Positions 1-64,000 of a stretch of 64,000 nucleotides of DNA are shown here, one piece after another (positions within the stretch are counted from its first letter, which is position 1; the number at the start of each line of letters is the position of its first letter). The notes beneath the pieces were generated by a model. That model searched no databases and was not told where the DNA came from. It was given only the letters and a program-made list of their open reading frames with translations. Source of the stretch: Microglena sp. YARC (Eukaryota; Chlorophyta; Chlorophyceae; Chlamydomonadales; Chlamydomonadaceae). The DNA is taken from positions 62,179,858 to 62,243,857 of the forward strand of contig CM039464.1 of NCBI GenBank assembly GCA_022414725.1, written 5' to 3'. The position numbers and the translations under genes are program-made.

Positions 1-37
1 GCACGATACATATCGTGGTTAGGAATATCGCTGATTC

Positions 38-187
38 ATATACCATATCTGATCATATGAACATGCTAAACACAGTTCTGATAGAAGTGATGGGTATGCA
101 ACACCGCTCCAAACTTTACATGATTCACGTTTATGGGGTGTCCGCGTTACCAAACACTAACTTTGATCATCAATATCTCACGGCATA
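38..187 (+). repeat. Host dispersed repeat, copy 1 (left flank of the Copia element)
   Basis: About 150 bp reappear at 4,813-4,957 with roughly 80% identity; both copies share the stretch from 'atgctaaacac' through 'cacgtttatggggtg' to 'tgacggcata'. The Copia element inserted at the end of copy 1. No coding function is recognised; a short open frame in both copies is not convincingly conserved. Confidence 0.6.
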
Positions 188-432
188 TGTTATAAGACCG
201 GTTCTCCTGGTCCAGCTAGAGTGTCTTGGGGCGCCAGGCCTTCCGCCTGGAAGCTTCCATAGTAGTGCCTCCGCCCGTTAGGACCGGCACCTACCGGCGG
301 CAGTACCCTGAGGTACTGTCGCCTTTCCCTTATCCTTTCCTTGTCGCTTGACAAGCCATCACGATTGTAAGCTCAGCGCCCTAGTCCATTGCCTGTGTCA
401 GTACTAACGATATAATACTCCGGAAAGCTAAA
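188..432 (+). repeat. 5' LTR of the Copia element
   Basis: 245 bp, starting TGTTATAAGACC and ending GCTAAA. It differs from the 3' LTR by one 3-bp deletion and a few substitutions. The following bases (433 on, 'ggtttcag') only loosely resemble an initiator-tRNA primer site. Confidence 0.9.
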
Positions 433-561
433 GGTTTCAGTTCATCAATACTTTATTTCTTTTTAGCCCTTCCTGTCACGGTCGGGCACGTCCCTTCAGC
501 CTATTTGGCATACCCCTGGACTGTAACATAAATACAATGGAAAAAAAAAAAAAAGGCAAGT

Positions 562-1785
562 GACTTAAAAGACATAGATCCCATCAAAGTCCTCACAGCC
601 TCTGGCCACACCTACATTACAAAATCTGGCACAGCCCTCATCAGAGGAGAAAATGGGAAACTTCACAACCTCCTCAATGTCCACCTTAACTCAGACAAGA
701 ACACACCCAACTTGTTCTCAATGGCATCAGCTATCAAAAATGTACCCAACATGGAAATCAAGTTCACATCTGACAAAGGCACCATGACCATCAATAACAA
801 AATCATCATCTCAGGATCCAAAAGACGACTCCTGTACCTAGTTCCTGTAGTCAAACATGACCCTACACTAATAAGAGGATCAGAATACACCACAGCTGTA
901 GCAATGGCAGCTGTCTCCAGAAAGACACCTATGACAGCTGAACTACAACACATCAGATTAGGACATCTGGCCTATAGTTCCTTAGCAAGAATGGCCTCAG
1001 AAGACATGGTCATTGGAAACGACATCACCTCATCTGCATTTAGGAAAATGAGTAAGCAAACCTGTGAGATCTGTATTCTCTATAAGATGGACAAAAACCC
1101 GTACCCCACATCTCACACCAGAGCTACCAGACCCATGGGACTCATTCACATTGACATGAGTGGAAAAATGAAAAATCCTAGCCTAAATGTCAGCCTCTAT
1201 TACCAAGGAATTCTAGATGATTACTCCAAATACTCCATTGTTACATTTCACAAAACCAAGGATGCAGTAGCCAATGCTACAATCAATGAGCTTGAACGGT
1301 ATGAAGTCCACACCCAGAACAAAATTGGAACCATTTTTTGTGACAATGGATCAGAATACATTTGCAACAAATTCAAAAATTGGTGCAAGAGGAAAGGAAT
1401 CACCCTCAACTTCACAGTTCCAGGCAACCCTTCTACAAATGGTGCAGCAGAGCGCCTGAACAGAACCCTGCATGACAGGTCCACAGCCCTTCTCCTCTCA
1501 TCTAAATTCCCCAACAGGTACTGGGCAGAAATGGTCAAAAATGCAAGCATCCTCAGAAACCTCTCACCAACCTCTGAATCCGACAAAACACCCTATGAAC
1601 TCTTCCATGGCATCAAGCCTAAGATAGATCACCTCAGGACTATTGGCTGTACTGCATATGTACATGTTCCACCTAAATCCAGAGATTTCAAGTTCTCACC
1701 CTCAGCCAAGATTACCAGGCTCATTGGATACTCAGACTCAAGAAAAGCCTACAGAGTGGTAGACTCCTCACACAAAAAGTTTTGA
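562..1785 (+). pseudogene. Copia pol, part 1: protease end, GAG-pre-integrase and integrase
   Basis: The open frame runs from the poly-A junction to a stop at 1,783-1,785. Bases 562-711 encode the last part of a Copia aspartic protease (pattern V-x-TASG ... LLNVHLNSDKNTPNLFS), without its catalytic Asp. Next come the HHCC zinc region (HIRLGH, then CEICILYK) and the integrase core with its acidic triad: HIDMSG, FCDNGSEY and NPSTNGAAERLNRT. The integrase would insert the cDNA copy into host DNA. No start codon remains, and a frameshift near 1,783 separates it from the linker. The domain call is firm; function is lost with gag and the broken downstream frame. Confidence 0.9.
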
Positions 1786-2241
1786 CGCCAGAGACATAAC
1801 TTTCAATGAATTTGAAAATCTGGCAGGTCAAAAAGGATTCCCAGGTGCAGACGCTGTGGTACTAGGCAACTATGAAGATGATATCCCAGTTGAAATTGAT
1901 GAAGATGATCCTACACCACCTGTCCCTGCTATCCCCACCCAGTCTGAACTCATAGAAAGAGAATACATCCTTGCCAGACAAGCTAAGTATCAGACCAACC
2001 CACAAGTGTGGGGCCTACCAGACAACCTCTCTTCTAATCCTGACACAGTGTACCAACCTACCTTCACCATACCAGCACCCACCCTCACACCAGCAGCCAG
2101 TACACCCAATTACAAAATTGTTGAACAAGGAGATGAACACATCCCTCAGGAAAATGATGATCCCCTAACCCCCCATCTCCACCGCACCAGGAACAGCCTA
2201 CACCTCCAAGTCCTGACATTTCCCCACCACCAGAAGTAGAC
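1786..2241 (+). pseudogene. Copia pol linker between integrase and reverse transcriptase (shifted frame)
   Basis: The pol reading continues from DARDITFNEF through an acidic, Pro-rich linker in a different frame (second codon position relative to the integrase). It returns to the original frame near 2,162-2,170, at a run of C. Two single-base-type slips are the simplest explanation. The linker has no catalytic motif. Confidence 0.75.
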
Positions 2242-3886
2242 CCATCACTAGTTGAACCTAGAAGAACTGGCAGAGAAAGGCACTCACCCAACTTTCTAGC
2301 ATTTCTAGCTGCAGACCAATTCATCATTCCCAAAAATGAAAAAGAAGCCCTCTCTAGCCCCCAAGCCAAAGAATGGAAAGCTGCTATGCAAGAAGAACTA
2401 GCAGCACTTGCACAGATGAACACCTGGTCCCTCTCAGAACTCCCACCAGGAGCCAAGGCTATAGGAACCAAGTGGGTCTTTGACATCAAACAGTCAGTTG
2501 ATGGAGAAATTGTCAGGTACAAAGCAAGACTAGTTGCCAAAGGGTATGCCCAACGCCCGGGCATGGACTATGATGAAGTTTTTGCACCAGTGGCCAAACA
2601 TGCTACCATTCGTTACATCCTCTCAATGGCAGCAACCCCCAAGGCATATCTAGCACAGTTAGACGTTTCCACAGCCTTCCTCAATGGCATAGTTGAAGAA
2701 GAACTGTACTGCACCCAACCACCAGGATTCGAACAGGACCACAGGGTCTGCCGTATGTGGAAATGCCTTTATGGCCTCAAACAAGCTTCTCGCCAGTGGT
2801 AACTCAAAGTAAAAGAAGATATGACAGCCATAGGATTCAAAGAAGTAGACGTAGACCAAGGTCTATTTGTGCTCCCCAACTCAGCTAACAAGCGCATCAT
2901 CTGGGTACTCCTCTGGTTTGATGACTTCCTTATGCTGTCCTTTGACAAAAACATCCTAGACAAGTACAAAACCACCATCATGACGCTGTACAAGACTAGA
3001 GACCTCGGTGACCCCTCAGTGTTTGTTGGCTATGAGATCACAAGAAATGCATCAGCTGGTACCCTCCACATCTGCCAGTCAAGGTTCATCCAGGACCTGC
3101 TGCGTGCCCACAACATGCTCCCTGAACCCAACAGCACCAGATTCCCTGTGCCCCTCCTACCAGATGCTCTCCTGCCCTATGCTGGCAAAGATGCCCCAGC
3201 CACAGGCCTACCCCTTGCCCAAATTGTGGGCTCCCTCAACTACCTGGCAGTTATCACAAGACCTGACATTGCCCAAGCAGTCAACAGATTGGCCAGGCAC
3301 AGTGCACACCCGTTGCATGAGCACATGGAAGCTGCAACTGGTATCCTCAAGTAACTGTCTAGTACACCAGACCATGGAATCACCTACACCTTCTCCAACA
3401 AACCCCTCATTGGTTACTGTGATTCTGACCATGCTGCCTGCCCAATCACAAGGAAGTCCACTACAGGTTTTTTATTCCTCAACCAAGGGGGAGCAATCTC
3501 ATGGGCATCCAAGATCCAGGCATCTGCTACAGCCTTGTCCACTACAGAGGCTGAGTTCATGGCAGCTACCTCTGCAGCCCAGGAGGGAATGTGGTTGAGA
3601 AAACTACAACACTCTGCCACAGGCATAGTTCCCCCTGCTCTCACCATTAATGGTGACAACCAAGCTGCCCTTAGTGCCTGGAACCAAGAGAAGCTGTCAT
3701 CCAGACTGAAGCACATGGAGACCAGGTTCTACTTCCTCAAGGAACAATCAAAGAAAGAGGGCATCAAAATGAACTGGATCCCAACTGCTGCCAACATGTC
3801 TGACATGCTCACCAAAGCTCTGCCCAGGGCCAAGTTCTGTGACTTCAGAGAGAAGATTGGCTGCATTGGCAAGCTCAAAATGGAAT
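2242..3886 (+). pseudogene. Copia pol, part 2: reverse transcriptase and RNase H with two in-frame stops
   Basis: This segment is in the same frame as the integrase. The reverse transcriptase shows KWVFDIK, RYKARLVAKGYAQ, YDEVFAPVAK, QLDVSTAFLNG and CLYGLKQASRQW. The catalytic box reads WFDD where Copia normally has YVDD. RNase H follows: GYCDSDHAACPITRKSTTG, STTEAEFMA, and DNQAAL, then the usual tail ending at 3,884-3,886. Stops TAA at 2,800-2,802 and 3,352-3,354 each replace a normally conserved Tyr (after RQW and after GILK). These enzymes would copy element RNA into cDNA and remove the RNA strand. The stops disable this copy. Confidence 0.92.
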
Positions 3887-4488
3887 AACTCTAGAAGCTT
3901 TGACCAAAAACCTGTGATATAGCATCACTCATATCCTTGATCATGGGGAGATACTTGCCGTCTTTCGTTTTCCAGCTTCCTGCAAGGTCCCTTGCAGTCC
4001 ATTCCTGACTCCTCCCTATGGCCCCATAGTGAGCCCACCTTGATCTTAAGATCCTGACTTATGATACTTTATAGATGATACTGGAAGTACCTCACTATAT
4101 CCTTCCATCTGGAATGATAGTCATGAGACAGCGGGGGCCGTCTACTTTAAAGTAGTTTATTGATGGAAATCAAACAGATTGCTATCCAGCCCTTTTAGCT
4201 GAACAAAGCCCTATGGCTGCCCCTTCCTGGCAGCTCCACAGCTGGAATCCAGTCCTACCTAGATAATAGATAATAGTCACTGTACTGCCTCTGCCCCTTG
4301 TTCCCCTCTTGATGTACTTGCATATGCCCCTCAAAGTGCCGTTCATTAGCGAACACTGGCCAAACCAGAAGCCTATACCCTGGGCTCTCCTATGCACCAG
4401 TTATCTATTTTCACTCTAGCTTCCCTTTCCCTAGAACCTCCTAATTCCAGGAATTCTTATGAATTAAGAATACCAGGAATTGGGGGGA
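3887..4488 (+). other. Copia 3' untranslated region with polypurine tract
   Basis: No coding signal is visible between the end of pol and the 3' LTR. The G-run next to the LTR at 4,481-4,488 is the likely plus-strand primer. Confidence 0.6.
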
Positions 4489-4736
4489 TGTTATAAGACC
4501 GGTTCTCCTGGTCCAGCTAGAGTGTCTTGGGGCGCCAGGCCTTCCGCCTGGAAGCTTCCATAGTAGTGCCTCCGCCCGTTGGGGCCGGCACCTACCGGCG
4601 GCAGTACCCTGAGGTACTGTCGCCTTTCCCTTCTTATCCTTTCCTTGTCGCTTGACAAGCCATCACGATTGTAAGCTCAGCGCCCTAGTCCATTCCCTGT
4701 GTCAGTACTAACGATATAATACTCCGGAAAGCTAAA
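4489..4736 (+). repeat. 3' LTR of the Copia element
   Basis: 248 bp, the partner of the 5' LTR at 188-432, followed by the GCATA target duplication. Confidence 0.9.
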
Positions 4737-4812
4737 GCATACTTCGAATCAGGTTGTAATCGACAAGTTTACCTATTCATATACCATACCGTATGTCCAT
4801 ATACCGATATGA

Positions 4813-4957
4813 TACTGGGAACATATAAATGCTAAACACACTTATAATCGAAGTGATGGGTATGCCACAACGCACCAAACTTTACATAATTCACGTTTAT
4901 GGGGTGGTTGCGTTTCCTAACATCTTTATTGGTCATCAATATCTGACGGCATACTTA
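4813..4957 (+). repeat. Host dispersed repeat, copy 2
   Basis: Imperfect second copy of the repeat at 38-187, now just to the right of the Copia element. The two copies were probably neighbours before the insertion. Confidence 0.55.
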
Positions 4958-6670
4958 GAAGCAAGTTGCATTCAACTTGTGAGCCTACCACAGATGAACA
5001 ATTATGAGTGCCCAAACAAATTATATCATCATGCAATTAAATCAAATTAAATTAAAATGAAATCAAATTAATTCAAATCCATTGCTAATTCAAGCATTTT
5101 CATTCGGAACGTGCCTCCAGGCGCCCTTTAAGAAAGAAGGGACTACCCCCATTAATAGCCCGTCCGTTAGTCAGTTACACAACGGTTTCATGAGAAACAT
5201 AAAAACTTGAATATTCTACAGTTTAGAACAATTATAAGGCTTATTAGTAGTGTACACATTCTCACGAGATCACATATGTGCATCGCAATTCAAGAAAAGG
5301 AGCTAAGGTTTCTTTTTTGGGGGCCAAAAGCTACAATTAACGGGTAACATTTTTCAACATTTTAGTACCATCCAAACATGTGCGCAGATATAGGTTTGGG
5401 AATTGGGAGCAGAATTTTCGTCAAAACTTCGAGGCGAAACATGTAAGCATCACAATGGACGAAACATTCCCCTCAGGCACTTCTGCTAGGATTAGCACGC
5501 GGACCTCATCTCAGGGCTGTGCGGTGGGGTGGGCAGGGGCAAGCCACGCCTACTGCCGTCGGCCAAAATCACTTGCGTGTACTTCGACAGAAGATGCCCC
5601 CTGCACTGAGAGTAACCCTTCTTTCCGCGAGTGCAATACCTTTAATGCGTCCACTCATCTGTTTGGCGTTTCCGCCGACCTTGGTGCTTGCGCACAGACC
5701 GAGATTGGAGGCGGTAGATGAACAGGCGGCTGGTGAACAGCAGACGCGGACCGCCAGCGTGGCCGCCCTGCGGCCACGACCTGAACGGCACAAACCGCCC
5801 GGCACAAACATGCAATACCTTAAAATACAAATAACAAATTCCTTCAAATCAACCCGACCAACGACGGGTAGACACGATCAACCAAGTCACGTTAGTGCGT
5901 TCACCCACGATTAATCCAACGATGGTTAGACCCGTCCAGACATTTATCCACTAACGACCCGTTCAGACGTTAACCCACGCTCGATCCGACGACGGTTACA
6001 CCCGTTTACACGTTCAACCACGTAAGGTTACTGCGTTCACTTACGATAAATCCAACGACGATTAGACCCATTCAGACATTGATCTACGTTGAGCCCATAC
6101 AGCCATCGATTCGATACAATACAAGTACATTAAAGTTAAATACATGCAATCCAATTCAAATTCATATATGCAAATTCATATATGCAAATCAATACAAGTA
6201 AATCAATTAAATGCATTCAATTCACGTAAACGCAATTCGATTTGCTGATGTTTGGACTCGGCAGTCCAGTCACCTCGAAGGATAAGGCAGTCACAGCCGG
6301 AGGGTTCAAAACCCCAATCTATGAGGGAACGGTGCAACTGTGTACCAAAGTGCGGTATACGAGACACACATTCTGCATGAACAGCCACGAGGGCAGCAAC
6401 ATGGTTAGACACACCGCATGCCCCCTAGACAGAGTTGGAACCTTTCAGTCGTAGTTGTTTACACAATAGAAGACTATGAGAGAAGATAGCTAATACGCGT
6501 AACAGGCGCAATCATATAGAAGTCGGATGCGTATTGCAAGGCACTGCAGTCACGTGCAGGCCATAGCTAGTCTATGGCCTGGCGGCAGGCAACACGGGAC
6601 CTGGAGGGAACAGGTACCGGTGTGCATCATGCCAACTCAGCAACCGACGTATGTCGGATAATAATAGAAC
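4958..6670. other. Intergenic, no gene recognised; degenerate repeats near 5,850-6,110
   Basis: No open frame here looks like a known protein. Around 5,850-6,110 a degenerate unit of roughly 110-120 bp recurs, with phrases such as 'gttagacccgt', 'cacgtta' and 'tccaacgac'. The rest (AAT-rich near 5,030-5,080 and 6,110-6,240) is low complexity or unique. Confidence 0.4.
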
Positions 6671-6835
6671 CAGGGTACTACATCTTGTCAAATTGGTCAG
6701 CGCTTTAAGCGCACAAACGTCAAATTGGTCAGCGCTTTGAAGTGCAAAAAGCTCATGACCTGCGCGCTACGCCCACAGGGAGTTGTACAAAGTGTGCGCA
6801 AAATCCCGCTGCCGCGCGCGCTTTGTAGTACCCTG
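6671..6835. mobile_element. hAT-like MITE, family 1 (CAGGGTACT ends)
   Basis: 165 bp bounded by a 12-bp terminal inverted repeat, CAGGGTACTACA / TGTAGTACCCTG with small mismatch. The inside carries the family's short GC palindromes (GCGCTTTAAGCGC). No clean 8-bp duplication is seen at this copy. It matches the elements at 16,135 and 28,561, of which the former has a perfect 8-bp duplication. Confidence 0.7.
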
Positions 6836-7423
6836 CACCGCTGACCCCCTAGTCAGAGTTGGAACCGGATCTCCAGATCTATCACACAGCAGCTCGAAGT
6901 GACAAAAAACCTAGTGGCAGTGGGGATCAAAATCCCCAAGGGCAGTCACATCCTGGTTGGATTTATGTACTCCTAAGACCGGCGAAAAAATTAACCAAAC
7001 AGAATGGCAAAAAAATGGTTTTTCTTTCTCTTTTCTTCTCTTTGCATGATGTTCACCCCCCAAAAAATATTTTTATTTTCTTCTTTGTGCATGATGTCCG
7101 TCAAGCCGAGGGCACATTTGGAGTCCAGTAGGGCCCCAAGAAAAATGTCATCATCATCATTATATATATTATAATCATGAAGCTGCACAAAACTCGTTCA
7201 AGGCTGACTGAAAGAAAGAAAGAAAGCAGTATGCCAAGTGGGCGTGTCTTTAGGAAGCTATCCGGAGGGGGTCCTTGGACAACACCAGGGGGGGGAGAAG
7301 GAAGTGGTGGAGGAGGGCGGAAGTGGGGAAGGAAGTGGTGCAGAGAGGAGGGGGAGGGAGCATCGGATGGAGACATGCCTGCACTGCCAAGGATGTCAAG
7401 GTGGAGTTTGTATGAAGGGGACA
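6836..7423. other. No gene seen
   Basis: Mixed sequence with short A, T and GGA-rich runs. Open frames on both strands are low complexity, and nothing coding is recognised. Confidence 0.4.
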
Positions 7424-7610
7424 AGTTCTATGCAGCGTCGGCTGAGAGCAATCGCGAGGGAGCGACAGGCGGCAACGGATGCGAGTTAGTTGTGATACCG
7501 TTGGCTGACGTGTCAGGCTTCAGCGCGGTCAGACGGATGGATGGATGGTCGGTCGGTTGGACGGACAAATGGGTAAACATGGAGGCTCCCGCCCCCTTGA
7601 AGAGGGGGCC
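7424..7610 (+). repeat. Dispersed repeat R1, copy 1
   Basis: Shares 'ctatgcagcgtcg', a 'ggctgacgtgtcaggcttca' core and a 'gctcccgcccccttgaag' end with copies at 19,203, 22,978 and 40,296. All four are in the same orientation. No coding content; origin unknown (possibly a SINE or MITE). Confidence 0.65.
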
Positions 7611-7689
7611 CTGCCAACAAGTGCATGCAGGGAGCAGGTGTAAGAAGGGGGAGGAGCCAAGGGGGGTTAGGGGAGGGGGGAGAGGGGGA

Positions 7690-9615
7690 GGGTGTGTGTG
7701 TGTGGAAGGAGCCAAGGAGGTGTGAGACGGAGGCGGTGTGTGTGTGGGAGGAACAAAGGACGGGGGGAGGCGGAGGCGGTGTGTGGGTGTGTGAGGAGCC
7801 AAGGAGGTATTGAGGCAGAGGCGGTGTTTGTGTGTGTGAGGAGCCAAGGAGGTACTGAGGCGGAGGCGGAGGCGGTGTGTGTGTGTGTGTGAGGAGCCAC
7901 GGAGGTATTGAGGCGGAGGCGGTGTGTGTGTGAGGAGCCAAGGAGGTATTCAGGCGGAGGCGGTGTGTGTGTGTGTGAGGAGCCAAGGAGGTATTGAGGC
8001 GTAGGTGGTGTGTGTGTGTGTGTCTTAGGAGCCAAGGAGGTATTCAGGCGTAGGGTGTGTGTGTGTGTGAGGAGCCAAGGAGGTATTCAGGCGGAGGCGG
8101 TGTGTGTGTGAGGAGCCAAGGAGGTATTGAGGCGGAGGCGGTGTGTGTGTGTGTGAGGAGGCAAGGAGGTATTCAGGCGGAGGCGGTGTGTGTGTGTGTG
8201 TGTGTGTGTGAGGAGCTAAGGAGGTATTGAGGCGGTGGCGGTGTGTGTGTGTGTGTGTGAGGAGCCAAGGAGGTATTCAGACGGAGGCGGTGTGTGTGTG
8301 TGTGAGGAGCCAAGGAGGTATTCAGGCGGAGGCGGTGTGTGTGTGTGAGGAGTCAAGGAGGTATTGAGGCGTAGGTTGTGGTGTGTGTGTGTCTGAGGAG
8401 CCAAGGAGGTATTCAGGCGGAGGCGGTGTGTGTGTTTGTGAGAGTTAAGGAGGTATTGAGGCGGAGGCGGTGTGTGTGTGTGTGAGGAGCCAAGGAGGTA
8501 TTCAGGCGGAGGCGGTGTGTGTGTGTGTGTGAGGAGCCAAGGAGGTATTCAGGTGGAGGCGGTGTGTGTGTGTGAGGAGCCAAGGAGGTGTTCAGGCGGA
8601 GGCGGTGTGTGTGTGTGAGGAGCCAAGGAGGTATTGAGGCGTAGGTGGTGTGTGTGTGTGTGAGGAGCCAAGGAGGTATTCAGGCGGAGGCGGTGTGTGT
8701 GTGTGAGGAGCCAAGGAGGTATTGAGGCGGATGCGGTGTGTGTGTGTGTGAGGAGCAAAGGAGGTATTCAGGGGGGGGGAGGCGGTGTGTGTGTGTGAGG
8801 AGCTAAGGAGGTATTGAGGCGGAGGCGGTGTGTGTGTGTGTGAGTAGCTAACAAGGTATTGAGGCGGAGGCGGTGTATGTGGGGGCAAGGAGCCAAGGAG
8901 GTATTGAGGCGGAGGCGGTGTGTGTGTGTGTGTGAGGAGCCAAGGAGGTATTCAGGCGGAGGCGGTGTGTGTGTGTGTGAGGAGCAAAGGAGGTATTGAG
9001 GCGGAGGCGGTGTGTGTGTGCGTGTGAGGAGCTAAGGAGGTATTGAGGCGGAGGCGATGTATGTGGGGGCGAGGAGCCAAGAGGTATTGAGGCGGAGGCG
9101 GTGTGTGTGTGTGTGAGGAGCCAAGGAGGTATTCAGGCGGAGGCAGTGTGTGTGTGTGAGGAGCTAAGGAGGTATTGAGGCGGAGGCGGTGTGTGTGTGT
9201 GTGAGGAGCCAAGGAGGTATTCAGGCGGAGGCGGTGTGTGTGTGTGTGGAGCCAAGGAGGTATTGAGGCGGAGGCGGTGTGTGTGTGTGTGTGTGAGGAG
9301 CCAAGGAGGTATTCAGGCGGAGGCGGTGTGTGTGTGTGTGAGGAGCCAAGGAGGTATTCAGGCGGAGGCGGTGTGTGTGTGTGTGAGGAGCTAAGGAGGT
9401 ATTGAGGCGGAGGCGGTGTATGTGGGGGCGAGGAGCTAAGGAGGTATTGAGGCGGAGGCGGTGTATGTGGGGGCGAGGAGCCAAGAGGTATTGAGGCGGA
9501 GGCGGTGTGTGTGTGTGTGAGGAGCCAAGGAGGTATTCAGGCGGAGGCGGTGTGTGTGTGTGTGAGGAGCTAAGGAGGTATTGAGGCGGAGGCGGTGTAT
9601 GTGGGGGCGAGGAGC
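7690..9615 (+). repeat. Minisatellite of about 44-50 bp, roughly 40 copies
   Basis: The unit is a variable (GT)n followed by 'gaggagccaaggaggtatt' and 'caggcggaggcg'. The GT run varies in length, while the 'gaggagccaaggaggtatt' core is well kept. Long open frames on both strands (His/Thr/Pro-rich or Arg/Gly/Val-rich) are by-products of the repeat. Confidence 0.95.
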
Positions 9616-9828
9616 CAAGATGAGAGGCAGGTGCTAGAGAGGGCAGCACCAAAGCATAATCTTCACCTACCCATGTTCGAAGGCGATTTTAACACTATTA
9701 TCCCACATCATGTGATGTTTTTTTTCATAGCGTGCGCGAACCTTCAGTTCCAATGTGAAACTCGACCGAAGGCGAGAAAACAGACTTTGCGGGCAGCCCT
9801 GAATAAGAGCGGCCATCCATGCAACAAA

Positions 9829-10612
9829 AGCCTTGAGCATTGGCAGTCGTCGTGGGCTAAATGACATAATCAAAACAGTAGCCTTGAGCATGGGCAGTCG
9901 TCGTGGGCACAATAGCACCATCCAAACAGAAGCCTTGAGCATAAATTTGGCAGTTGTTGTGTGGCACAATGACATCATCCAAACAGTAGCCTTGAGCATT
10001 GGCAGTTGTCGTGGGCACAATGACATCATCCAAACAGTAGCCTTGAGCATTGGCCGTTGACGTAAGCTAAATGACATCATAAAAACAGTAGCCTTGAGCA
10101 TTGGCAGTCGTCGTGGGCTAAATGACATCATCAAAACAGTAGCCTTGAGCATTGGCAGTCGTCGTGGGCACAATGACATCATCCAAACAGTAGCCTTGAG
10201 CATTGGCAGTTGTCGTGGGCACAATGACATCATCCAAACAGTAGCCTTGAGCATTGGCAGTCGTCGTGGGCACAATAGCACCATCCAAACAGTAGCCTTG
10301 AGCATTGGCAGTTGTTGTGGGCACAATGACATCATCCAAACAGTAGCCTTGAGCATTGGCAGTCGTCATGGGCTAAATGACATCATCCAAACAGTAGCCT
10401 TGAGCATTGGCATCTGTCGTGGGCACAATGACATCATCCAAACAGTAGCCTTGAGCATTGGCAGTTGTCGTGGGCACAAAAGCACCATCCAAACAGTAGC
10501 CTTGAGCATTGGTAGTTGTCGTGGGCACAATGACATCATCCAAATAGTAGCCTTGAGCATTGGCAGTTGTCGTGGGCACAATGACATCATCCAAACAGTA
10601 GCCTTGCTCATT
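9829..10612 (+). repeat. 51-bp minisatellite, about 15 copies, open on both strands
   Basis: The unit 'gtagccttgagcattggcag...' is 51 bp, i.e. 17 codons, so several frames stay open: plus-strand repeats of type SIGSCRGHNDIIQTVAL and minus-strand repeats such as NAQGYCLDDVIVPTTTA. A 56-57 bp variant lies near 9,940. No promoter or flanking exon supports coding; a 17-residue protein repeat cannot be excluded. Confidence 0.9.
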
Positions 10613-10726
10613 TGAAGTTGTTGTCAGGTTGTTAAACAGGCGTTTAGGGTGTTTGCCACCTGTTTATATACATCCTTGGTCATCCATGTTGTTGGTGAAC
10701 AGTTGTCACAACCTGAACACCTGTTC

Positions 10727-11292
10727 AACACCATGTGTGGTAGTTGGTGTAGCAACACCTGTTCAACACCATGTGTGGTAGTTGGTGTTGCAACACCTGT
10801 TTACCGCCATGTGTGGTAGTTGGTGTAGCAACACCTGTTCAACACCATGTGTGGTAGTTGGTGTAGCAACACCTGTTCAACACCATGTGTGGTAGTTGGT
10901 GTAGCAACACCTGTTCAACACCATGTGTGGTAGTTGGTGTAGCAACACCTGTTCAACACCATGTGTGGTAGTTGGTGTAGCAACACCTGTTCAACACCAT
11001 GTGTGGTAGTTGGTGTAGCAACACCTGTTTACCGCCATGTGTGGTAGTTGGTGTAGCAACACCTGTTTACCGCCATGTGTTGTAGTTGGTGTTGCAATAC
11101 CTGTTCAACACTATTTGTGGTAGTTGGTGTAGCAACACCTGTTCAACACCATGCGTGGTTGTTGGTGTAGCAACACCTGTTTACCACCATGTGTGGTAGT
11201 TGGTGTTGCAATACCTGTTCAACACCATGTGTGGTAGTTGGTGTAGCAACACCTGTTCAACACCATGTGTGGTAGTTGGTGTAGCAACACCT
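10727..11292 (+). repeat. 38-bp minisatellite, about 15 copies
   Basis: The unit is 'tagttggtgtagcaacacct' followed by 'gttcaacaccatgtgtgg', with 'gtttaccgcc' variants. It directly follows the 51-bp array after about 110 bp of related single-copy sequence. Confidence 0.95.
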
Positions 11293-11302
11293 GTACCTGT
11301 GA

Positions 11303-11499
11303 TATACAACGGTCTAGTCGTAGATCTAATCGCTTGAGGATGAAGAGTCGGGGGTCCGACTCCCCCTTCGGTCGCTCTTAGCGTTGCAGGTCGTTGTCAA
11401 CCGCGATGGTAGTTTGTCCAGTTGAGGTAGGAGACCGCTCCCGACCCGCGTAGGACGGGCTTCCTTAACACCACGCCCCACCAGGCGTTATCATTACCT
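11303..11499 (+). mobile_element. tRNA-derived SINE, copy 1
   Basis: The head carries pol III promoter boxes like those of tRNA: A box 'ggtctagtcgtaga' near 11,311 and B box 'gggggtccgactccccc' near 11,351. A family body ('gcgttgcaggtcgt') and a family tail follow ('ttaacaccacgccccacc', 'aggcgttatcattacc'). The flanks 'agcaacacctgt' and 'agcaatacctgt' look like a near-perfect 12-bp target duplication, but sit in the 38-bp repeat. Confidence 0.75.
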
Positions 11500-11560
11500 T
11501 CAGCAATACCTGTTTAACAGCAGTAGCAGGCTGCTGTAGGCATTTACCAACATCAGTCTC

Positions 11561-11732
11561 ACCGTTCCATGAATGGCTCAATGGCAGAACGACAAAGGTG
11601 CCAGGTTTTGAATCCCCACGGGTGCGCCTTATTGTTTGCGGCCGCTGTCAACCGCCATGGTAGCTTTGTCCAGGTAAAGTAGCAGCCTGTTCCCTACCGC
11701 TGTAAGACGGGCTCCCTTAATACAACGTCCCA
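11561..11732 (+). mobile_element. tRNA-derived SINE, copy 2, with a different tRNA-like head
   Basis: A box 'tggctcaatggcaga' and B box 'ggttttgaatcccc' differ from copy 1. The body and tail ('ccgctgtcaaccgccatgg', 'aagacgggctcccttaatac', 'aacaggcgtt') are clearly the same family. Confidence 0.65.
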
Positions 11733-11747
11733 ACAGGCGTTCTTGTG

Positions 11748-12085
11748 GGGAGGGTCCATTGACCAGAAGGAAGGGTCCGTTGACCAGAAAGAAGGGGCTG
11801 TTGACCAGAAGGAAGGGTCCGTTGACCAGAAGGAAGGGGCTGTTGACCAGAAGGAAGGGGCCGCTGACCAGAAGGAAGGGCTGTTTGACCAGAAGGAAGG
11901 GGCCGTGACCAGAAGGAAGGGGCTGTTGACCAGAAGGAAGGGGGCCGTTGACCCAGAAGGGAAGGGGCGTTGACCAGAAGGAAGGGGGCTGTTGACCAGA
12001 AGGAAGGGGGCCGTTGACCAGAAGGAAGGGGCTGTTGACCAGAAGGAAGGGGCCGTTGACCAGAAGGAAGGGGCCGTTGCGCCGC
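11748..12085 (+). repeat. 21-22 bp minisatellite, about 16 copies
   Basis: The unit is 'gaccagaaggaaggggccgtt'. It lies just beyond the stop codon of the minus-strand coiled-coil gene, so it may sit in that gene's 3' untranslated region. Confidence 0.9.
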
Positions 12086-12157
12086 AGGACGCAGGCTATA
12101 CAATTGGTTGCCTTTCAGGCTGCAGAGCGTTATCGTTACCGACATCAGCATCACTCT

Positions 12158-12271
12158 TCACAGAGCTTTAACAGTGGCGCCCAAGTCCTTGAGGCCATCC
12201 TTGAAATGAGTTAACATCTCCTCCAACTGTAAGGAGTGCTGCTCCAAGTGCTCTGCCTCGGAGTGGCTCAG
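12158..12271 (-). CDS. Coiled-coil gene, terminal exon e
   Basis: Begins after 'tctcttttcag' with LSHSEAEHLEQHSLQLEE and ends ...TVKAL-stop; 37 codons plus TGA, phase 0. Its 5' part is echoed four or more times on the upstream (higher-coordinate) side only. Confidence 0.65.
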   Translation of the reverse strand: MSHSEAEHLEQHSLQLEEMLTHFKDGLKDLGATVKAL

Positions 12272-12540
12272 CTGAAAAGAGAGATAGGGGAAAGGGGGGA
12301 GGTAAACGGCAGTCATGAATAGCAGTCTGAGCATCCTTGAATGAGTCAAAATCTCCTCCAACTGCAAGGAGTGCTGCTCAAGTGCTCTGCTTCAAAGTGG
12401 GCTCAGCTGAAAGAGGGGGAGAGGAGAAGAGGAAGGGAAACGGCACTGTCAGTATGAGCATCCTTGAAATGAGTCAACATCTCCTCAAACTGCAAGGAGT
12501 GCTGCTCCAAGTGCTCTGCTTCAGAGTGGCTCAGCTGAAA

Positions 12541-12572
<32 letters not shown>

Positions 12573-15500
12573 TAAAACGGGCACTGTCAAGTATGAGCAT
12601 CCTTGAAATGAGTCAACATCTCCTCCAACTGCAAAGGAGTGCTGCTCCAAGTGCTCTGCTTCAGAGTGGCTCAGCTGAAAAGAGAGAGAGAGAGAGGGAG
12701 GGGGGGGGAGGGGGGGTAAACGACACTGTCAGTTATGACGTCCTTGAAAACTGAATCAGAGAGAAAGGCGGGGGGAGGAGGAGGGGGGTAAATCGGCAAA
12801 GGCTTGGCATGTTGTTGTATGGGTAAGGTGATTTTAATCGCTACGGGTGTGGCTCAGCTGCAAAGAGAGAGAAAGGGGAGGGGGGTGGTGGGGTGGGGGG
12901 TAAACGGCACAGCTTGGGCACGTGGTATGGTAAAGGTGCTTTCAATACTTTTGTGTGGCGTAGCTGCAAAATGAGGGGGTAACGTCACGGCTTGATCATA
13001 TGGGTGGGCAGCTTATCTGCAATCTTGATTGGACAAGAGGGGGGAGGGGGGGGGGGGGGAGGGGAGGGAGGGAGGGGGAGGGGAGGGGAGGGATGGGAGG
13101 GGAGGGGAGGGACATGGGAGAGGGGGAGGGGGAGTGGAGGGAGAGGGGGAGAGTGGAGGGAAGAGTGGGAGGGGGAGCTGGGAATGGAATGGGAGGAGGA
13201 AGGGGAGGGGAAAGAGGGGAGTCACAGAGGAGGGGGAAGGTCTTCCACCACTGGAAAGGGGGAGGGGATAGACTGCACCACTGAACAGAAGCAAACAAGT
13301 CCATATGTACTTCTCCTCCAGAACAGCTGGCCCCCTCCACCTCACTCCTCGTAATATGACATGTATTCATGTATGTTACAGTCCAGGGTAGCCAAATAGG
13401 CTTAAAGGGACTTGCCCAACCGTAATAGGAAGGCTTAAAAAGAAAAAAGCACTGATGAACTAAACCCCAAAGAATCGTTAAGCGCCATGGCATGGCATAT
13501 TATTTATTTATCTTATTCAGCACTTACATGGTACTTCTCCAGCATACCATTTTATCCTTCTCCAGGTGCTGTACTACCGAATTTAATTGAATACATAAAT
13601 ATTATCCAGTACGTACAAGGTGCTGTACCACATATTAAATTTAATAAATAAATTAAAAATTGTATTATTCAGCACTTACATGGTACTCCTCCAGCAAACC
13701 ATTTGTAAACTTCTCCAGGGTGCCGCACCACGGTATTAAATTAAATAAAAACATAAACAAACATGCATGAATAATCGTATTCAGCACTCACATTGTACTT
13801 ATCCTTCAGACCACTGTTATGCTTCTCCAGAGTGCCATACTTGGCAATCAACTCTTCCAGGTCGACTGCCAATGCCTTCTTTACTTTGTTCAAGTTGCCG
13901 AGCTCCGTAGACTCCTATAAATACATGCGACACAAGGAAAATGATTAATACATGAATCAATCAATACATGAATGCATAAATGAATTAATAAATAAATACA
14001 TAAAGAAATAAATTGATAAATAAATGAGATACATAAATAAATAAATAAATGAAATACATATCTCATACATAAATAAATGAGAGACATAAATAAATAAATA
14101 AATAAATGAGATACATATCTCATACATAAATAAATAAATAAATACATAAAGAAATAAATTGATAAATAAATGAGATACATATCTCATACATCAATAAATG
14201 AGAGACATAAATAAATAAATAAATGCTGAAATGTATAAATACATAAATAAATATCTTCGTAGTTAAATATATAAAACGTAATTAAATAGTTGTAAATTTA
14301 AATTATCAAGGCCAGCTCGCTTATCAGCGTGTTCTTTTGGTTCTCCAGGTGATTGTGGAAGGGCCAGTTATTAAATGTGATTAAATTCTGTCCAGTTATT
14401 GAATTTAATTAAATTCAACAAAATTTAAATAATCAATGCCAGGTTTTGTCCGTGTGTCCTTTTGACACTGGGTTCAGTGTGTTCATGTAACACAGAGTAA
14501 ACAAGTTAATAAATCAATATCTTTGTAAACTTCTACAAAAATATGCACCACAGGGTAAATAACTAAATAACTAACTAAATAGATAAACAAATAAATAAAT
14601 ATCTTCATAGACTCCTACAAATCCATACACCACGATGATTAGAACCTTAATAGTGAGAACCAGAATAGCACCAGAATTGCACCAGAATAGCATCACAACA
14701 GCACCAGATTAGGACCAGAATGGCACCAGAATAGGACTGAATAGCACCAGAATCGCACCAGAATAGGACCGATTAGCACCAGAATAGCACCAGAATAACA
14801 CCAGAATAGCACCTGAATAACACCAGAATAGCACCAGAATTGCACCAGAATAGCACCAGATTTGCACCAGAATAGCACCAGATTTGCACCAGAATAGCAC
14901 CAGAATAGCACCAGAAGAGCCAATCTCATGCACCACGAGGTGGCCCGCTCAACCTCATGCCTTGGAAGAAGGCGTACTATTTAAATACGTATTCCATTGT
15001 GAGATGCAAAACCATTCAGATGGACGTTCCAACAAGAACAGATGACGACCTTTACGATTATATCAATCTTAACTTCCAAGATATGTCACAATGACACTTC
15101 TAAGGACGTGGGGTTAAGGGAACCAGCTCGTAAGTATGCGATGGACAGGCTTACATCACACCTAGAGTCCAGTTACCATGCCGGTCGACGACCCTCCGTG
15201 TGGGCCCAGGTGACCTAGATGGGGTTCGAACCAGCAACCTGATAAGACCCCGCATCTGCTTCCGTTCGGCCCGGGATCGCTCTACGATAGAGCCATCCCG
15301 TTTCAAACGGGGATATGATAATATATAATATATACAATATATTTATATAATACATATAATATGATAACATAATATATAAAATATACTTATACAATATATA
15401 TAATATGATTATATAATATATACAATATAATTATATAAACATATATAATATGATTATATAATATATATAATATGAATATATAATACATATGATATGATTA

Positions 15501-18500
15501 TATAATATATATAATATGATTATATAATATAAATAATATGGAATACATGCTGATAATGCTTGCTTGCTGCAATACTGCCTTTCTTCAATCAAAGACCCCT
15601 CCCAGATATTGTGGAGCAGGCTTGTCTTGGGCGGGCTATTGCCTGTCGACAATGCAATATGATACAACCAACAATGCATTACATTATGATATGATATGAA
15701 ATGATATGATATGCTATATTATATTTAAATAAAAAATAAAAAAATAAAATTACCTAAGCCAGCTCGCTCGTCAGCGTGTTCTTTTCGTGATCCAGATCCA
15801 GAATGTTAGCCTTCGACAACATGAGCAGCTTCTTGGTGGTTTCCAGCTGCATGTGTGTAGATGGGGGGGGGAGGTCAGGGAGGGTATGTGTGTGTATGTG
15901 TGAATGTGTATTTGAGAATGTGTATGTGTGTGTGTCTGTATGTATGTGTGAAGGTGTATGTGTGTATGAACGTTAGCCTTTAAAGAGATGAGCAGCTCCT
16001 TGGTGGTTTCCAGCTGCATGTGTGTGGATGGGGGGGTGGGGGGTGTCAGGGAGGGTATGTGTGTGAATGTGTGAATGTGTATGTGTGAGTATGAACGATA
16101 GCCTTCAAAGAGATGAGCTGTTTCATGTTGCATGCAGGGTACTTCAAATGGCCAATCTGGCCAGCGCTTTAGCGCACTTGAAAACAAAAAAAAAGCGCTT
16201 TGTAGTGCAAAAAGCGCAAAAATTGCTTGCAGCGCCCTCAAGGGGTTGCAAAAAACTGCGCTTAAAGCGCAGAGGGGGTCAAAAAGTCAGCGCTCAAAAG
16301 CGCAAAAGTGCGCGCTTTGAATTACCCTGGTTGCATGTGCCCATCCGCCAGCGATCCCTGTTTGGCAAAAATTATACTTGGCGGCACCCTCTCCGCCATC
16401 TCATCTGCTAATGTTTGTCCTGGGTTGCCGTGTATTACCGGTAATACAAAAAATCAGTTTAGGGAAAAGTGGTATAAAAGCGTCATATTTATCAAATCGC
16501 ATGGGATTTTTACAGCATCAACTTCAAGAGTAGTATAACACACATGAATCGTCAAATGAGCTACAGTGGTACATCTACAAGTTTGAATTTGAATCTGAAA
16601 ATGGTCTTTTTTCAAAAACAAACTGAAAAATCAAATTAAAAACTAAAACATCTGTAGATGTTGTTAGACCCCAACTATAAGCCTCAGACTCTCAGAATCC
16701 CTTTAGGACATTGTTAAGAAGTTGTCCCCACAATCTGGTCAAGTTCAGACTACTGCCTCCCCCTCTTTAAAGGAGATAGTCCAGAGTTATCTTTCGCGCG
16801 CGCGTACATGGTGTGCTTGCAAAAGCAGTCACTCTCACTGTTTGGGGAGCAGATAGCCTACCCACAATTACATGACACCCACCTGCATGGACACCCACCT
16901 ACATGCATGTGTGCATTTGTGTCTGTGGGTGATTGGTGTGTATGTGTGGGAAGATAATGGTGCCAATGTGTCATACACCCACTTGCATGGACATCCAGCT
17001 ACATGTATGTGTGTGTCCGTGGGTGGTTCTGGCAGTGGTGGGTGAGTGTGGGAAGTTGATGGTGTCAATGTGTCACACACACGCATGTACACGCACCTAC
17101 ATGCATGTGTATGTATTGTGCCCTTGCATGTGTGTGCGTGTGTCTATGCTTGTGTGTGTCCATGCATGTGGGTTTGCATGCGAGACATAGCACATGTGTG
17201 TGTGAATGTGTTAGGATGCATGATGTCCATGCAAGCAAGTGTGTGTCTTGCTGTGCTTGTGTATATAGACGTGTGTGTGTGTGCGCGTGTAGATGTGTTG
17301 GTGTGTATGTGTGCGTCCATGGAGGGAGATGCATTTGTTTCACCCTCTCATTAGTGAGCTTCACTACGTCTGACACAGCTTTCTTGGGTAAGAACTGAAG
17401 GAAAGAAAGACCTTCAACTCTAGGAACATCAGTGGAGCACTGGCTGGGTCCACATCCAGGAGCTTGACATGCCTCAGCCTCCCAGGCCCTGGCTCAGAGT
17501 AACCAGCAGCTATCCTCTGGCAGGACCTCACGCCAGTCATCTTCGGAAATCTTTCTCGCGTTGAATGCTTCGACCTCCTCCTCTGAAGCATCTCTAGATA
17601 ACTCATTCTCTGATATATCGTTGGCGTCAAATCCCTCCGGTTCGACATGGGAGCTCGCCGGGACAAGACTCTTTAAACCAGCCTGGACTTCGCCCCCGAT
17701 ATTGAGCGTTACAATGAAGCTCCTGCCTTTACCACGCTGCTTCAGCGTCCGCAAGAACCTCACAAAGATTGCCAGGTTTCCAGTCGTTTTCAGCTAACTG
17801 GCCCGCCATAACCGAACTTTAGAAGGTCGGTCCGCGAAAAATACGCCCGATTACGGAGGCGAAGATTGCGTACTACTTAAGCGGTACAAAGCTTGCGAGG
17901 GGGTGTTCGTGACTCAACGCGCCCAAAATGTAAATCAAGGCCCAGCGTACTACCCGTAATACACGCCCAGGTGGAACACTAACAGTTTGCGCGCCTAGTG
18001 TATCATTATTGTTATTATTATTATTATAATTATAATAATAATAATTCTTCTTCTTATTATTATTATTATTATTATGCCTCGCTTCAAAGGGGCAACCACC
18101 TGCCCTCTGAAGAAGAAGAAAGCAAGCAAGCAAGACAGCCAGCCAGCAAGCCAGACGGCCAGCCAGCAAGCAAGACAGCAAGCAAGCCAGCAAGCCAGCA
18201 AGCAAGCGAGCAAGCAAGCAAAGAAGCCAAGAAGCAATCAAGGCATCAAGCAAGCCAGCAAGCCAGCAAGCAAAAATAAAAGCAAGAAACCAAGACAGCC
18301 AGCAAGCAAGTCAGCAAGCCAGCAAGCAAGCCAGCCAGCAAGCCAGCAAGCAAGGAAGCCAACAAGCAATCAAGCCAGCCAGCAAGCCAGCCAGCCAGCA
18401 AGCCAGCAAGCAAAAATAAAAGCAAGAAAGCCAGCAAGAAAGCAAGGAAGCCCACAAGCAATCAAGCCAGCCAGCCAGCAAGCAAGCCAGCCAGCAAGCC

Positions 18501-20465
18501 AGCAAGCAAAAATAAAAGCGAGAAAGGCAGACAGCCAGCAAGCAAGCCAGCAAGCAAGCCAGCCAGCCAGCAAGCAAGCAAGGAAGCCAACAAGTAATCA
18601 AGCCATCAAGCAAGCCAGCAAGCCAGCCAGCCAGCAAGCCAGCAAGCAATAATAAAAGCAAGCAAAAATAAAAGCAAGAAAGCCAGCCAGCCAGCCATCC
18701 AGCAAGTCAGCAAGCCAGCAAGCAAGCCAGCCAGCCAGCAAGCAAGCAAGGAAGCCAACAAGCAATCAAGTCAGCAAGCAAGCCAGCAAGCCAGCAAGAA
18801 AGCCAGCAAGCCAGCCAGCCAGCAAGCAAAAATGAAAGCAAGCAAGTCAGCAAGCCAGCCAGCAAGCCAGCAAGCAAGCAAGGAAGCCAACAAGCAATCA
18901 AGCCATCAAGCAAGCCAGCAAGCCAGCAAGCAAAAATAAAAGCAAGAAAGCCAGCCAGCCAGCCAGCCAGCAAGTCAGCAAGCAAGCTAGCAAGCAAAAA
19001 TAAAAGCAAGAAAGCCAGCCAGCCAGCAAGCAAGTCAGCAATCCAGCCAGCCAGCAAGCAAGTCAGCAAGCTAGCAAGCAAGCCAGCAAGCAAGAAAGCC
19101 AGCCAGCAAGCAAGCCAGCACTATTATTATAATTACAATTATTATACATATTATTATAATTGCAATTAGTCCTGCAATTAGTATAAATATTATTACATTA
19201 AACAAGTTCTATGCAGCGTCGCAAACGACGCGGAAAATTGGCGGAGTGTGTTGGCAATGGAAAGAAAGGTGGCAACGGACTGGAGCTGACCGAAGCCAGT
19301 CAGTTATGAGACAGTTGGCTGACGTGTTGGGCTTCAAATTGTCGGTCTGTCGGTCGGTCGGTCGATCGGTCCCACAGATGTACAACGGAGTAACCCTGGG
19401 GGATCCCGCCCCCTTGAAGAGGTGGCTCCGCCAAAAACTCACCTTAAGGGGGCAAACACTTGCTCTCTTCATAGAGTCATATATCTATCACTGCCTTTCC
19501 TTAAAGCTGTAGATGAGATATTACACCTATTATTACAATTGCAATTAGTATACCTTCTATTAGATAACAAAACTCACCTCAAGGGTGCAAACACTCGCTC
19601 TCTTATTACAGTCATCTATCACAGCTGCCTTGCCTTAAAGCTGTGGATGAGATGCGTTATTATACCTATTATTATAATTGCAATTAGTCTGAATTAGTAT
19701 ACCTTTTTATTATATTAAAAACTCACCTCAAAGCGGCAAACACTAGCTCTCTTAAAACAGTCATCCATCACAGCTGCCTTGCCTTAAAGCTGTGGATGAG
19801 ATTAGTTATTATACCTAGTATTATAATTGAAATTATAATACCTTGTATTACAAAAACACAAACATCAAAGAAGCAAACACTAGCTGTCTTGATAAAGTCA
19901 TCGATCACAGCTGCCTTGCCTTAGAGCTGTGGATGAGATTAGTTATTATACCTAGTATTATAATTGAAATTATAATACCTTGTATTACAAAAACACAAAC
20001 ATCAAAGAAGCAAACACTAGCTGTCTTGATAAAGTCATCGATCACAGCTGCCTTGCCTTAGAGCTGTGGATGAGATTAGTTATTATACATATTATTATAA
20101 TTGCAATTAGTCTGAATTGGTATACCTCTTATGAGATAAAAGGGCTCACCTCAAAGCGGCAAACACTAGTTATCGTGATACAGTCATCTATCACAGCTGC
20201 CTTGCCTTAGAGCTGTGGATGAGATTAGTTATTATACCTACTATTATAATTGCAATTAGTATCCATTTTATTATATCAAAAACTCACATCAAAGCGGCAA
20301 ACACTAGCTATCGTGATACAGTCATCTATCACAGCTGCCTTGCCTTAAAGCTGTGGATGAGATGAGTTATTAATTTATTATACCTCTTATTATAATTGCA
20401 ATTAGTCGGGGGGCCCTTAGGAAGTTTTTTTCATATACCTGCGACGGAAGTTTTGTAAATCTGCC

Positions 20466-20501
<36 letters not shown>

Positions 20502-23500
20502 CCCCAAAGGCCCATATCTCCTTCAGGAATTATAATTAGGTATAGTCTATAGTGATCCTTTCGACGAGCTTTATCCATTTGTGTTCTTAAATTTGGATTT
20601 GATCAAAGTTTCACAACACGGTCAAGCAAACACCCTTTCTTAATCCTGATTCTGAGCTGGGCTAGTTAGTGTTGGTGTTTGAGAATTTGAAGGTTGTGTT
20701 GAGCCTAAGTTGCTCTCCTTATACCCAAGAAGTTTGGGGATGAAATTTTGAGTTTCTGTTTTGACTCAACTTTCACACTTGGTGTACTTGGAATCTGTGG
20801 AGGTCACTACTTGAGCCCTGCCACACATTTACTTAGTCTCGAAAACAAGCGCGGATTCGGAATGCTCTCGTCAAACCAGTTTCGTGAGTATGCTTAACTT
20901 TGTCAGATTCCGTCTGGTGAGCAAGTTACGAAGATATTTCCGAAACCAGCTCGACTTCTGTACTAGGATCTGCCAGCCTGACAGGTGCCTCGACTTGGAT
21001 GTAGAGGATCACGCCTCCATGCTTACTCGTTGTCGGAAATAAGCGTGGATTCGGAAAGATCTCGTCGAGCTTGTGTCAAAAAAGGTAATGATAACGCCTG
21101 GTGGGGCGTGGTGTTAAGGAAGCCCGTCGTACGCGGGTATGGAGCGGTCTCCTACCTCAAGTGAACAAGCTAGCATTGCGGTTGACGACGACCTGCAACG
21201 CCAAGAGCGACTCAAGTGGGAGTCGAACCCGCAACTCTTCGTTCCTTAGCAATCTGGTCTACCACTAGACCATTGTAATCGCTAAAGAGGCTGAGCTTGT
21301 GTCATAGGTCTGCTTAATTTTATCAGAGACCGAGTCCTGAGGAAGTTTTGGCCTCTAACAGTTTTCACCAGAGGATGTTTCTGAAAGCCGTCGGACCCCC
21401 CCCACACACACACAAAGTTTTTGACTTTATCGATGGTTTCGGGGCTAACGACCCGTTTAGCCCCGGATTTCAATGTGCGGTACACAAGCAACTTCCTGAG
21501 GGCCCCCTGCAATTAGCATACATTTATTATATTAACAACTCACATCAAAGCGGCAAACACTTCTCTTCATGCAGTCATTGATCACAGCTGCCTTGCCTTG
21601 AAGCTGTAGATGAGATGAGTTTGGTTGGATTGGGTTAGGTTAGGTTGGGTTGGGTTGGGTTGGGTTGGGTTGGGTTGGGTTGGGTTAGGTTGGGTTGAGT
21701 TGGGTTGGGTTGAGTTGAGTTGAGTTGCCTACTTCTGGCCTGTTGAGTAGAGTTGAGTATACTTGAGTATTTTTGAGTCCAGTTTATTTAAGTTATTCAA
21801 TAGTCGATTGAGTTGCCTACTTCTGGCCTGCTGAGTAGAGTTGAGTATATTTGAGTTGGGTATAGTTGAGTTGATTTTATTTAAGTTATTCAGTGTTTGA
21901 TCGGGTTGCCTACCTCTGGCCTGCTGAGTATAGTTGAGTATATTTGAGTTGAGTTGATTTGATTGGAGTTTGTCCAGGGTTTGATCGGATTGCCTACTTC
22001 TGGCGTGTAGAGTAGAGTAGAGTAGAGTAGAGTAGAGTAGAGTGGAGTAGAGTAGAGTAGAGTAGAGTAGAGTAGAGTAGAGTAGAGTAGAGTAGAGTAG
22101 AGTAGAGTAGAGTAGAGTAGAGTAGAGTAGAGTAGAGTAGAGTAGAGTGGAGTAGAGTAGAGTAGAGTAGAGTAGAGTAGAGTAGAGTAGAGTAGAGTAG
22201 AGTAGAGTAGAGTAGAGTAGAGTAGAGTAGAGTAGAGTAGAGTAGAGTAGAGTAGAGTAGAGTAGAGTAGAGTAGAGTAGAGTAGAGTAGAGTAGAGTAG
22301 AGTAGAGTAGAGTAGAGTAGAGTAGAGTTGAGTTGAGTTGAGTTGAGTAGAGTAGAGTAGAGTAGAGTAGAGTAGAGTAGAGTAGAGTAGAGTAGAGTAG
22401 AGTAGAGTAGAGTAGAGTAGAGTAGAGTAGAGTAGAGTAGAGTAGAGTAGAGTAGAGTAGAGTAGAGTAGAGTTGAGTTGAGTTGAGTTGAGCTGAATTG
22501 AGTTAAGTTGAGTTGAGTAGAGTGGAGTTGAGTTGAGTTGAGTTGAGCTGAATTGAGATAAGTTGAGTTGAGTTAAGTAAATTTAAGTTGAGTTGGTCCA
22601 GTATTCAATTGGGTCGCCTACTGCTGGCCAGTCCAGTTGAACATGTGTAATTATGTGTAATGATGTGTGATGATGTGCATTCTTACCACTGGAGCAGGCC
22701 AGGAGGCAGGGGTTGGTCGAGGGGTGGGCCAAAAAGGCTAACCAGGCCCAAACAGGACAGGAGCAGGACAGGAACAGTCAGCTACAGTCAGCTACAGTCA
22801 GCTAACCAGGCCCAAACAGGACAGGAACAGGACAGGAACAGTCAGCTACAGTCAGCTACAGCCAGCTAACCAGGCCCAAACAGGACAGGAACAGTCAGCT
22901 ACAGTCAGCTACAGTCAGCTAACCAGGCCCAAACAGGACAGGAACAGTAACAGAAGGGGCTATAAATGAATAGTACTAGGTGCATTACAAGTGACGCAGA
23001 AAATTGGCGGAGAGTGGGTTCTGAATTGGCGAGGTTCGTGCTGTCCGAAGTTTAGGTAGGTGGGGAGTGGGTTTATGAGGCTCAGGGTTAGAACGTGACA
23101 GACAGCCAAACAGTAATGATAACGCCTGGTGGGGCGTGGTGTTAAGGGAACCCGTCGTACGCGGGCAGAGAACGGCCTACCACCTTGACTGGACAAGCTA
23201 CCACCGCGGTTGACAACGACCTGCAACGCTAAGGGTGACCGGAAGGGGAATCGAACTCCTGACCCTTCATCATTTAAGTGATTTGGTGTACCACTAGACC
23301 AATCGTATCACTGAAACGGGCTACAGCCAAACAGATAGACAGACACTTGGACAAAGCTGTGACCTTGGTTGCCCCCGTCCCCCTGAGTAGGGGGGCTCCG
23401 CCCAAAAGAAAACTGTTATCTGAATTAAATCACCTTCTTTAGTCAGAGAGCTTACCTGAACCTGCTTGTACAGGATGAGAGTGACGCACACCAGAATACA

Positions 23501-23955
23501 CCTACACCAGCCTACACACACACACACCTACACACATAGTCAGAGAGCTTACCTGAACATGCATGAAGAGGATGAGAGTGACACACACCAGAATACACCT
23601 ACACCAACCTACACACCCACACCCACCTACACACCCACACACACCTACACACATAGTCGGAGAGCTTACCTGAACATGCATGAAGAGAATGAGAGTGAAG
23701 CATACCAGAAGACTGACAGCTAGAAGCCTGGTGATTGGAGACATAGCCAATGGCCTTGGCGCACCCACCTGCATGGCAAGCAAATGGGTGGGTGGGGGGA
23801 GTTAGCTCGGTGCTGCTGCATGGTGTTTGTGTGTGTTGGGGTGGGTGGGGTGGGTGGGGTGGGGGGGTGGGGGGGGGCGCACCCACCTGCATAGCAAGCA
23901 AGCAATAAGCATCATTCCAAGTGTTAAGTTTCACATATGGGAGCTTGTCTGCCAT
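12158..23955 (-). CDS. Split gene for a small membrane protein with a C-terminal coiled coil (possibly BAP29/BAP31-like)
   Basis: At least six exons fit together, nearly all in phase 0: a 23,887-23,955 (start ATG at 23,955), b 23,670-23,768, a 51-bp cassette present up to eight times (19,440-21,607), c 15,754-15,846, d 13,792-13,914, and terminal e 12,158-12,271 (TGA at 12,158-12,160). Exon b encodes a membrane segment (ITRLLAVSLLVCFTLILF). Exons c-e are charged heptad-like helices (LETTKKLL, ELGNLNKVKKAL, LEKHNSGLKDKY, EAEHLEQHSLQLEEML). The pattern LxKxxxGLxxxY resembles the coiled coil of ER BAP31-type proteins, a tentative comparison. A further candidate hydrophobic exon lies at 22,687-22,781. 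Exon c ends in an apparent TAG just before GT. The introns hold echo arrays of the exon edges. Confidence 0.5.
12335..12975 (-). repeat. Echo array of the 5' edge of exon e
   Basis: Copies at about 12,340-12,412, 12,456-12,540 and 12,593-12,682, with weaker ones near 12,735, 12,850 and 12,955. Each carries a CT-rich tract, 'ttttcag', and the first 40-70 bp of exon e (LSHSEAEHLEQHSLQ...EEMLTHFKD). Each then runs into the same short filler ('actgacagtg') and the next unit. They look like decoy 3' splice sites. Confidence 0.8.
13030..13265 (+). repeat. G/A-rich simple repeat (GGGGAGG)n
   Basis: Almost pure purine on the plus strand, pyrimidine on the sense strand of the coiled-coil gene. Proline-rich or glycine-rich open frames here are by-products. 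Confidence 0.9.
13535..13730 (-). repeat. Echoes of the 3' edge of exon d
   Basis: Two copies read LEKFTNGLLEEY-H/gtaagtgctg (about 13,685-13,725) and a decayed LEKDKM.../gtaagtgctg (about 13,535-13,575). Each repeats the end of exon d (LEKHNSGLKDKYN/gtgagtgctg) plus the intron start 'tgctgaata'. Confidence 0.75.
13792..13914 (-). CDS. Coiled-coil gene, exon d
   Basis: 41 codons, phase 0 to 0: 3' splice site 'atttatag', 5' splice site AAT/gtgagt. Charged helix with ESTELGNLNKVKK and LEKHNSGLKDKYN. Flanked upstream by echoes of its start ('tag/gagtcta', about 14,255-14,620) and downstream by echoes of its end. Confidence 0.65.
13925..14625 (-). repeat. AAAT-rich repeats with echoes of the exon d 5' edge and the exon c 3' edge
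   Basis: Units of (aaat)n with 'gagatacat' occupy 13,925-14,260. On the minus strand, 'tttgtag/gagtctatgaagatatt' near 14,600 and 'tttgtag/aagtttacaaagatatt' near 14,530 copy the start of exon d. The segments near 14,325-14,345 and 14,425-14,460 copy the end of exon c (AAGAACACGCTGATAAGCGAG...). Confidence 0.65.
14655..14925 (+). repeat. 11-bp minisatellite (agcaccagaat)n
   Basis: About 22 copies of an 11-bp unit. The open frames across it (WCYSGAILV-type) are repeat by-products. Confidence 0.9.
15098..15312 (-). mobile_element. tRNA-derived SINE, diverged copy with a third head type
   Basis: Read on the minus strand: A box 'tggctctatcgtagag', B box 'ggttcgaacccc', then a body with 'cgtcgaccggcatgg' and a tail 'ggttcccttaaccccacgtcc'. 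Tail and body parallel the 11,303 and 21,079 copies; the head differs. Confidence 0.55.
15313..15545. repeat. AT-rich simple repeat (tataatatgattataata)n
   Basis: Low-complexity TA-rich tract with short palindromes inside a coiled-coil gene intron. Confidence 0.85.
15754..15846 (-). CDS. Coiled-coil gene, exon c
   Basis: 31 codons in phase 0: LETTKKLLMLSKANILDLDHEK... ending in GCT TAG before GTAATT. The TAG would end the protein, but the downstream echo near 14,330 has GCC TTG at the same place, so TAG may be a mutation or an error. Its 5' edge is echoed at about 15,974-16,018 (LETTKELLISLKANVHT) and 16,087-16,126. Confidence 0.55.
   Translation of the reverse strand: METTKKLLMLSKANILDLDHEKNTLTSELA
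15855..16126 (-). repeat. GT-rich repeat with two echoes of the exon c 5' edge
   Basis: Each unit has CA-rich intron end, 'atgcag' and the first 30-45 bp of exon c, then runs into 'cgttcatac(ac)n'. The second echo is interrupted by the MITE at 16,135. Confidence 0.7.
16127..16337. mobile_element. hAT-like MITE, family 1, with perfect 8-bp target duplication
   Basis: The element is 16,135-16,329, with ends CAGGGTACTTCAAA / TTTGAATTACCCTG. It is flanked on both sides by GTTGCATG (16,127-16,134 and 16,330-16,337). Eight-bp duplications and CAGGG-type ends are the signature of the hAT superfamily. The interior is rich in GCGCTTT palindromes and has no coding frame, so it is non-autonomous. Confidence 0.88.
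16860..17340 (+). repeat. TG-rich repeat with 'catgcatgtgtg' units
   Basis: Irregular (TG)n with 'cacccacctgcatggacacc' and 'acatgcatgtgtg' phrases. Cys/Val-rich open frames on the plus strand are by-products. Confidence 0.8.
17345..17800 (-). pseudogene. piggyBac-like transposase N-terminal fragment
   Basis: On the minus strand an acidic region (SENELSRDASEEEVEAFN, ISEDDWREVLPED) is followed, after frame slips, by 'PLMFLEL...FLPKKAVSDVVKLTNERVKQ'. That stretch resembles the start of the piggyBac DDE domain, in which P-x-x-FLELFF...IV-x-x-TN is conserved. The catalytic part is absent: the sequence runs into the TG repeat. A degraded transposon remnant in an intron of the coiled-coil gene; family assignment is moderate. 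Confidence 0.45.
18000..18075 (+). repeat. ATT-rich simple repeat
   Basis: (tta)n/(taat)n tract directly before the AGCAAGCC minisatellite. Confidence 0.85.
18110..19125 (+). repeat. 1-kb AGCAAGCC-type minisatellite
   Basis: Irregular repeats of 'agcaagccagccagcaagca' with embedded 'aaaataaaagcaagaa' blocks. Because stops are nearly absent, both strands show long open frames (Lys/Pro/Ala/Ser/Gln-rich on plus, Leu/Ala/Cys/Trp-rich on minus). Neither has an independent coding sign. Confidence 0.93.
19203..19437 (+). repeat. Dispersed repeat R1, copy 2
   Basis: Best-preserved start ('ctatgcagcgtcgcaaacg', 'gcggaaaattggcgg') and end ('cccgcccccttgaag'). It lies directly against the first 51-bp cassette. 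Confidence 0.65.
19440..20362 (-). CDS. Tandem array of a 51-bp exon cassette of the coiled-coil gene (seven copies)
   Basis: On the minus strand each unit has a 3' splice-like end ('tttaaggcaag'), 17 codons of type AAVMDDCFKRASVCRFE and, in most, GAG/gtgagt. The unit spacing is about 135-150 bp. Copies begin near 19,440 (broken by TGA), 19,570, 19,722, 19,855, 19,992, 20,146 and 20,285. Because 51 bp is a multiple of three and both ends are phase 0, each could be skipped or included without a frame change. Copies 4 and 5 sit in a perfect 137-bp tandem duplication (19,802-20,075) and have lost the GT. Which copies are used is unknown. Confidence 0.5.
20406..20510 (+). repeat. Poly-C tract and flank
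   Basis: Nearly pure C run of about 37 bases at 20,468-20,505. Confidence 0.9.
20836..21348 (+). repeat. Two copies of a roughly 100-bp unit, the second split by a SINE
   Basis: 'aagcgcggattcggaatgct...gcttaactttgtcagattcc' (20,846-20,915) recurs as 'aagcgtggattcggaaagat...' plus 'gcttaattttatcagagacc' either side of the SINE at 21,079-21,292. Confidence 0.6.
21067..21304 (-). mobile_element. tRNA-derived SINE with 12-bp target duplication
   Basis: Target duplication GAGCTTGTGTCA at 21,067-21,078 and 21,293-21,304. Read on the minus strand: A box 'tggtctagtggtagacc', B box 'gggttcgactccc', body 'gcgttgcaggtcgtcgtcaa', tail 'aacaccacgccccaccagg' and a T-run. The head is tRNA-like but does not fold as a clean tRNA. 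Confidence 0.88.
21537..21607 (-). CDS. Eighth, separate copy of the 51-bp exon cassette
   Basis: Reads AAVINDCMKRSVCRFD with one codon lost, followed by 'gtgag' in a shifted position. It is 1.2 kb from the main array, separated by the SINE-containing repeats. Being closest to exon b it would be the first cassette met by the transcript. Confidence 0.4.
21610..21720 (+). repeat. (TTGGG)n simple repeat
   Basis: About 20 imperfect five-base units, grading into ttgag units. Confidence 0.9.
21995..22490 (+). repeat. (TAGAG)n simple repeat, about 100 copies
   Basis: Nearly perfect five-base repeat for 500 bp, with a ttgag variant patch at 22,327-22,345. Confidence 0.97.
22687..22945 (-). other. 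Candidate hydrophobic exon with upstream echoes
   Basis: On the minus strand 22,781-22,687 is open as LTVPVLLLSCLGLVSLFG... and ends before GTAAGA; it could be a second membrane segment of the coiled-coil gene. Its first part is echoed about four times at 22,785-22,945. Its phase does not fit the 51-bp cassette, so it may be only a minisatellite. Confidence 0.3.
22978..23400 (+). repeat. Dispersed repeat R1, copy 3, split by a SINE
   Basis: R1 parts at 22,978-23,113 and 23,335-23,400 surround the SINE at 23,114-23,322. This copy is the most diverged. Confidence 0.5.
23102..23334 (-). mobile_element. tRNA-derived SINE nested in R1, with 12-bp target duplication
   Basis: Target duplication ACAGCCAAACAG at 23,102-23,113 and 23,323-23,334. 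Minus strand: A box 'tggtctagtggtacacca', B box 'gagttcgattcccc', then the same body and tail as the 21,079 copy. Confidence 0.88.
23450..23600 (-). repeat. Echoes of the 3' edge of exon b
   Basis: Two copies of the end of exon b with its 5' splice site: VCVTLILFMHVQ/gtaagct near 23,540-23,590 and VCVTLILYKQVQ/gtaagct near 23,455-23,495. CA-rich filler and 'tgtaggtgtattctgg' separate them. Confidence 0.8.
23670..23768 (-). CDS. Coiled-coil gene, exon b (membrane segment)
   Basis: 33 codons, phase 0 to 0: VGAPRPLAMSPITRLLAVSL then LVCFTLILFMHVQ, followed by gtaagc. It holds one hydrophobic helix of about 17-20 residues. Its 3' edge is echoed twice downstream. Confidence 0.65.
23769..23886 (-). 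other. 118-bp intron with both ends in a 26-bp duplication
   Basis: Plus positions 23,876-23,901 and 23,758-23,783 are identical except for one base and straddle CAG/GTGGGT at each end. The intron start therefore copies the start of exon b, and the intron end copies the end of exon a. Confidence 0.8.
23887..23955 (-). CDS. Coiled-coil gene, first coding exon a
   Basis: Starts at ATG 23,955 in 'gttgaccatggc' and encodes MADKLPYVKLNTWNDAYCLL-AMQ, ending CAG/gtgggt. Chosen as the start because it joins in phase 0 to exon b and nothing convincing lies upstream. Confidence 0.6.
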
Positions 23956-25900
23956 GGTCAACAGGGGTAGTGGTGAATGTTAGTTTGGTCGAGGGTCGGT
24001 ATCACCGACTACGGGACTACTACTAGTAGGCACGAGTAGGCACAAAAAAAAGTAGGCGCCATGTAGGCCCACCATATCTCAAGCCCTAAGAGCGCCTACA
24101 CTTGTGTAGCAGTGGCAACGCTATTCGAACTGAATCCTCGGTGTCGCTGGTTTGTGTAGAGAGACCCACCGTATGGGGTGAAAATCTTTCACAACTGAAA
24201 TCAAAATGATGCGTTTAGCTGGAACAAGCCAAACACTGCTGATTTGGGGGTCATTTGGCACAATTGTATTGGGGTTGAATGGGTGCATTGTGGGTGAGAG
24301 GGGTGCCGAAGGGGTTCACAAAACACCCTCCCCTTGCCCCGCTACATACACATCTGCCTCCACTCACCTCTCCCCCCCCCCCCCATACATATACTCACCT
24401 CCCCTTGCCCCACTACCCACCTGCCCCCACTTCCCACAAAACTGTGCCGAAGACACTCTAAAGTTGCAGTGAAATGCATAGGGTGACCCCATATTCAACT
24501 GAGGTTGGGGTATCATGATACATGTAAATAAATATATGTCAGGGTGTGTGGAACAGAGTTTTTTTAATTCAGAAAGTGGGTCTAGGCCTCCTCCAGGGAC
24601 AGATACAGGGTAGGAGTAGTAGGGGCGCCCCGGGGTGTCCCCGGGGTGTCCGTCGCACCAGGGGCTTGATTTGCAACGAGTCATACAGAAAAAAAAGGGA
24701 CCGCACAAAGCTATTTCACACTAGTAGGAGCACGTAAGACATGAAGAAAAATGCGTCCTATCAACTTTTCCGGACAAAACTTTGCCGGACGATGTCAGCT
24801 TTGGCTGTTTGTTGGTTTTACCTGTCCTATTGACTCCTTGTATCTCCATTGTCTTTTTATGGGTAGGTAGCGTGGCATAATAAAGCAGCAATTATATAGG
24901 TTTGATACCCTGTTGATTTGAGTTGTAATGAGATGAGAAGACAGTTCCATGAATCCAATAGCTACAAAAAACATAAAAACGTTAAGACGGAGGTGTTTAT
25001 AAAGCAGCAATAATATAGGCATAATAAGATTGCTTTCCGTGAGAAGATGCGCTGACTAATAAGAAACAAGTGAACACATAGGCATCAGTTACGACAACAA
25101 GGCGCAAGCAGCTAACCATACATGAAACATGCCTCAAGCCAGATCTGCACATTTCGGCGCTGATGTGTCTATATTTCAGGAATGAGGGCCTTGAATACCT
25201 TAAAGAGAGAGAGGCCATTGCATACGAGTTTCTGGGTCTAACCCTGGGGAGGCCAAGGTAAGCCAAGATACCAATCGACATGATCCGGCCGTGAAAAAAC
25301 AGTACATGCTGGCAATCTGGCATATCGTGGAAGATACCCCTTCGTTTTGTGGATTTGTTGTTATGTCATTTTTCAGTCTATCCAATTTTCAAGCTTTTCA
25401 TAATGTTCACAAGTTATACAACTTTTTGAGTCGCTTTTGCATCTGAATCGTATGCTAGATTTTTAGGGCCCCATTCGTGACTGCACGATTGGTAAGCCAT
25501 GGAGCAGACTTACGAAATCGAATAGTTGACTCCTCGGCAGCCCCACGGGCTTGCGAGGGGTGTAGGGCCCCGTGTAGGGCTGCGCTCCTGATGAGGGGAT
25601 TTCCTTGCCAGGACGGTCGACAGAATTTCCGTATTTTTGGCTATCGCTATGTGATTCTCTACATCCACGAGGGCCTCCCTTGTCTGCCCTCCGAGGAGCA
25701 GTAGCCAGCTCTGCCTGGCTCTCCGCGCTTTCTATGTCTCCTTGGTCCAGATCCACTCCCTCGTCATCACCCCAGGTATCAAACTGATGTCGTCCACTAG
25801 CAAAGCGTTTCACCCGCAGTCCCCCGGGGCCGGACCTCCCGATGTTTTGCATTTCAATCCAGGAACAACAAACACGTAGTGTGCAGCTTCGATAGTCTTG
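23956..25900. other. No gene recognised; short shared repeats
   Basis: Upstream region of the coiled-coil gene. 'Gggtctaggcctcctccagg' with its flank (24,549-24,602) recurs at 55,376-55,440. A minus-strand open frame at 25,463-25,852 (129 codons, Gly/Arg/Asp-rich) resembles nothing I know. Confidence 0.35.
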
Positions 25901-26285
25901 GGGCTAGGGAGTGGGCAGATAACTACACTTGCAGCTCTAAATCGCCGAGGTTAAAGGGGCTCGTGACCGCGAATTCGGGATAAGTATCGAGATGAAGAGG
26001 AGACCGAGAGGCGTGGATTAAAAAGGAAGCAAGGAAGTGGACTTTGAATCCATGTGACAGGTACAGATCCTTACAAGTGAAGGAGTCGCGACGACGACGG
26101 AAGTAGGGGAAGAGACGTATAGAAGTAGACGAGAAGACGCTGACGAAGCCGCCTAAACCTCGAAGTTTAGGGCGATGCGCGCGCGCGGGATGAAAAGAAA
26201 ATAAAACGCAGTGTGCCAATTCGGCGTGATTAAGGAAGCTGTCCAAAGGGGGTCCTCGGACAACACCATCAAACCGGGGGGGTGC

Positions 26286-27110
26286 CTAGGGGGGGTGGTA
26301 CCCCCCACGATAGCCGGTGGCGGAAGGAGTGTGGGACGAGTGTGTAGCAGATTCCATGCGCCGGCGGGTACACACAATGGTATGTGCGAATAGGACGGCA
26401 TGCAGGTGGAGGGAGTTGAGGAGGCGGGTGGTGTCAGTAGGATGGATACCGAGAGAAGAAAAAATGGGAATAAGGGAGGCGAAGAGGGTACCGAAGGAGC
26501 CGAGGATGATAGGGTCTGGGGAGATGACCCGCCAACCAGCAGCGAGAAGAGCCGAACGGAGGGTGGAATGCTGAGCACGTTTAATGGCAAGGGTGTTATG
26601 ATAGCGGGCGTCCCAAGTGTATGTGACTTCACAGAGATAGACAGTGTGGGCGGCTTGGAGGGTGGAAAGTTCTGACTGGGTGAGAGTGGCGTCGTGGGAG
26701 GGGGCGTCAAAAGGGGAGAGACCGGAAAGGAAGAGTATGTCGGGGCGCAATTTCGCGACAGGGGTACAAGAGCAAGGGTGGAGGCATGCACAAGTGGGTG
26801 GGAGGTGTGGGAGGAGCCAAGGGGGTAGGCGGGTGTTGGAGACACCGAGTGGGAGGGCGTTTCTCGAGGATGCGTCAACATAGAAGGTGGAGCGGTCGAG
26901 GGAGCCAGCACATATGGCGTCATAGAGTTGAAGGACAGCGGCGTTGTGTCGGGCGATGTAGAGGGCAGCGAACGTAGGGTGGGAGCATGAGGCAAGAAGG
27001 TGGGCCGAGGTGTCATGGGAGTGGCAGAAATGGCAAGATCCATCGAGGATGGGGGGGTCGCATAGAGTATATGGTTCGGGGGGTATGCGTTTGTGAGGGA
27101 CAGAGGCCGT
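26286..27110 (-). pseudogene. LINE A C-terminal domain (CCHC plus endonuclease-like)
   Basis: An open frame from about 27,110 runs through MFGTASVPHKRIPPEPYTLC, the CHFC...H...C zinc motif, LRPDILFLSG and YLCEVTYTWD, then a helical tail. It matches LINE B 29,431-30,300 in order and spacing. Proposed role: target-site binding and cleavage. Confidence 0.7.
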
Positions 27111-27965
27111 CCCAAACATGTTGAAACGTAATTTGAGGATTGTGCGGATTTGAGGAAAGGTGCAGGGGCGCCACATATGAGAGGAGGGTTCGGGAAGGAT
27201 CATGGCGGGTGGTGGAGTGAGAGGCTGTGGGGGTGGAGGAGGTGGAGGTGGAGTAGTCGAGGGGGGGGAGTGGTGGGGGGAGGGAGTGTGGAGGGGGAGG
27301 GGGTACAGCGGAGAAGACACTGGCTACGGAGGCGCAAGGGGAAGTGGGCAAGGTCAAATGTGTACTATAGGTATTGAGGAAGGCTGTGAGTGAGTCCGTG
27401 AGGTCTGAAAGGAGGCGGTAGGGCGGGTGTGGTTTGGAAGATGTAGGTAGTGGCTGGAAGCATGGCCAGGCCGGGAGGCTGTGGAGGTGGCTCGGGTGAG
27501 AGATAGAAAAGTCAAAGGTGCAAGAGGAAGGGTTGTCGAGGGCAAAGCGGGCACCCACGTCAGCAATGTCGTTGCCTAGGATGCCGGTGTGGGAGCGCAC
27601 TTTGTAGAAAATTGTGGGGGAGGAGGAACGAAGGCGGTCAAAGAGGAGGTGGCGGATGGAAATGAGGATGGGAAGATGTTTGTGGTAGGGGATTGAGTCG
27701 GGAAGGTAGACAATGCGGCGGATAAGGTGAAGGCTGGAGAGGGAGTCTGTGTAGATGCGAATGGGGTCTAGAGGGTGATGGGTGCTGGCGTGCTGGAGGG
27801 CGGCGAGGATGACGGAGAGTTTTGCACGGAGGATGGTGTTGATCTCGGCAGTACCACCAGGATGGCAATGATGGACAGAGGAAGAAGGGGTATGGAGGAA
27901 TGCGGCACCAGTGTGTGTAGCGCCGTTAAGATCGGGGACAGCAGAACCGACCGTGTAGTAGGAGA
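27013..27965 (-). pseudogene. LINE A RNase H region
   Basis: Fragments in two frames give an RNase H core: GSAVP near 27,955, IYTDSLSSLHL near 27,750, and KVRSHTGILGNDIADVGA near 27,590. In the first fragment the usual catalytic Asp of DGS reads V. Frameshifts break it. Confidence 0.65.
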
Positions 27966-28552
27966 TGTGAGAGGGTAGGTGAGAAGGGAGGTTGTTGGAG
28001 GGGAAAAGGTGAAGGCAAGAGGGAATGGTAGGGCAGAGGGTGGGGGAGTAAAGAGGTGGGGGGTGAGGACGAGGGTCCGGGAGCGAGCTGAATTTGGTAG
28101 GGGGGGGCCAGGTGGGGCATCTGGAGGAAGGATGGGGGGGGTAGAAGGTGGGAAGAAAGTTGGAGGTAAGGGTAGCATCTGACGGTTGGAAGGGAGAAGG
28201 GATAAAGCAGAGAGTCCGGAATGGTTACCGATGCAAACAAGGTGAAGGCGGGAGTGATTGAGGAGGGCAGGGGAGTCAAAAGGGAGGGCAGGGTGCATGG
28301 AGCACGGGGGTTGAAAGTGGAAGGACTTGCGTGGGAAGGTGCTGAGTATATGGATGGAGGGGTGAGAGAGCCAATACGAGAGTGGGGAGGTAGGCCAAGA
28401 AGGGAGGAGGAGGAAGGTACAAGTAGGGATGTCGTCGTTGAGGGCAGAGGAGATAGCCCACCGGATGGATCGGAGGAGAGTTGTAGAGCATTTACTATCA
28501 CCCCTACCGGTATTATTTTGTAAGTTAGGATATGTGGATTGATGGTTTCTAT

Positions 28553-28762
28553 CATCTGACCAGGGTACTTCCAAGAGCGCGCTTTTGTGCGCTGGCGCGC
28601 TGCCTTTTTGAGCCCCACTGCGCATTTCGCGCGGTTTTTTGCAACATCTGTGGGCACAGCATGCACATTTTGCGCTTTTTGCACTACAAAGCGCAGTTGT
28701 GTTCCCTTCAAGTGCGCTAAAGCGCTGGCCAATTTGGTCAATGGAAGTACCATGCAGCTGAC
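28553..28762. mobile_element. hAT-like MITE, family 1, with 8-bp target duplication
   Basis: The element is 28,561-28,754, starting CAGGGTACTTCC and ending GGAAGTACCATG. Flanks CATCTGAC and CAGCTGAC match at 7 of 8 positions. Same GCGCTTT-rich interior as at 16,135. Confidence 0.8.
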
Positions 28763-28841
28763 ATCATCAAATTCGCAAACATAATACCGGTAGTTGTATT
28801 ACCGACTCCTTCGTTATCGTCAAGTTTCCTGGGGTTCACTG

Positions 28842-28995
28842 CAGGGTACTACTTCTTGCCAAATTTGTCAGCGCTTAAAGCGCACGCACACACATCGAAT
28901 TGGTCAGCGCTTTTTAGTGCAGAAATCGCAAAAAACCCATCGCTTTCGGGTTTGGCCTAGCGATGCTAGGGGGGCTTCAAAAACGAAAAAAAAAT
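28842..28995. mobile_element. hAT-like MITE, family 1, truncated
   Basis: Starts CAGGGTACTACTTC like the 6,671 copy and keeps 'ggtcagcgctttttagtgc', but no terminal inverted repeat is found at the far end. Confidence 0.6.
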
Positions 28996-29430
28996 GCCAT
29001 TATAAGTATATTGAAATTGAAATTGTTACATCCGTGTAGAACCGTTACTCACAGGACGTGAAGTTAAGGACACCATAGCATAAGCCGGAGCTAGCTATAG
29101 TCACCGTAGGACCATCTCAGTAAAAAGAATTACCACCGATGCCTGAACAACAGGCACCGTAGCCCCATCATGCCAGTGCAGCTGAAAACGGAACGGAAAG
29201 GAACTAAAGCCACGTCTATTACTTAAAGAGGTAAAACCTTGAGAGTCAACAAAGATCAAGTATGGGACCGGCCGAATAAATCTGGAGGCATGTAATACAG
29301 TGGCCAGTAGAAAAAGTCGTGATGTCCAAGTTGAAAGAAGTTGATGTAACTGGGCGAAAATCCTCATCTGGTCATATTGCAAGTGCTGACTGCCCCTCCT
29401 AGAGGCTTCCAGTCAGCAACCCAGTGGTGG

Positions 29431-30432
29431 CTACAAGTGGGGGTTGGAGCTGGTAAGACAAAACCTGAGAGGGGGGACGGTCTGTGTGCTAGTCCCCGGG
29501 TATCGACCCGGGGTGTGTTTCCATAAAGCGTCTGCACTGTAAAATACTCTGGAACTAGTAATGGTGTGAGAGTGGACTGTGTCCGCCAGTTTGAGGGCAC
29601 AGGATCTCTGAAGTCCAAGAGTGGTCATAGAAGTCAAAAAAGAGGTAGGAATAGTACCAGTTGTACCAACGGTAATAACTTCATAGTGAACAAGGTATCC
29701 AGCCGATCGAAGGCCATTGACTAATTCAACATGTTGGGCATGTTTAGTAATAAACTTAGTAGCGTGATTAGTATCAGAGCAGTATCCAAGCTCAAGAACC
29801 CAGAGTTCTTTATCAGACATACAGGTAGGAGAGTCTATGTCAGGTAGGACGGCAAGATCAGGTCTCATCCTCTTCCAATCCGCTACAGTAATAGTGGAGG
29901 GGCGTAACCAGTCAGGGAGACGTTTGCCCAGGACCCCCCTGGGGAGGTCCTCTTCCTTGCCAGCGTCCATGATCATTCTGCGAGATCCCAGGTCTCCTGT
30001 GCAAATGGCCTTGTGGATGAGTCGCACTGCGGCGTCATGTCTCTTAATGTAGAGCCCCTTGAAAGTCCGGTGTGTGCAACCCGCCAGGATGTGGCCCGCT
30101 CCGTCCTCACAGGTGTGGCAGATGGGGCATAGGGAGTTCGTGGGTGGGTGAGTGCTGGTAATATAAGGGAGTTTCCAGCGGAATGCAAGTTTACGGTTCC
30201 ACAGTCTACCCCAGCGGGCTTTAAGGATGTGGAATTTAGTTTTATGCTGGATAAGGGTTGAGGTCCAAAATTTGTTACTTGCTTGAGGAAGTTGGTGGGG
30301 GGTGTTTTCAGCCCAGGTGGTTGCATAAATCCCTTTAAGGGGGTGTTGACCAAGGTGGCAGCTAGTGGGTAGGTTAGAGGTGATACCTTGTGTAAGGTTA
30401 GGTGCTAGGATGCGTGGGGGAATATCTCCCAT
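29431..30432 (-). pseudogene. LINE B C-terminal CCHC and endonuclease-like domain
   Basis: 333 open codons ending in TAG. A zinc motif C-x2-C-x8-H-x4-C (CPICHTCEDGAGHILAGC) is followed by HRTFKGLYIKRHDAAVR. Next come MRPDLAVLPDIDSP and KELWVLELGYCSDTNHATKF, whose spacing suits a PD...ExG nuclease fold. The nuclease assignment is inference. Confidence 0.7.
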
Positions 30433-30695
30433 GGGTGTGCGAGGAGGTTGAACTGTAGGCCAGTAAACATTGTGGCGGGGATTTCCCCAGCGTTATCAGT
30501 AAAATTAGTTGAGGTAGGGTGCTCAGCTGCCTTGCGTGCCAGAGTGTCTGCTCTGTCATTTCCAAGGATACCTGTGTGGGAACGGACTTTACAAAGGGTG
30601 GTGTGTGAGCCATGCAGGATGCGTTGAATGAGGTGTTTTTTGAATTGATTGCAGTAATTCAGTATGAATGGAACGGGTTGTTGTGGTGGGGTCAT
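30405..30695 (-). pseudogene. LINE B RNase H, second half
   Basis: CKVRSHTGILGNDRADTLAR is the conserved end of an RNase H domain (SHxGIxGNxxAD). It continues the DGS-containing half at 30,828-32,558 after a frame break. Confidence 0.75.
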
Positions 30696-30827
30696 GAATC
30701 ATTTTTTTAATCAGTTGAAGAGAGCAGAGGCTGTCTGTATGAAGGGTAAGAGATTTGTCATAGTCAATGTTGAGAAGGGCTTGGTGGATGGCTACCAGTT
30801 CTGCCCGGTTGTTAGTTTTGGTGGCCC

Positions 30828-32558
30828 CTATTCCCCCAGGGTTGATGGTGTAGCTTTGTCCTGCAGCCGGACATATACTGCAGCACCTATTTTGCTAGGA
30901 TGCCCTGGTTTACCTTTTATTAGGCTACCATCTGTGTAGACCTGGAGGCCAGAGGAGGGGGTAGCAAGGTAAAAACAGGGGTGGGTAATGGTAAGAGGAG
31001 AGGGGGGAGGGTGTTGGTGGAGTATAGGTTGCCAGGGATTTTTGGCAAGAGATTTAAGTTTCCGAGGGTAGGTGATGACAATATCAGTGAAAGTAAGGGT
31101 GGAAGGTGGTGTGATAGTAGAGGGCTCCCAGGATGAGGAGAGGCTTTGCATGTAGTATGTCCATTGGTCAATAAAGTCTGGGAGTTTAGGAAAGTAAGTC
31201 TCTTGGCTGTGAGGGTTGCATATAAGGATGAGGTGTAATTTTTGAGTGGAGGGTGGGGTGTGAGATTTGCTGCCAAGCCATATTTCAGAGGTAGTATAAA
31301 ATTCAGACTGTGGTCTAGAGTCAATGTAGTGGATCCAGGAGTGGTGGAGGAGAGTTTTGTAAGAGGCAGCAAGGTCATCAGGGAGGAGCATCAGGGTGCA
31401 GGTAGGGCTGAGAGTATTTTCAGCATGGTCAGCACTGGCTAGAGCCCACCTTAGAGCTTGGTGTGCTTGTGTGGTGGAATTGGGAATGTCCACCAGTGAG
31501 CCCCCAGTCCAGATGGTAAGAAAGGGGTCTTGGTTGGAGCCAAAGAGCTGGTCAGCAGGGCTGGTAGAAGAGAAGCTGGCGAGGCTTTGGTCGTAGCTAA
31601 GAGGATTGGAGGTACGATGGTGAGTAATGCCCAGAGCAGCTGCTGCTTGGTAGAGGAAGGGAGACAGAATGTTAGTGGCAGCAGGAGCAGCTCTGTATCT
31701 GGTGAAGAGGGCAGCTAGGTCAGTGTGGTATGTTCCTCCTTGGGTCAGTTGGTTCCATTTGGTTGAGTAGTGATTTTTAAAGTGGTCATAGTTTTGTTTA
31801 AGAGAGGTGAGCCTGTCGTTGGGAATGTGCCCAAGACAGTGACCTGTGGGGTTATAAAGATATGAAACGTTGGTATGTGCGTGTGTGGATTGGCAATCCA
31901 GAGTAGTGAGGATGCCTGTTTGTATAATGTAGGCTGAGGGTGGTTGAATGTCCCAGTCTGGGTGTCTGTCGTGTGTGTCAATTTTCAGAAGTTTGTGAAC
32001 AAGGTTGTGGTTGTCAGCATTAAATCCTGGGGAGGTGGCCCATTGGCCTTGTTGCTGGAGGTTAGTGAGGTGGGTGTCCTTCCTGGGATTGAGGTATGTG
32101 GTTATCGGAGGAGTGGTTTTAAAGGTGTGGGTTAATTGGTCATATGTTGGTTGTCCTACCAGTTCAACAAGGTGAGCCGCATGGTGAGATTGAGGCTTCC
32201 AGTGTATGGTGGAGGTAGTGGGGGTGAGAGGAGTGCAATGGTGGATGCTGTATCCCATGCGTGTGTAGGAGTTGATATGGTCGTTGTGCATGATGGTTGG
32301 GGCCCATTGGACGTGGACAACGGTGGTGGTGGCAAGTTTGTCGTCGTTGTAAGAGCGCTTGCCCCGCCAGCTCGTAATGTGCAGGGCTCTGTACTGAGAT
32401 CCGTAAGTAAGGTGAAGCAGGCGCGCCGGTGGTGCAGGTGCGCTGCTGGCTGGGAATGTCATGGCCTCGCGGATCCTGTCAGGGTGCGAGGTGGAGGTTA
32501 TTTTATATGCGCGGTAGAATTTGGAGGAGGAGGAGTGTCGGATCCAGGATTTGCACAA
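30828..32558 (-). pseudogene. LINE B connector and RNase H, first half
   Basis: 576 open codons. The first 500 are a poorly conserved connector, with a stretch (LMLLPDDLAASYKTLLHHSW ... KLHLILICNPHS) that aligns with LINE A (FLLLPSWPTSPLSYWLSHPS ... RLHLVCIGNHSG). Near the end, LQVYTDGSLIKGKPGHPSK is the first RNase H motif with its catalytic Asp. Confidence 0.72.
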
Positions 32559-33667
32559 TAGTGGCGCGCTGACCAGGTGGCGTCACTGTTGGGGCAGCCC
32601 CATGCTTGGTGCGCGTGACTGCCTGCGATCTGCGTGGGCCACGCCCACCATTGGTTTCCTTCCAGGTCCCCAGTGGGGTCCGCCTCGTAGTCTGCATCAG
32701 TAACGGAGGCGTGAGGTTGGTAGCGCTGGGTAAGTGGGGTGGAGGATTCGATAGGAGCAGGAAATTTAACGTTGTCTGTCGTGTTCTGCGAAATTGCGTA
32801 GCCAGGCGCAAGTTGCCTGTGGGAGAGGGGGAGTGGGTCAGAGTGAGTTGGAGGAGTGACGGTTTGGAAGGAGGAGAGGTGTGCGGTGAGGCGGTTCAGG
32901 GATCGTTTGTGGTGTTTAGTAATTTTGTGTGAAGTAATAAGAGAGAGGTCTGTAGTGCTGATAAGATGAGTTCCCATGGGGGTGACCAGGTCGTGGTATG
33001 AGTAGATGTCCAGGTCGTGAAAAGGAGTCATTAGTGAGACAGGGATTGCCTGTGGTGGAAGAGGGAGAGAGTGTATGTTAAGTTTGTCAAGGAGTTCTGT
33101 GTCATTCCAAGAAATTATCATGTCAGATTTTTTAATAATTTCCAGCTGGCGTGCTAGGGACATATATTTAAGTTGCTTGCTGGAGAGAGAGAGAGGATCT
33201 AGAGTGGTCATGGTGGAGGTTGATTTGTCAAGAAGAGCCCTGGTGAGAATTCCCAGGTGACCTTGGTCGTTCATGGACTGGGTGAGGGCTGTTGCAGTAA
33301 TCTGAGTATATTCAGTGAGTAGAGAAGGCATCCCTAGTCCTGCCTCTGTTTTAGGGAGGTGGAGTGCTCTTGTCGGAAAGGATCTGAGTATACGGATGGA
33401 GGGGTGAGAGAGCCAATACGAGAGTGGGGAGGTAGGCCAAGAAGGGAGGAGGAGGAAGGTACAAGTAGGGATGTCGTCGTTGAGGGCAGAGGAGATGGCC
33501 CACCGGATGGATCGGAGGAGAGTTGTAGAGCATTTACTATCACCCCTACCGGTATTATTTTGTAAGTTAGGATATGTGGATTGATGGTTTCTATCATCTG
33601 ACCAGGGTACTTCCAAGAGCGCGCTTTTGTGCGCTGGCGCGCTGCCTTTTTGAGCCCCACTGCGCAT
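32498..33667 (-). pseudogene. Chimeric open frame: copied LINE A segment joined in frame to LINE B reverse transcriptase end
   Basis: 389 open codons. Codons up to about PSIRI (33,384) come from the duplicated block and match LINE A. From FPTRALHLPKTEAGLGMPSL on it is the LINE B reverse transcriptase thumb and downstream region. The initial ATG lies inside the MITE, so this is an accidental open frame. Confidence 0.65.
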
Positions 33668-34052
33668 TTCGCGCGGTTTTTTGCAACATCTGTGGGCACA
33701 GCATGCACATTTTGCGCTTTTTGCACTACAAAGCGCAGTTGTGTTCCCTTCAAGTGCGCTAAAGCGCTGGCCAATTTGGTCAATGGAAGTACCATGCAGC
33801 TGACATCATCAAATTCGCAAACATAATACCGGTAGTTGTATTACCGACTCCTTCGTTATCGCCAAGTTTCCTGGGGTTCACTGCAGGGTACTACTTCTTG
33901 CCAAATTTGTCAGCGCTTAAAGCGCACGCACACACATCGAATTGGTCAGCGCTTTTTAGTGCAGAAATCGCAAAAAACCCATCGCTTTCGGGTTTGGCCT
34001 AGCGATGCTAGGGGGGCTTCAAAAACGAAAAAAAAATGCCATTATAAGTATA
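33384..34052. repeat. 669-bp duplicated block, copy 2
   Basis: Copy of 28,342-29,010. It includes the MITE (about 33,603-33,796), the partial MITE (from 33,884) and the cut end of LINE A, here abutting LINE B. Confidence 0.93.
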
Positions 34053-34102
34053 AGTATATAGTTGCCATTATAACATCATCTCATTCTCTAGCAAGGCTAT
34101 TT

Positions 34103-34378
34103 TCACATAATCGTCGTCCTTACGGTCAAAGATTTTATTCCAAAAGCCAGGACGGTACATTGTCTCAACCATTGAGCCCATGTAGGTGATATATTGAGTT
34201 TATTAAGTACCAAGGCGGTAGAGGTGTTATATCTGACGCCAATAGCCCTTTTCATTAACTTATTCTGAATAGTTTTACATTTTCCTTCGAGATGAGCATT
34301 GATTTTGCCCAGACTATCTGGAGCCCAAACTTGACTCCCAAAGTTATTGTTATGGTACACCTTTTTTAGGTGTACCAT
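34103..34378 (-). pseudogene. LINE fragment (end of a reverse transcriptase)
   Basis: GSQVWAPDSL...IQNKLMKRAIGVRY and LNISPTWAQW match the typical sequence after the catalytic core of LINE reverse transcriptases (Y/S-G-x-x-VW ... IQ-x-x-x-x-R-x-ILG). 91 codons only; a third, different element. Confidence 0.55.
34352..34378. repeat. 11-bp perfect inverted repeat (hairpin)
   Basis: ATGGTACACCT (34,352-34,362) and AGGTGTACCAT (34,368-34,378) with a T5 loop. Confidence 0.85.
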
Positions 34379-34379
34379 G

Positions 34380-35395
34380 CTGACCCTATGTGCGTGAGGT
34401 CCGACCGGGTCTGTGACCCCGGACCGTAGGCCAGCTAAGTGGCTGGTACCGCCAGCCAGCTACGGGCCCTTTAGTTGCAGTACAGGCAGGCCCTAGGCCG
34501 CCATCTGTGTTTGGCTACTAAGCTACAGCAGGCTTTTCCTGCGACTATCTTGTACAACGTGTAACAACTGCGTTAGCGCCCATCGTTCCATTGCCTGCAA
34601 GAAGCAAGGAAAACTATAGTTATGGATGTGTTGGATAAATGTGCCATGAAGGCTGCATATAGGTAACTTATAATATTGCAATATTATAATTAATGCCAAT
34701 TGGCATTTGCGAGATTCATCTCTTTGCACCTTTTCCATAGTGCATGCATAGCCCTGTTGGCGGAAACATGGGCATCGTGTGCCGCCATCCCTGCAACCAA
34801 TTGTATACGGTAGCCTGCGTCCTAAAGCCGACCGCCCTTATTTTTTTGTGGTGTTTTACCCTTTTCCCATCGGATATGAATATGGGCGGTTATTGGTTGT
34901 CGATCCGACAAGACTATGATCAGGCTACAAGTACATGCTTTTTGGTTTCCGTGGTATCCGAGGGGACTTGTACTTGAAAGGCGGTGAGGAGCCAAGCCAA
35001 CCGCCCTTGTTTTTTGACTCATACTTGGAAGACGGTGAGGACTGAGGAGCCCATAGTTGACTGAAAAACCATGTAACAATCCAATATAATCATAAACAGG
35101 TTAGTGTTGAGCCAAGGGAAGGGCGGTGCGAGGATACGCAAAATGAAAATATGAACCGTTCGTGACTAGCTAACGACCATATATAAGCACATGCAAGCAG
35201 CGCAGGTTGGATTGAATGAAGTTGGAAGGCGGTAGATAAACATAGACAAAATATGCTTGGCAAGAAAGACAGACATAACTTTCAGCAGTGTGCCCGCCCA
35301 CAAACTGTTTCCCTTGACCTACAATCATGTAGCACACAACGGTACAATATTAAAGACATTAAATGATTTCCAACCTTCTGCTCCATATCACATGT
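34380..35395. other. No gene seen
   Basis: Unique-looking sequence with a loose repeat of 'ccgcccttatttttt' type phrases (34,827 and 35,001). No convincing coding frame. Confidence 0.4.
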
Positions 35396-35408
35396 ACCAT
35401 ATGTAGGG

Positions 35409-35742
35409 TATCAGCTTGGATAACACTCCGGAGAGTGGACTTTGTGTGTGCAGCACGCCAATCTATAAATGCGGAGACGAGAATATGTTACAAGCACAGG
35501 AGACCCATTAAGGGGCACCAGTGGAGGAAGGAGCGGCAGCCTGTAACGTGATCAGGGTACAGGCTAGACAGGTGACGCAGCCAACAGGAAGCTGTCACTA
35601 AGTCAAGAAGGATGACACAGCCTACGGGAAGCTGTCACTACGGGAAGCTGGCACAGTACTGGCAGAGCCGATAGTTCTAAGGAAGTACATAAGTAGTCAC
35701 CAAGACATAAAACAAGTGAGAGCACTGCTATTCATGCTGATA
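35409..35742. repeat. Left LTR of the 4.3-kb element
   Basis: 334 bp, starts 'tatcagcttggataac', ends 'ttcatgctgata'. Confidence 0.88.
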
Positions 35743-38700
35743 CTCCACCTATGACGCAGGTGACATACAATACTAGTACTCCACTATGGCACTGGGGACA
35801 TAGAACCATTAACTGGTAGCAAACACAAATTATTAAGGAACGGCGGAAAAAACAGGAAACCAGAAGAAAGCCTTGTCTAAAATAAAAGGATGAGAAAGGA
35901 TGAACCAAAAACCACTGTAGTACTCCGAAAATGTAGCAGCAAAAACTTGGGTCATACCGAGCTGAGCTGAGACCAAAATGGAAATGTAACCATCCATGGT
36001 AAGCGCAAAAATACTATTCATCCAGAATAGTAGGCACCAAACCAGAAAATCACAGGGAGGCCAAACAGAAATCAATCCCAATACCAAAGGAAGGGGAACA
36101 ACGGTGACTGAAAGAACCGAGAACTTAACCTAAAGAGAAGACTGAAAAAAAAAAAACGTATATCAAAGTTGGGGAACAACGGTATAGAAAACCCGATCCG
36201 GGAATAGGAACCTAACGCCAATCAATGATAACTAAAGAGACGGATTGAAATATCGTGTGAGCGCAGCACACGAGAGAATCAAAGCCTAAAGGACGCAGAC
36301 AAGAGGACACTAAAGACTACGATGGAAAAAAAAGTCGATGGAAAAATCCACTACCTTAAAAACTATTATTAGCATAGAATTCATGACTAGGTTGGGATGA
36401 AAAAACCATGATGAACTGGTTTCTCACTCAAAGATGGAAGTAAGAAGATGTATGAAAGTTAATTATCATAAATCCCCAGCTACGGCACTAACGAAAAACA
36501 GTCTAAGAGGTGGGTATCGCACCGCAAAGAACTCGTGCACTCAAGACAAACCAAGCGCCTAACTAAAGCAAACCAAACCTGCAGCAACTGTTAAAATCCA
36601 AAGGATGCAGTTAAAATTTTCAAGAAACTTGTAACCAACAAAGGAAACGCAGTTCAATGAACAATAGAAGGGTAGATGTACAACCATAGTACATAAAATC
36701 TATTGTCCACCTGAAAATAGTAAACGCATAAAAAGGACTTCAAAGAATTTACTGCAAAGGATGGACTGAAAGGGCGCTTGAAATACACTCGGAAAACAAG
36801 AAAGAGGTGAGCGGCGGTACATCTGCAAGTACAACTGCAAGATTACCCAGCCCACCAATTCACAGTAAAATCCGAAGGGAAACAACTACTACACTCCACA
36901 AAAAGTTCCAATCACATGAGGGGCTGGTGATCTAAAAACAGTGTGGAGTAAAAAGAAATAGCTAATCTATGATGAGCTCCACCGAACGAACCATCTGCCT
37001 ATGGAACTAAGAGTCAGAAACCATCAAGACGCTATAACGGTGGTCTGAATTAAGTACCACCTTCCACCAAAACCAAGAAAGACAGCTGAAAGGAAGCTGC
37101 CTAAACAAAGCGTCGTAACGCTCCACCAATCTAGACTACCTATAAGTCAGTCTAGGAGGTGCTGAGGAATAGGCACTCACACATAGGGCCATGTTAACCT
37201 ACGTATGAGAACCAGCAACCTAAAACAATGAATCCTGGGTTGACTGTAACACCCCAGCCATACGCAGTATCAAGCTAGACCAGTGTTCAAGATCATCACT
37301 TACCCATTCGGCAACGGCTACATCATCACATGGGCTTGACCCGAGTAATCCACCAGGGACGACAGGAGGCGTCGGAATTATCGACACCCGCGAGCCATCC
37401 GAGGTGGTCGGAGGTTGGCGACTATTAGTCAATGGACCTGATCCAGGTACCACTATGATCGAAGGCTGTCTAAATCCTAAAGCTTCACCGCTAAAACGTG
37501 GCACAGAGGAGGGCCTGGCGACCCCCTGAGATTCGGCTAAGATTATAGTTGGATATCCAACTCCCCCCCGCCCTAAAACTTCACACACAATACAGCAAGA
37601 TCAGGCCCTGGTCTAGAATGCAACAATGATACATCCAGCCAGGCCAGCCAACAACAATTGGGGTTGTTAAAGGGCGTAGGGAATTACCGGCAACACATAA
37701 CATATCACCGTTTGATGACAGGAGGGATGCAAGCGGGCACGGGGACCCATACTAAAGGGAGAACCCAGGAAGACAGTTTAGAACTGAACTGGAGATAGAG
37801 AGTACATCACTACTCACTACTAACTGGCGCAACATTGGAAACCCAAATATAATAACCCTTACTCACCAGGGAATACCCAACCAGTCTACCAAATAATGCC
37901 TTTCTAACTAGCTTGTTGCGTGACTGCCCAATACTAAGATTACATAGCAAGGGCAACCAAACAAACGCAACAACGACACATCAGGTGCAACCCCAAAGAA
38001 AAGCTCCGAAGGAGTCTTGTCTCCCTAGATGAACACCGCGATTGCGAAGATAACACACTAGCACCATGCTGAGCAGTGTATCATCAACAACTCATGCATG
38101 CCCAACTAATCGAAATCAACCATGCCTCTATACCACTTAACTACAAATTCCTAAGCCCTATCAGAACTCAAACACTTGAACTCAAACTCACGTAGCGAAG
38201 GCATACACCTAAGGGGGGAACCAGGGGCACGGGAAGACAAAGTAGTAACTCTGACGAACCACGGAACGCACCCAGGGGTCACAAGGAGCCTAAGAGAGAA
38301 AAATATCCACCAAGATATCATGCCAAAGATCCTCCACGGCCGCTGGACTAGGGCAGGACGGCGTCCACTGCGGCCTGTAGCATGGGCGAAGTCCGGCGCT
38401 GCGAGACCTGGGATCACAGAAGGTGGGGAAGCGTTAGGTCGAAGTCGAGATTTGAGGTATGGGAAAAAGGAGACGAGAATGACAGTGCAGCAAGTCACAC
38501 CTGGTGCAGAAATCGCACCAATGGCAGAAATCGCAAATCGCAAGGGCAGAATTCGAACATTTATCGCTAGGATGCGAAGAGCAGAGCCGAGGCATGTAAA
38601 GGTCCTAATATCCCGCCGTCGATGATCAGTCAATCCCAAGTCCCCCCCTCTATCGCTCGACTCACCCGGTTGGGGGGTAGAGGGAGCAGCACCCGTAGTG

Positions 38701-39401
38701 GTGCTGACCATACCCCCCTGCTTCCTACACCTCCAGAATCTCCAGGTCCAGACGCGTAGGTCGTCCTCCTCTGGCGAATCCTACGGCAGTGCGGCGATCC
38801 GCCAGTTTGATCGAAAAATTTCTCCAGAAGGTAGCACAGAGCCACTAGAGCGCAAGTTCATGCCAGGAGCCGACTGTCGGCTGGGCAGAGCAAAGGGGGC
38901 AAAGACGACGTAGACATCAGCAGGGAGCTTGGTCGGCTTGGCAACCTCCGGTATGCAGGCAGAGCCTCAAACACCGGAGAAAGGTCAGCGACGACAAGGA
39001 CGCGAGCAGACGAAGACGGGGTATCTCCACCGATGTCCAGGCTAGTCGCCGACTTGAGTCTGCACGTCACAGTCATCTACGACAGACGGGAGGAGGCGAC
39101 AGACGGCAGGGGAGGAAAAGAAGAGAAGATGGAGGAATGACCGGGGGGGGTTACTTCCACGATGGCGGAAGGACTCTCATGACCGCTAGCAGAGGCAGCT
39201 GGTGCACAAACGTCTAGCCAATCATCAAGAGGAGCCGTTCCTCCGTTGGAAGGATTGGTCGCAGTCATCGCTGAGAATGATACTGCGCATCCCGCGCGTC
39301 CAGGAAAGACCATCCATGTCATGGAGTTTCTCAAAATGGCGGGAGGTCCTCGCGGAAGTTGCATCGTAAAGCAGTGGTAGTAAATGAAGGACCGTATAAC
39401 C

Positions 39402-39735
39402 TATCAGCTTGGATAACACTCCGGAGAGTGGACTGTGTGTGTGCAGCACGCCAATCTATAAATGCGGAGACGAGAATATGTTACAAGCACAGGAGACCCA
39501 TTAAGGGGCACCAGTGGAGGAAGGAGCGGCAGCCTGTAACCTGATCAGGGTACAGGCTAGACAGGTGACGCAGCCAACAGGAAGCTGTCACTAAGTCAAG
39601 AAGGATGACACAGCCTACGGGAAGCTGTCACTACGGGAAGCTGGCACAAAACTGGCAGAGCCGATAGTTCTAAGGAAGTACATAAGTAGTCACCAAGACA
39701 TAAAACAAGTGAGAGCACTGCTATTCATGCTGATA
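39402..39735. repeat. Right LTR of the 4.3-kb element
   Basis: 334 bp, same ends as the left LTR. Confidence 0.88.
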
Positions 39736-39931
39736 TAGGGGTCGGCAATATGATATCATATTATATCATGTCATCTTATGATATCATATGTTGCCGCCGG
39801 TCTGACAAGGTAACTTTGCCCTGGGGCATCACATCATATGATATCAAATCATATGATTTTTGTATGATATCATATGATATCATACTCGTCTTTGGTCAAC
39901 ATCATATGATTTGCCGTTCCCTAACCATATG

Positions 39932-40295
39932 CTCTAAGTGCAAGCATGCAAACACTACTATTACACTACGCACTTATACACACCGTGCTTGGTCCTAATA
40001 CGCTATGTACTAATTAGCTACCCAGCTAGCACTCTAGCAGATGACGCACGCGCAGCCTTCCTTTTGAGGGTCAGACTCAGTCTTGGCAGTTCCACCTGGA
40101 AGCAAGCAAGGAAAACATTGGAAATTAGTATGAGCTGCCCAGTTTGGGTTGAGGTTTGAGTTGACGTTGGGTTTGGGTTTGGGTTTGGGTTTGTGTGTGT
40201 GTGTGTGTGGGGGGGGGGGGGGTATTGTTTTGGCTAGGCATAGCAGCTTTTAGAAATATGAGGCAGAACCTGGCCAGAAGAAACAAAATTGTCAA
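39932..40295. other. No gene seen; GTTTGG and GT simple repeats
   Basis: Simple repeats at 40,160-40,225; nothing coding recognised. Confidence 0.4.
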
Positions 40296-40500
40296 GTCCT
40301 ATGCAGCGTCGCAAGCGACGCGGAAAATTGGCGTAGTGTGTTGGCAACGGAACGAAAGGTGGCAACGATGGCACGGCCAAAGCGAGTTCGTTACGCGACC
40401 GTTGCCTGACGTGTCAGGCTTCAAGTTCCCCCCCCCCCGATCAAACGGACAAATGGGTAAACATGGGGGCTCCCGCCCCCTTGAAGAAGGGGCGTCCCTT
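40296..40500 (+). repeat. Dispersed repeat R1, copy 4
   Basis: 'ctatgcagcgtcgcaagcga' to 'ctcccgcccccttgaagaag'; the start contains the perfect hairpin gcgtcgc-aa-gcgacgc. Confidence 0.65.
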
Positions 40501-40930
40501 CCAGTTTTTTTTACGACGACGCGTCGCCACTCCGTCGCCCCCCCACGCGGCACGCTACAAAATCCGGTGGGCTACACAACTTTTCTGAAATCAGGCTTCA
40601 GTAGCCCACCCTGGTACTCAAACGTGCCTAGAAAAATCTGAAATAAAAAACACAGAGTCCCTTCCAAAAAATACTTCGAGCTGCCACAGGAAGTGAGATT
40701 GAAGGAACCCTCCCGTTTGCATGTACCGTACATACTGGAGAATGCCTACCATGTTGGGTTTATTTGGTTTCGCAGCCCGCAACTACGTCTGAGCTTGGAC
40801 TACCGCGCGACAGCACGGAGGGAAGGTCTCTACCTCTTCCAAGGCGGCAAGTCTGAAATGTGTGAACCTGGCCAGTGCTCGAACCACATACCTGTCAGAT
40901 GCTGGGTAATACTATACCATACAGCCAGAG

Positions 40931-40968
40931 CTAGATCAAGGTTCCCCATTTCCCTCCCCAATGCACCC
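40931..40968 (-). CDS. Ubiquitin-fold gene, candidate last exon 4
   Basis: After 'gaatctgtag', in phase 1, it reads GVHWGGKWGTLI-stop (TAG at 40,931-40,933). It is the last of about ten units sharing 'ctttgaatgtgtag' and 'ggtgcatgggggagg'. No prenylation Cys is present. The true end may be shifted by an error in a G-run or lie elsewhere. Confidence 0.35.
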
Positions 40969-41478
40969 CTACAGATTCAAAGAAAATGCCCCCCCCCCCC
41001 CCCCCCCCCCTCTCGCACGCTCACCACCACACATCGCCCTCCCCAATGCCCCCTACACATTCAAAGAAAATGCCCCCCCCCCCCCCCCTCCTCCCCCCCC
41101 ACTCTCACACCACACCACCCTTTGCCTCTCCCCAATGCCCTACACATTCAAAGAAATGCCCCCCCCCCCCCCCCACACACACTCTCACACACCACCACAC
41201 CCTTCGCCCCTCCCAATGCACCCCAACACATTCCAAGAAGATGGCTCCGATCTACATCCTAGCCCCACCCCCACCCCCCTCCTAACCCCTCTCACGCACC
41301 ACTACCACACACTTCCCCCTCACCTTGAACCCCTACACATTCCAAGATGATGGCCCCGATCTACATACTAGCTCCCTCACACACAGTACCACACCACCAC
41401 CCTTCGCCTCTCCCCCATGCAACCTACACGTTCCGAGAGGATGCCTCCCAATCTACATAGGAGCCCAGCTACCCCCCC

Positions 41479-41518
<40 letters not shown>

Positions 41519-43300
41519 GCAGCCGCCATCAGTACACTTCGCCCTCCACCATGCACCCCAACACATTCAAAGAAGATGCCCCCAATCTACATACCCCCCC
41601 CCCCCCCCCCCCTTCTCACCCCCTCACACGCACCACCACCCTTTGCCCCTCCCCCATGCACCCCAACACATTCCAAGAAGATGCCTCCAAATGTACATAC
41701 TAGCCCCCCACCCCCCCCCAGAACACGCACCACCACCACCACCACCACCACCTTGGCCCCTCCCCCATGCCCCCCTACAAATTCCAAGTAGACGCTCCCA
41801 ATCTACATACCAGACCCCTTCCTCTCCCACAAGCACCACACCACCATTGGCCCCTCCCCCATGCGCCCCAACACATTCAAAGAAGATGTACCCCAACCCG
41901 CTATAAGAAAAGGATCCCCAATCACCTTGAGAGCCTGAGACGGCAGGCTGGCTGGGCTGAACGACAACTAGCATGGTGACAACTGTATCCGGCTTGCTTT
42001 CACTCACCTTGAGAGCCTGAGACAGCAGGCTGGCTGGGCCGAATGACAACTAGCATGGTGACAACTGTATCCGGCTTGCTTCTCTCACCTTGAGAGCCTG
42101 AGACGGCAGGCTGGCTGGGCCGAATGACAACTAGCATGGTGACAACTGTATCTGGCTTGCTTCACTCACCTTGAGAGCCTGAGACGGCAGGTTGGCTGGG
42201 CCGAATGACAACTAGCATGGTGACAACTGTATCCGGCTTGCTTCACTCACCTTGAGAGCCTGAGACGGCAGGCTGGCTGGGCCGAATGACAACTAGCATG
42301 GTGACAACTGTATCCGGCTTGCTTCACTCACCTTGAGAGCCTGAGACGGCAGGCTGGCTGGGCCGAATTACAACTAGCATGGTGACAACCGAGTCCGGCT
42401 TGATTTCGCCCATCTCACGGCGGTAGTCTGCACAGAAACATGGCTCAGGGGCATGAGAGTTCTGTGTGTGTGTGTATGTATGTGTGTTTATGTGTGGTGT
42501 GTAACTGTATCCGGCTTGATTTCACCCATCTCACGGCGGTAGTCTGCACAGGAACATGGCTCAGGGGTCATGGGTGTGCTGTGTGTGAGTGTATATGTGT
42601 GTGTGTGTATATGTGTACGTGTGGGTGTGTGGGTGGTGTGTAACTGTATCCGGCTTGATTTCTCCCATCTCACGGCGGTAGTCTGCACAGAAACATGGCT
42701 CAGGGGTCATGGGTGTGCTGTGTGTGAGTGTGTGTGTGTATATGTGTGTGTGTTTCTGTGTGTGGTGTGTGTGGTGTGTAACTGTATCCGGCTTGATTTC
42801 TCCCATCTCATGGCGGTAGTCTGTACAGAAACATGGCTCAGGTGTCATGGGTGTGCTGTGTGTGAGTGTGTGTGTGTGTATATGTGCGTGTGTGTGTGGT
42901 GTGTAAATGTATCCGGCTTGATTTCTCCCATCTCACGGCGGTAGTCTGCACAAAAACATGGCTCAGGGGTCATGGGTGTGCTGTGTGTGTGTGTGTGGTG
43001 TGTGTATATGTGATTTCGCCCATCTCACGACGGTAGTCTGCACAGAAACATGGTTCAGGGGTCATGGGTGTGCTGTGTGTGAGTGTGTGTGTGTGTGTGT
43101 GGTGTGTGCGTGGTGTGTGTGTTTATGTGTATATGTGTGTGTGCAGCTTGATTACTCCCACCTCACGGCGGTGGTCTGCACAGAAACATGGCTCAGGGGT
43201 CATGGGTGTGCTGTGTGTGAGTGTGTGCGTGTGTGTGCGTTTGTGTGTGTGTGTGTGGGGTGTGTGTATGTGTATGTATGGTGCGTGTGTGTGCGCGCGC

Positions 43301-43347
<47 letters not shown>

Positions 43348-46126
43348 GGGGGCAGGGGGGGTCTGTAGGTCAGACATGGGAGCGCTGTGTGATGTAGAGT
43401 AGACTAAGGAGAATGAGCAAGCAAACTTCAAGAACGAGGTATCAGATTGAAGCATGATATCATGGCAGAGACCCAACGATTACAACAACTACGCTCTGTT
43501 CAATTGGCTCAGGGGTTCAAGTAGCTCAGTCTGTAGGGGGGTTTATTATGGGATGTTTTAGGAACACACAGACAATCCCAGAGAACCGGCAGACTGACAG
43601 ACAGTCAGACAGGGAGAGATATGCATGCAGACTGACAGACAGTCAGACAGGGAACCCAGAGAACCGGCAGACTGACAGACAGTCAGACAGGGAGAGATAT
43701 GCATGCAGACTGACAGACAGTCAGACAGGGAACCCAGAGAACCGGCAGACTGACAGACAGTCAGACAGGGAGAGATATGCATGCGAACAAACAAGTTTAG
43801 AGTGTGAGGTATCAGACTGAAGCATGACTGCATGGCAGAGCCCCACTGATCACAACATCAACTGCGCTCTGTTCAAGTGGCTCAGTTGGTGGGGGGAAGT
43901 ATAAAGGGATGTATTACACAGACAAAAACAACGACAGGCAGGAAGGGATGTGAATGTGAGCAAATAAGTTTCAAGAACGAGGTATCAAACTGAAGCATGA
44001 CTGCATGGCAGAGACCCATCGATTACAGCATCAACTGCGCTTTGTTCCAATAGCTCAGTCTGTACTCAGTAGGGAGATGTACTACATACAAAGACAAAAA
44101 CAGACAACCTGCAGACAGATAGGCAGGTTGAGATGTGTGCAAGTGAACAAACAAGTTTTGAGTATGAGGTATCAAACTGAAGCATGGCTGCATGGCAGAG
44201 ACCCACAGATCACAACATAAACTGCGCTATGTTCAAGTGGCTCAGAGGTCATGGGGGTGCTGTGTGATGTTGAGTTGACTCAGGAGAATGAACAAACGAA
44301 TTTCAAGGACGACTGGAGGAGGTATCAAAATGAAGCATGACTGCATGGCAGAGGCCGCACAGATTGCAACATCAACTGATCTCTGTTCAAGTGGCTCAGT
44401 CGGTACTCTGTAGGGGGATGGACTACATACACAGGCCAAAACAGACAACCGGCAGACAGATAGACAGGTTGAGATGTGTGCATGTGAACAAACAAGTATG
44501 TTACAAGCTCGGTCGGTACTCAGTAGGGAAATGGACTACATACACAGGCAAAAACAGACAACCGGCAGACAGATAGACAGGTTGAGATGTGTGCATGTGA
44601 ACAAACAAGTATGTTACAAGCTCGGTCGGTACTCTGTGGGGGGATGTATTACTGGGTGTATAATGCACAAACAGACAAAAACAGGCAGACTGACAGACCG
44701 GTATAGGTGTGCATGTGGACAAACAAGTTTCGAGTATGAGGTATCAAACTAAAGAATGACAGCATGGCAGAGGCCGCACTGATCACAACATAAACTGGGC
44801 TATGTTCAAGTGGCTCAGGGGTCATGGGGTCGTTGTGTGCTATTGAGTTGACTCAGGAGAATGAACAAACGAAATCCAAGGACGAGGGATCAAACTGAAG
44901 CATGCTAGCATGGCAGAGACCTACCGATCACAACAACTACGCTCTGTTCAAGTGGCTCAGGGGTCATGGGAGCGCTGTGCGATGTTGAGTTGACTCAGGA
45001 GAATGAACAAACGAAATTCAAGGCAAGGAATCAAACTGAAGCATGCCAGCATGGCAGAGACCTACCAATCACAACAACTACGCTCTGTTCAAGTGGCTCA
45101 GGGGTCATGGGAGCGCTGTGCGATGTTGAGTTGACTCAGGAGAATGAACAAACAAAATTCTAGGCAAGGAATCAAACTGAAGCATGCCAGCATGGCAGAG
45201 ACCTACCGATCACAACATCAACTGCGCTTTGTTCCAATAGCTCAGTGGGGATGTATTACTGGATGTATCAGGAACACACAGACAAAAGCAGACAACTCGC
45301 TGACTGCCAGACAGACAGGTAATGATATGCATGTGAACAAACAAGTTTTGAGTATGAGGTATCAAAGGGAAGCATGCCAGCATGGCAGTGCCTCACAGAT
45401 AACAACATAAACTGCGCTCTGTTCAAGTGGCTCAGGGGTCATGGGAGAGCTGTGTGACGTTGAGTTGACTCAGGAGGATGAACAAACGAAATTCAAGGCA
45501 AGGAATCAAACTGAAGCATGCCAGCATGGCAGAGACCTACCGATCAAAACATCAACTGCATCAACTGTGCTTTGTTCCAATACCTCAGTGGGGATGTATT
45601 ACTGGATGTATTACCAACACACAGACAAAAACAGACAACCCTCTGACTGACAGATAGGTAGAGATATGCATGTGAACAAACAAGTTTAGAGTATGAGGTA
45701 TCAAAGAGAAGCATGCCAGCATGGCAGTGCCTCGCAGATCACATCAACTGCAATCTGTCGACGTTCCGCAGTCAGTTGGGGTACGTGATATGAACACGCT
45801 CTAACAAGCTGTATTGGACGCACCTGATAGATGTTTAACGCCTTCACACCACTTCCCACTGAGAATAAGCTTGATATCGCCGGTCTGTTGGGGCACTTCT
45901 TGCGCTAGGGGGCCATCTACGTACATCGAGGGGGCGATCGAACGCATTTTTAAGAGCGAGAGGAAGAAGATATGCGGAAAGACAGGTAGCATCAAATTGC
46001 CAGCTGCTAACCTTTGGGCCATGCTGCAAGCAGAGTCTCCTTCACAGATTCCACCAATGCAGATTCAGAAAAAGTGAAAGGCCCGATGTCGCCATTCGAA
46101 TGCCGAAAGCGCAACTGCACGTTCAT
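40931..46126 (-). CDS. Membrane-anchored ubiquitin-fold protein (MUB/UBL3-like), split gene
   Basis: Exons on the minus strand: 1, 46,012-46,126; 2, 45,824-45,916; 3, 42,332-42,427; candidate 4, 40,931-40,968. Phases 1, 1, 1 agree throughout, giving about 113 residues, normal for the family. Exon 1 encodes MNVQLRFRHSNGDIGPFTFS and VESVKETLLAAWPK, matching the MUB start (LKFRL-x-DGxDIGP, then LKE...WP). Exons 2-3 give GDIKLILSGKWCEGVKHLS and MGEIKPDSVVTMLVVIRP, matching DLKLI-x-GK...TL and G...ITMHVVVRP. MUB/UBL3 proteins are prenylated ubiquitin folds at the plasma membrane that dock partners such as E2 enzymes. The candidate last exon lacks the C-terminal Cys. Intron 3 is made of exon echoes. 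Confidence 0.75.
40969..41905 (-). repeat. Echo array of the exon 4 5' edge
   Basis: About nine units of 75-125 bp, each with a G-rich tract, 'catcttctttgaatgtgt(a/t)g' and 'gggtgcatgggggaggggc'. On the plus strand the tracts are poly-C and (CT)n or (CACC)n. Confidence 0.75.
41906..42331 (-). repeat. Echo array of the exon 3 3' edge (81-bp units, five copies)
   Basis: Each unit has 'aagccggatacag' plus VVTMLVVIRPSQPAVSGSQ and AAG/gtgagtg. Starts lie near 41,921, 42,003, 42,084, 42,165 and 42,246 at an even 81-bp spacing. In exon frame the unit meets TGA right after gtgag. Confidence 0.9.
42332..42427 (-). CDS. Ubiquitin-fold gene, exon 3 (full copy)
   Basis: 32 codons' worth, phase 1 to 1, between 'tttctgtgcag' and AAG/gtgagt: YRREMGEIKPDSVVTMLVVI then RPSQPAVSGSQ. 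It is the only unit holding both halves; the 5' half is echoed on one side and the 3' half on the other. Confidence 0.8.
42440..43200 (-). repeat. Echo array of the exon 3 5' edge (about six copies)
   Basis: Units of 90-140 bp: CA-rich tract, 'acccctgagccatgtttctg', 'tgcag', then YRREMGEIKPDT and 'agttacacac'. Copies near 42,515, 42,645, 42,785, 42,915, 43,020 and 43,150. Confidence 0.9.
43200..43365 (+). repeat. TG microsatellite and poly-G tract
   Basis: (TG)n followed by about 24 G at 43,331-43,352. Confidence 0.95.
43400..45780 (-). repeat. Large composite tandem repeat in intron 2 of the ubiquitin-fold gene
   Basis: About ten units of 120-330 bp with 'gaggtatcaaactgaagcat', 'gcatggcagagacccac' and 'cgctctgttcaagtggctca'. 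Between them lie 'gacagacagtcagacaggg' or 'aaaacagacaaccggcagac' subrepeats. On the sense strand a unit ends 'gatcg/gtaggtctct', so these may be echoes of a minor exon, but none is needed for the protein. Confidence 0.75.
45824..45916 (-). CDS. Ubiquitin-fold gene, exon 2
   Basis: Phase 1 to 1 between 'tacgtag' and TCAG/gtgcgt: GPLAQEVPQQTGDIKLILSG then KWCEGVKHLS. The 95-bp intron 1 before it is ordinary, without echoes. Confidence 0.75.
46012..46126 (-). CDS. Ubiquitin-fold gene, exon 1
   Basis: ATG at 46,126, 38 codons plus one base, ending AAAG/gttagc. Start chosen because family similarity begins right at MNVQLRFRHSNGDIGP. Confidence 0.8.
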
Positions 46127-46529
46127 GTTGTAGATGAAACCGACAGCGCTCGCGACGCAGGGCTGTGCCGGGCTAGATATCAGAGCGAAAACACTAGAGT
46201 TGGACCATGATGGTTATAATCATCGCAAAAAAGTAACTCGCATCAAGTGGGAAATTGGAACGTGCGCCCTGCACACAATGACTGAAGGGACATATGAGCA
46301 TTTGCCGTCCAGTTCAGAGTACAACTGTACAACTAGCACCACTACATTTGGCACTTCCCTCCATTTACTACGTTCCCGCAGGCCGTGGATTCCATTTGCC
46401 TCCCCAGCCGGCTTGCCAGGCAGCCCCCGAGGCATCCCTAGGCGCTCTTTCCGCCTTCATATCAAAATTCCTTCCTTTGAACTTGAACAATTTTGAACGC
46501 AGTAGGGCTCTTCGGCAACTTTTCAGCGA
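46127..46529. promoter_or_regulatory. 403-bp divergent intergenic region (probable bidirectional promoter)
   Basis: Lies between the start codons of the ubiquitin-fold gene (minus) and the DnaJ gene (plus). It is free of the surrounding repeats. No TATA box is obvious. Part must be 5' untranslated sequence of both genes. Confidence 0.55.
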
Positions 46530-46676
46530 ATGGACGCTCGACCGTCCACTGAGGTGGAGGCAGATCAACCTTCCACCTCGAAAGAGCGTACCGTCGACTT
46601 TAATGACGTCTTCTCACTGCGGCGACCCAAGGATGCAAAGGCCGGTCTGTCGTCTGGCCTGAAGAGCATCGCAAAA
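46530..46676 (+). CDS. DnaJ gene, exon 1
   Basis: 49 codons, phase 0, from ATG to AAA/gtgagt. It ends DAKAGLSSGLKSIAK, a signature found before the hydrophobic region in this J-protein type. No echoes of this exon are seen. Confidence 0.8.
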
Positions 46677-47451
46677 GTGAGTTTTGGCCTCTGAACTGCT
46701 AACCTGTTCCCACGTAGATTTATTGTACTGGGCATTGACCAGTAACTGTCTACCCCCCCCCCCCCCCCCCCCCCCCCCCCACACCAAACCCAAACCAACC
46801 CAACCCAACTAACCCACCAACCCACTCCTATCGTTCTCCCGGTCAGAGCCCGATCCAGTATCCCCCCCCCCCCCTCCCCTCCCTCCAGCTACCTTCTCCA
46901 CCTTGTACCCCATCCAGTATCCTCCTCCCCCCACACTCACCCCAACTCCCCACCCACCCCCCCACCGCACCTCCCACCCCACCCCACCCAACTAGTATCC
47001 CCTTCACCCATGTATTTGGGTCCATCCCCCCCCCCCCCCCCCCCCAACACACACACACCACATCACACACAACAAACACAATTCCCATCCCCTCAAATCC
47101 TGGCCAGGGGGTTGTTGGTGGCCTTGCTGGCCTTGTTGCTGCCGCACCCAGCTCACGACACCACCACCACAGATAGACCACACCATCACCACAGCACACA
47201 CACATGCACACACACAACATACACACACACATAAATACATACACACACACATACATGTATATACATAACACACATACATACACACATACATACACACATA
47301 CGTACACACACTTAAACACACACACACACTTACAACAGCACAAACACATACACATACATACAAGCATACATCATACATACATACATACATACATACATAC
47401 ATACATACATACATAATACCATACATACATACATATAATACATACATACAT

Positions 47452-47490
<39 letters not shown>

Positions 47491-49957
47491 CAACGTGTTG
47501 GTGGTGAACTTGATGGCCTTGTTGCTACCCCCCACACCCCACCCCCGCCCCCTCCCCCTCTCCCAACACACACACGCACACACACACATCACCGACACCT
47601 GATCAGGGGTGTTGTTGTTGGCCTGCTGCTTTTTTGGCCTTGTCGCTACCCCCCACCCCCCACCCCACCCCACCCCCTACTCTCCCCAACACACACACTC
47701 TCCCCCCACCATCCCCCCACCTGAGCTGGGTGTTTGTCGGTGGCCTTGATGGCCTTGTTGCTACCCCCCCCCCCCCCCCCCTCCCTATCCCAACACACAC
47801 ACACACCATCCCCTACCTGATCAGGGTGTTGTTGGTGGCCTTGTTGCTGCCACCTTCTATCCCCAATATCACTACCACTCCCCACTCCACATACATATAC
47901 ACACACAATCCCCCCCCACTCACCTGATCAGGGTGTTGTTGGTGGCCTTGCTGGCCTTGTTGCTGCCCCCCCCCCCCCCCCCCCCTATCCCCAACACACA
48001 CACACTACCATCCCCCCACCTGATCAGGGTGTTGTTGGTGCGCCTTGCTGGCCTTGTTGCTGCCCCCCCCCCCCCCCCCCCCCCCCCCTATCCCCAACAC
48101 ACACACACCATCCCCCCACCCTGATCAGGGTGTTGTTGGTGGCCTTGCTGGCCTTGTTGCTGCCCCTACCATTGGTGCTCATCAAGACGGGGCTATGGGA
48201 TTTGCCAAAGGACTGGCCACAGGTAGGCCACACTGGAGAGCACTTCAAATTATAATACAAATACAAATTCAAATTCAAATCTAGTAGGCAAATCTAGTAG
48301 GTAGCACACCCACCTTAAATTCAAATTGAACTTTTCCATAGGACTGGCCACAGGTAGGCAACACTGGAGAGCACTTCAAATTCAAATTCAAATTCAAATC
48401 TAATAGGCAAATCTAGTAGGTTGCACACCCACTTCAAATACAAATTCAAATTTGACTTTGCCATAGGACTGGCCAATGGAATGTAACACACCCACTTCAA
48501 ATTCAAATACAAATTCAAATATAGTAGGCAAATCTAGTAGGCAGCACACCCACTTATTCGTGGTGTCAGCATATGGGCCAGATCGGCCTAGGGAGTCAAA
48601 CAAGGAGGAGAGATGGCTGATAACACATAAGTTATAATACAACTTTGAACACAAATTTAAATGCAAATCTAACTTTGCCAAATATAGTAGGCAGCACACC
48701 TGCAACACACACACTTCAAATTCAAATACACATTCAAATCTAGTAGGCAACACATACTTTTCAAATTCAAACTCAAATTCAAATACACATTCAAATATAG
48801 TAGGCAGCACTCCCACTTTAAATTCAAATACAAATTCAAATACAAATCTAACTTTGCTAAAGAACTGGCCACGGGTAGGCAACACACCCACTTCAATTTC
48901 AAATTCAAATTCAAATATTGTGGGCAAATCTAGTAGACCACACACCCACCTCAAATCCAAGTCTAGTAGGCATCAGCAACACTCCCCCCCCCCCCACCCA
49001 CCACCCACACAGACACACACACCACCACCACACACACACAGGGGTTGTGGGTGCGGTGGTCCTTCCAGTCACCGGCGTGGCTGTTGGTGTTGTTCATATG
49101 TTTTTGCAGCATCAGCAACACTCCCCCCCCCCCCCCCCCCCCGACACACACACACCACCACCACACACACCAGGGGTTGTGGGTGCGGTGGTCTTCCAGT
49201 CACCGGCGTGGCTGTTTGGTGTTGTTCAAATGGTCCGCGCATTCAGCCAAACACTCCAGAGTCTTTCGTGCAGCAAAATGAAGGCAAGATATGGGATGGA
49301 GGTGAGAGAGAGCTGGGGGGAAGGTGGTGGTGGGGTGGGGTGGGAGGTGGTGGTGGTGGGTGGGTGTGGGGGGGGGAGGTGGGGGGGGGGGGGGGGAGGT
49401 GTGTGTGGGGGGTAAAGAACCATATATACGGAGTATTGTGTGCAGCATGAAGGCAAGATTTGGGATGAGGTGAGAGGGAGCTGGGGGAAGGTGGTGGTGG
49501 GGGCTATAACCCCATGTGGCGGATTGTTTGTAATGTGGTAGTGGGGAGGGGGTGGGAGAGATGGGTGGGAGGTGGTGGGGGGCTAAACCCGTGTGGGCGG
49601 ATTGTTTGTAATGTGGTAGCTGGGGAGGGGGTGGGAGAGTTGGTGGGAGGGGGGTTAGGAGGGGGAGGGGTGGGGGGGAACAAACACCCCGGAGTCTTTT
49701 TCAGCAAGCAGCAAAATGAAGGCAAGATTTGGTATGAAGGTGAGAGGGAGCTGGGGGAAGCTGGGTGCGTGGGGTATGTGTGAGGTGAGAGGGAGCTGGG
49801 GGAAGCTGGGTGCGTGGGGTGTGTGTGAGGTGAGAGGGAGCTGGGGGAAGCTGGGTGCGTGGGGTGTGTGTGAGGTGAGAGGGAGCTGGGGGAAGCTGGG
49901 TGGTGGGGTGTGTGTGAGGTGGGTGGGGGGGAAGGGGGCTGCGGGGAAGGTGTGTGT

Positions 49958-49988
<31 letters not shown>

Positions 49989-52148
49989 GCAGGGGGGAGG
50001 GATGAACCCTGTCCAGCAACACGATATAATGAGGTGATATGTAGGGATAGGCCAGTATGATATGATATATGATATCAAATGTCATCATATGATATCATTA
50101 CAATGCCGGCGGTCTCGGACTTTGGCCTAACGGATCGTCCTTGATTTTTGAGGATATCATATGATATTACTCGTCTTGGTCAACATCAATATGGATTTTT
50201 GGATATATATGATCATCATACTCGTTGTCCTTCGGTCAATCATAAGGTTTGTATGATATCATATGGATTATATGATATCATACTCGTCTTGGTCAACATC
50301 ATATGATTTTTGTAATGATATCATATGATATCATATGATATCTACTCTCGTTTGGTCCCATAGCTGTCCTTGGTCAACATCATATGATTTTTGTATGATA
50401 TCATATGATATCATATGATATCATACTCGTCCTTGGTCTACATCATATGATTTTTGTATGATATCATATGATATCATATGATACTCGTCCTTGTCAAGCA
50501 TCATATGATTTTTTTTGTAATGATATCATATGATATCATATGATATCATACTCGTCTTGGTACATCATATGTTTTTTTGTATGATATCATATGATATCAT
50601 ATGATATCATACTCGTCCTTGGTCAACATCATATGATTTTTGTATGATATCATATGATATCATATGATATCATACTCGTCCTTGGTCTACATCATATGAT
50701 TTTTGTATGATATCATATGATATTATATGATATCATACTCGTCCTTGGTCAACATCATATGATTTTTGTATGATATCATATGAGATCATATGATATCATA
50801 CTCGTGGCCTTGTCTACATCATATGATTTTTGTATGATATCATCTGATATCATATGATATCATACTCGTCCTTGGTCAACATCATATGATTTTTGTATGA
50901 TATCATTATGATGATCATATGATATCATACCGTCCTTGTCTAGGCCATCATATGATTTTGTTGTTTGTATGATTCATAATGATATTATATGTATTCATAC
51001 TCGTCTTGGTCAATATGATGATCATACTCGCTTGGTTGCTCTTGGTCTCATGATGGATTTTTTTGTAAAGATATCGATGAGTCATGGTGTACATGCTCGT
51101 GTTGCATATGATGTTGTTTTTGGATTCATATGATATCTATGGGGTGGTGGATATCTACTCGTCCTTGGTTATCATATATATGTATGATATCATATGTCAA
51201 TATGATATCATACTCGTCCTTGGTCACATCATATGATTTTTGTGTGATATCAATATTGAATATGATATCATACTCCGTCCTTGTTTTCATAATGATTTTT
51301 TGTGTGTCCTTGGTCATTCGTCCTTCGCACATCATATGATTTTTGTATGATATCATATGATATCATACTCGTCCTTGGTCAACATCATATGATATCATAC
51401 TCGTCCTTGGTCAACATTATATGATATCATACTCGTCCTTGGTCAACATTATATGATATCATACTCATCCTTGGTCAACATCATATGATTTGCCGTTCCC
51501 TAGTGATATGGGATGAGGTGAGAGGGCGGCGGTGAATTGTTTGTTGTGTTGTGGGAGGAGGGGGGGTAGGGCACACATGCCCCCGTTCCCACACACACAA
51601 ACACACCACACATGCTGGTTCCCCACCACGGGCACCCACCACCCCTCCACACATGCACCCTCGCGCCCACCACCACCACACACTCACACACACAGACACA
51701 CACAAAACACACATGCCCCCCCAGCCCCCCCACACAAACACACCACACATGCCTGCCTCCCACCACCACCACCACCACCACCACCTCCACTCATGCCCCT
51801 CCCCCCCCCCCTACCACCACACCACCACACACACTCACACACACACTGCCACCACACACACGCACGACACACTCTCCCCCACCACCCACACCACCACCCT
51901 GAGCAAGACAAGCGGGAGTTGGTGGACAAACCTGACGGTTCAAATGGTTGCTGCCTCAACTTGTGGGGCACACATGCCTTTCACCACCACCACCACACAC
52001 AATCGCCAGGAACACCCACAGACTCTCACACACACACATGCCCCCTGCCCCCTTCCCCCCACCCCCCCCCCCCCCCGCCCCATGCAGCACCACCTCCCCA
52101 CCACACACACACACACACACACACACGAACACACACACACACACACAC

Positions 52149-52180
<32 letters not shown>

Positions 52181-55099
52181 AGCGCCACACACAAGCCAGC
52201 ACACCACCACCGAACCTGACGAGCAGGACAAGCTTGGAGTGGGTGGACAAACCGCGACAGTTCAATGGTGGCCCAGGCTTTCCACACATCTACCCACCAC
52301 CTGTCCAGCACCATTGCCTACACGAAGCTTTCAACACACACCACACATGCCTTTTAACACACTCCACACACACATGCCTTTTAACACCACCTCCACCATG
52401 CCTTTCAACACCACCACCACACATGCTTTTTCCATAAAATGCCTTTCAACACCACCTCCACACATGCCTTTCAACACCACCTCCACACACAAAGCAAACA
52501 AACTCACCACACATGCCTTTCAACACCACCACCACACATGCCTTTCAAACACCGAGACTCCACACATGCCTTTCAACACCTCCACACAACCACCTCCACA
52601 CATGCTTTCAACACTCCACCTCCAAACATGCTTCACACCAAGCACAATGCCTTGTCCACACATGGCTTTCACACGCCACCACCAGAGGACACATGCCTTT
52701 TAACACGACGCACCAAAGCATGCCTTTCAACACCACCACCAGACACATGCCTCCCCCCCCACGCCACATCAACGACAACCTGCACTCCAGACACACACAC
52801 ACACACACCCACCAACTTTCACACCACCCCCACCCATTCCCATGAGCAGGACATGCGTTAGTGTGTGGACAAACTGATGATTCAATGGTGGCTGCCTCCA
52901 ATTGTGGGTCACACATGCCTTTCACCACCAGACACAATCGCCCACAAACTCCCACAGACTTCCCACACACACATGCATCCCTGCCCCCCCCCCCCCCCCC
53001 CCTCTCACACCCTCCCCCCTCTCCCTCTCCCCCCCGCACCCACCCCCCCCACCCACCCTCACACACACGAGCAGGACAAGCGAAGTGGGTGGACAAACCC
53101 AATGGTTCAATGGTGGCTGCCTCCAACCTTGGGGACTGATGCCCACCACCACCACCACCACACACACACACACAAAAGCCTAACACCCTCTCCCCCCCCC
53201 TCACACCCTCCCCCTCTCCCAATCCCCTTCTCCCCCACCCCACCCTTCTTCCACCTACACACACACGAGCAGGACAAGCGAGAGTGGGTGACAAAAACCC
53301 GATGGTTCAATGGTGGCTGCCTCCAACCTTGGGACTGATGCCCACCACCACAGCCCACACACACACACACAGAAGCCTACATAACTCGCCCCCCCCCCCT
53401 CGCCCCCCCCCCTCATACACACACGAGCAGGACAAGCGAGGAGTGGGTGGACTAAACCCGAGGGTTCAATGGTGGCTGCCTTCCAACCTTGGGACTGATG
53501 CCCCCCACACCACACCACCACACTACACACACAAAAGCCTACACCCTCCCCCCCCCCCCCCCCCCCCACCCCCCCCCCTCACACACACGAGCAGGACAAG
53601 CGAGAGTGGGTGGACAAACCCGATGGTTCAATGGTGGCTGCCTCCAACCTTGGAGCTGATGCAACCAACATGTTCAAGAAGGCGCGATCTACTGGAGTGG
53701 ACTACTACGAGGTTCTAGGGGTGAGACTGGAACCTTAACTTAAACTGGCCACTAGCTCCAGCCAGCAATTTGGTTATGGGGGGGGGGGGGGGGGGTGCGA
53801 AGGGAGGGGGTGGGGAGACCAATGGGGAGGGGTAAGGGGAGAGTGTGCACTAACGTTTTCAAAGAAGGCGCGGTCCTAACTGGAGTGGAGGACTACTCTT
53901 GAGGTTCTTAGGGGTGAGACAGAGAGGGGGAAGGGGAGTAAAAGGGGGGAGGGGGTGAAAGGGGACGGGGAGGAACTAAAAGGAAGGGATAGGGGAAGAC
54001 TGAAAGGGAAGGATTGGGGTAAAGGGGGAGCTGATGTAAAAGCATGTTCAGAAAGGTTGCGATCTACTGGAGTGAATTACGACGAGGTTTCTAGGGGTGA
54101 GATTGAGAGGGGTAGGGGGAGGGAGGGGGAGGGGAGGATTAAGGGAAAGGAAGGGGGAAGGGGAGACTAAAGGGGGGGCAAGGGTAGGGGTAAGGGGAGA
54201 GAGCAACCATCATTTTCAAGAAGGCCCGGTTTACTGGCGTGGACTACTATGGAGGTTCTAGGGGTCAGGGGTGAGAATGGGGGGGGGAAGGGGGGAAGGG
54301 GGAAAGGGGAGGAAAGGAAGGAGATGGGGGGAAGGAGAGACTTAATGGGGGCAAGGGTAGGGGTAAGGGGAGTTGATGCAACCAACATGTTCAAGAAGGC
54401 GCGATAGATACTGGAGTGGGACGACTATGAGGTTCTAGGGGTTAGGGGTGAGAATGGGGGGGGGAAGAGGGGGAAGGGGGACGGGGAGGACTAAAAGGAA
54501 GGAGATGGGGGGAAGGAGAGACTTAATGGGGGGCAAGGGTAGGGGTAAGGGGAGCTGATGCAACCAACATGTTTCAAGAAGGCGCGATATCTGGAGTGGA
54601 ACTACTTTAGGTTTCTAGGGGTGAGACGAGAGGGGGAGGGGGAGTAAAGGGGGGAGGGGGGGGGAGGGGACGGGAGGACTAAAAGGAAGGAGGGGGTACG
54701 GGGAGCTTGATGTAACAGCATGTTCAAGAAGGTGCGATCTACTTGGAGTGGACTAACTACGAGGTTCTAGGGGTGAGAATGAGGGAGGGGGGGGGGGGGG
54801 GTAAAAGGGAGGAGGGGGTGAAGGGACAGGGAGGACTAAAAGGGAGGAGAGGGGTACGGGGAGCTGATGTAACAAGCATGTTCAAGAAGGTGCGATCTAT
54901 TGGAGTGGATTACTACGCAGTTCTAGGGGTGTGGACTAAAGGGGGAAGGGGTGGGGGTAATAAGGGGTGAGGGTGAGGGGGGGGTGGGCGGGGGGGGGGG
55001 GGGGGCGGGGGGCGGGGGAGTAAAAGGAAGTGCCATAAGGTGGAGTGGATTACTACGAGGTTCTAGGGGCGGACTAAGGGGGGAGGGGGGGGAGTAAAA

Positions 55100-55130
<31 letters not shown>

Positions 55131-58100
55131 GTAAACAGAGGCCCAAAGGTTGGGTGGATTACTAAGAGGTTCTAGGGGTGAGACTACAAATTGAACTTGA
55201 AGTAGAAAGAGGGTGGAAAGGGGAGGACTAAAAGGGACCATGGAGGCAGTGGGTACCGGGAAGGGGAGGACTACAGGGAGGGGAAGGGGGGAAGGGGAGG
55301 GGAGACTAAAGAGAAGGGGAGGGGGAAGGAGCTGATGCAGTCACATGTTTTAGTAGGCGGCGGTCCTACTGCACTTTTTTTAATCTGAAAGTGGGTTTCT
55401 TCTAGCTTACTGGGTTTAGGCTTCCTCCAGGGACAGCGTTTTAGTGCTTTATATACAGGGATCGGCAAAATGATATCGTATGATATCATGTCATCATATG
55501 ATATCATATGATGCCGGCGGTCTGACTAGGTAACTTTGGCCTGCGGCATCCAAATCAATAATGATATTAATCATATGATTGTGTGTTTGATCATCATATT
55601 TTAATATCGTACTCGTCTTTGTCCAACATATATGATTTGCCCGATTCGGTGCTATTTATATACAAATAGTAGCTTTTTTTGTAGCTTGTAAGGGCCATTG
55701 AGGGCAATGATTTTTGTGTATAGCTTTTTTATAGGCGATGGTTTTCGCTAAATCGGGGTCAAAAGTAGCATCAGGGCGTATAATGCGTATAGTACAAAAT
55801 ATAAAATGCCTGGTCTACAACTGAATGTGACATCCTATGAAAGTTCTAGGGGTGAGAATAAGGGGAAGAAGGGGGGAGGAGGGGAGGAACTCAGAGAAGG
55901 AGGGGGGAGAGGGGAGGACTAAGGGAGGGAAGGGGGTAGGGTTACCTAATGGAATGGGTAGGGGGCGGGGAAGGGGAGGGAGAACTACAGTAAAAAGGGG
56001 GGAAGGGGGGGAAGGAAGGGGAGGACTGAATGGGAGGGGAAAGGGGGTAGGGTTGACTTATAGATGGGGAGGGGGGAGGGGAGGGAGGACTACAGTAAAA
56101 GGGAGGGGGGGATGGGAGGACTAAAGGAAGGGAAAGGGTTAGGGTTGACTAATAGAATGGGGAGGGGGGAGGGGAGCGAGGACTACAGTAAATGGGGAGG
56201 GGGGGAGGGGAGGGAGGATACAGAGAAAGGGGAGGGGGGGAGAGGGGAGGACTAAAGGGGGGGAAGGGGTTTCGGGGTTTACTAAGGGAATGGGGAGGGG
56301 GGGGGGAGGGACACAGAGAAAAGAGAGGGGGGAGGGGGGAGGACTCAAGGGAGGGAAGGGGTTAGGGTTTACTAAAGGGAATGGGGAGGGGGGAAAGAGG
56401 GGGGAGGGAGGACTACAGTAAAAGGGGGGGGGAGAGGGGAGGACTAAGGAGGGGAGGGAGGTGAGGTTGACTATGATGGGGAGGGGGAGGGGAGGGAGGA
56501 CTACAGTAAAAAGGGAGGGGAGGGAAGGGGAGGACTAAAGGGGGGAAGGGGTTTAGGGTTACTAAAGGAATGGGGAGGGGGGAGGAGGGGGCACAGAGAA
56601 GGGAGGGGGAGAAGGGGAGGACTAAAGGGAGGGGAAGGGGTTAGGGGTGACTTAGAATGGGGTAGGGGGTAGGGGAGGGAGGCACTACATACAGAGAAGG
56701 GAGGGGGAGAGGGGAGGACTAAGATGGGGGGGGAGTTAGGGTTTCTAAAGGAATGGGGAGGGGGGGAGGGGAGAAGCAAGTTAACATGTTTCAAGAGGGA
56801 CGGTCTACTGAGTGGACTAACTATGGGGTTATAGGAGGTAAGAATAAGGGAGAACGTGAAGGGAGGTGAGGGAGGGGGGGGGGGGGACCCAAAAGGAAGG
56901 GAATAGGGGAGACTGAAGGGAGGAGGACCTAACAGGAAAATTGCATCCCTATGAGACCCCCCCCCCCCCCTGCACCCCCCCCCCACAACAACACACCTCA
57001 GGTCTACCTCACCGCACACAACATACACACACACACGCACGCACACTCCCCATCACCCCACCTACCCCACCACACACACACCAGGTTACAAAGAAGCCAC
57101 CCCTGAAACAAAATCATGAAGGCCTATAATTACGTGCAGAAAGAAAGGGGGCGTCCCGACAAGACCACTCACGCACCACCGCATCCCCCATACCCCCCGC
57201 CCCCCCCGCCCCCCACCCCAGGTTGCGAAAGACACGCACCCTGAAAAATCAAAAAGGCCTATTCACGTGCCAGAAAGAAAGGGTCATCCCGACAAGAATC
57301 AACACAACCACACACACCAGACACACACATACCCTCAACACCGTACCTACCCTCCACCCCCAGGTTACAAAAGAAGCCACCCCCTGAAGCAAATCAAGAA
57401 GGCCTCCTACTTAAACAAGGAAGTGGCATATCCTATAAGAACCCCCCTCCCACTCCCAACACACAACACCTCACACCCCAACCTCACCACCACCCTCACC
57501 CCACGCACACAACACAGGTTACGAAAGAGCACCCCTGAACAAATTCAAAAAGGCCTATACCCTACTAGCCCAAAAAATTAAAGGGGGCCATCCTGAAGAC
57601 CCCCCCCACCACCACACACAATCACAAACACACACACCACGCACGCACAGCCACACACACACACACACACTCACTCTCACCCCCCCCCCCACCACCACAC
57701 CCCACGCACACACACTCACACACACACATCTACACACCCACACACCTCCCTCCCACCCACTCACCCCACCACCTCCACCCACCTCCACCCACACACACAA
57801 ACACGCACGCACACACACACACAACTCCCCCCCCAACACACACAACACCACCTCCACATCACCCCACACCTCACCTCCCCGCCCCCACACACACACACAC
57901 CACAACACGCACACACACACACACACCTCACCCACCCCACCCCACCCCACCCACCTCCCACCCCACTCACACCCGCGACACCTCCCCCCCCCCCGCCCCC
58001 CCCCACCCCCCACACACACACACACACGCACACAGCACAAACCTCCCCACACCCAACAATTCACACACAACCTCCACTCACCACCCCCCACCTCCCCCAC

Positions 58101-59734
58101 CACCAACCACCACCAACCACACACCACGTTACCCACACACACTGTGCACACGCTCCACTCACACACACACCTCCCCCCCCCCCCCCCCCCCCCCCCCCCA
58201 CACACACAATCACCTCCCTCCCCCCACACACACACCTCCACTCACATCTCACCCCCACTCACACACACAACTCCCCCCTCCCCCCCCCCCCCCACACACA
58301 TCACCTCCCCCCACACACATCCTCCACTCACCCAGCAACAACCTCCCCCCCCCCCCCCGCATTCACACACACACATACACACACAACTCACGGACCATGC
58401 ACCTCCCCCCGTGCCCCACACAAACACAGCACACGACGCACACACCTCCACTCAACCAATCCATTCTCCCCCCCCCCCCCTACACACACACACACGCACA
58501 CACACACAGGTTAAAAGAAGCCAACCGCCTGAGCAATCAGAAGGCCCACTACCTTCAAGCAAGCAGTGGCATCCCCTAATAAGTCCCCCCTTAACACCAC
58601 ACACACACACACACACACATCCACACAGCACACACACACACACACAACACAGCACCTCCACTCACCCACACACCTCCCCCCCACCCCCCCGCCACATACA
58701 CACATCAATACACACACACTCACCCATGCACCTCCCCCCCACCCCACCCCCCACCAGCCACACACAACACACCTCCACTCAACCAACACATCTCCCCCCC
58801 CCCCCCTCCCACCCACACACACCAGGTTACAAAAAAAGCCACCCCTAGCAAATCGAGAAGGCCTACTACCTCAAGCAAGCAAAGTGGCATCCTAATAAGT
58901 CCCTCCCTTACACACACACACACAAAACACCTCCCCCCACACACACCTCCACTCACCCACACATCCTCCCCCCACCCCACCGCCACCTCACACACACACA
59001 TCACACACACACCCCCACACACCTCCCCCCCCCCACCCACACCCACACACCCCACAACACCCCCTCCACTCACCCCCAATCTCCCCCACACTACACACCA
59101 GGTTACAAAAAGAAGCCCACCCCTGAACAAATCAAGAAGCCTACTCCTTCAAGCAAGAAAAGTGGCATCCTAAATAATGCCCCCCCCCCCCCCCCGCTAC
59201 CCACACAACACCAACACCACACAACTCAACACACCCCCACACAAAACCTCCCCCCTCCCCCCCCTCCCCCCCCCCCAACACACCGAGGTTACAAAAAAAG
59301 CACCCCTGAACAAATCAAGAAGGCCTACTACCTTCAAAAGCAAGAAAGTGGACATCCCTAAATAAGACCCCGCCCCCCCCGCCCCCTACCCCCGCCACAC
59401 ACCCACACCTCCACTCACTCCCACACACCTCCCCCCACCACCCACACCAGTTACAAAAAGAGGCCCCCTGAACAAATCAAAGAAGGCCTATACCTTCAAG
59501 CAAGAAATGGCATCCCTAATAAGACCCCCCCCCCCTTACCCACACACACCACACACCTCCATCACCCACACACTCCCCACCCACCCCAACACCACCAGGT
59601 TACAAAAGAGGCCACCCCTGAACAAATCAAGAAGGCCTACTACCTTCAAGCAAGGAAGTGGCATCCCGATAAGAACCCAGACGACGCCGGTGCCCACGAG
59701 AAGTTCCAGAAAATTGGGAAGAGGCATATCAAAG
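46530..59734 (+). CDS. J-domain (DnaJ) protein gene, 5' part, continuing toward the gap
   Basis: Exons: 1, 46,530-46,676; 2, 48,129-48,222; 3, about 49,174-49,301; 4, 53,592-53,720; 5, 59,599-59,734. The protein starts MDARPSTEV, then FSLRRPKDAKAGLSSGLKSI (residues about 30-48). A Gly/Ala/Val-rich hydrophobic part follows (GVVGGLAGLVAAPTIGAHQD, FAKGLATG, VVGAVVLPVTGVAVGVVQ), then EGKIWD, QDKREWV and the J domain from DYYEVLG (exon 4) through ATPEQIKKAYYLQARKWHPD (exon 5), with HPD intact. J proteins stimulate Hsp70 ATPase and hand over clients. The hydrophobic part suggests membrane association (inference). A C-terminal region after the J domain should lie beyond the gap. Exons 3 and 5 contain small indels. 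All internal exons are flanked by echo arrays. Confidence 0.82.
46750..47500 (+). repeat. Poly-C, CA and CATA microsatellites of DnaJ intron 1
   Basis: C-runs at 46,754-46,780, 46,862-46,875 and 47,027-47,046, then (CA)n and (CATA)n at 47,180-47,490. Confidence 0.93.
47100..48120 (+). repeat. Echo array of the DnaJ exon 2 5' edge (seven copies)
   Basis: Units near 47,107, 47,493, 47,599, 47,721, 47,817, 47,921 and 48,018. Each is 'acctgatcag' (or close) plus 'ggtgttgttggtggccttg' 'ctggccttgttgctgcc', followed by a C-run and CA repeat. The copy always stops at the same place in the exon (...LVAAP). Confidence 0.93.
48129..48222 (+). CDS. DnaJ gene, exon 2 (full copy)
   Basis: Phase 0 to 1, between 'cctgatcag' and ACAG/gtaggc: GVVGGLAGLVAAPTIGAHQD then GAMGFAKGLAT. 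Eighth and last of the 5'-edge units; its 3' edge is echoed downstream. Confidence 0.82.
48240..48980 (+). repeat. Echo array of the DnaJ exon 2 3' edge and CAAATT repeats
   Basis: Clear copies of '(a)ggactggccacag/gtaggc' lie at 48,345-48,365, 48,460-48,475 (site lost) and 48,855-48,878. Weaker 'ctagtaggca(a/g)cacaccca' units recur every 90-130 bp between 'aaattcaaattcaaat' tracts. Confidence 0.8.
48980..49170 (+). repeat. Echo of the DnaJ exon 3 5' edge with C/CA repeats
   Basis: One copy at 49,040-49,095 reads VVGAVVLPVTGVAVGVV after 'cacacacag' with a clean frame, then a C-run and CA repeat lead to the full exon. Confidence 0.85.
49174..49301 (+). CDS. DnaJ gene, exon 3 (full copy, with small indels)
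   Basis: Reads VVGAVV, PVTGVAV, VVQMVR and, after a slip, TPESFVQQNEGKIWD before gtgaga. Relative to the echo at 49,040 a C is missing and a T is extra, and a further slip lies near 49,235. Errors or a decaying copy. Confidence 0.65.
49302..50033 (+). repeat. G-rich repeats with echoes of the DnaJ exon 3 3' edge
   Basis: 'gaaggcaagatttgggatga' + g/gtgagagg near 49,448 and 'gaaggcaagatttggtatga' near 49,720, then four 43-44 bp units 'gtgagagggagctgggggaa' 'gctgggtgcgtgggg' (49,739-49,915). Confidence 0.85.
50034..51510. mobile_element. hAT-like MITE, family 2, with expanded internal satellite
   Basis: Perfect 8-bp duplication GTGATATG at 50,034-50,041 and 51,503-51,510. The element starts TAGGGATAGGCC and ends GCCGTTCCCTA. 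The inside is about 15 irregular units (70-80 bp) of 'atatgatatcatatgatatc', 'atactcgtccttggtcaaca' and 'tcatatgatttttgt'. It lies in DnaJ intron 3, inside an exon 3 echo. Confidence 0.9.
51505..53588 (+). repeat. CA/C-rich echo array of the DnaJ exon 4 5' edge (six copies)
   Basis: Copies at about 51,901, 52,219, 52,843, 53,069, 53,267 and 53,425. Each is CA-rich tract, 'acgag', then CAGGACAAGCGAGAGTGGGT (QDKREWVDKPDGSMVAASNL), running into 'ggcacacatgcc' or 'gggactgatgcccaccacc'. A subrepeat (c)acatgcctttcaacaccac fills 52,330-52,760. Confidence 0.92.
53592..53720 (+). CDS. DnaJ gene, exon 4 (full copy; start of the J domain)
   Basis: 43 codons, phase 0 to 0: QDKREWVDKPDGSMVAASNL, GADATNMFKKARSTGVDYYE, VLG, then gtgaga. 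DYYEVLG is helix I of the J domain. The only unit with both halves. Confidence 0.85.
53845..56900 (+). repeat. G-rich echo array of the DnaJ exon 4 3' edge (about 11-12 copies)
   Basis: Copies near 53,855, 54,030, 54,205, 54,377, 54,555, 54,712, 54,868, 55,030, 55,140, 55,335 (cut), 55,838 (short) and 56,790. Each carries variants of (GADATN)MFKKARSTGVDYYEVLG/gtgaga and then GGGGAGG-type sequence. Further (GGGGAGG)n units without an exon piece fill 55,860-56,780. Confidence 0.92.
55448..55662. mobile_element. hAT-like MITE, family 2, short copy
   Basis: Duplication TTTATATA at 55,448-55,455 and 55,655-55,662. The element begins CAGGGATCGGCAAAATG and has the ATGATATCAT interior. Right end is diverged. 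Confidence 0.7.
56955..59596 (+). repeat. C/CA-rich echo array of the DnaJ exon 5 5' edge (nine copies)
   Basis: Copies at about 57,084, 57,219, 57,359, 57,515, 58,507, 58,823, 59,099, 59,284 and 59,447. Each reads 'ccag' + GTTACAAAAGAGGCCACCCC (VTKEATPEQIKKAYYLQ...KWHP) and changes into 'aataagaccccc' and a C/CA tract. Most have indels. Confidence 0.93.
59599..59734 (+). CDS. DnaJ gene, exon 5 (HPD-containing part of the J domain)
   Basis: Starts after 'aacaccaccag' with VTKEATPEQIKKAYYLQARK, then WHPDKNPDDAGAHEKFQKIG. One extra A at 59,718-59,721 breaks the frame just before the expected EAYQ; the echo at 59,790-59,870 lacks it. 5' splice site AAAG/gttagt. Confidence 0.82.
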
Positions 59735-59779
59735 GTTAGTCGTATTAAATTACAATCATTTCTCATGTTTGTCATAGCC

Positions 59780-59872
59780 TATCACAATGCAAGCCAAGAA
59801 AGTGCATCCCGAGAGAACCCAGAACGCCGATGCCCACCGAAGTCCAGAAATTGGGAGAGGCATATCAGGTCA
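59780..59872 (+). repeat. Echo of the DnaJ exon 5 3' edge
   Basis: From 'caagccaagaaagtgcatcc' (LQARKWHP region) to 'gggagaggcatatcag/gtcagt'. It has lost a few bases but keeps the correct frame at the very end. Confidence 0.8.
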
Positions 59873-60029
59873 GTCATGTTTATCATTTGCTGCAAGTGTG
59901 CGGAGTGCAAGTCGTTATCCAGTTGGAAATAAGCAAGTAAGTTACACATTACAAAGATGCGGGTGGAGGTTTGAGGGAGCCATCAGCCCCGCTTGCTTTG
60001 CACTGGGGGCTAAGCACCGAAAAAACTGT

Positions 60030-60136
60030 GTGCCTAGGTACACTTGGCATGGAATGGTGAATTTCCAGCTGCGGCGTACGGGAAGGGTCCCCTCAACACC
60101 ACGCCCCTCCAGGCGTTATCTTTTTTTTTTTTTTTA
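60030..60136 (+). mobile_element. SINE 3' part with T-run
   Basis: 'gtacgggaagggtcccctca', 'acaccacgcccctccaggcg' and 'ttatc' + T16 match the SINE family tail; the head is not clear. Confidence 0.6.
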
Positions 60137-60207
60137 TGAGCATGGTTCTGAAGGTCTGGAGTAACTCATGATGGGGCTGCCTTGTTCAACATGCTCTTTT
60201 TTTGGCA

Positions 60208-61207
60208 NNNNNNNNNNNNNNNNNNNNNNNNNNNNNNNNNNNNNNNNNNNNNNNNNNNNNNNNNNNNNNNNNNNNNNNNNNNNNNNNNNNNNNNNNNNNN
60301 NNNNNNNNNNNNNNNNNNNNNNNNNNNNNNNNNNNNNNNNNNNNNNNNNNNNNNNNNNNNNNNNNNNNNNNNNNNNNNNNNNNNNNNNNNNNNNNNNNNN
60401 NNNNNNNNNNNNNNNNNNNNNNNNNNNNNNNNNNNNNNNNNNNNNNNNNNNNNNNNNNNNNNNNNNNNNNNNNNNNNNNNNNNNNNNNNNNNNNNNNNNN
60501 NNNNNNNNNNNNNNNNNNNNNNNNNNNNNNNNNNNNNNNNNNNNNNNNNNNNNNNNNNNNNNNNNNNNNNNNNNNNNNNNNNNNNNNNNNNNNNNNNNNN
60601 NNNNNNNNNNNNNNNNNNNNNNNNNNNNNNNNNNNNNNNNNNNNNNNNNNNNNNNNNNNNNNNNNNNNNNNNNNNNNNNNNNNNNNNNNNNNNNNNNNNN
60701 NNNNNNNNNNNNNNNNNNNNNNNNNNNNNNNNNNNNNNNNNNNNNNNNNNNNNNNNNNNNNNNNNNNNNNNNNNNNNNNNNNNNNNNNNNNNNNNNNNNN
60801 NNNNNNNNNNNNNNNNNNNNNNNNNNNNNNNNNNNNNNNNNNNNNNNNNNNNNNNNNNNNNNNNNNNNNNNNNNNNNNNNNNNNNNNNNNNNNNNNNNNN
60901 NNNNNNNNNNNNNNNNNNNNNNNNNNNNNNNNNNNNNNNNNNNNNNNNNNNNNNNNNNNNNNNNNNNNNNNNNNNNNNNNNNNNNNNNNNNNNNNNNNNN
61001 NNNNNNNNNNNNNNNNNNNNNNNNNNNNNNNNNNNNNNNNNNNNNNNNNNNNNNNNNNNNNNNNNNNNNNNNNNNNNNNNNNNNNNNNNNNNNNNNNNNN
61101 NNNNNNNNNNNNNNNNNNNNNNNNNNNNNNNNNNNNNNNNNNNNNNNNNNNNNNNNNNNNNNNNNNNNNNNNNNNNNNNNNNNNNNNNNNNNNNNNNNNN
61201 NNNNNNN
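60208..61207. other. Assembly gap (1,000 N)
   Basis: Exactly 1,000 N, a placeholder of unknown true length. It interrupts the DnaJ gene after exon 5. Confidence 1.
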
Positions 61208-62400
61208 TTTGAAAGGTCGCACTCGTTGAAAAATCGTGTCATATCTAAGAATACAATTCAAACAAAACCAGCCTACTTATCCCAGGAATATTTACCCCTG
61301 TCTCAAACGTGATCAACATGCCAGAGCCTTCTCAATGCAAGTTGTCTGGGCGCAGTGATCACAAGTATTGGGTGGTGTGAGACCCCAGAACACCCCTGCG
61401 AAATTCGGTGAAATTTGGGTTTCAACATTGTTGGTAAGCTTCGCACACAAACCTCGTGAAAATCTTCGATTCACTAATCATATGAACACCTGATACAATC
61501 AAAGACATTTGGAAGCCTTCATCCTTTAATTACCAGAATATTTAACTATCACACAGCAGTCAAGAGTACATTGATAACGAAGATATCTATCTATAAAGAA
61601 TTGTGAGAGAGGCCAACAGTCTAATGTATATGGAGTGTGTAGTATTCTCTATCAAGCTAGAGCGGGAGGACGCCTCAATGCACCCCAACACCTGGTAACA
61701 TTGTGAAGCTTCACACTGTGAAAGCTCGTTCATTACAAGAATTTACAATCAAACAAAAGCTCACTATCCCAGAATATTTACCCGCGTCAAACAGTGATAC
61801 AATAGCCAGCTCCAATGCTAGTGTTGGTGCAGTGATACCACAAGCATGAGGTGAGCACCCTAAACACATGAATCTGATTAACGAACCCTAAGGTATGAAA
61901 GAACAGAAGACAAGATAAGCATAGCAGCAGCTTAATATCGCACTCTTTGTACTTAGGTGCAAATGCAGTACTAGTTACGATTGTACTATTGACTAGGTAC
62001 TTGTCTTTACTATCATTATCTAGTATATTGTGACTAATTGTTACTATGTACCTCTCGCACCTGCGTCAAACAGTGGAGTCATAGCCAAGTCCGGTTACAG
62101 TGCGTGGAGAGACCACAACAATGGAGGCACACTCACAACACCGGTCACACTCGCAGCTCATTCAGGAGCTGCCTAGAAGGGTCCAGAGAGCGGCATTGGG
62201 AAGCTGGATAAGAAGTGGAGAAGGCTCACTGGGAACTGAGTTGAAGCTGGAATGTGAGAGCTCACTGTGGTAATCTGTAAGAGCTGGAGAGTATGAGAAG
62301 GGTCAAGATTGTGAATTCTGCATCCTATGCGACCCCACTGTTTGATCTTGCTACCTAATAGAGAATGATCTCTTTTTGCACCTGCCTCTGTTTCACCCGC
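61208..62400. other. No gene resolved; degenerate units
   Basis: Loose units of about 450 bp share 'gaatatttaccc(c/g)', 'tgtcaaac(a)gtgat' and 'gccagagcc/gccagctcc' with 'gtgagcaccc' or 'gtgtgagacc'. They could be exon echoes, but no clear exon is recognised. Confidence 0.3.
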
Positions 62401-62680
62401 CATATGCTGTCATTGCTTGTCACTAATGCTTCTGGCTGCTCCCAATAACCTGTCGCCTGCATCTGTTCTCTGTTTCGCTGACCATGCTGTCATTGCTGTC
62501 AGTTGCTCTGTCATTGCTGCCATACTGCTCTGGCTGTCCCAATAGACCTGTCGCTTGCATTTGTCTCTGGTTTTAGTCTGACCATTGCTGTTCATTGCTG
62601 TCACTACTGCTCTGGGCTGCCTCCCAAGTAACCTTTTGCTGCAATCTTGCCCTCTGTTCTCTAGCTGCACTTTTTCTGCT
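62400..62680 (+). repeat. About 115-bp tandem repeat, three copies
   Basis: 'gaccatgctgtcattgctgt' ... 'gctctggctgc(c)tcccaat' 'aacctgtcgcctgcatctgt'. Leu-rich when translated. May echo an exon edge. Confidence 0.7.
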
Positions 62681-62826
62681 TCCTCCTCCCCTCCCTCCTC
62701 CTCCGTCTCCCCTCCACAAACTTTGCGAACTCTTGAATCTCTCCACCTTGAAGTTCACCTTGAATTTCCAAGTTCACCTCGAAGTTCCCACTCACGAATC
62801 TCCCTTGAAGGGACCACCACTGATGT

Positions 62827-62882
62827 CAGCGGAAACGAAGTGGACCTGGTTCGTGACAACAAAACAATGTTGACTCAAGAAG
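62827..62882 (+). CDS. Candidate exon with downstream echoes
   Basis: After 'ctgatgtcag' an open piece reads GNEVDLVRDNKTMLTQEEN and meets GTATGT. The family is unknown; it could be a later exon of the DnaJ gene or another gene. Support comes mainly from the echo array that follows. Confidence 0.35.
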
Positions 62883-62904
62883 AAAATGTATGTAAATCAA
62901 TACA

Positions 62905-64000
62905 AATAATGTTACGCCTGATGACCTCTCGTGACACAATAAGCAAAAACAGTGATTAGAAAACAAAAAAAGCAAGTGTTAAATTAAAGCAAATACCAAT
63001 GAATAAATGTTGGCATAAAATAAATAACTGTATGCCTGATGACCTGCTCGTGACAAACAAACACATTATGATGAAGCAGATGTAAGCCAATTAAATGTAA
63101 AATACCCCAATAAAGCTATATATTAAACATATATGTGAAATAAATAAAATTAATGTTAAGCCTTTATGAACTCTCTTTGAAACAAACCATAGTATTTGCA
63201 TGAAACAAATGGTAAACGATTAAAGCTGAATTTAAATAAATGTTTACACCTTATGACCTGCTCGTGACAACCAACACATTATTATGAAACAAAATTGTAA
63301 AAACAATTAAATGTTAAATATAATCAATGTTACACCTGATGACTTGTCGTGACAACAATACATTATGATTAAAAAATGTAACAATATAAATGTTAAATAA
63401 ACAAAAATGTCAACAAATAAATGTTGGAATACAAAAAATAAATGTTACGCCTTATGGACAAGCTCGTGACAAACCAACACGTGTTTGATATAAATTGAAA
63501 AACATTAAATATGCCCAAGCCAAATAGAATGTTCCCAATAAAAAAATGTGAAATCAATACAAAATATACCAGTATGAGAAGAGAAACTCATGACAAGAAC
63601 ACGTGAACGATATAAATGTAAAACATTTAATGCCCAAGCAATATAAATGTTCAATAAAATAAATGTGTAATCAAAACAATAAATATTACGCAGTATGTAG
63701 AAGCTCAATGACAAGAACACGTGTTATATAATGAAAACATTAAATGCCCAAACAATAAATGTTCAATAAATAAATGTGAAATCAATACAATAAATATTAC
63801 GCAGTATTGAGAAGCTCATGACAAGAACTCGTTTGTGAATAAAAAACATTAAATGCCAAGCAAATAAATGTTCAATAGAAATAAATGTTGAAATCAAAAT
63901 ACAATAAAATATTACGCAGTAATGAAAGCTCATGACACAAGAACATGTGTTGATATAAATGAAAACATTAAATGCAGGCAACCAATTAATATTGCAAATA
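62905..64000 (+). repeat. About 110-bp tandem array, echoes of the 62,827-62,882 3' edge
   Basis: Roughly ten units: 'gttacgcctgatgacctgct' 'cgtgacaacaaacacatta', then 'tgatgaaacaaatgtaa' and 'ttaaatg...aataaatg'. The piece 'gac-ctg-ctcgtgacaaca' parallels GACCTGGTTCGTGACAAC of the candidate exon. The array runs off the window. Confidence 0.75.

Follow-up and report, generated by a model that had tools for sequence, protein, structure and literature searches.

Exons of a DnaJ-type gene in the green alga Microglena sp. YARC are flanked by tandem copies of their own splice edges

Introduction

Intronic minisatellites, or VNTRs, consist of head-to-tail units that go back to a founder and its amplification, and their copies share variants. 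The closest precedents for the arrays reported here are tandem repeats lying across exon-intron borders (PMC4974935, PMC2812944). The potato RdRp gene gained an intron when a stretch spanning an intron-exon boundary was duplicated in tandem; the tandem copy contains an intron end, the 3′ splice site and an exon start (PMC4974935). In human genes, internal tandem repeats at exon-intron boundaries have a bearing on splicing, with minisatellite units that overlap these boundaries (PMC2812944).

Here we analyse a window of 64,000 nucleotides from the green alga Microglena sp. YARC (assembly GCA_022414725.1, contig CM039464.1, positions 62,179,858 to 62,243,857 of the forward strand), in which exons are accompanied by copies of their own edges, hereafter called echoes. 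Echoes resemble intronic minisatellites in their head-to-tail units, their shared variants and their fit to a founder with subsequent amplification, but their unit takes in a splice site together with some coding exon sequence, and the array ends in a working exon. Whereas the potato duplication was a single one that made a new and used intron, echoes reach up to 11 copies per junction, occur on both sides of exons, are apparently unused and lengthen an existing intron (PMC4974935). The human units are given as about 30 bp repeated about 4 times, often forming novel introns or being exon-retained, whereas echo units measure 81 to about 180 bp, carry an exon edge with its splice site and are present at 11 of 16 junctions (PMC2812944). 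A preliminary description, centred on one exon, knew of no such named system. Our literature search likewise found no named system of exon-edge copy arrays at most junctions of a gene, but border-crossing tandem repeats as such have been published (PMC4974935, PMC2812944).

Results

The plus strand carries a DnaJ-type gene whose concatenated exons match the J domain (PF00226, E 2.1e-20 in a family search). Its best named homolog, from Sanguina aurantia, is 59% identical. We placed exon 1 at 46530..46676, exon 2 at 48129..48222, exon 3 at 49174..49301 (frame broken as assembled), exon 4 at 53595..53720 and exon 5 at 59599..59734 (3′ end approximate, with base errors). Exon 4 had been thought to begin at 53,592. 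It is three bases shorter and best begins at the acceptor cag/GAC, because this keeps the 17-residue spacing GKIWDE..PDG seen by eye in the homologs P0001, P0002 and P0006; its size is thus 126 bp or 42 codons. The neighbouring minus-strand gene encodes a membrane-anchored ubiquitin-fold (MUB) protein (PF13881, E 7.7e-21 in a family search), with exons 1 and 2 at 46126-46012 and about 45916-45824, exon 3 at 42427-42332 and the last exon, exon 4, at 40096-40037. The 94-bp intron 1 between its first two exons carries no array. Named relatives of the two genes include S. aurantia, Chlamydomonas schloesseri and Tetrabaena socialis. A putative terminal exon of a third gene (12271-12158, minus strand) had no match above the cut-off in the family search.

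The EukProt protein P0003 (gene23567-9091_t) is identical to the translated DnaJ exons 1 and 2; one mismatch, in the alignment of exon 2, concerns a residue encoded by exon 1. P0072 (gene23566-9090_t), which bears the neighbouring identifier, shows 100% identity to the MUB gene. Both models can therefore be assigned to this genome. Over exon 4, P0003 is not an exact match to the window, presumably reflecting another assembly version.

Exon 4 is the sole unit with both edges. Upstream, its acceptor-side array (51901..53481, plus strand) holds six copies (51901, 52219, 52844, 53067, 53265, 53423), each with the acceptor region and 44-50 of 50 queried exon bases. The three nearest copies extend to exon base 53,670, and a gapped alignment carries the farthest one to 53,676. 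The donor-side array (53858..56843, plus strand) comprises 11 copies, one of them split by an insertion into halves at 55328-55371 and 55820-55857. Exon base 53,652 is the starting point of six intact copies and of the left half of the split one. For the others the alignment begins at 53,653 (first copy, 53,858), at 53,693 (two copies, 55,041 and 55,151) and at 53,667 (last copy, 56,790). The two families thus overlap only at about 53,652-53,676, and none of the 17 copies carries both edges or both splice sites, on which ground whole-exon duplication and mutually exclusive exons were rejected. Copy scores were 34-105; with 20 composition-matched shuffles per query, the highest scores were 27 and 31. 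Queries with the DnaJ exons found no match outside 45-61 kb of the window; introner or transposon copies were accordingly rejected as the source of the echoes. The preliminary description was right in that units straddle the exon-intron borders, that six copies of the 5′ edge, all upstream, accompany the only complete exon, and that all copies of the 3′ edge lie downstream; its count of about twelve for the latter is corrected to 11, the split copy having been counted twice.

Exon 4 is not a lone case in this window. Of the 16 junctions tested, nine belong to the DnaJ gene, six to the MUB gene and one to the putative terminal exon; the exon 5 donor was tested apart from the other 15. Echoes were present at 11 of the 16, in three genes, a proportion that is not an unbiased genome estimate, as visible tandem repeats in one window guided the choice of the MUB gene and the third exon. 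Altogether 56 copies were counted, 33 acceptor-side and 23 donor-side, with 1 to 11 copies per echo-bearing junction; five further rows of the MUB acceptor query, being donor units short of the acceptor, were left uncounted. Exon 2 has seven acceptor-side copies (47105..48066) and three donor-side copies (48332..48880; at 48332, 48457 and 48853), both on the plus strand like all DnaJ arrays. Exon 3 has one acceptor-side copy (49033..49091), whose frame is intact over this stretch, and three donor-side copies (49431..51524; at 49431, 49684 and 51505). Nine acceptor-side copies (57079..59499) and one donor-side copy (59790..59882) belong to exon 5. On the minus strand, MUB exon 3 is flanked by six acceptor-side (42510..43183) and five donor-side copies (41919..42300, at 81-bp spacing), and the putative terminal exon by three full copies and one short acceptor-side copy with 12 exon bases (12357..12865). 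No echo was found at the remaining five of the 16 junctions, namely the donors of DnaJ exon 1 and MUB exon 1, both edges of MUB exon 2 and the acceptor of MUB exon 4; three echo-free MUB junctions adjoin a 3.4-kb repeat-rich intron or the 94-bp intron.

The donor array of exon 3 is interrupted by an inserted element (50042..51502, plus strand, left end approximate) with TAGGG...CCCTA ends, internal ATATCAT repeats and a perfect 8-bp target duplication, GTGATATG; the copy at 51505 lies past it. As the element sits within the array, the array is older than the insertion. Scans of viral contigs with the intron element and with the retroelement protein gave no matches, the Rfam gathering scan gave none, and a tRNA search found none.

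The tandem arrays, which were also called by TRF, are of the minisatellite kind: their copies of one unit stand head to tail, have common break points and share substitutions. By eye, the exon-side break lies at a CCCC run in five of seven exon 2 acceptor echoes, at CTCC in the single exon 3 acceptor echo and at a CCC run in four of nine exon 5 acceptor echoes, so that in three of the six acceptor arrays a short exon C run meets the intron C tract at the break point. At the exon 4 donor array, exon GGAG meets the G-rich intron. These runs, few in number, may have had a causal role in the breakage. Substitutions were shared among copies more often than under random placement in all seven arrays tested (P 0.0125 to 0.0005); the exon 5 array, for instance, has 42 shared substitution pairs as against 5.9 expected, and the MUB donor array 40 as against 1.2. 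Similarity to the exon rose with nearness to it (mean Spearman 0.59 over six arrays, permutation P 0.0002), the trend being slight in the exon 4 donor array (Spearman 0.18). Shared break points, shared substitutions and the distance trend together point to one straddling event followed by amplification. The repeated straddling duplication invoked in the preliminary description is therefore not needed, since one founder per array, subsequently amplified, fits the data. Its observation that upstream copies lack the exon end and downstream copies the exon start stands, but a special process is not required for it: no echo has the opposite edge because the tandem-duplicated unit is shorter than the exon.

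Where the exon differs from all echoes of an array, eight of nine fixed differences fall at third codon positions (binomial P 0.001). The difference at 53,654 varies with the alignment, and the third gene, whose frame was chosen as the open one, contributes four of the nine. Leaving out that gene, the count is four of five. Distinct substitutions at codon positions 1, 2 and 3 number 27, 32 and 54 (P 0.0025). At one site the MUB exon encodes serine, and five of five donor echoes and four of six acceptor echoes hold a threonine codon; the homologs P0073, P0075 and P0076 have threonine and P0074 has serine. By these comparisons, echoes seem to have preserved the exon as it was at an earlier time.

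The splice dinucleotide was retained in 48 of the 52 echoes covering it, as against 82% for other dinucleotides (P 0.036, with copies that are not independent), giving no sign of selection that destroys echo splice sites. This count rests on 54 of the 56 copies, which could be aligned; the copies at 47495 and 48457 aligned without the splice dinucleotide, and the donor echo of exon 5 was found separately. Among the 47 of 56 echoes examined, use of the echo in the sequence as assembled is predicted to bring an in-frame stop in 44 and a frameshift in three, single cases of which could change through base errors. The P0072 model holds a donor-echo-like stretch, and the homologs P0073-P0076 are without it. 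Echo sites might be used at some level. The acceptors read AG/GG in exons 2 and 3, AG/GA in exon 4, AG/GT in exon 5, AG/AC in MUB exon 3 and AG/CT in the terminal exon; with AG/GT in only one of the six acceptor arrays, that of exon 5, recursive (ratchet) splicing sites were rejected.

Discussion

We consider it probable that the echoes are the product of minisatellite-type tandem-repeat growth in once-short introns and that their splice sites are passed over by exon definition. A tandem duplication in a short intron would usually cross one splice site, and the duplicated unit would then consist of an intron end with an exon start, or of an exon end with an intron start. The gene would survive, one copy staying joined to the remainder of the exon. 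From the first echo, the array would expand through unequal exchange or slippage, pushing older copies farther from the exon, and the spliceosome would ignore the normal-looking AG and GT sites of the echoes by defining the exon rather than the intron. On this reading the process is an ordinary one, minisatellite growth, and what is unusual is its outcome, in which copies of an exon's splice edges surround the exon itself.

The dependence on intron length follows from a geometric model, in which 59-99% of tolerated duplications of 80-200 bp straddle one junction if introns measure 94-300 bp, and only 7-21% do so at 1-3 kb. Because of the latter figure, the explanation needs introns that were short at the time of founding, as the ancestral introns may well have been. 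No attraction to the junction itself has to be assumed. Non-simple 58-bp windows with a copy scoring at least 50 within 6.5 kb made up 64% of the DnaJ gene (n=148) and 72% of the MUB gene (n=151), compared with 0% of a copia-like region (n=110), 15% of a LINE-like region (n=211), both labels being read from ORFs, and 25% elsewhere (n=743). A score of 50 was reached by nine of 15 junctions. Arrays confined to introns exist as well, for example at 40,952-41,811 and 44,394-45,217; MUB introns 2 and 3 hold such arrays. On the present data, repeats are no commoner at junctions than in the introns around them, and a border-seeking process is unnecessary.

Nevertheless, duplications might have been seeded at the borders by the C- or G-rich tracts of splice sites or by structures linked to transcription. 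Such direction towards junctions would agree with the breaks of several arrays at C or G runs and with the composition of introns 3 and 4, which are G-rich in their 5′ halves and C-rich in their 3′ halves. We regard it as unlikely, given that only 10 of 15 junctions reach a score of at least 34 as against 77% and 74% of the non-simple windows of the two genes, that short-intron geometry alone yields mostly straddling events, and that intron-only arrays also occur. Pairing of the G-rich with the C-rich intron parts as an intron zipper was likewise considered. With 200-nt ends, introns 4 and 3 gave -125 and -179 kcal/mol and introns 2 and 1 -42 and -45 kcal/mol, but the 5′ end of intron 4 combined with the 3′ end of intron 1 still gave -128 kcal/mol; since such mismatched ends pair, the energy is an effect of composition, and the zipper was rejected.

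It is very unlikely that the arrays are functional, for instance by offering decoy splice sites through which splicing is regulated or buffered. The slight excess of retained splice dinucleotides, measured on non-independent copies, would suit a function, but the exon and intron parts of the units have diverged equally (90.4% and 92.2% identity), copy numbers vary from 1 to 11 with five junctions lacking echoes, and all 47 echoes examined are predicted to add a stop or break the frame. That noisy long reads were mis-joined or stuttered at repeats, inventing the copies, is highly improbable: the reading frame of exon 3 is broken where that of its echo is intact, a run of N starts at 60,208, echo alignments hold 158 indels (76 in homopolymers) beside 260 substitutions and the same-genome model P0003 deviates over exon 4, but substitutions shared among copies exclude independent sequencing errors, fixed differences are biased to third codon positions, one array contains an element with its target duplication, and the same-genome model P0072 includes the donor-echo-like stretch. 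Assembled copy numbers may be wrong.

Returning to tandem-repeat growth with exon definition, the preliminary description rightly held that the splicing machinery has to pick the whole exon among many retained AG and GT sites. A rule by which the first site made is the first used fails, because transcription reaches the echo acceptors ahead of the real one, and pairing for the shortest intron fails as well, because the last donor echo would be joined to the first acceptor echo. Judging from the anatomy of the arrays, among simple rules only pairing across the exon would select the right sites. As the echo AG and GT are retained yet use of an echo breaks the protein, the choice would be made by position, with the spliceosome taking the innermost acceptor-donor pair; this is exon definition. 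For Volvox and Chlamydomonas, one study argues for intron definition, introns being short (PMC4378016), and in C. reinhardtii, according to another, the share of cassette exons is 22%, nearer to multicellular plants (PMC2397502). If the echoes really are inert, as their appearance suggests, dozens of authentically flanked AG and GT sites are skipped in two small genes, which makes echo arrays a natural experiment for telling exon definition from intron definition.

The arrays show a simple route to intron lengthening, and echoes help to explain why the automatic gene models P0003 and P0072 deviate here. Old exon sequence preserved in echoes would be available for comparison. Whether introns of this alga generally grow from copies of their own splice junctions, leaving exons inside stacks of decoys, with acceptors upstream and donors downstream, and the choice made by position, is a wider proposition that we put forward tentatively, as possible though somewhat doubtful. 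If it is true, local splice-site sequence would be almost uninformative, the echoes would form a fossil record of the older sequence of each exon, and the genome as a whole would offer a natural case of exon definition at work in a green alga, for whose relatives intron definition is assumed.

In the membrane-anchored ubiquitin-fold (MUB) gene on the minus strand, the repeat at 40952-41811, within intron 3, is an intron-only array. It consists of about 10 G-rich units, in which no MUB exon edge was seen on inspection. Intron 2 contains a long array (43480-45700, minus strand) with units of 78-141 bp, in which no exon edge was found; it partially resembles the branch-point region upstream of exon 3.

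At 23460-23880 (minus strand), a TTCATGCATGTTCAG/GTAAGC-like junction occurs three times and a GCATGCAG/GTGGGTGCG-like junction twice. Translation of these repeats gave no family match. They are possibly donor echoes, i.e. tandem copies of an exon's 3′ edge including the splice site, of a further gene. At 9829-11294, adjoining units of 51 bp and 38 bp are present in approximately 15 copies each.

Three ATATCAT-rich elements (39733-39915, 50042-51502 and 55426-55641) are related to one another and share the termini TAGGG...CCCTA; they resemble small hAT-type elements. The middle one is flanked by an 8-bp target duplication, GTGATATG. Read by eye, ORFs at 532-3888 and 26000-34000 resemble copia-type polyprotein and LINE-like proteins, and two ENA proteins are related to one of these ORFs with 92% identity.
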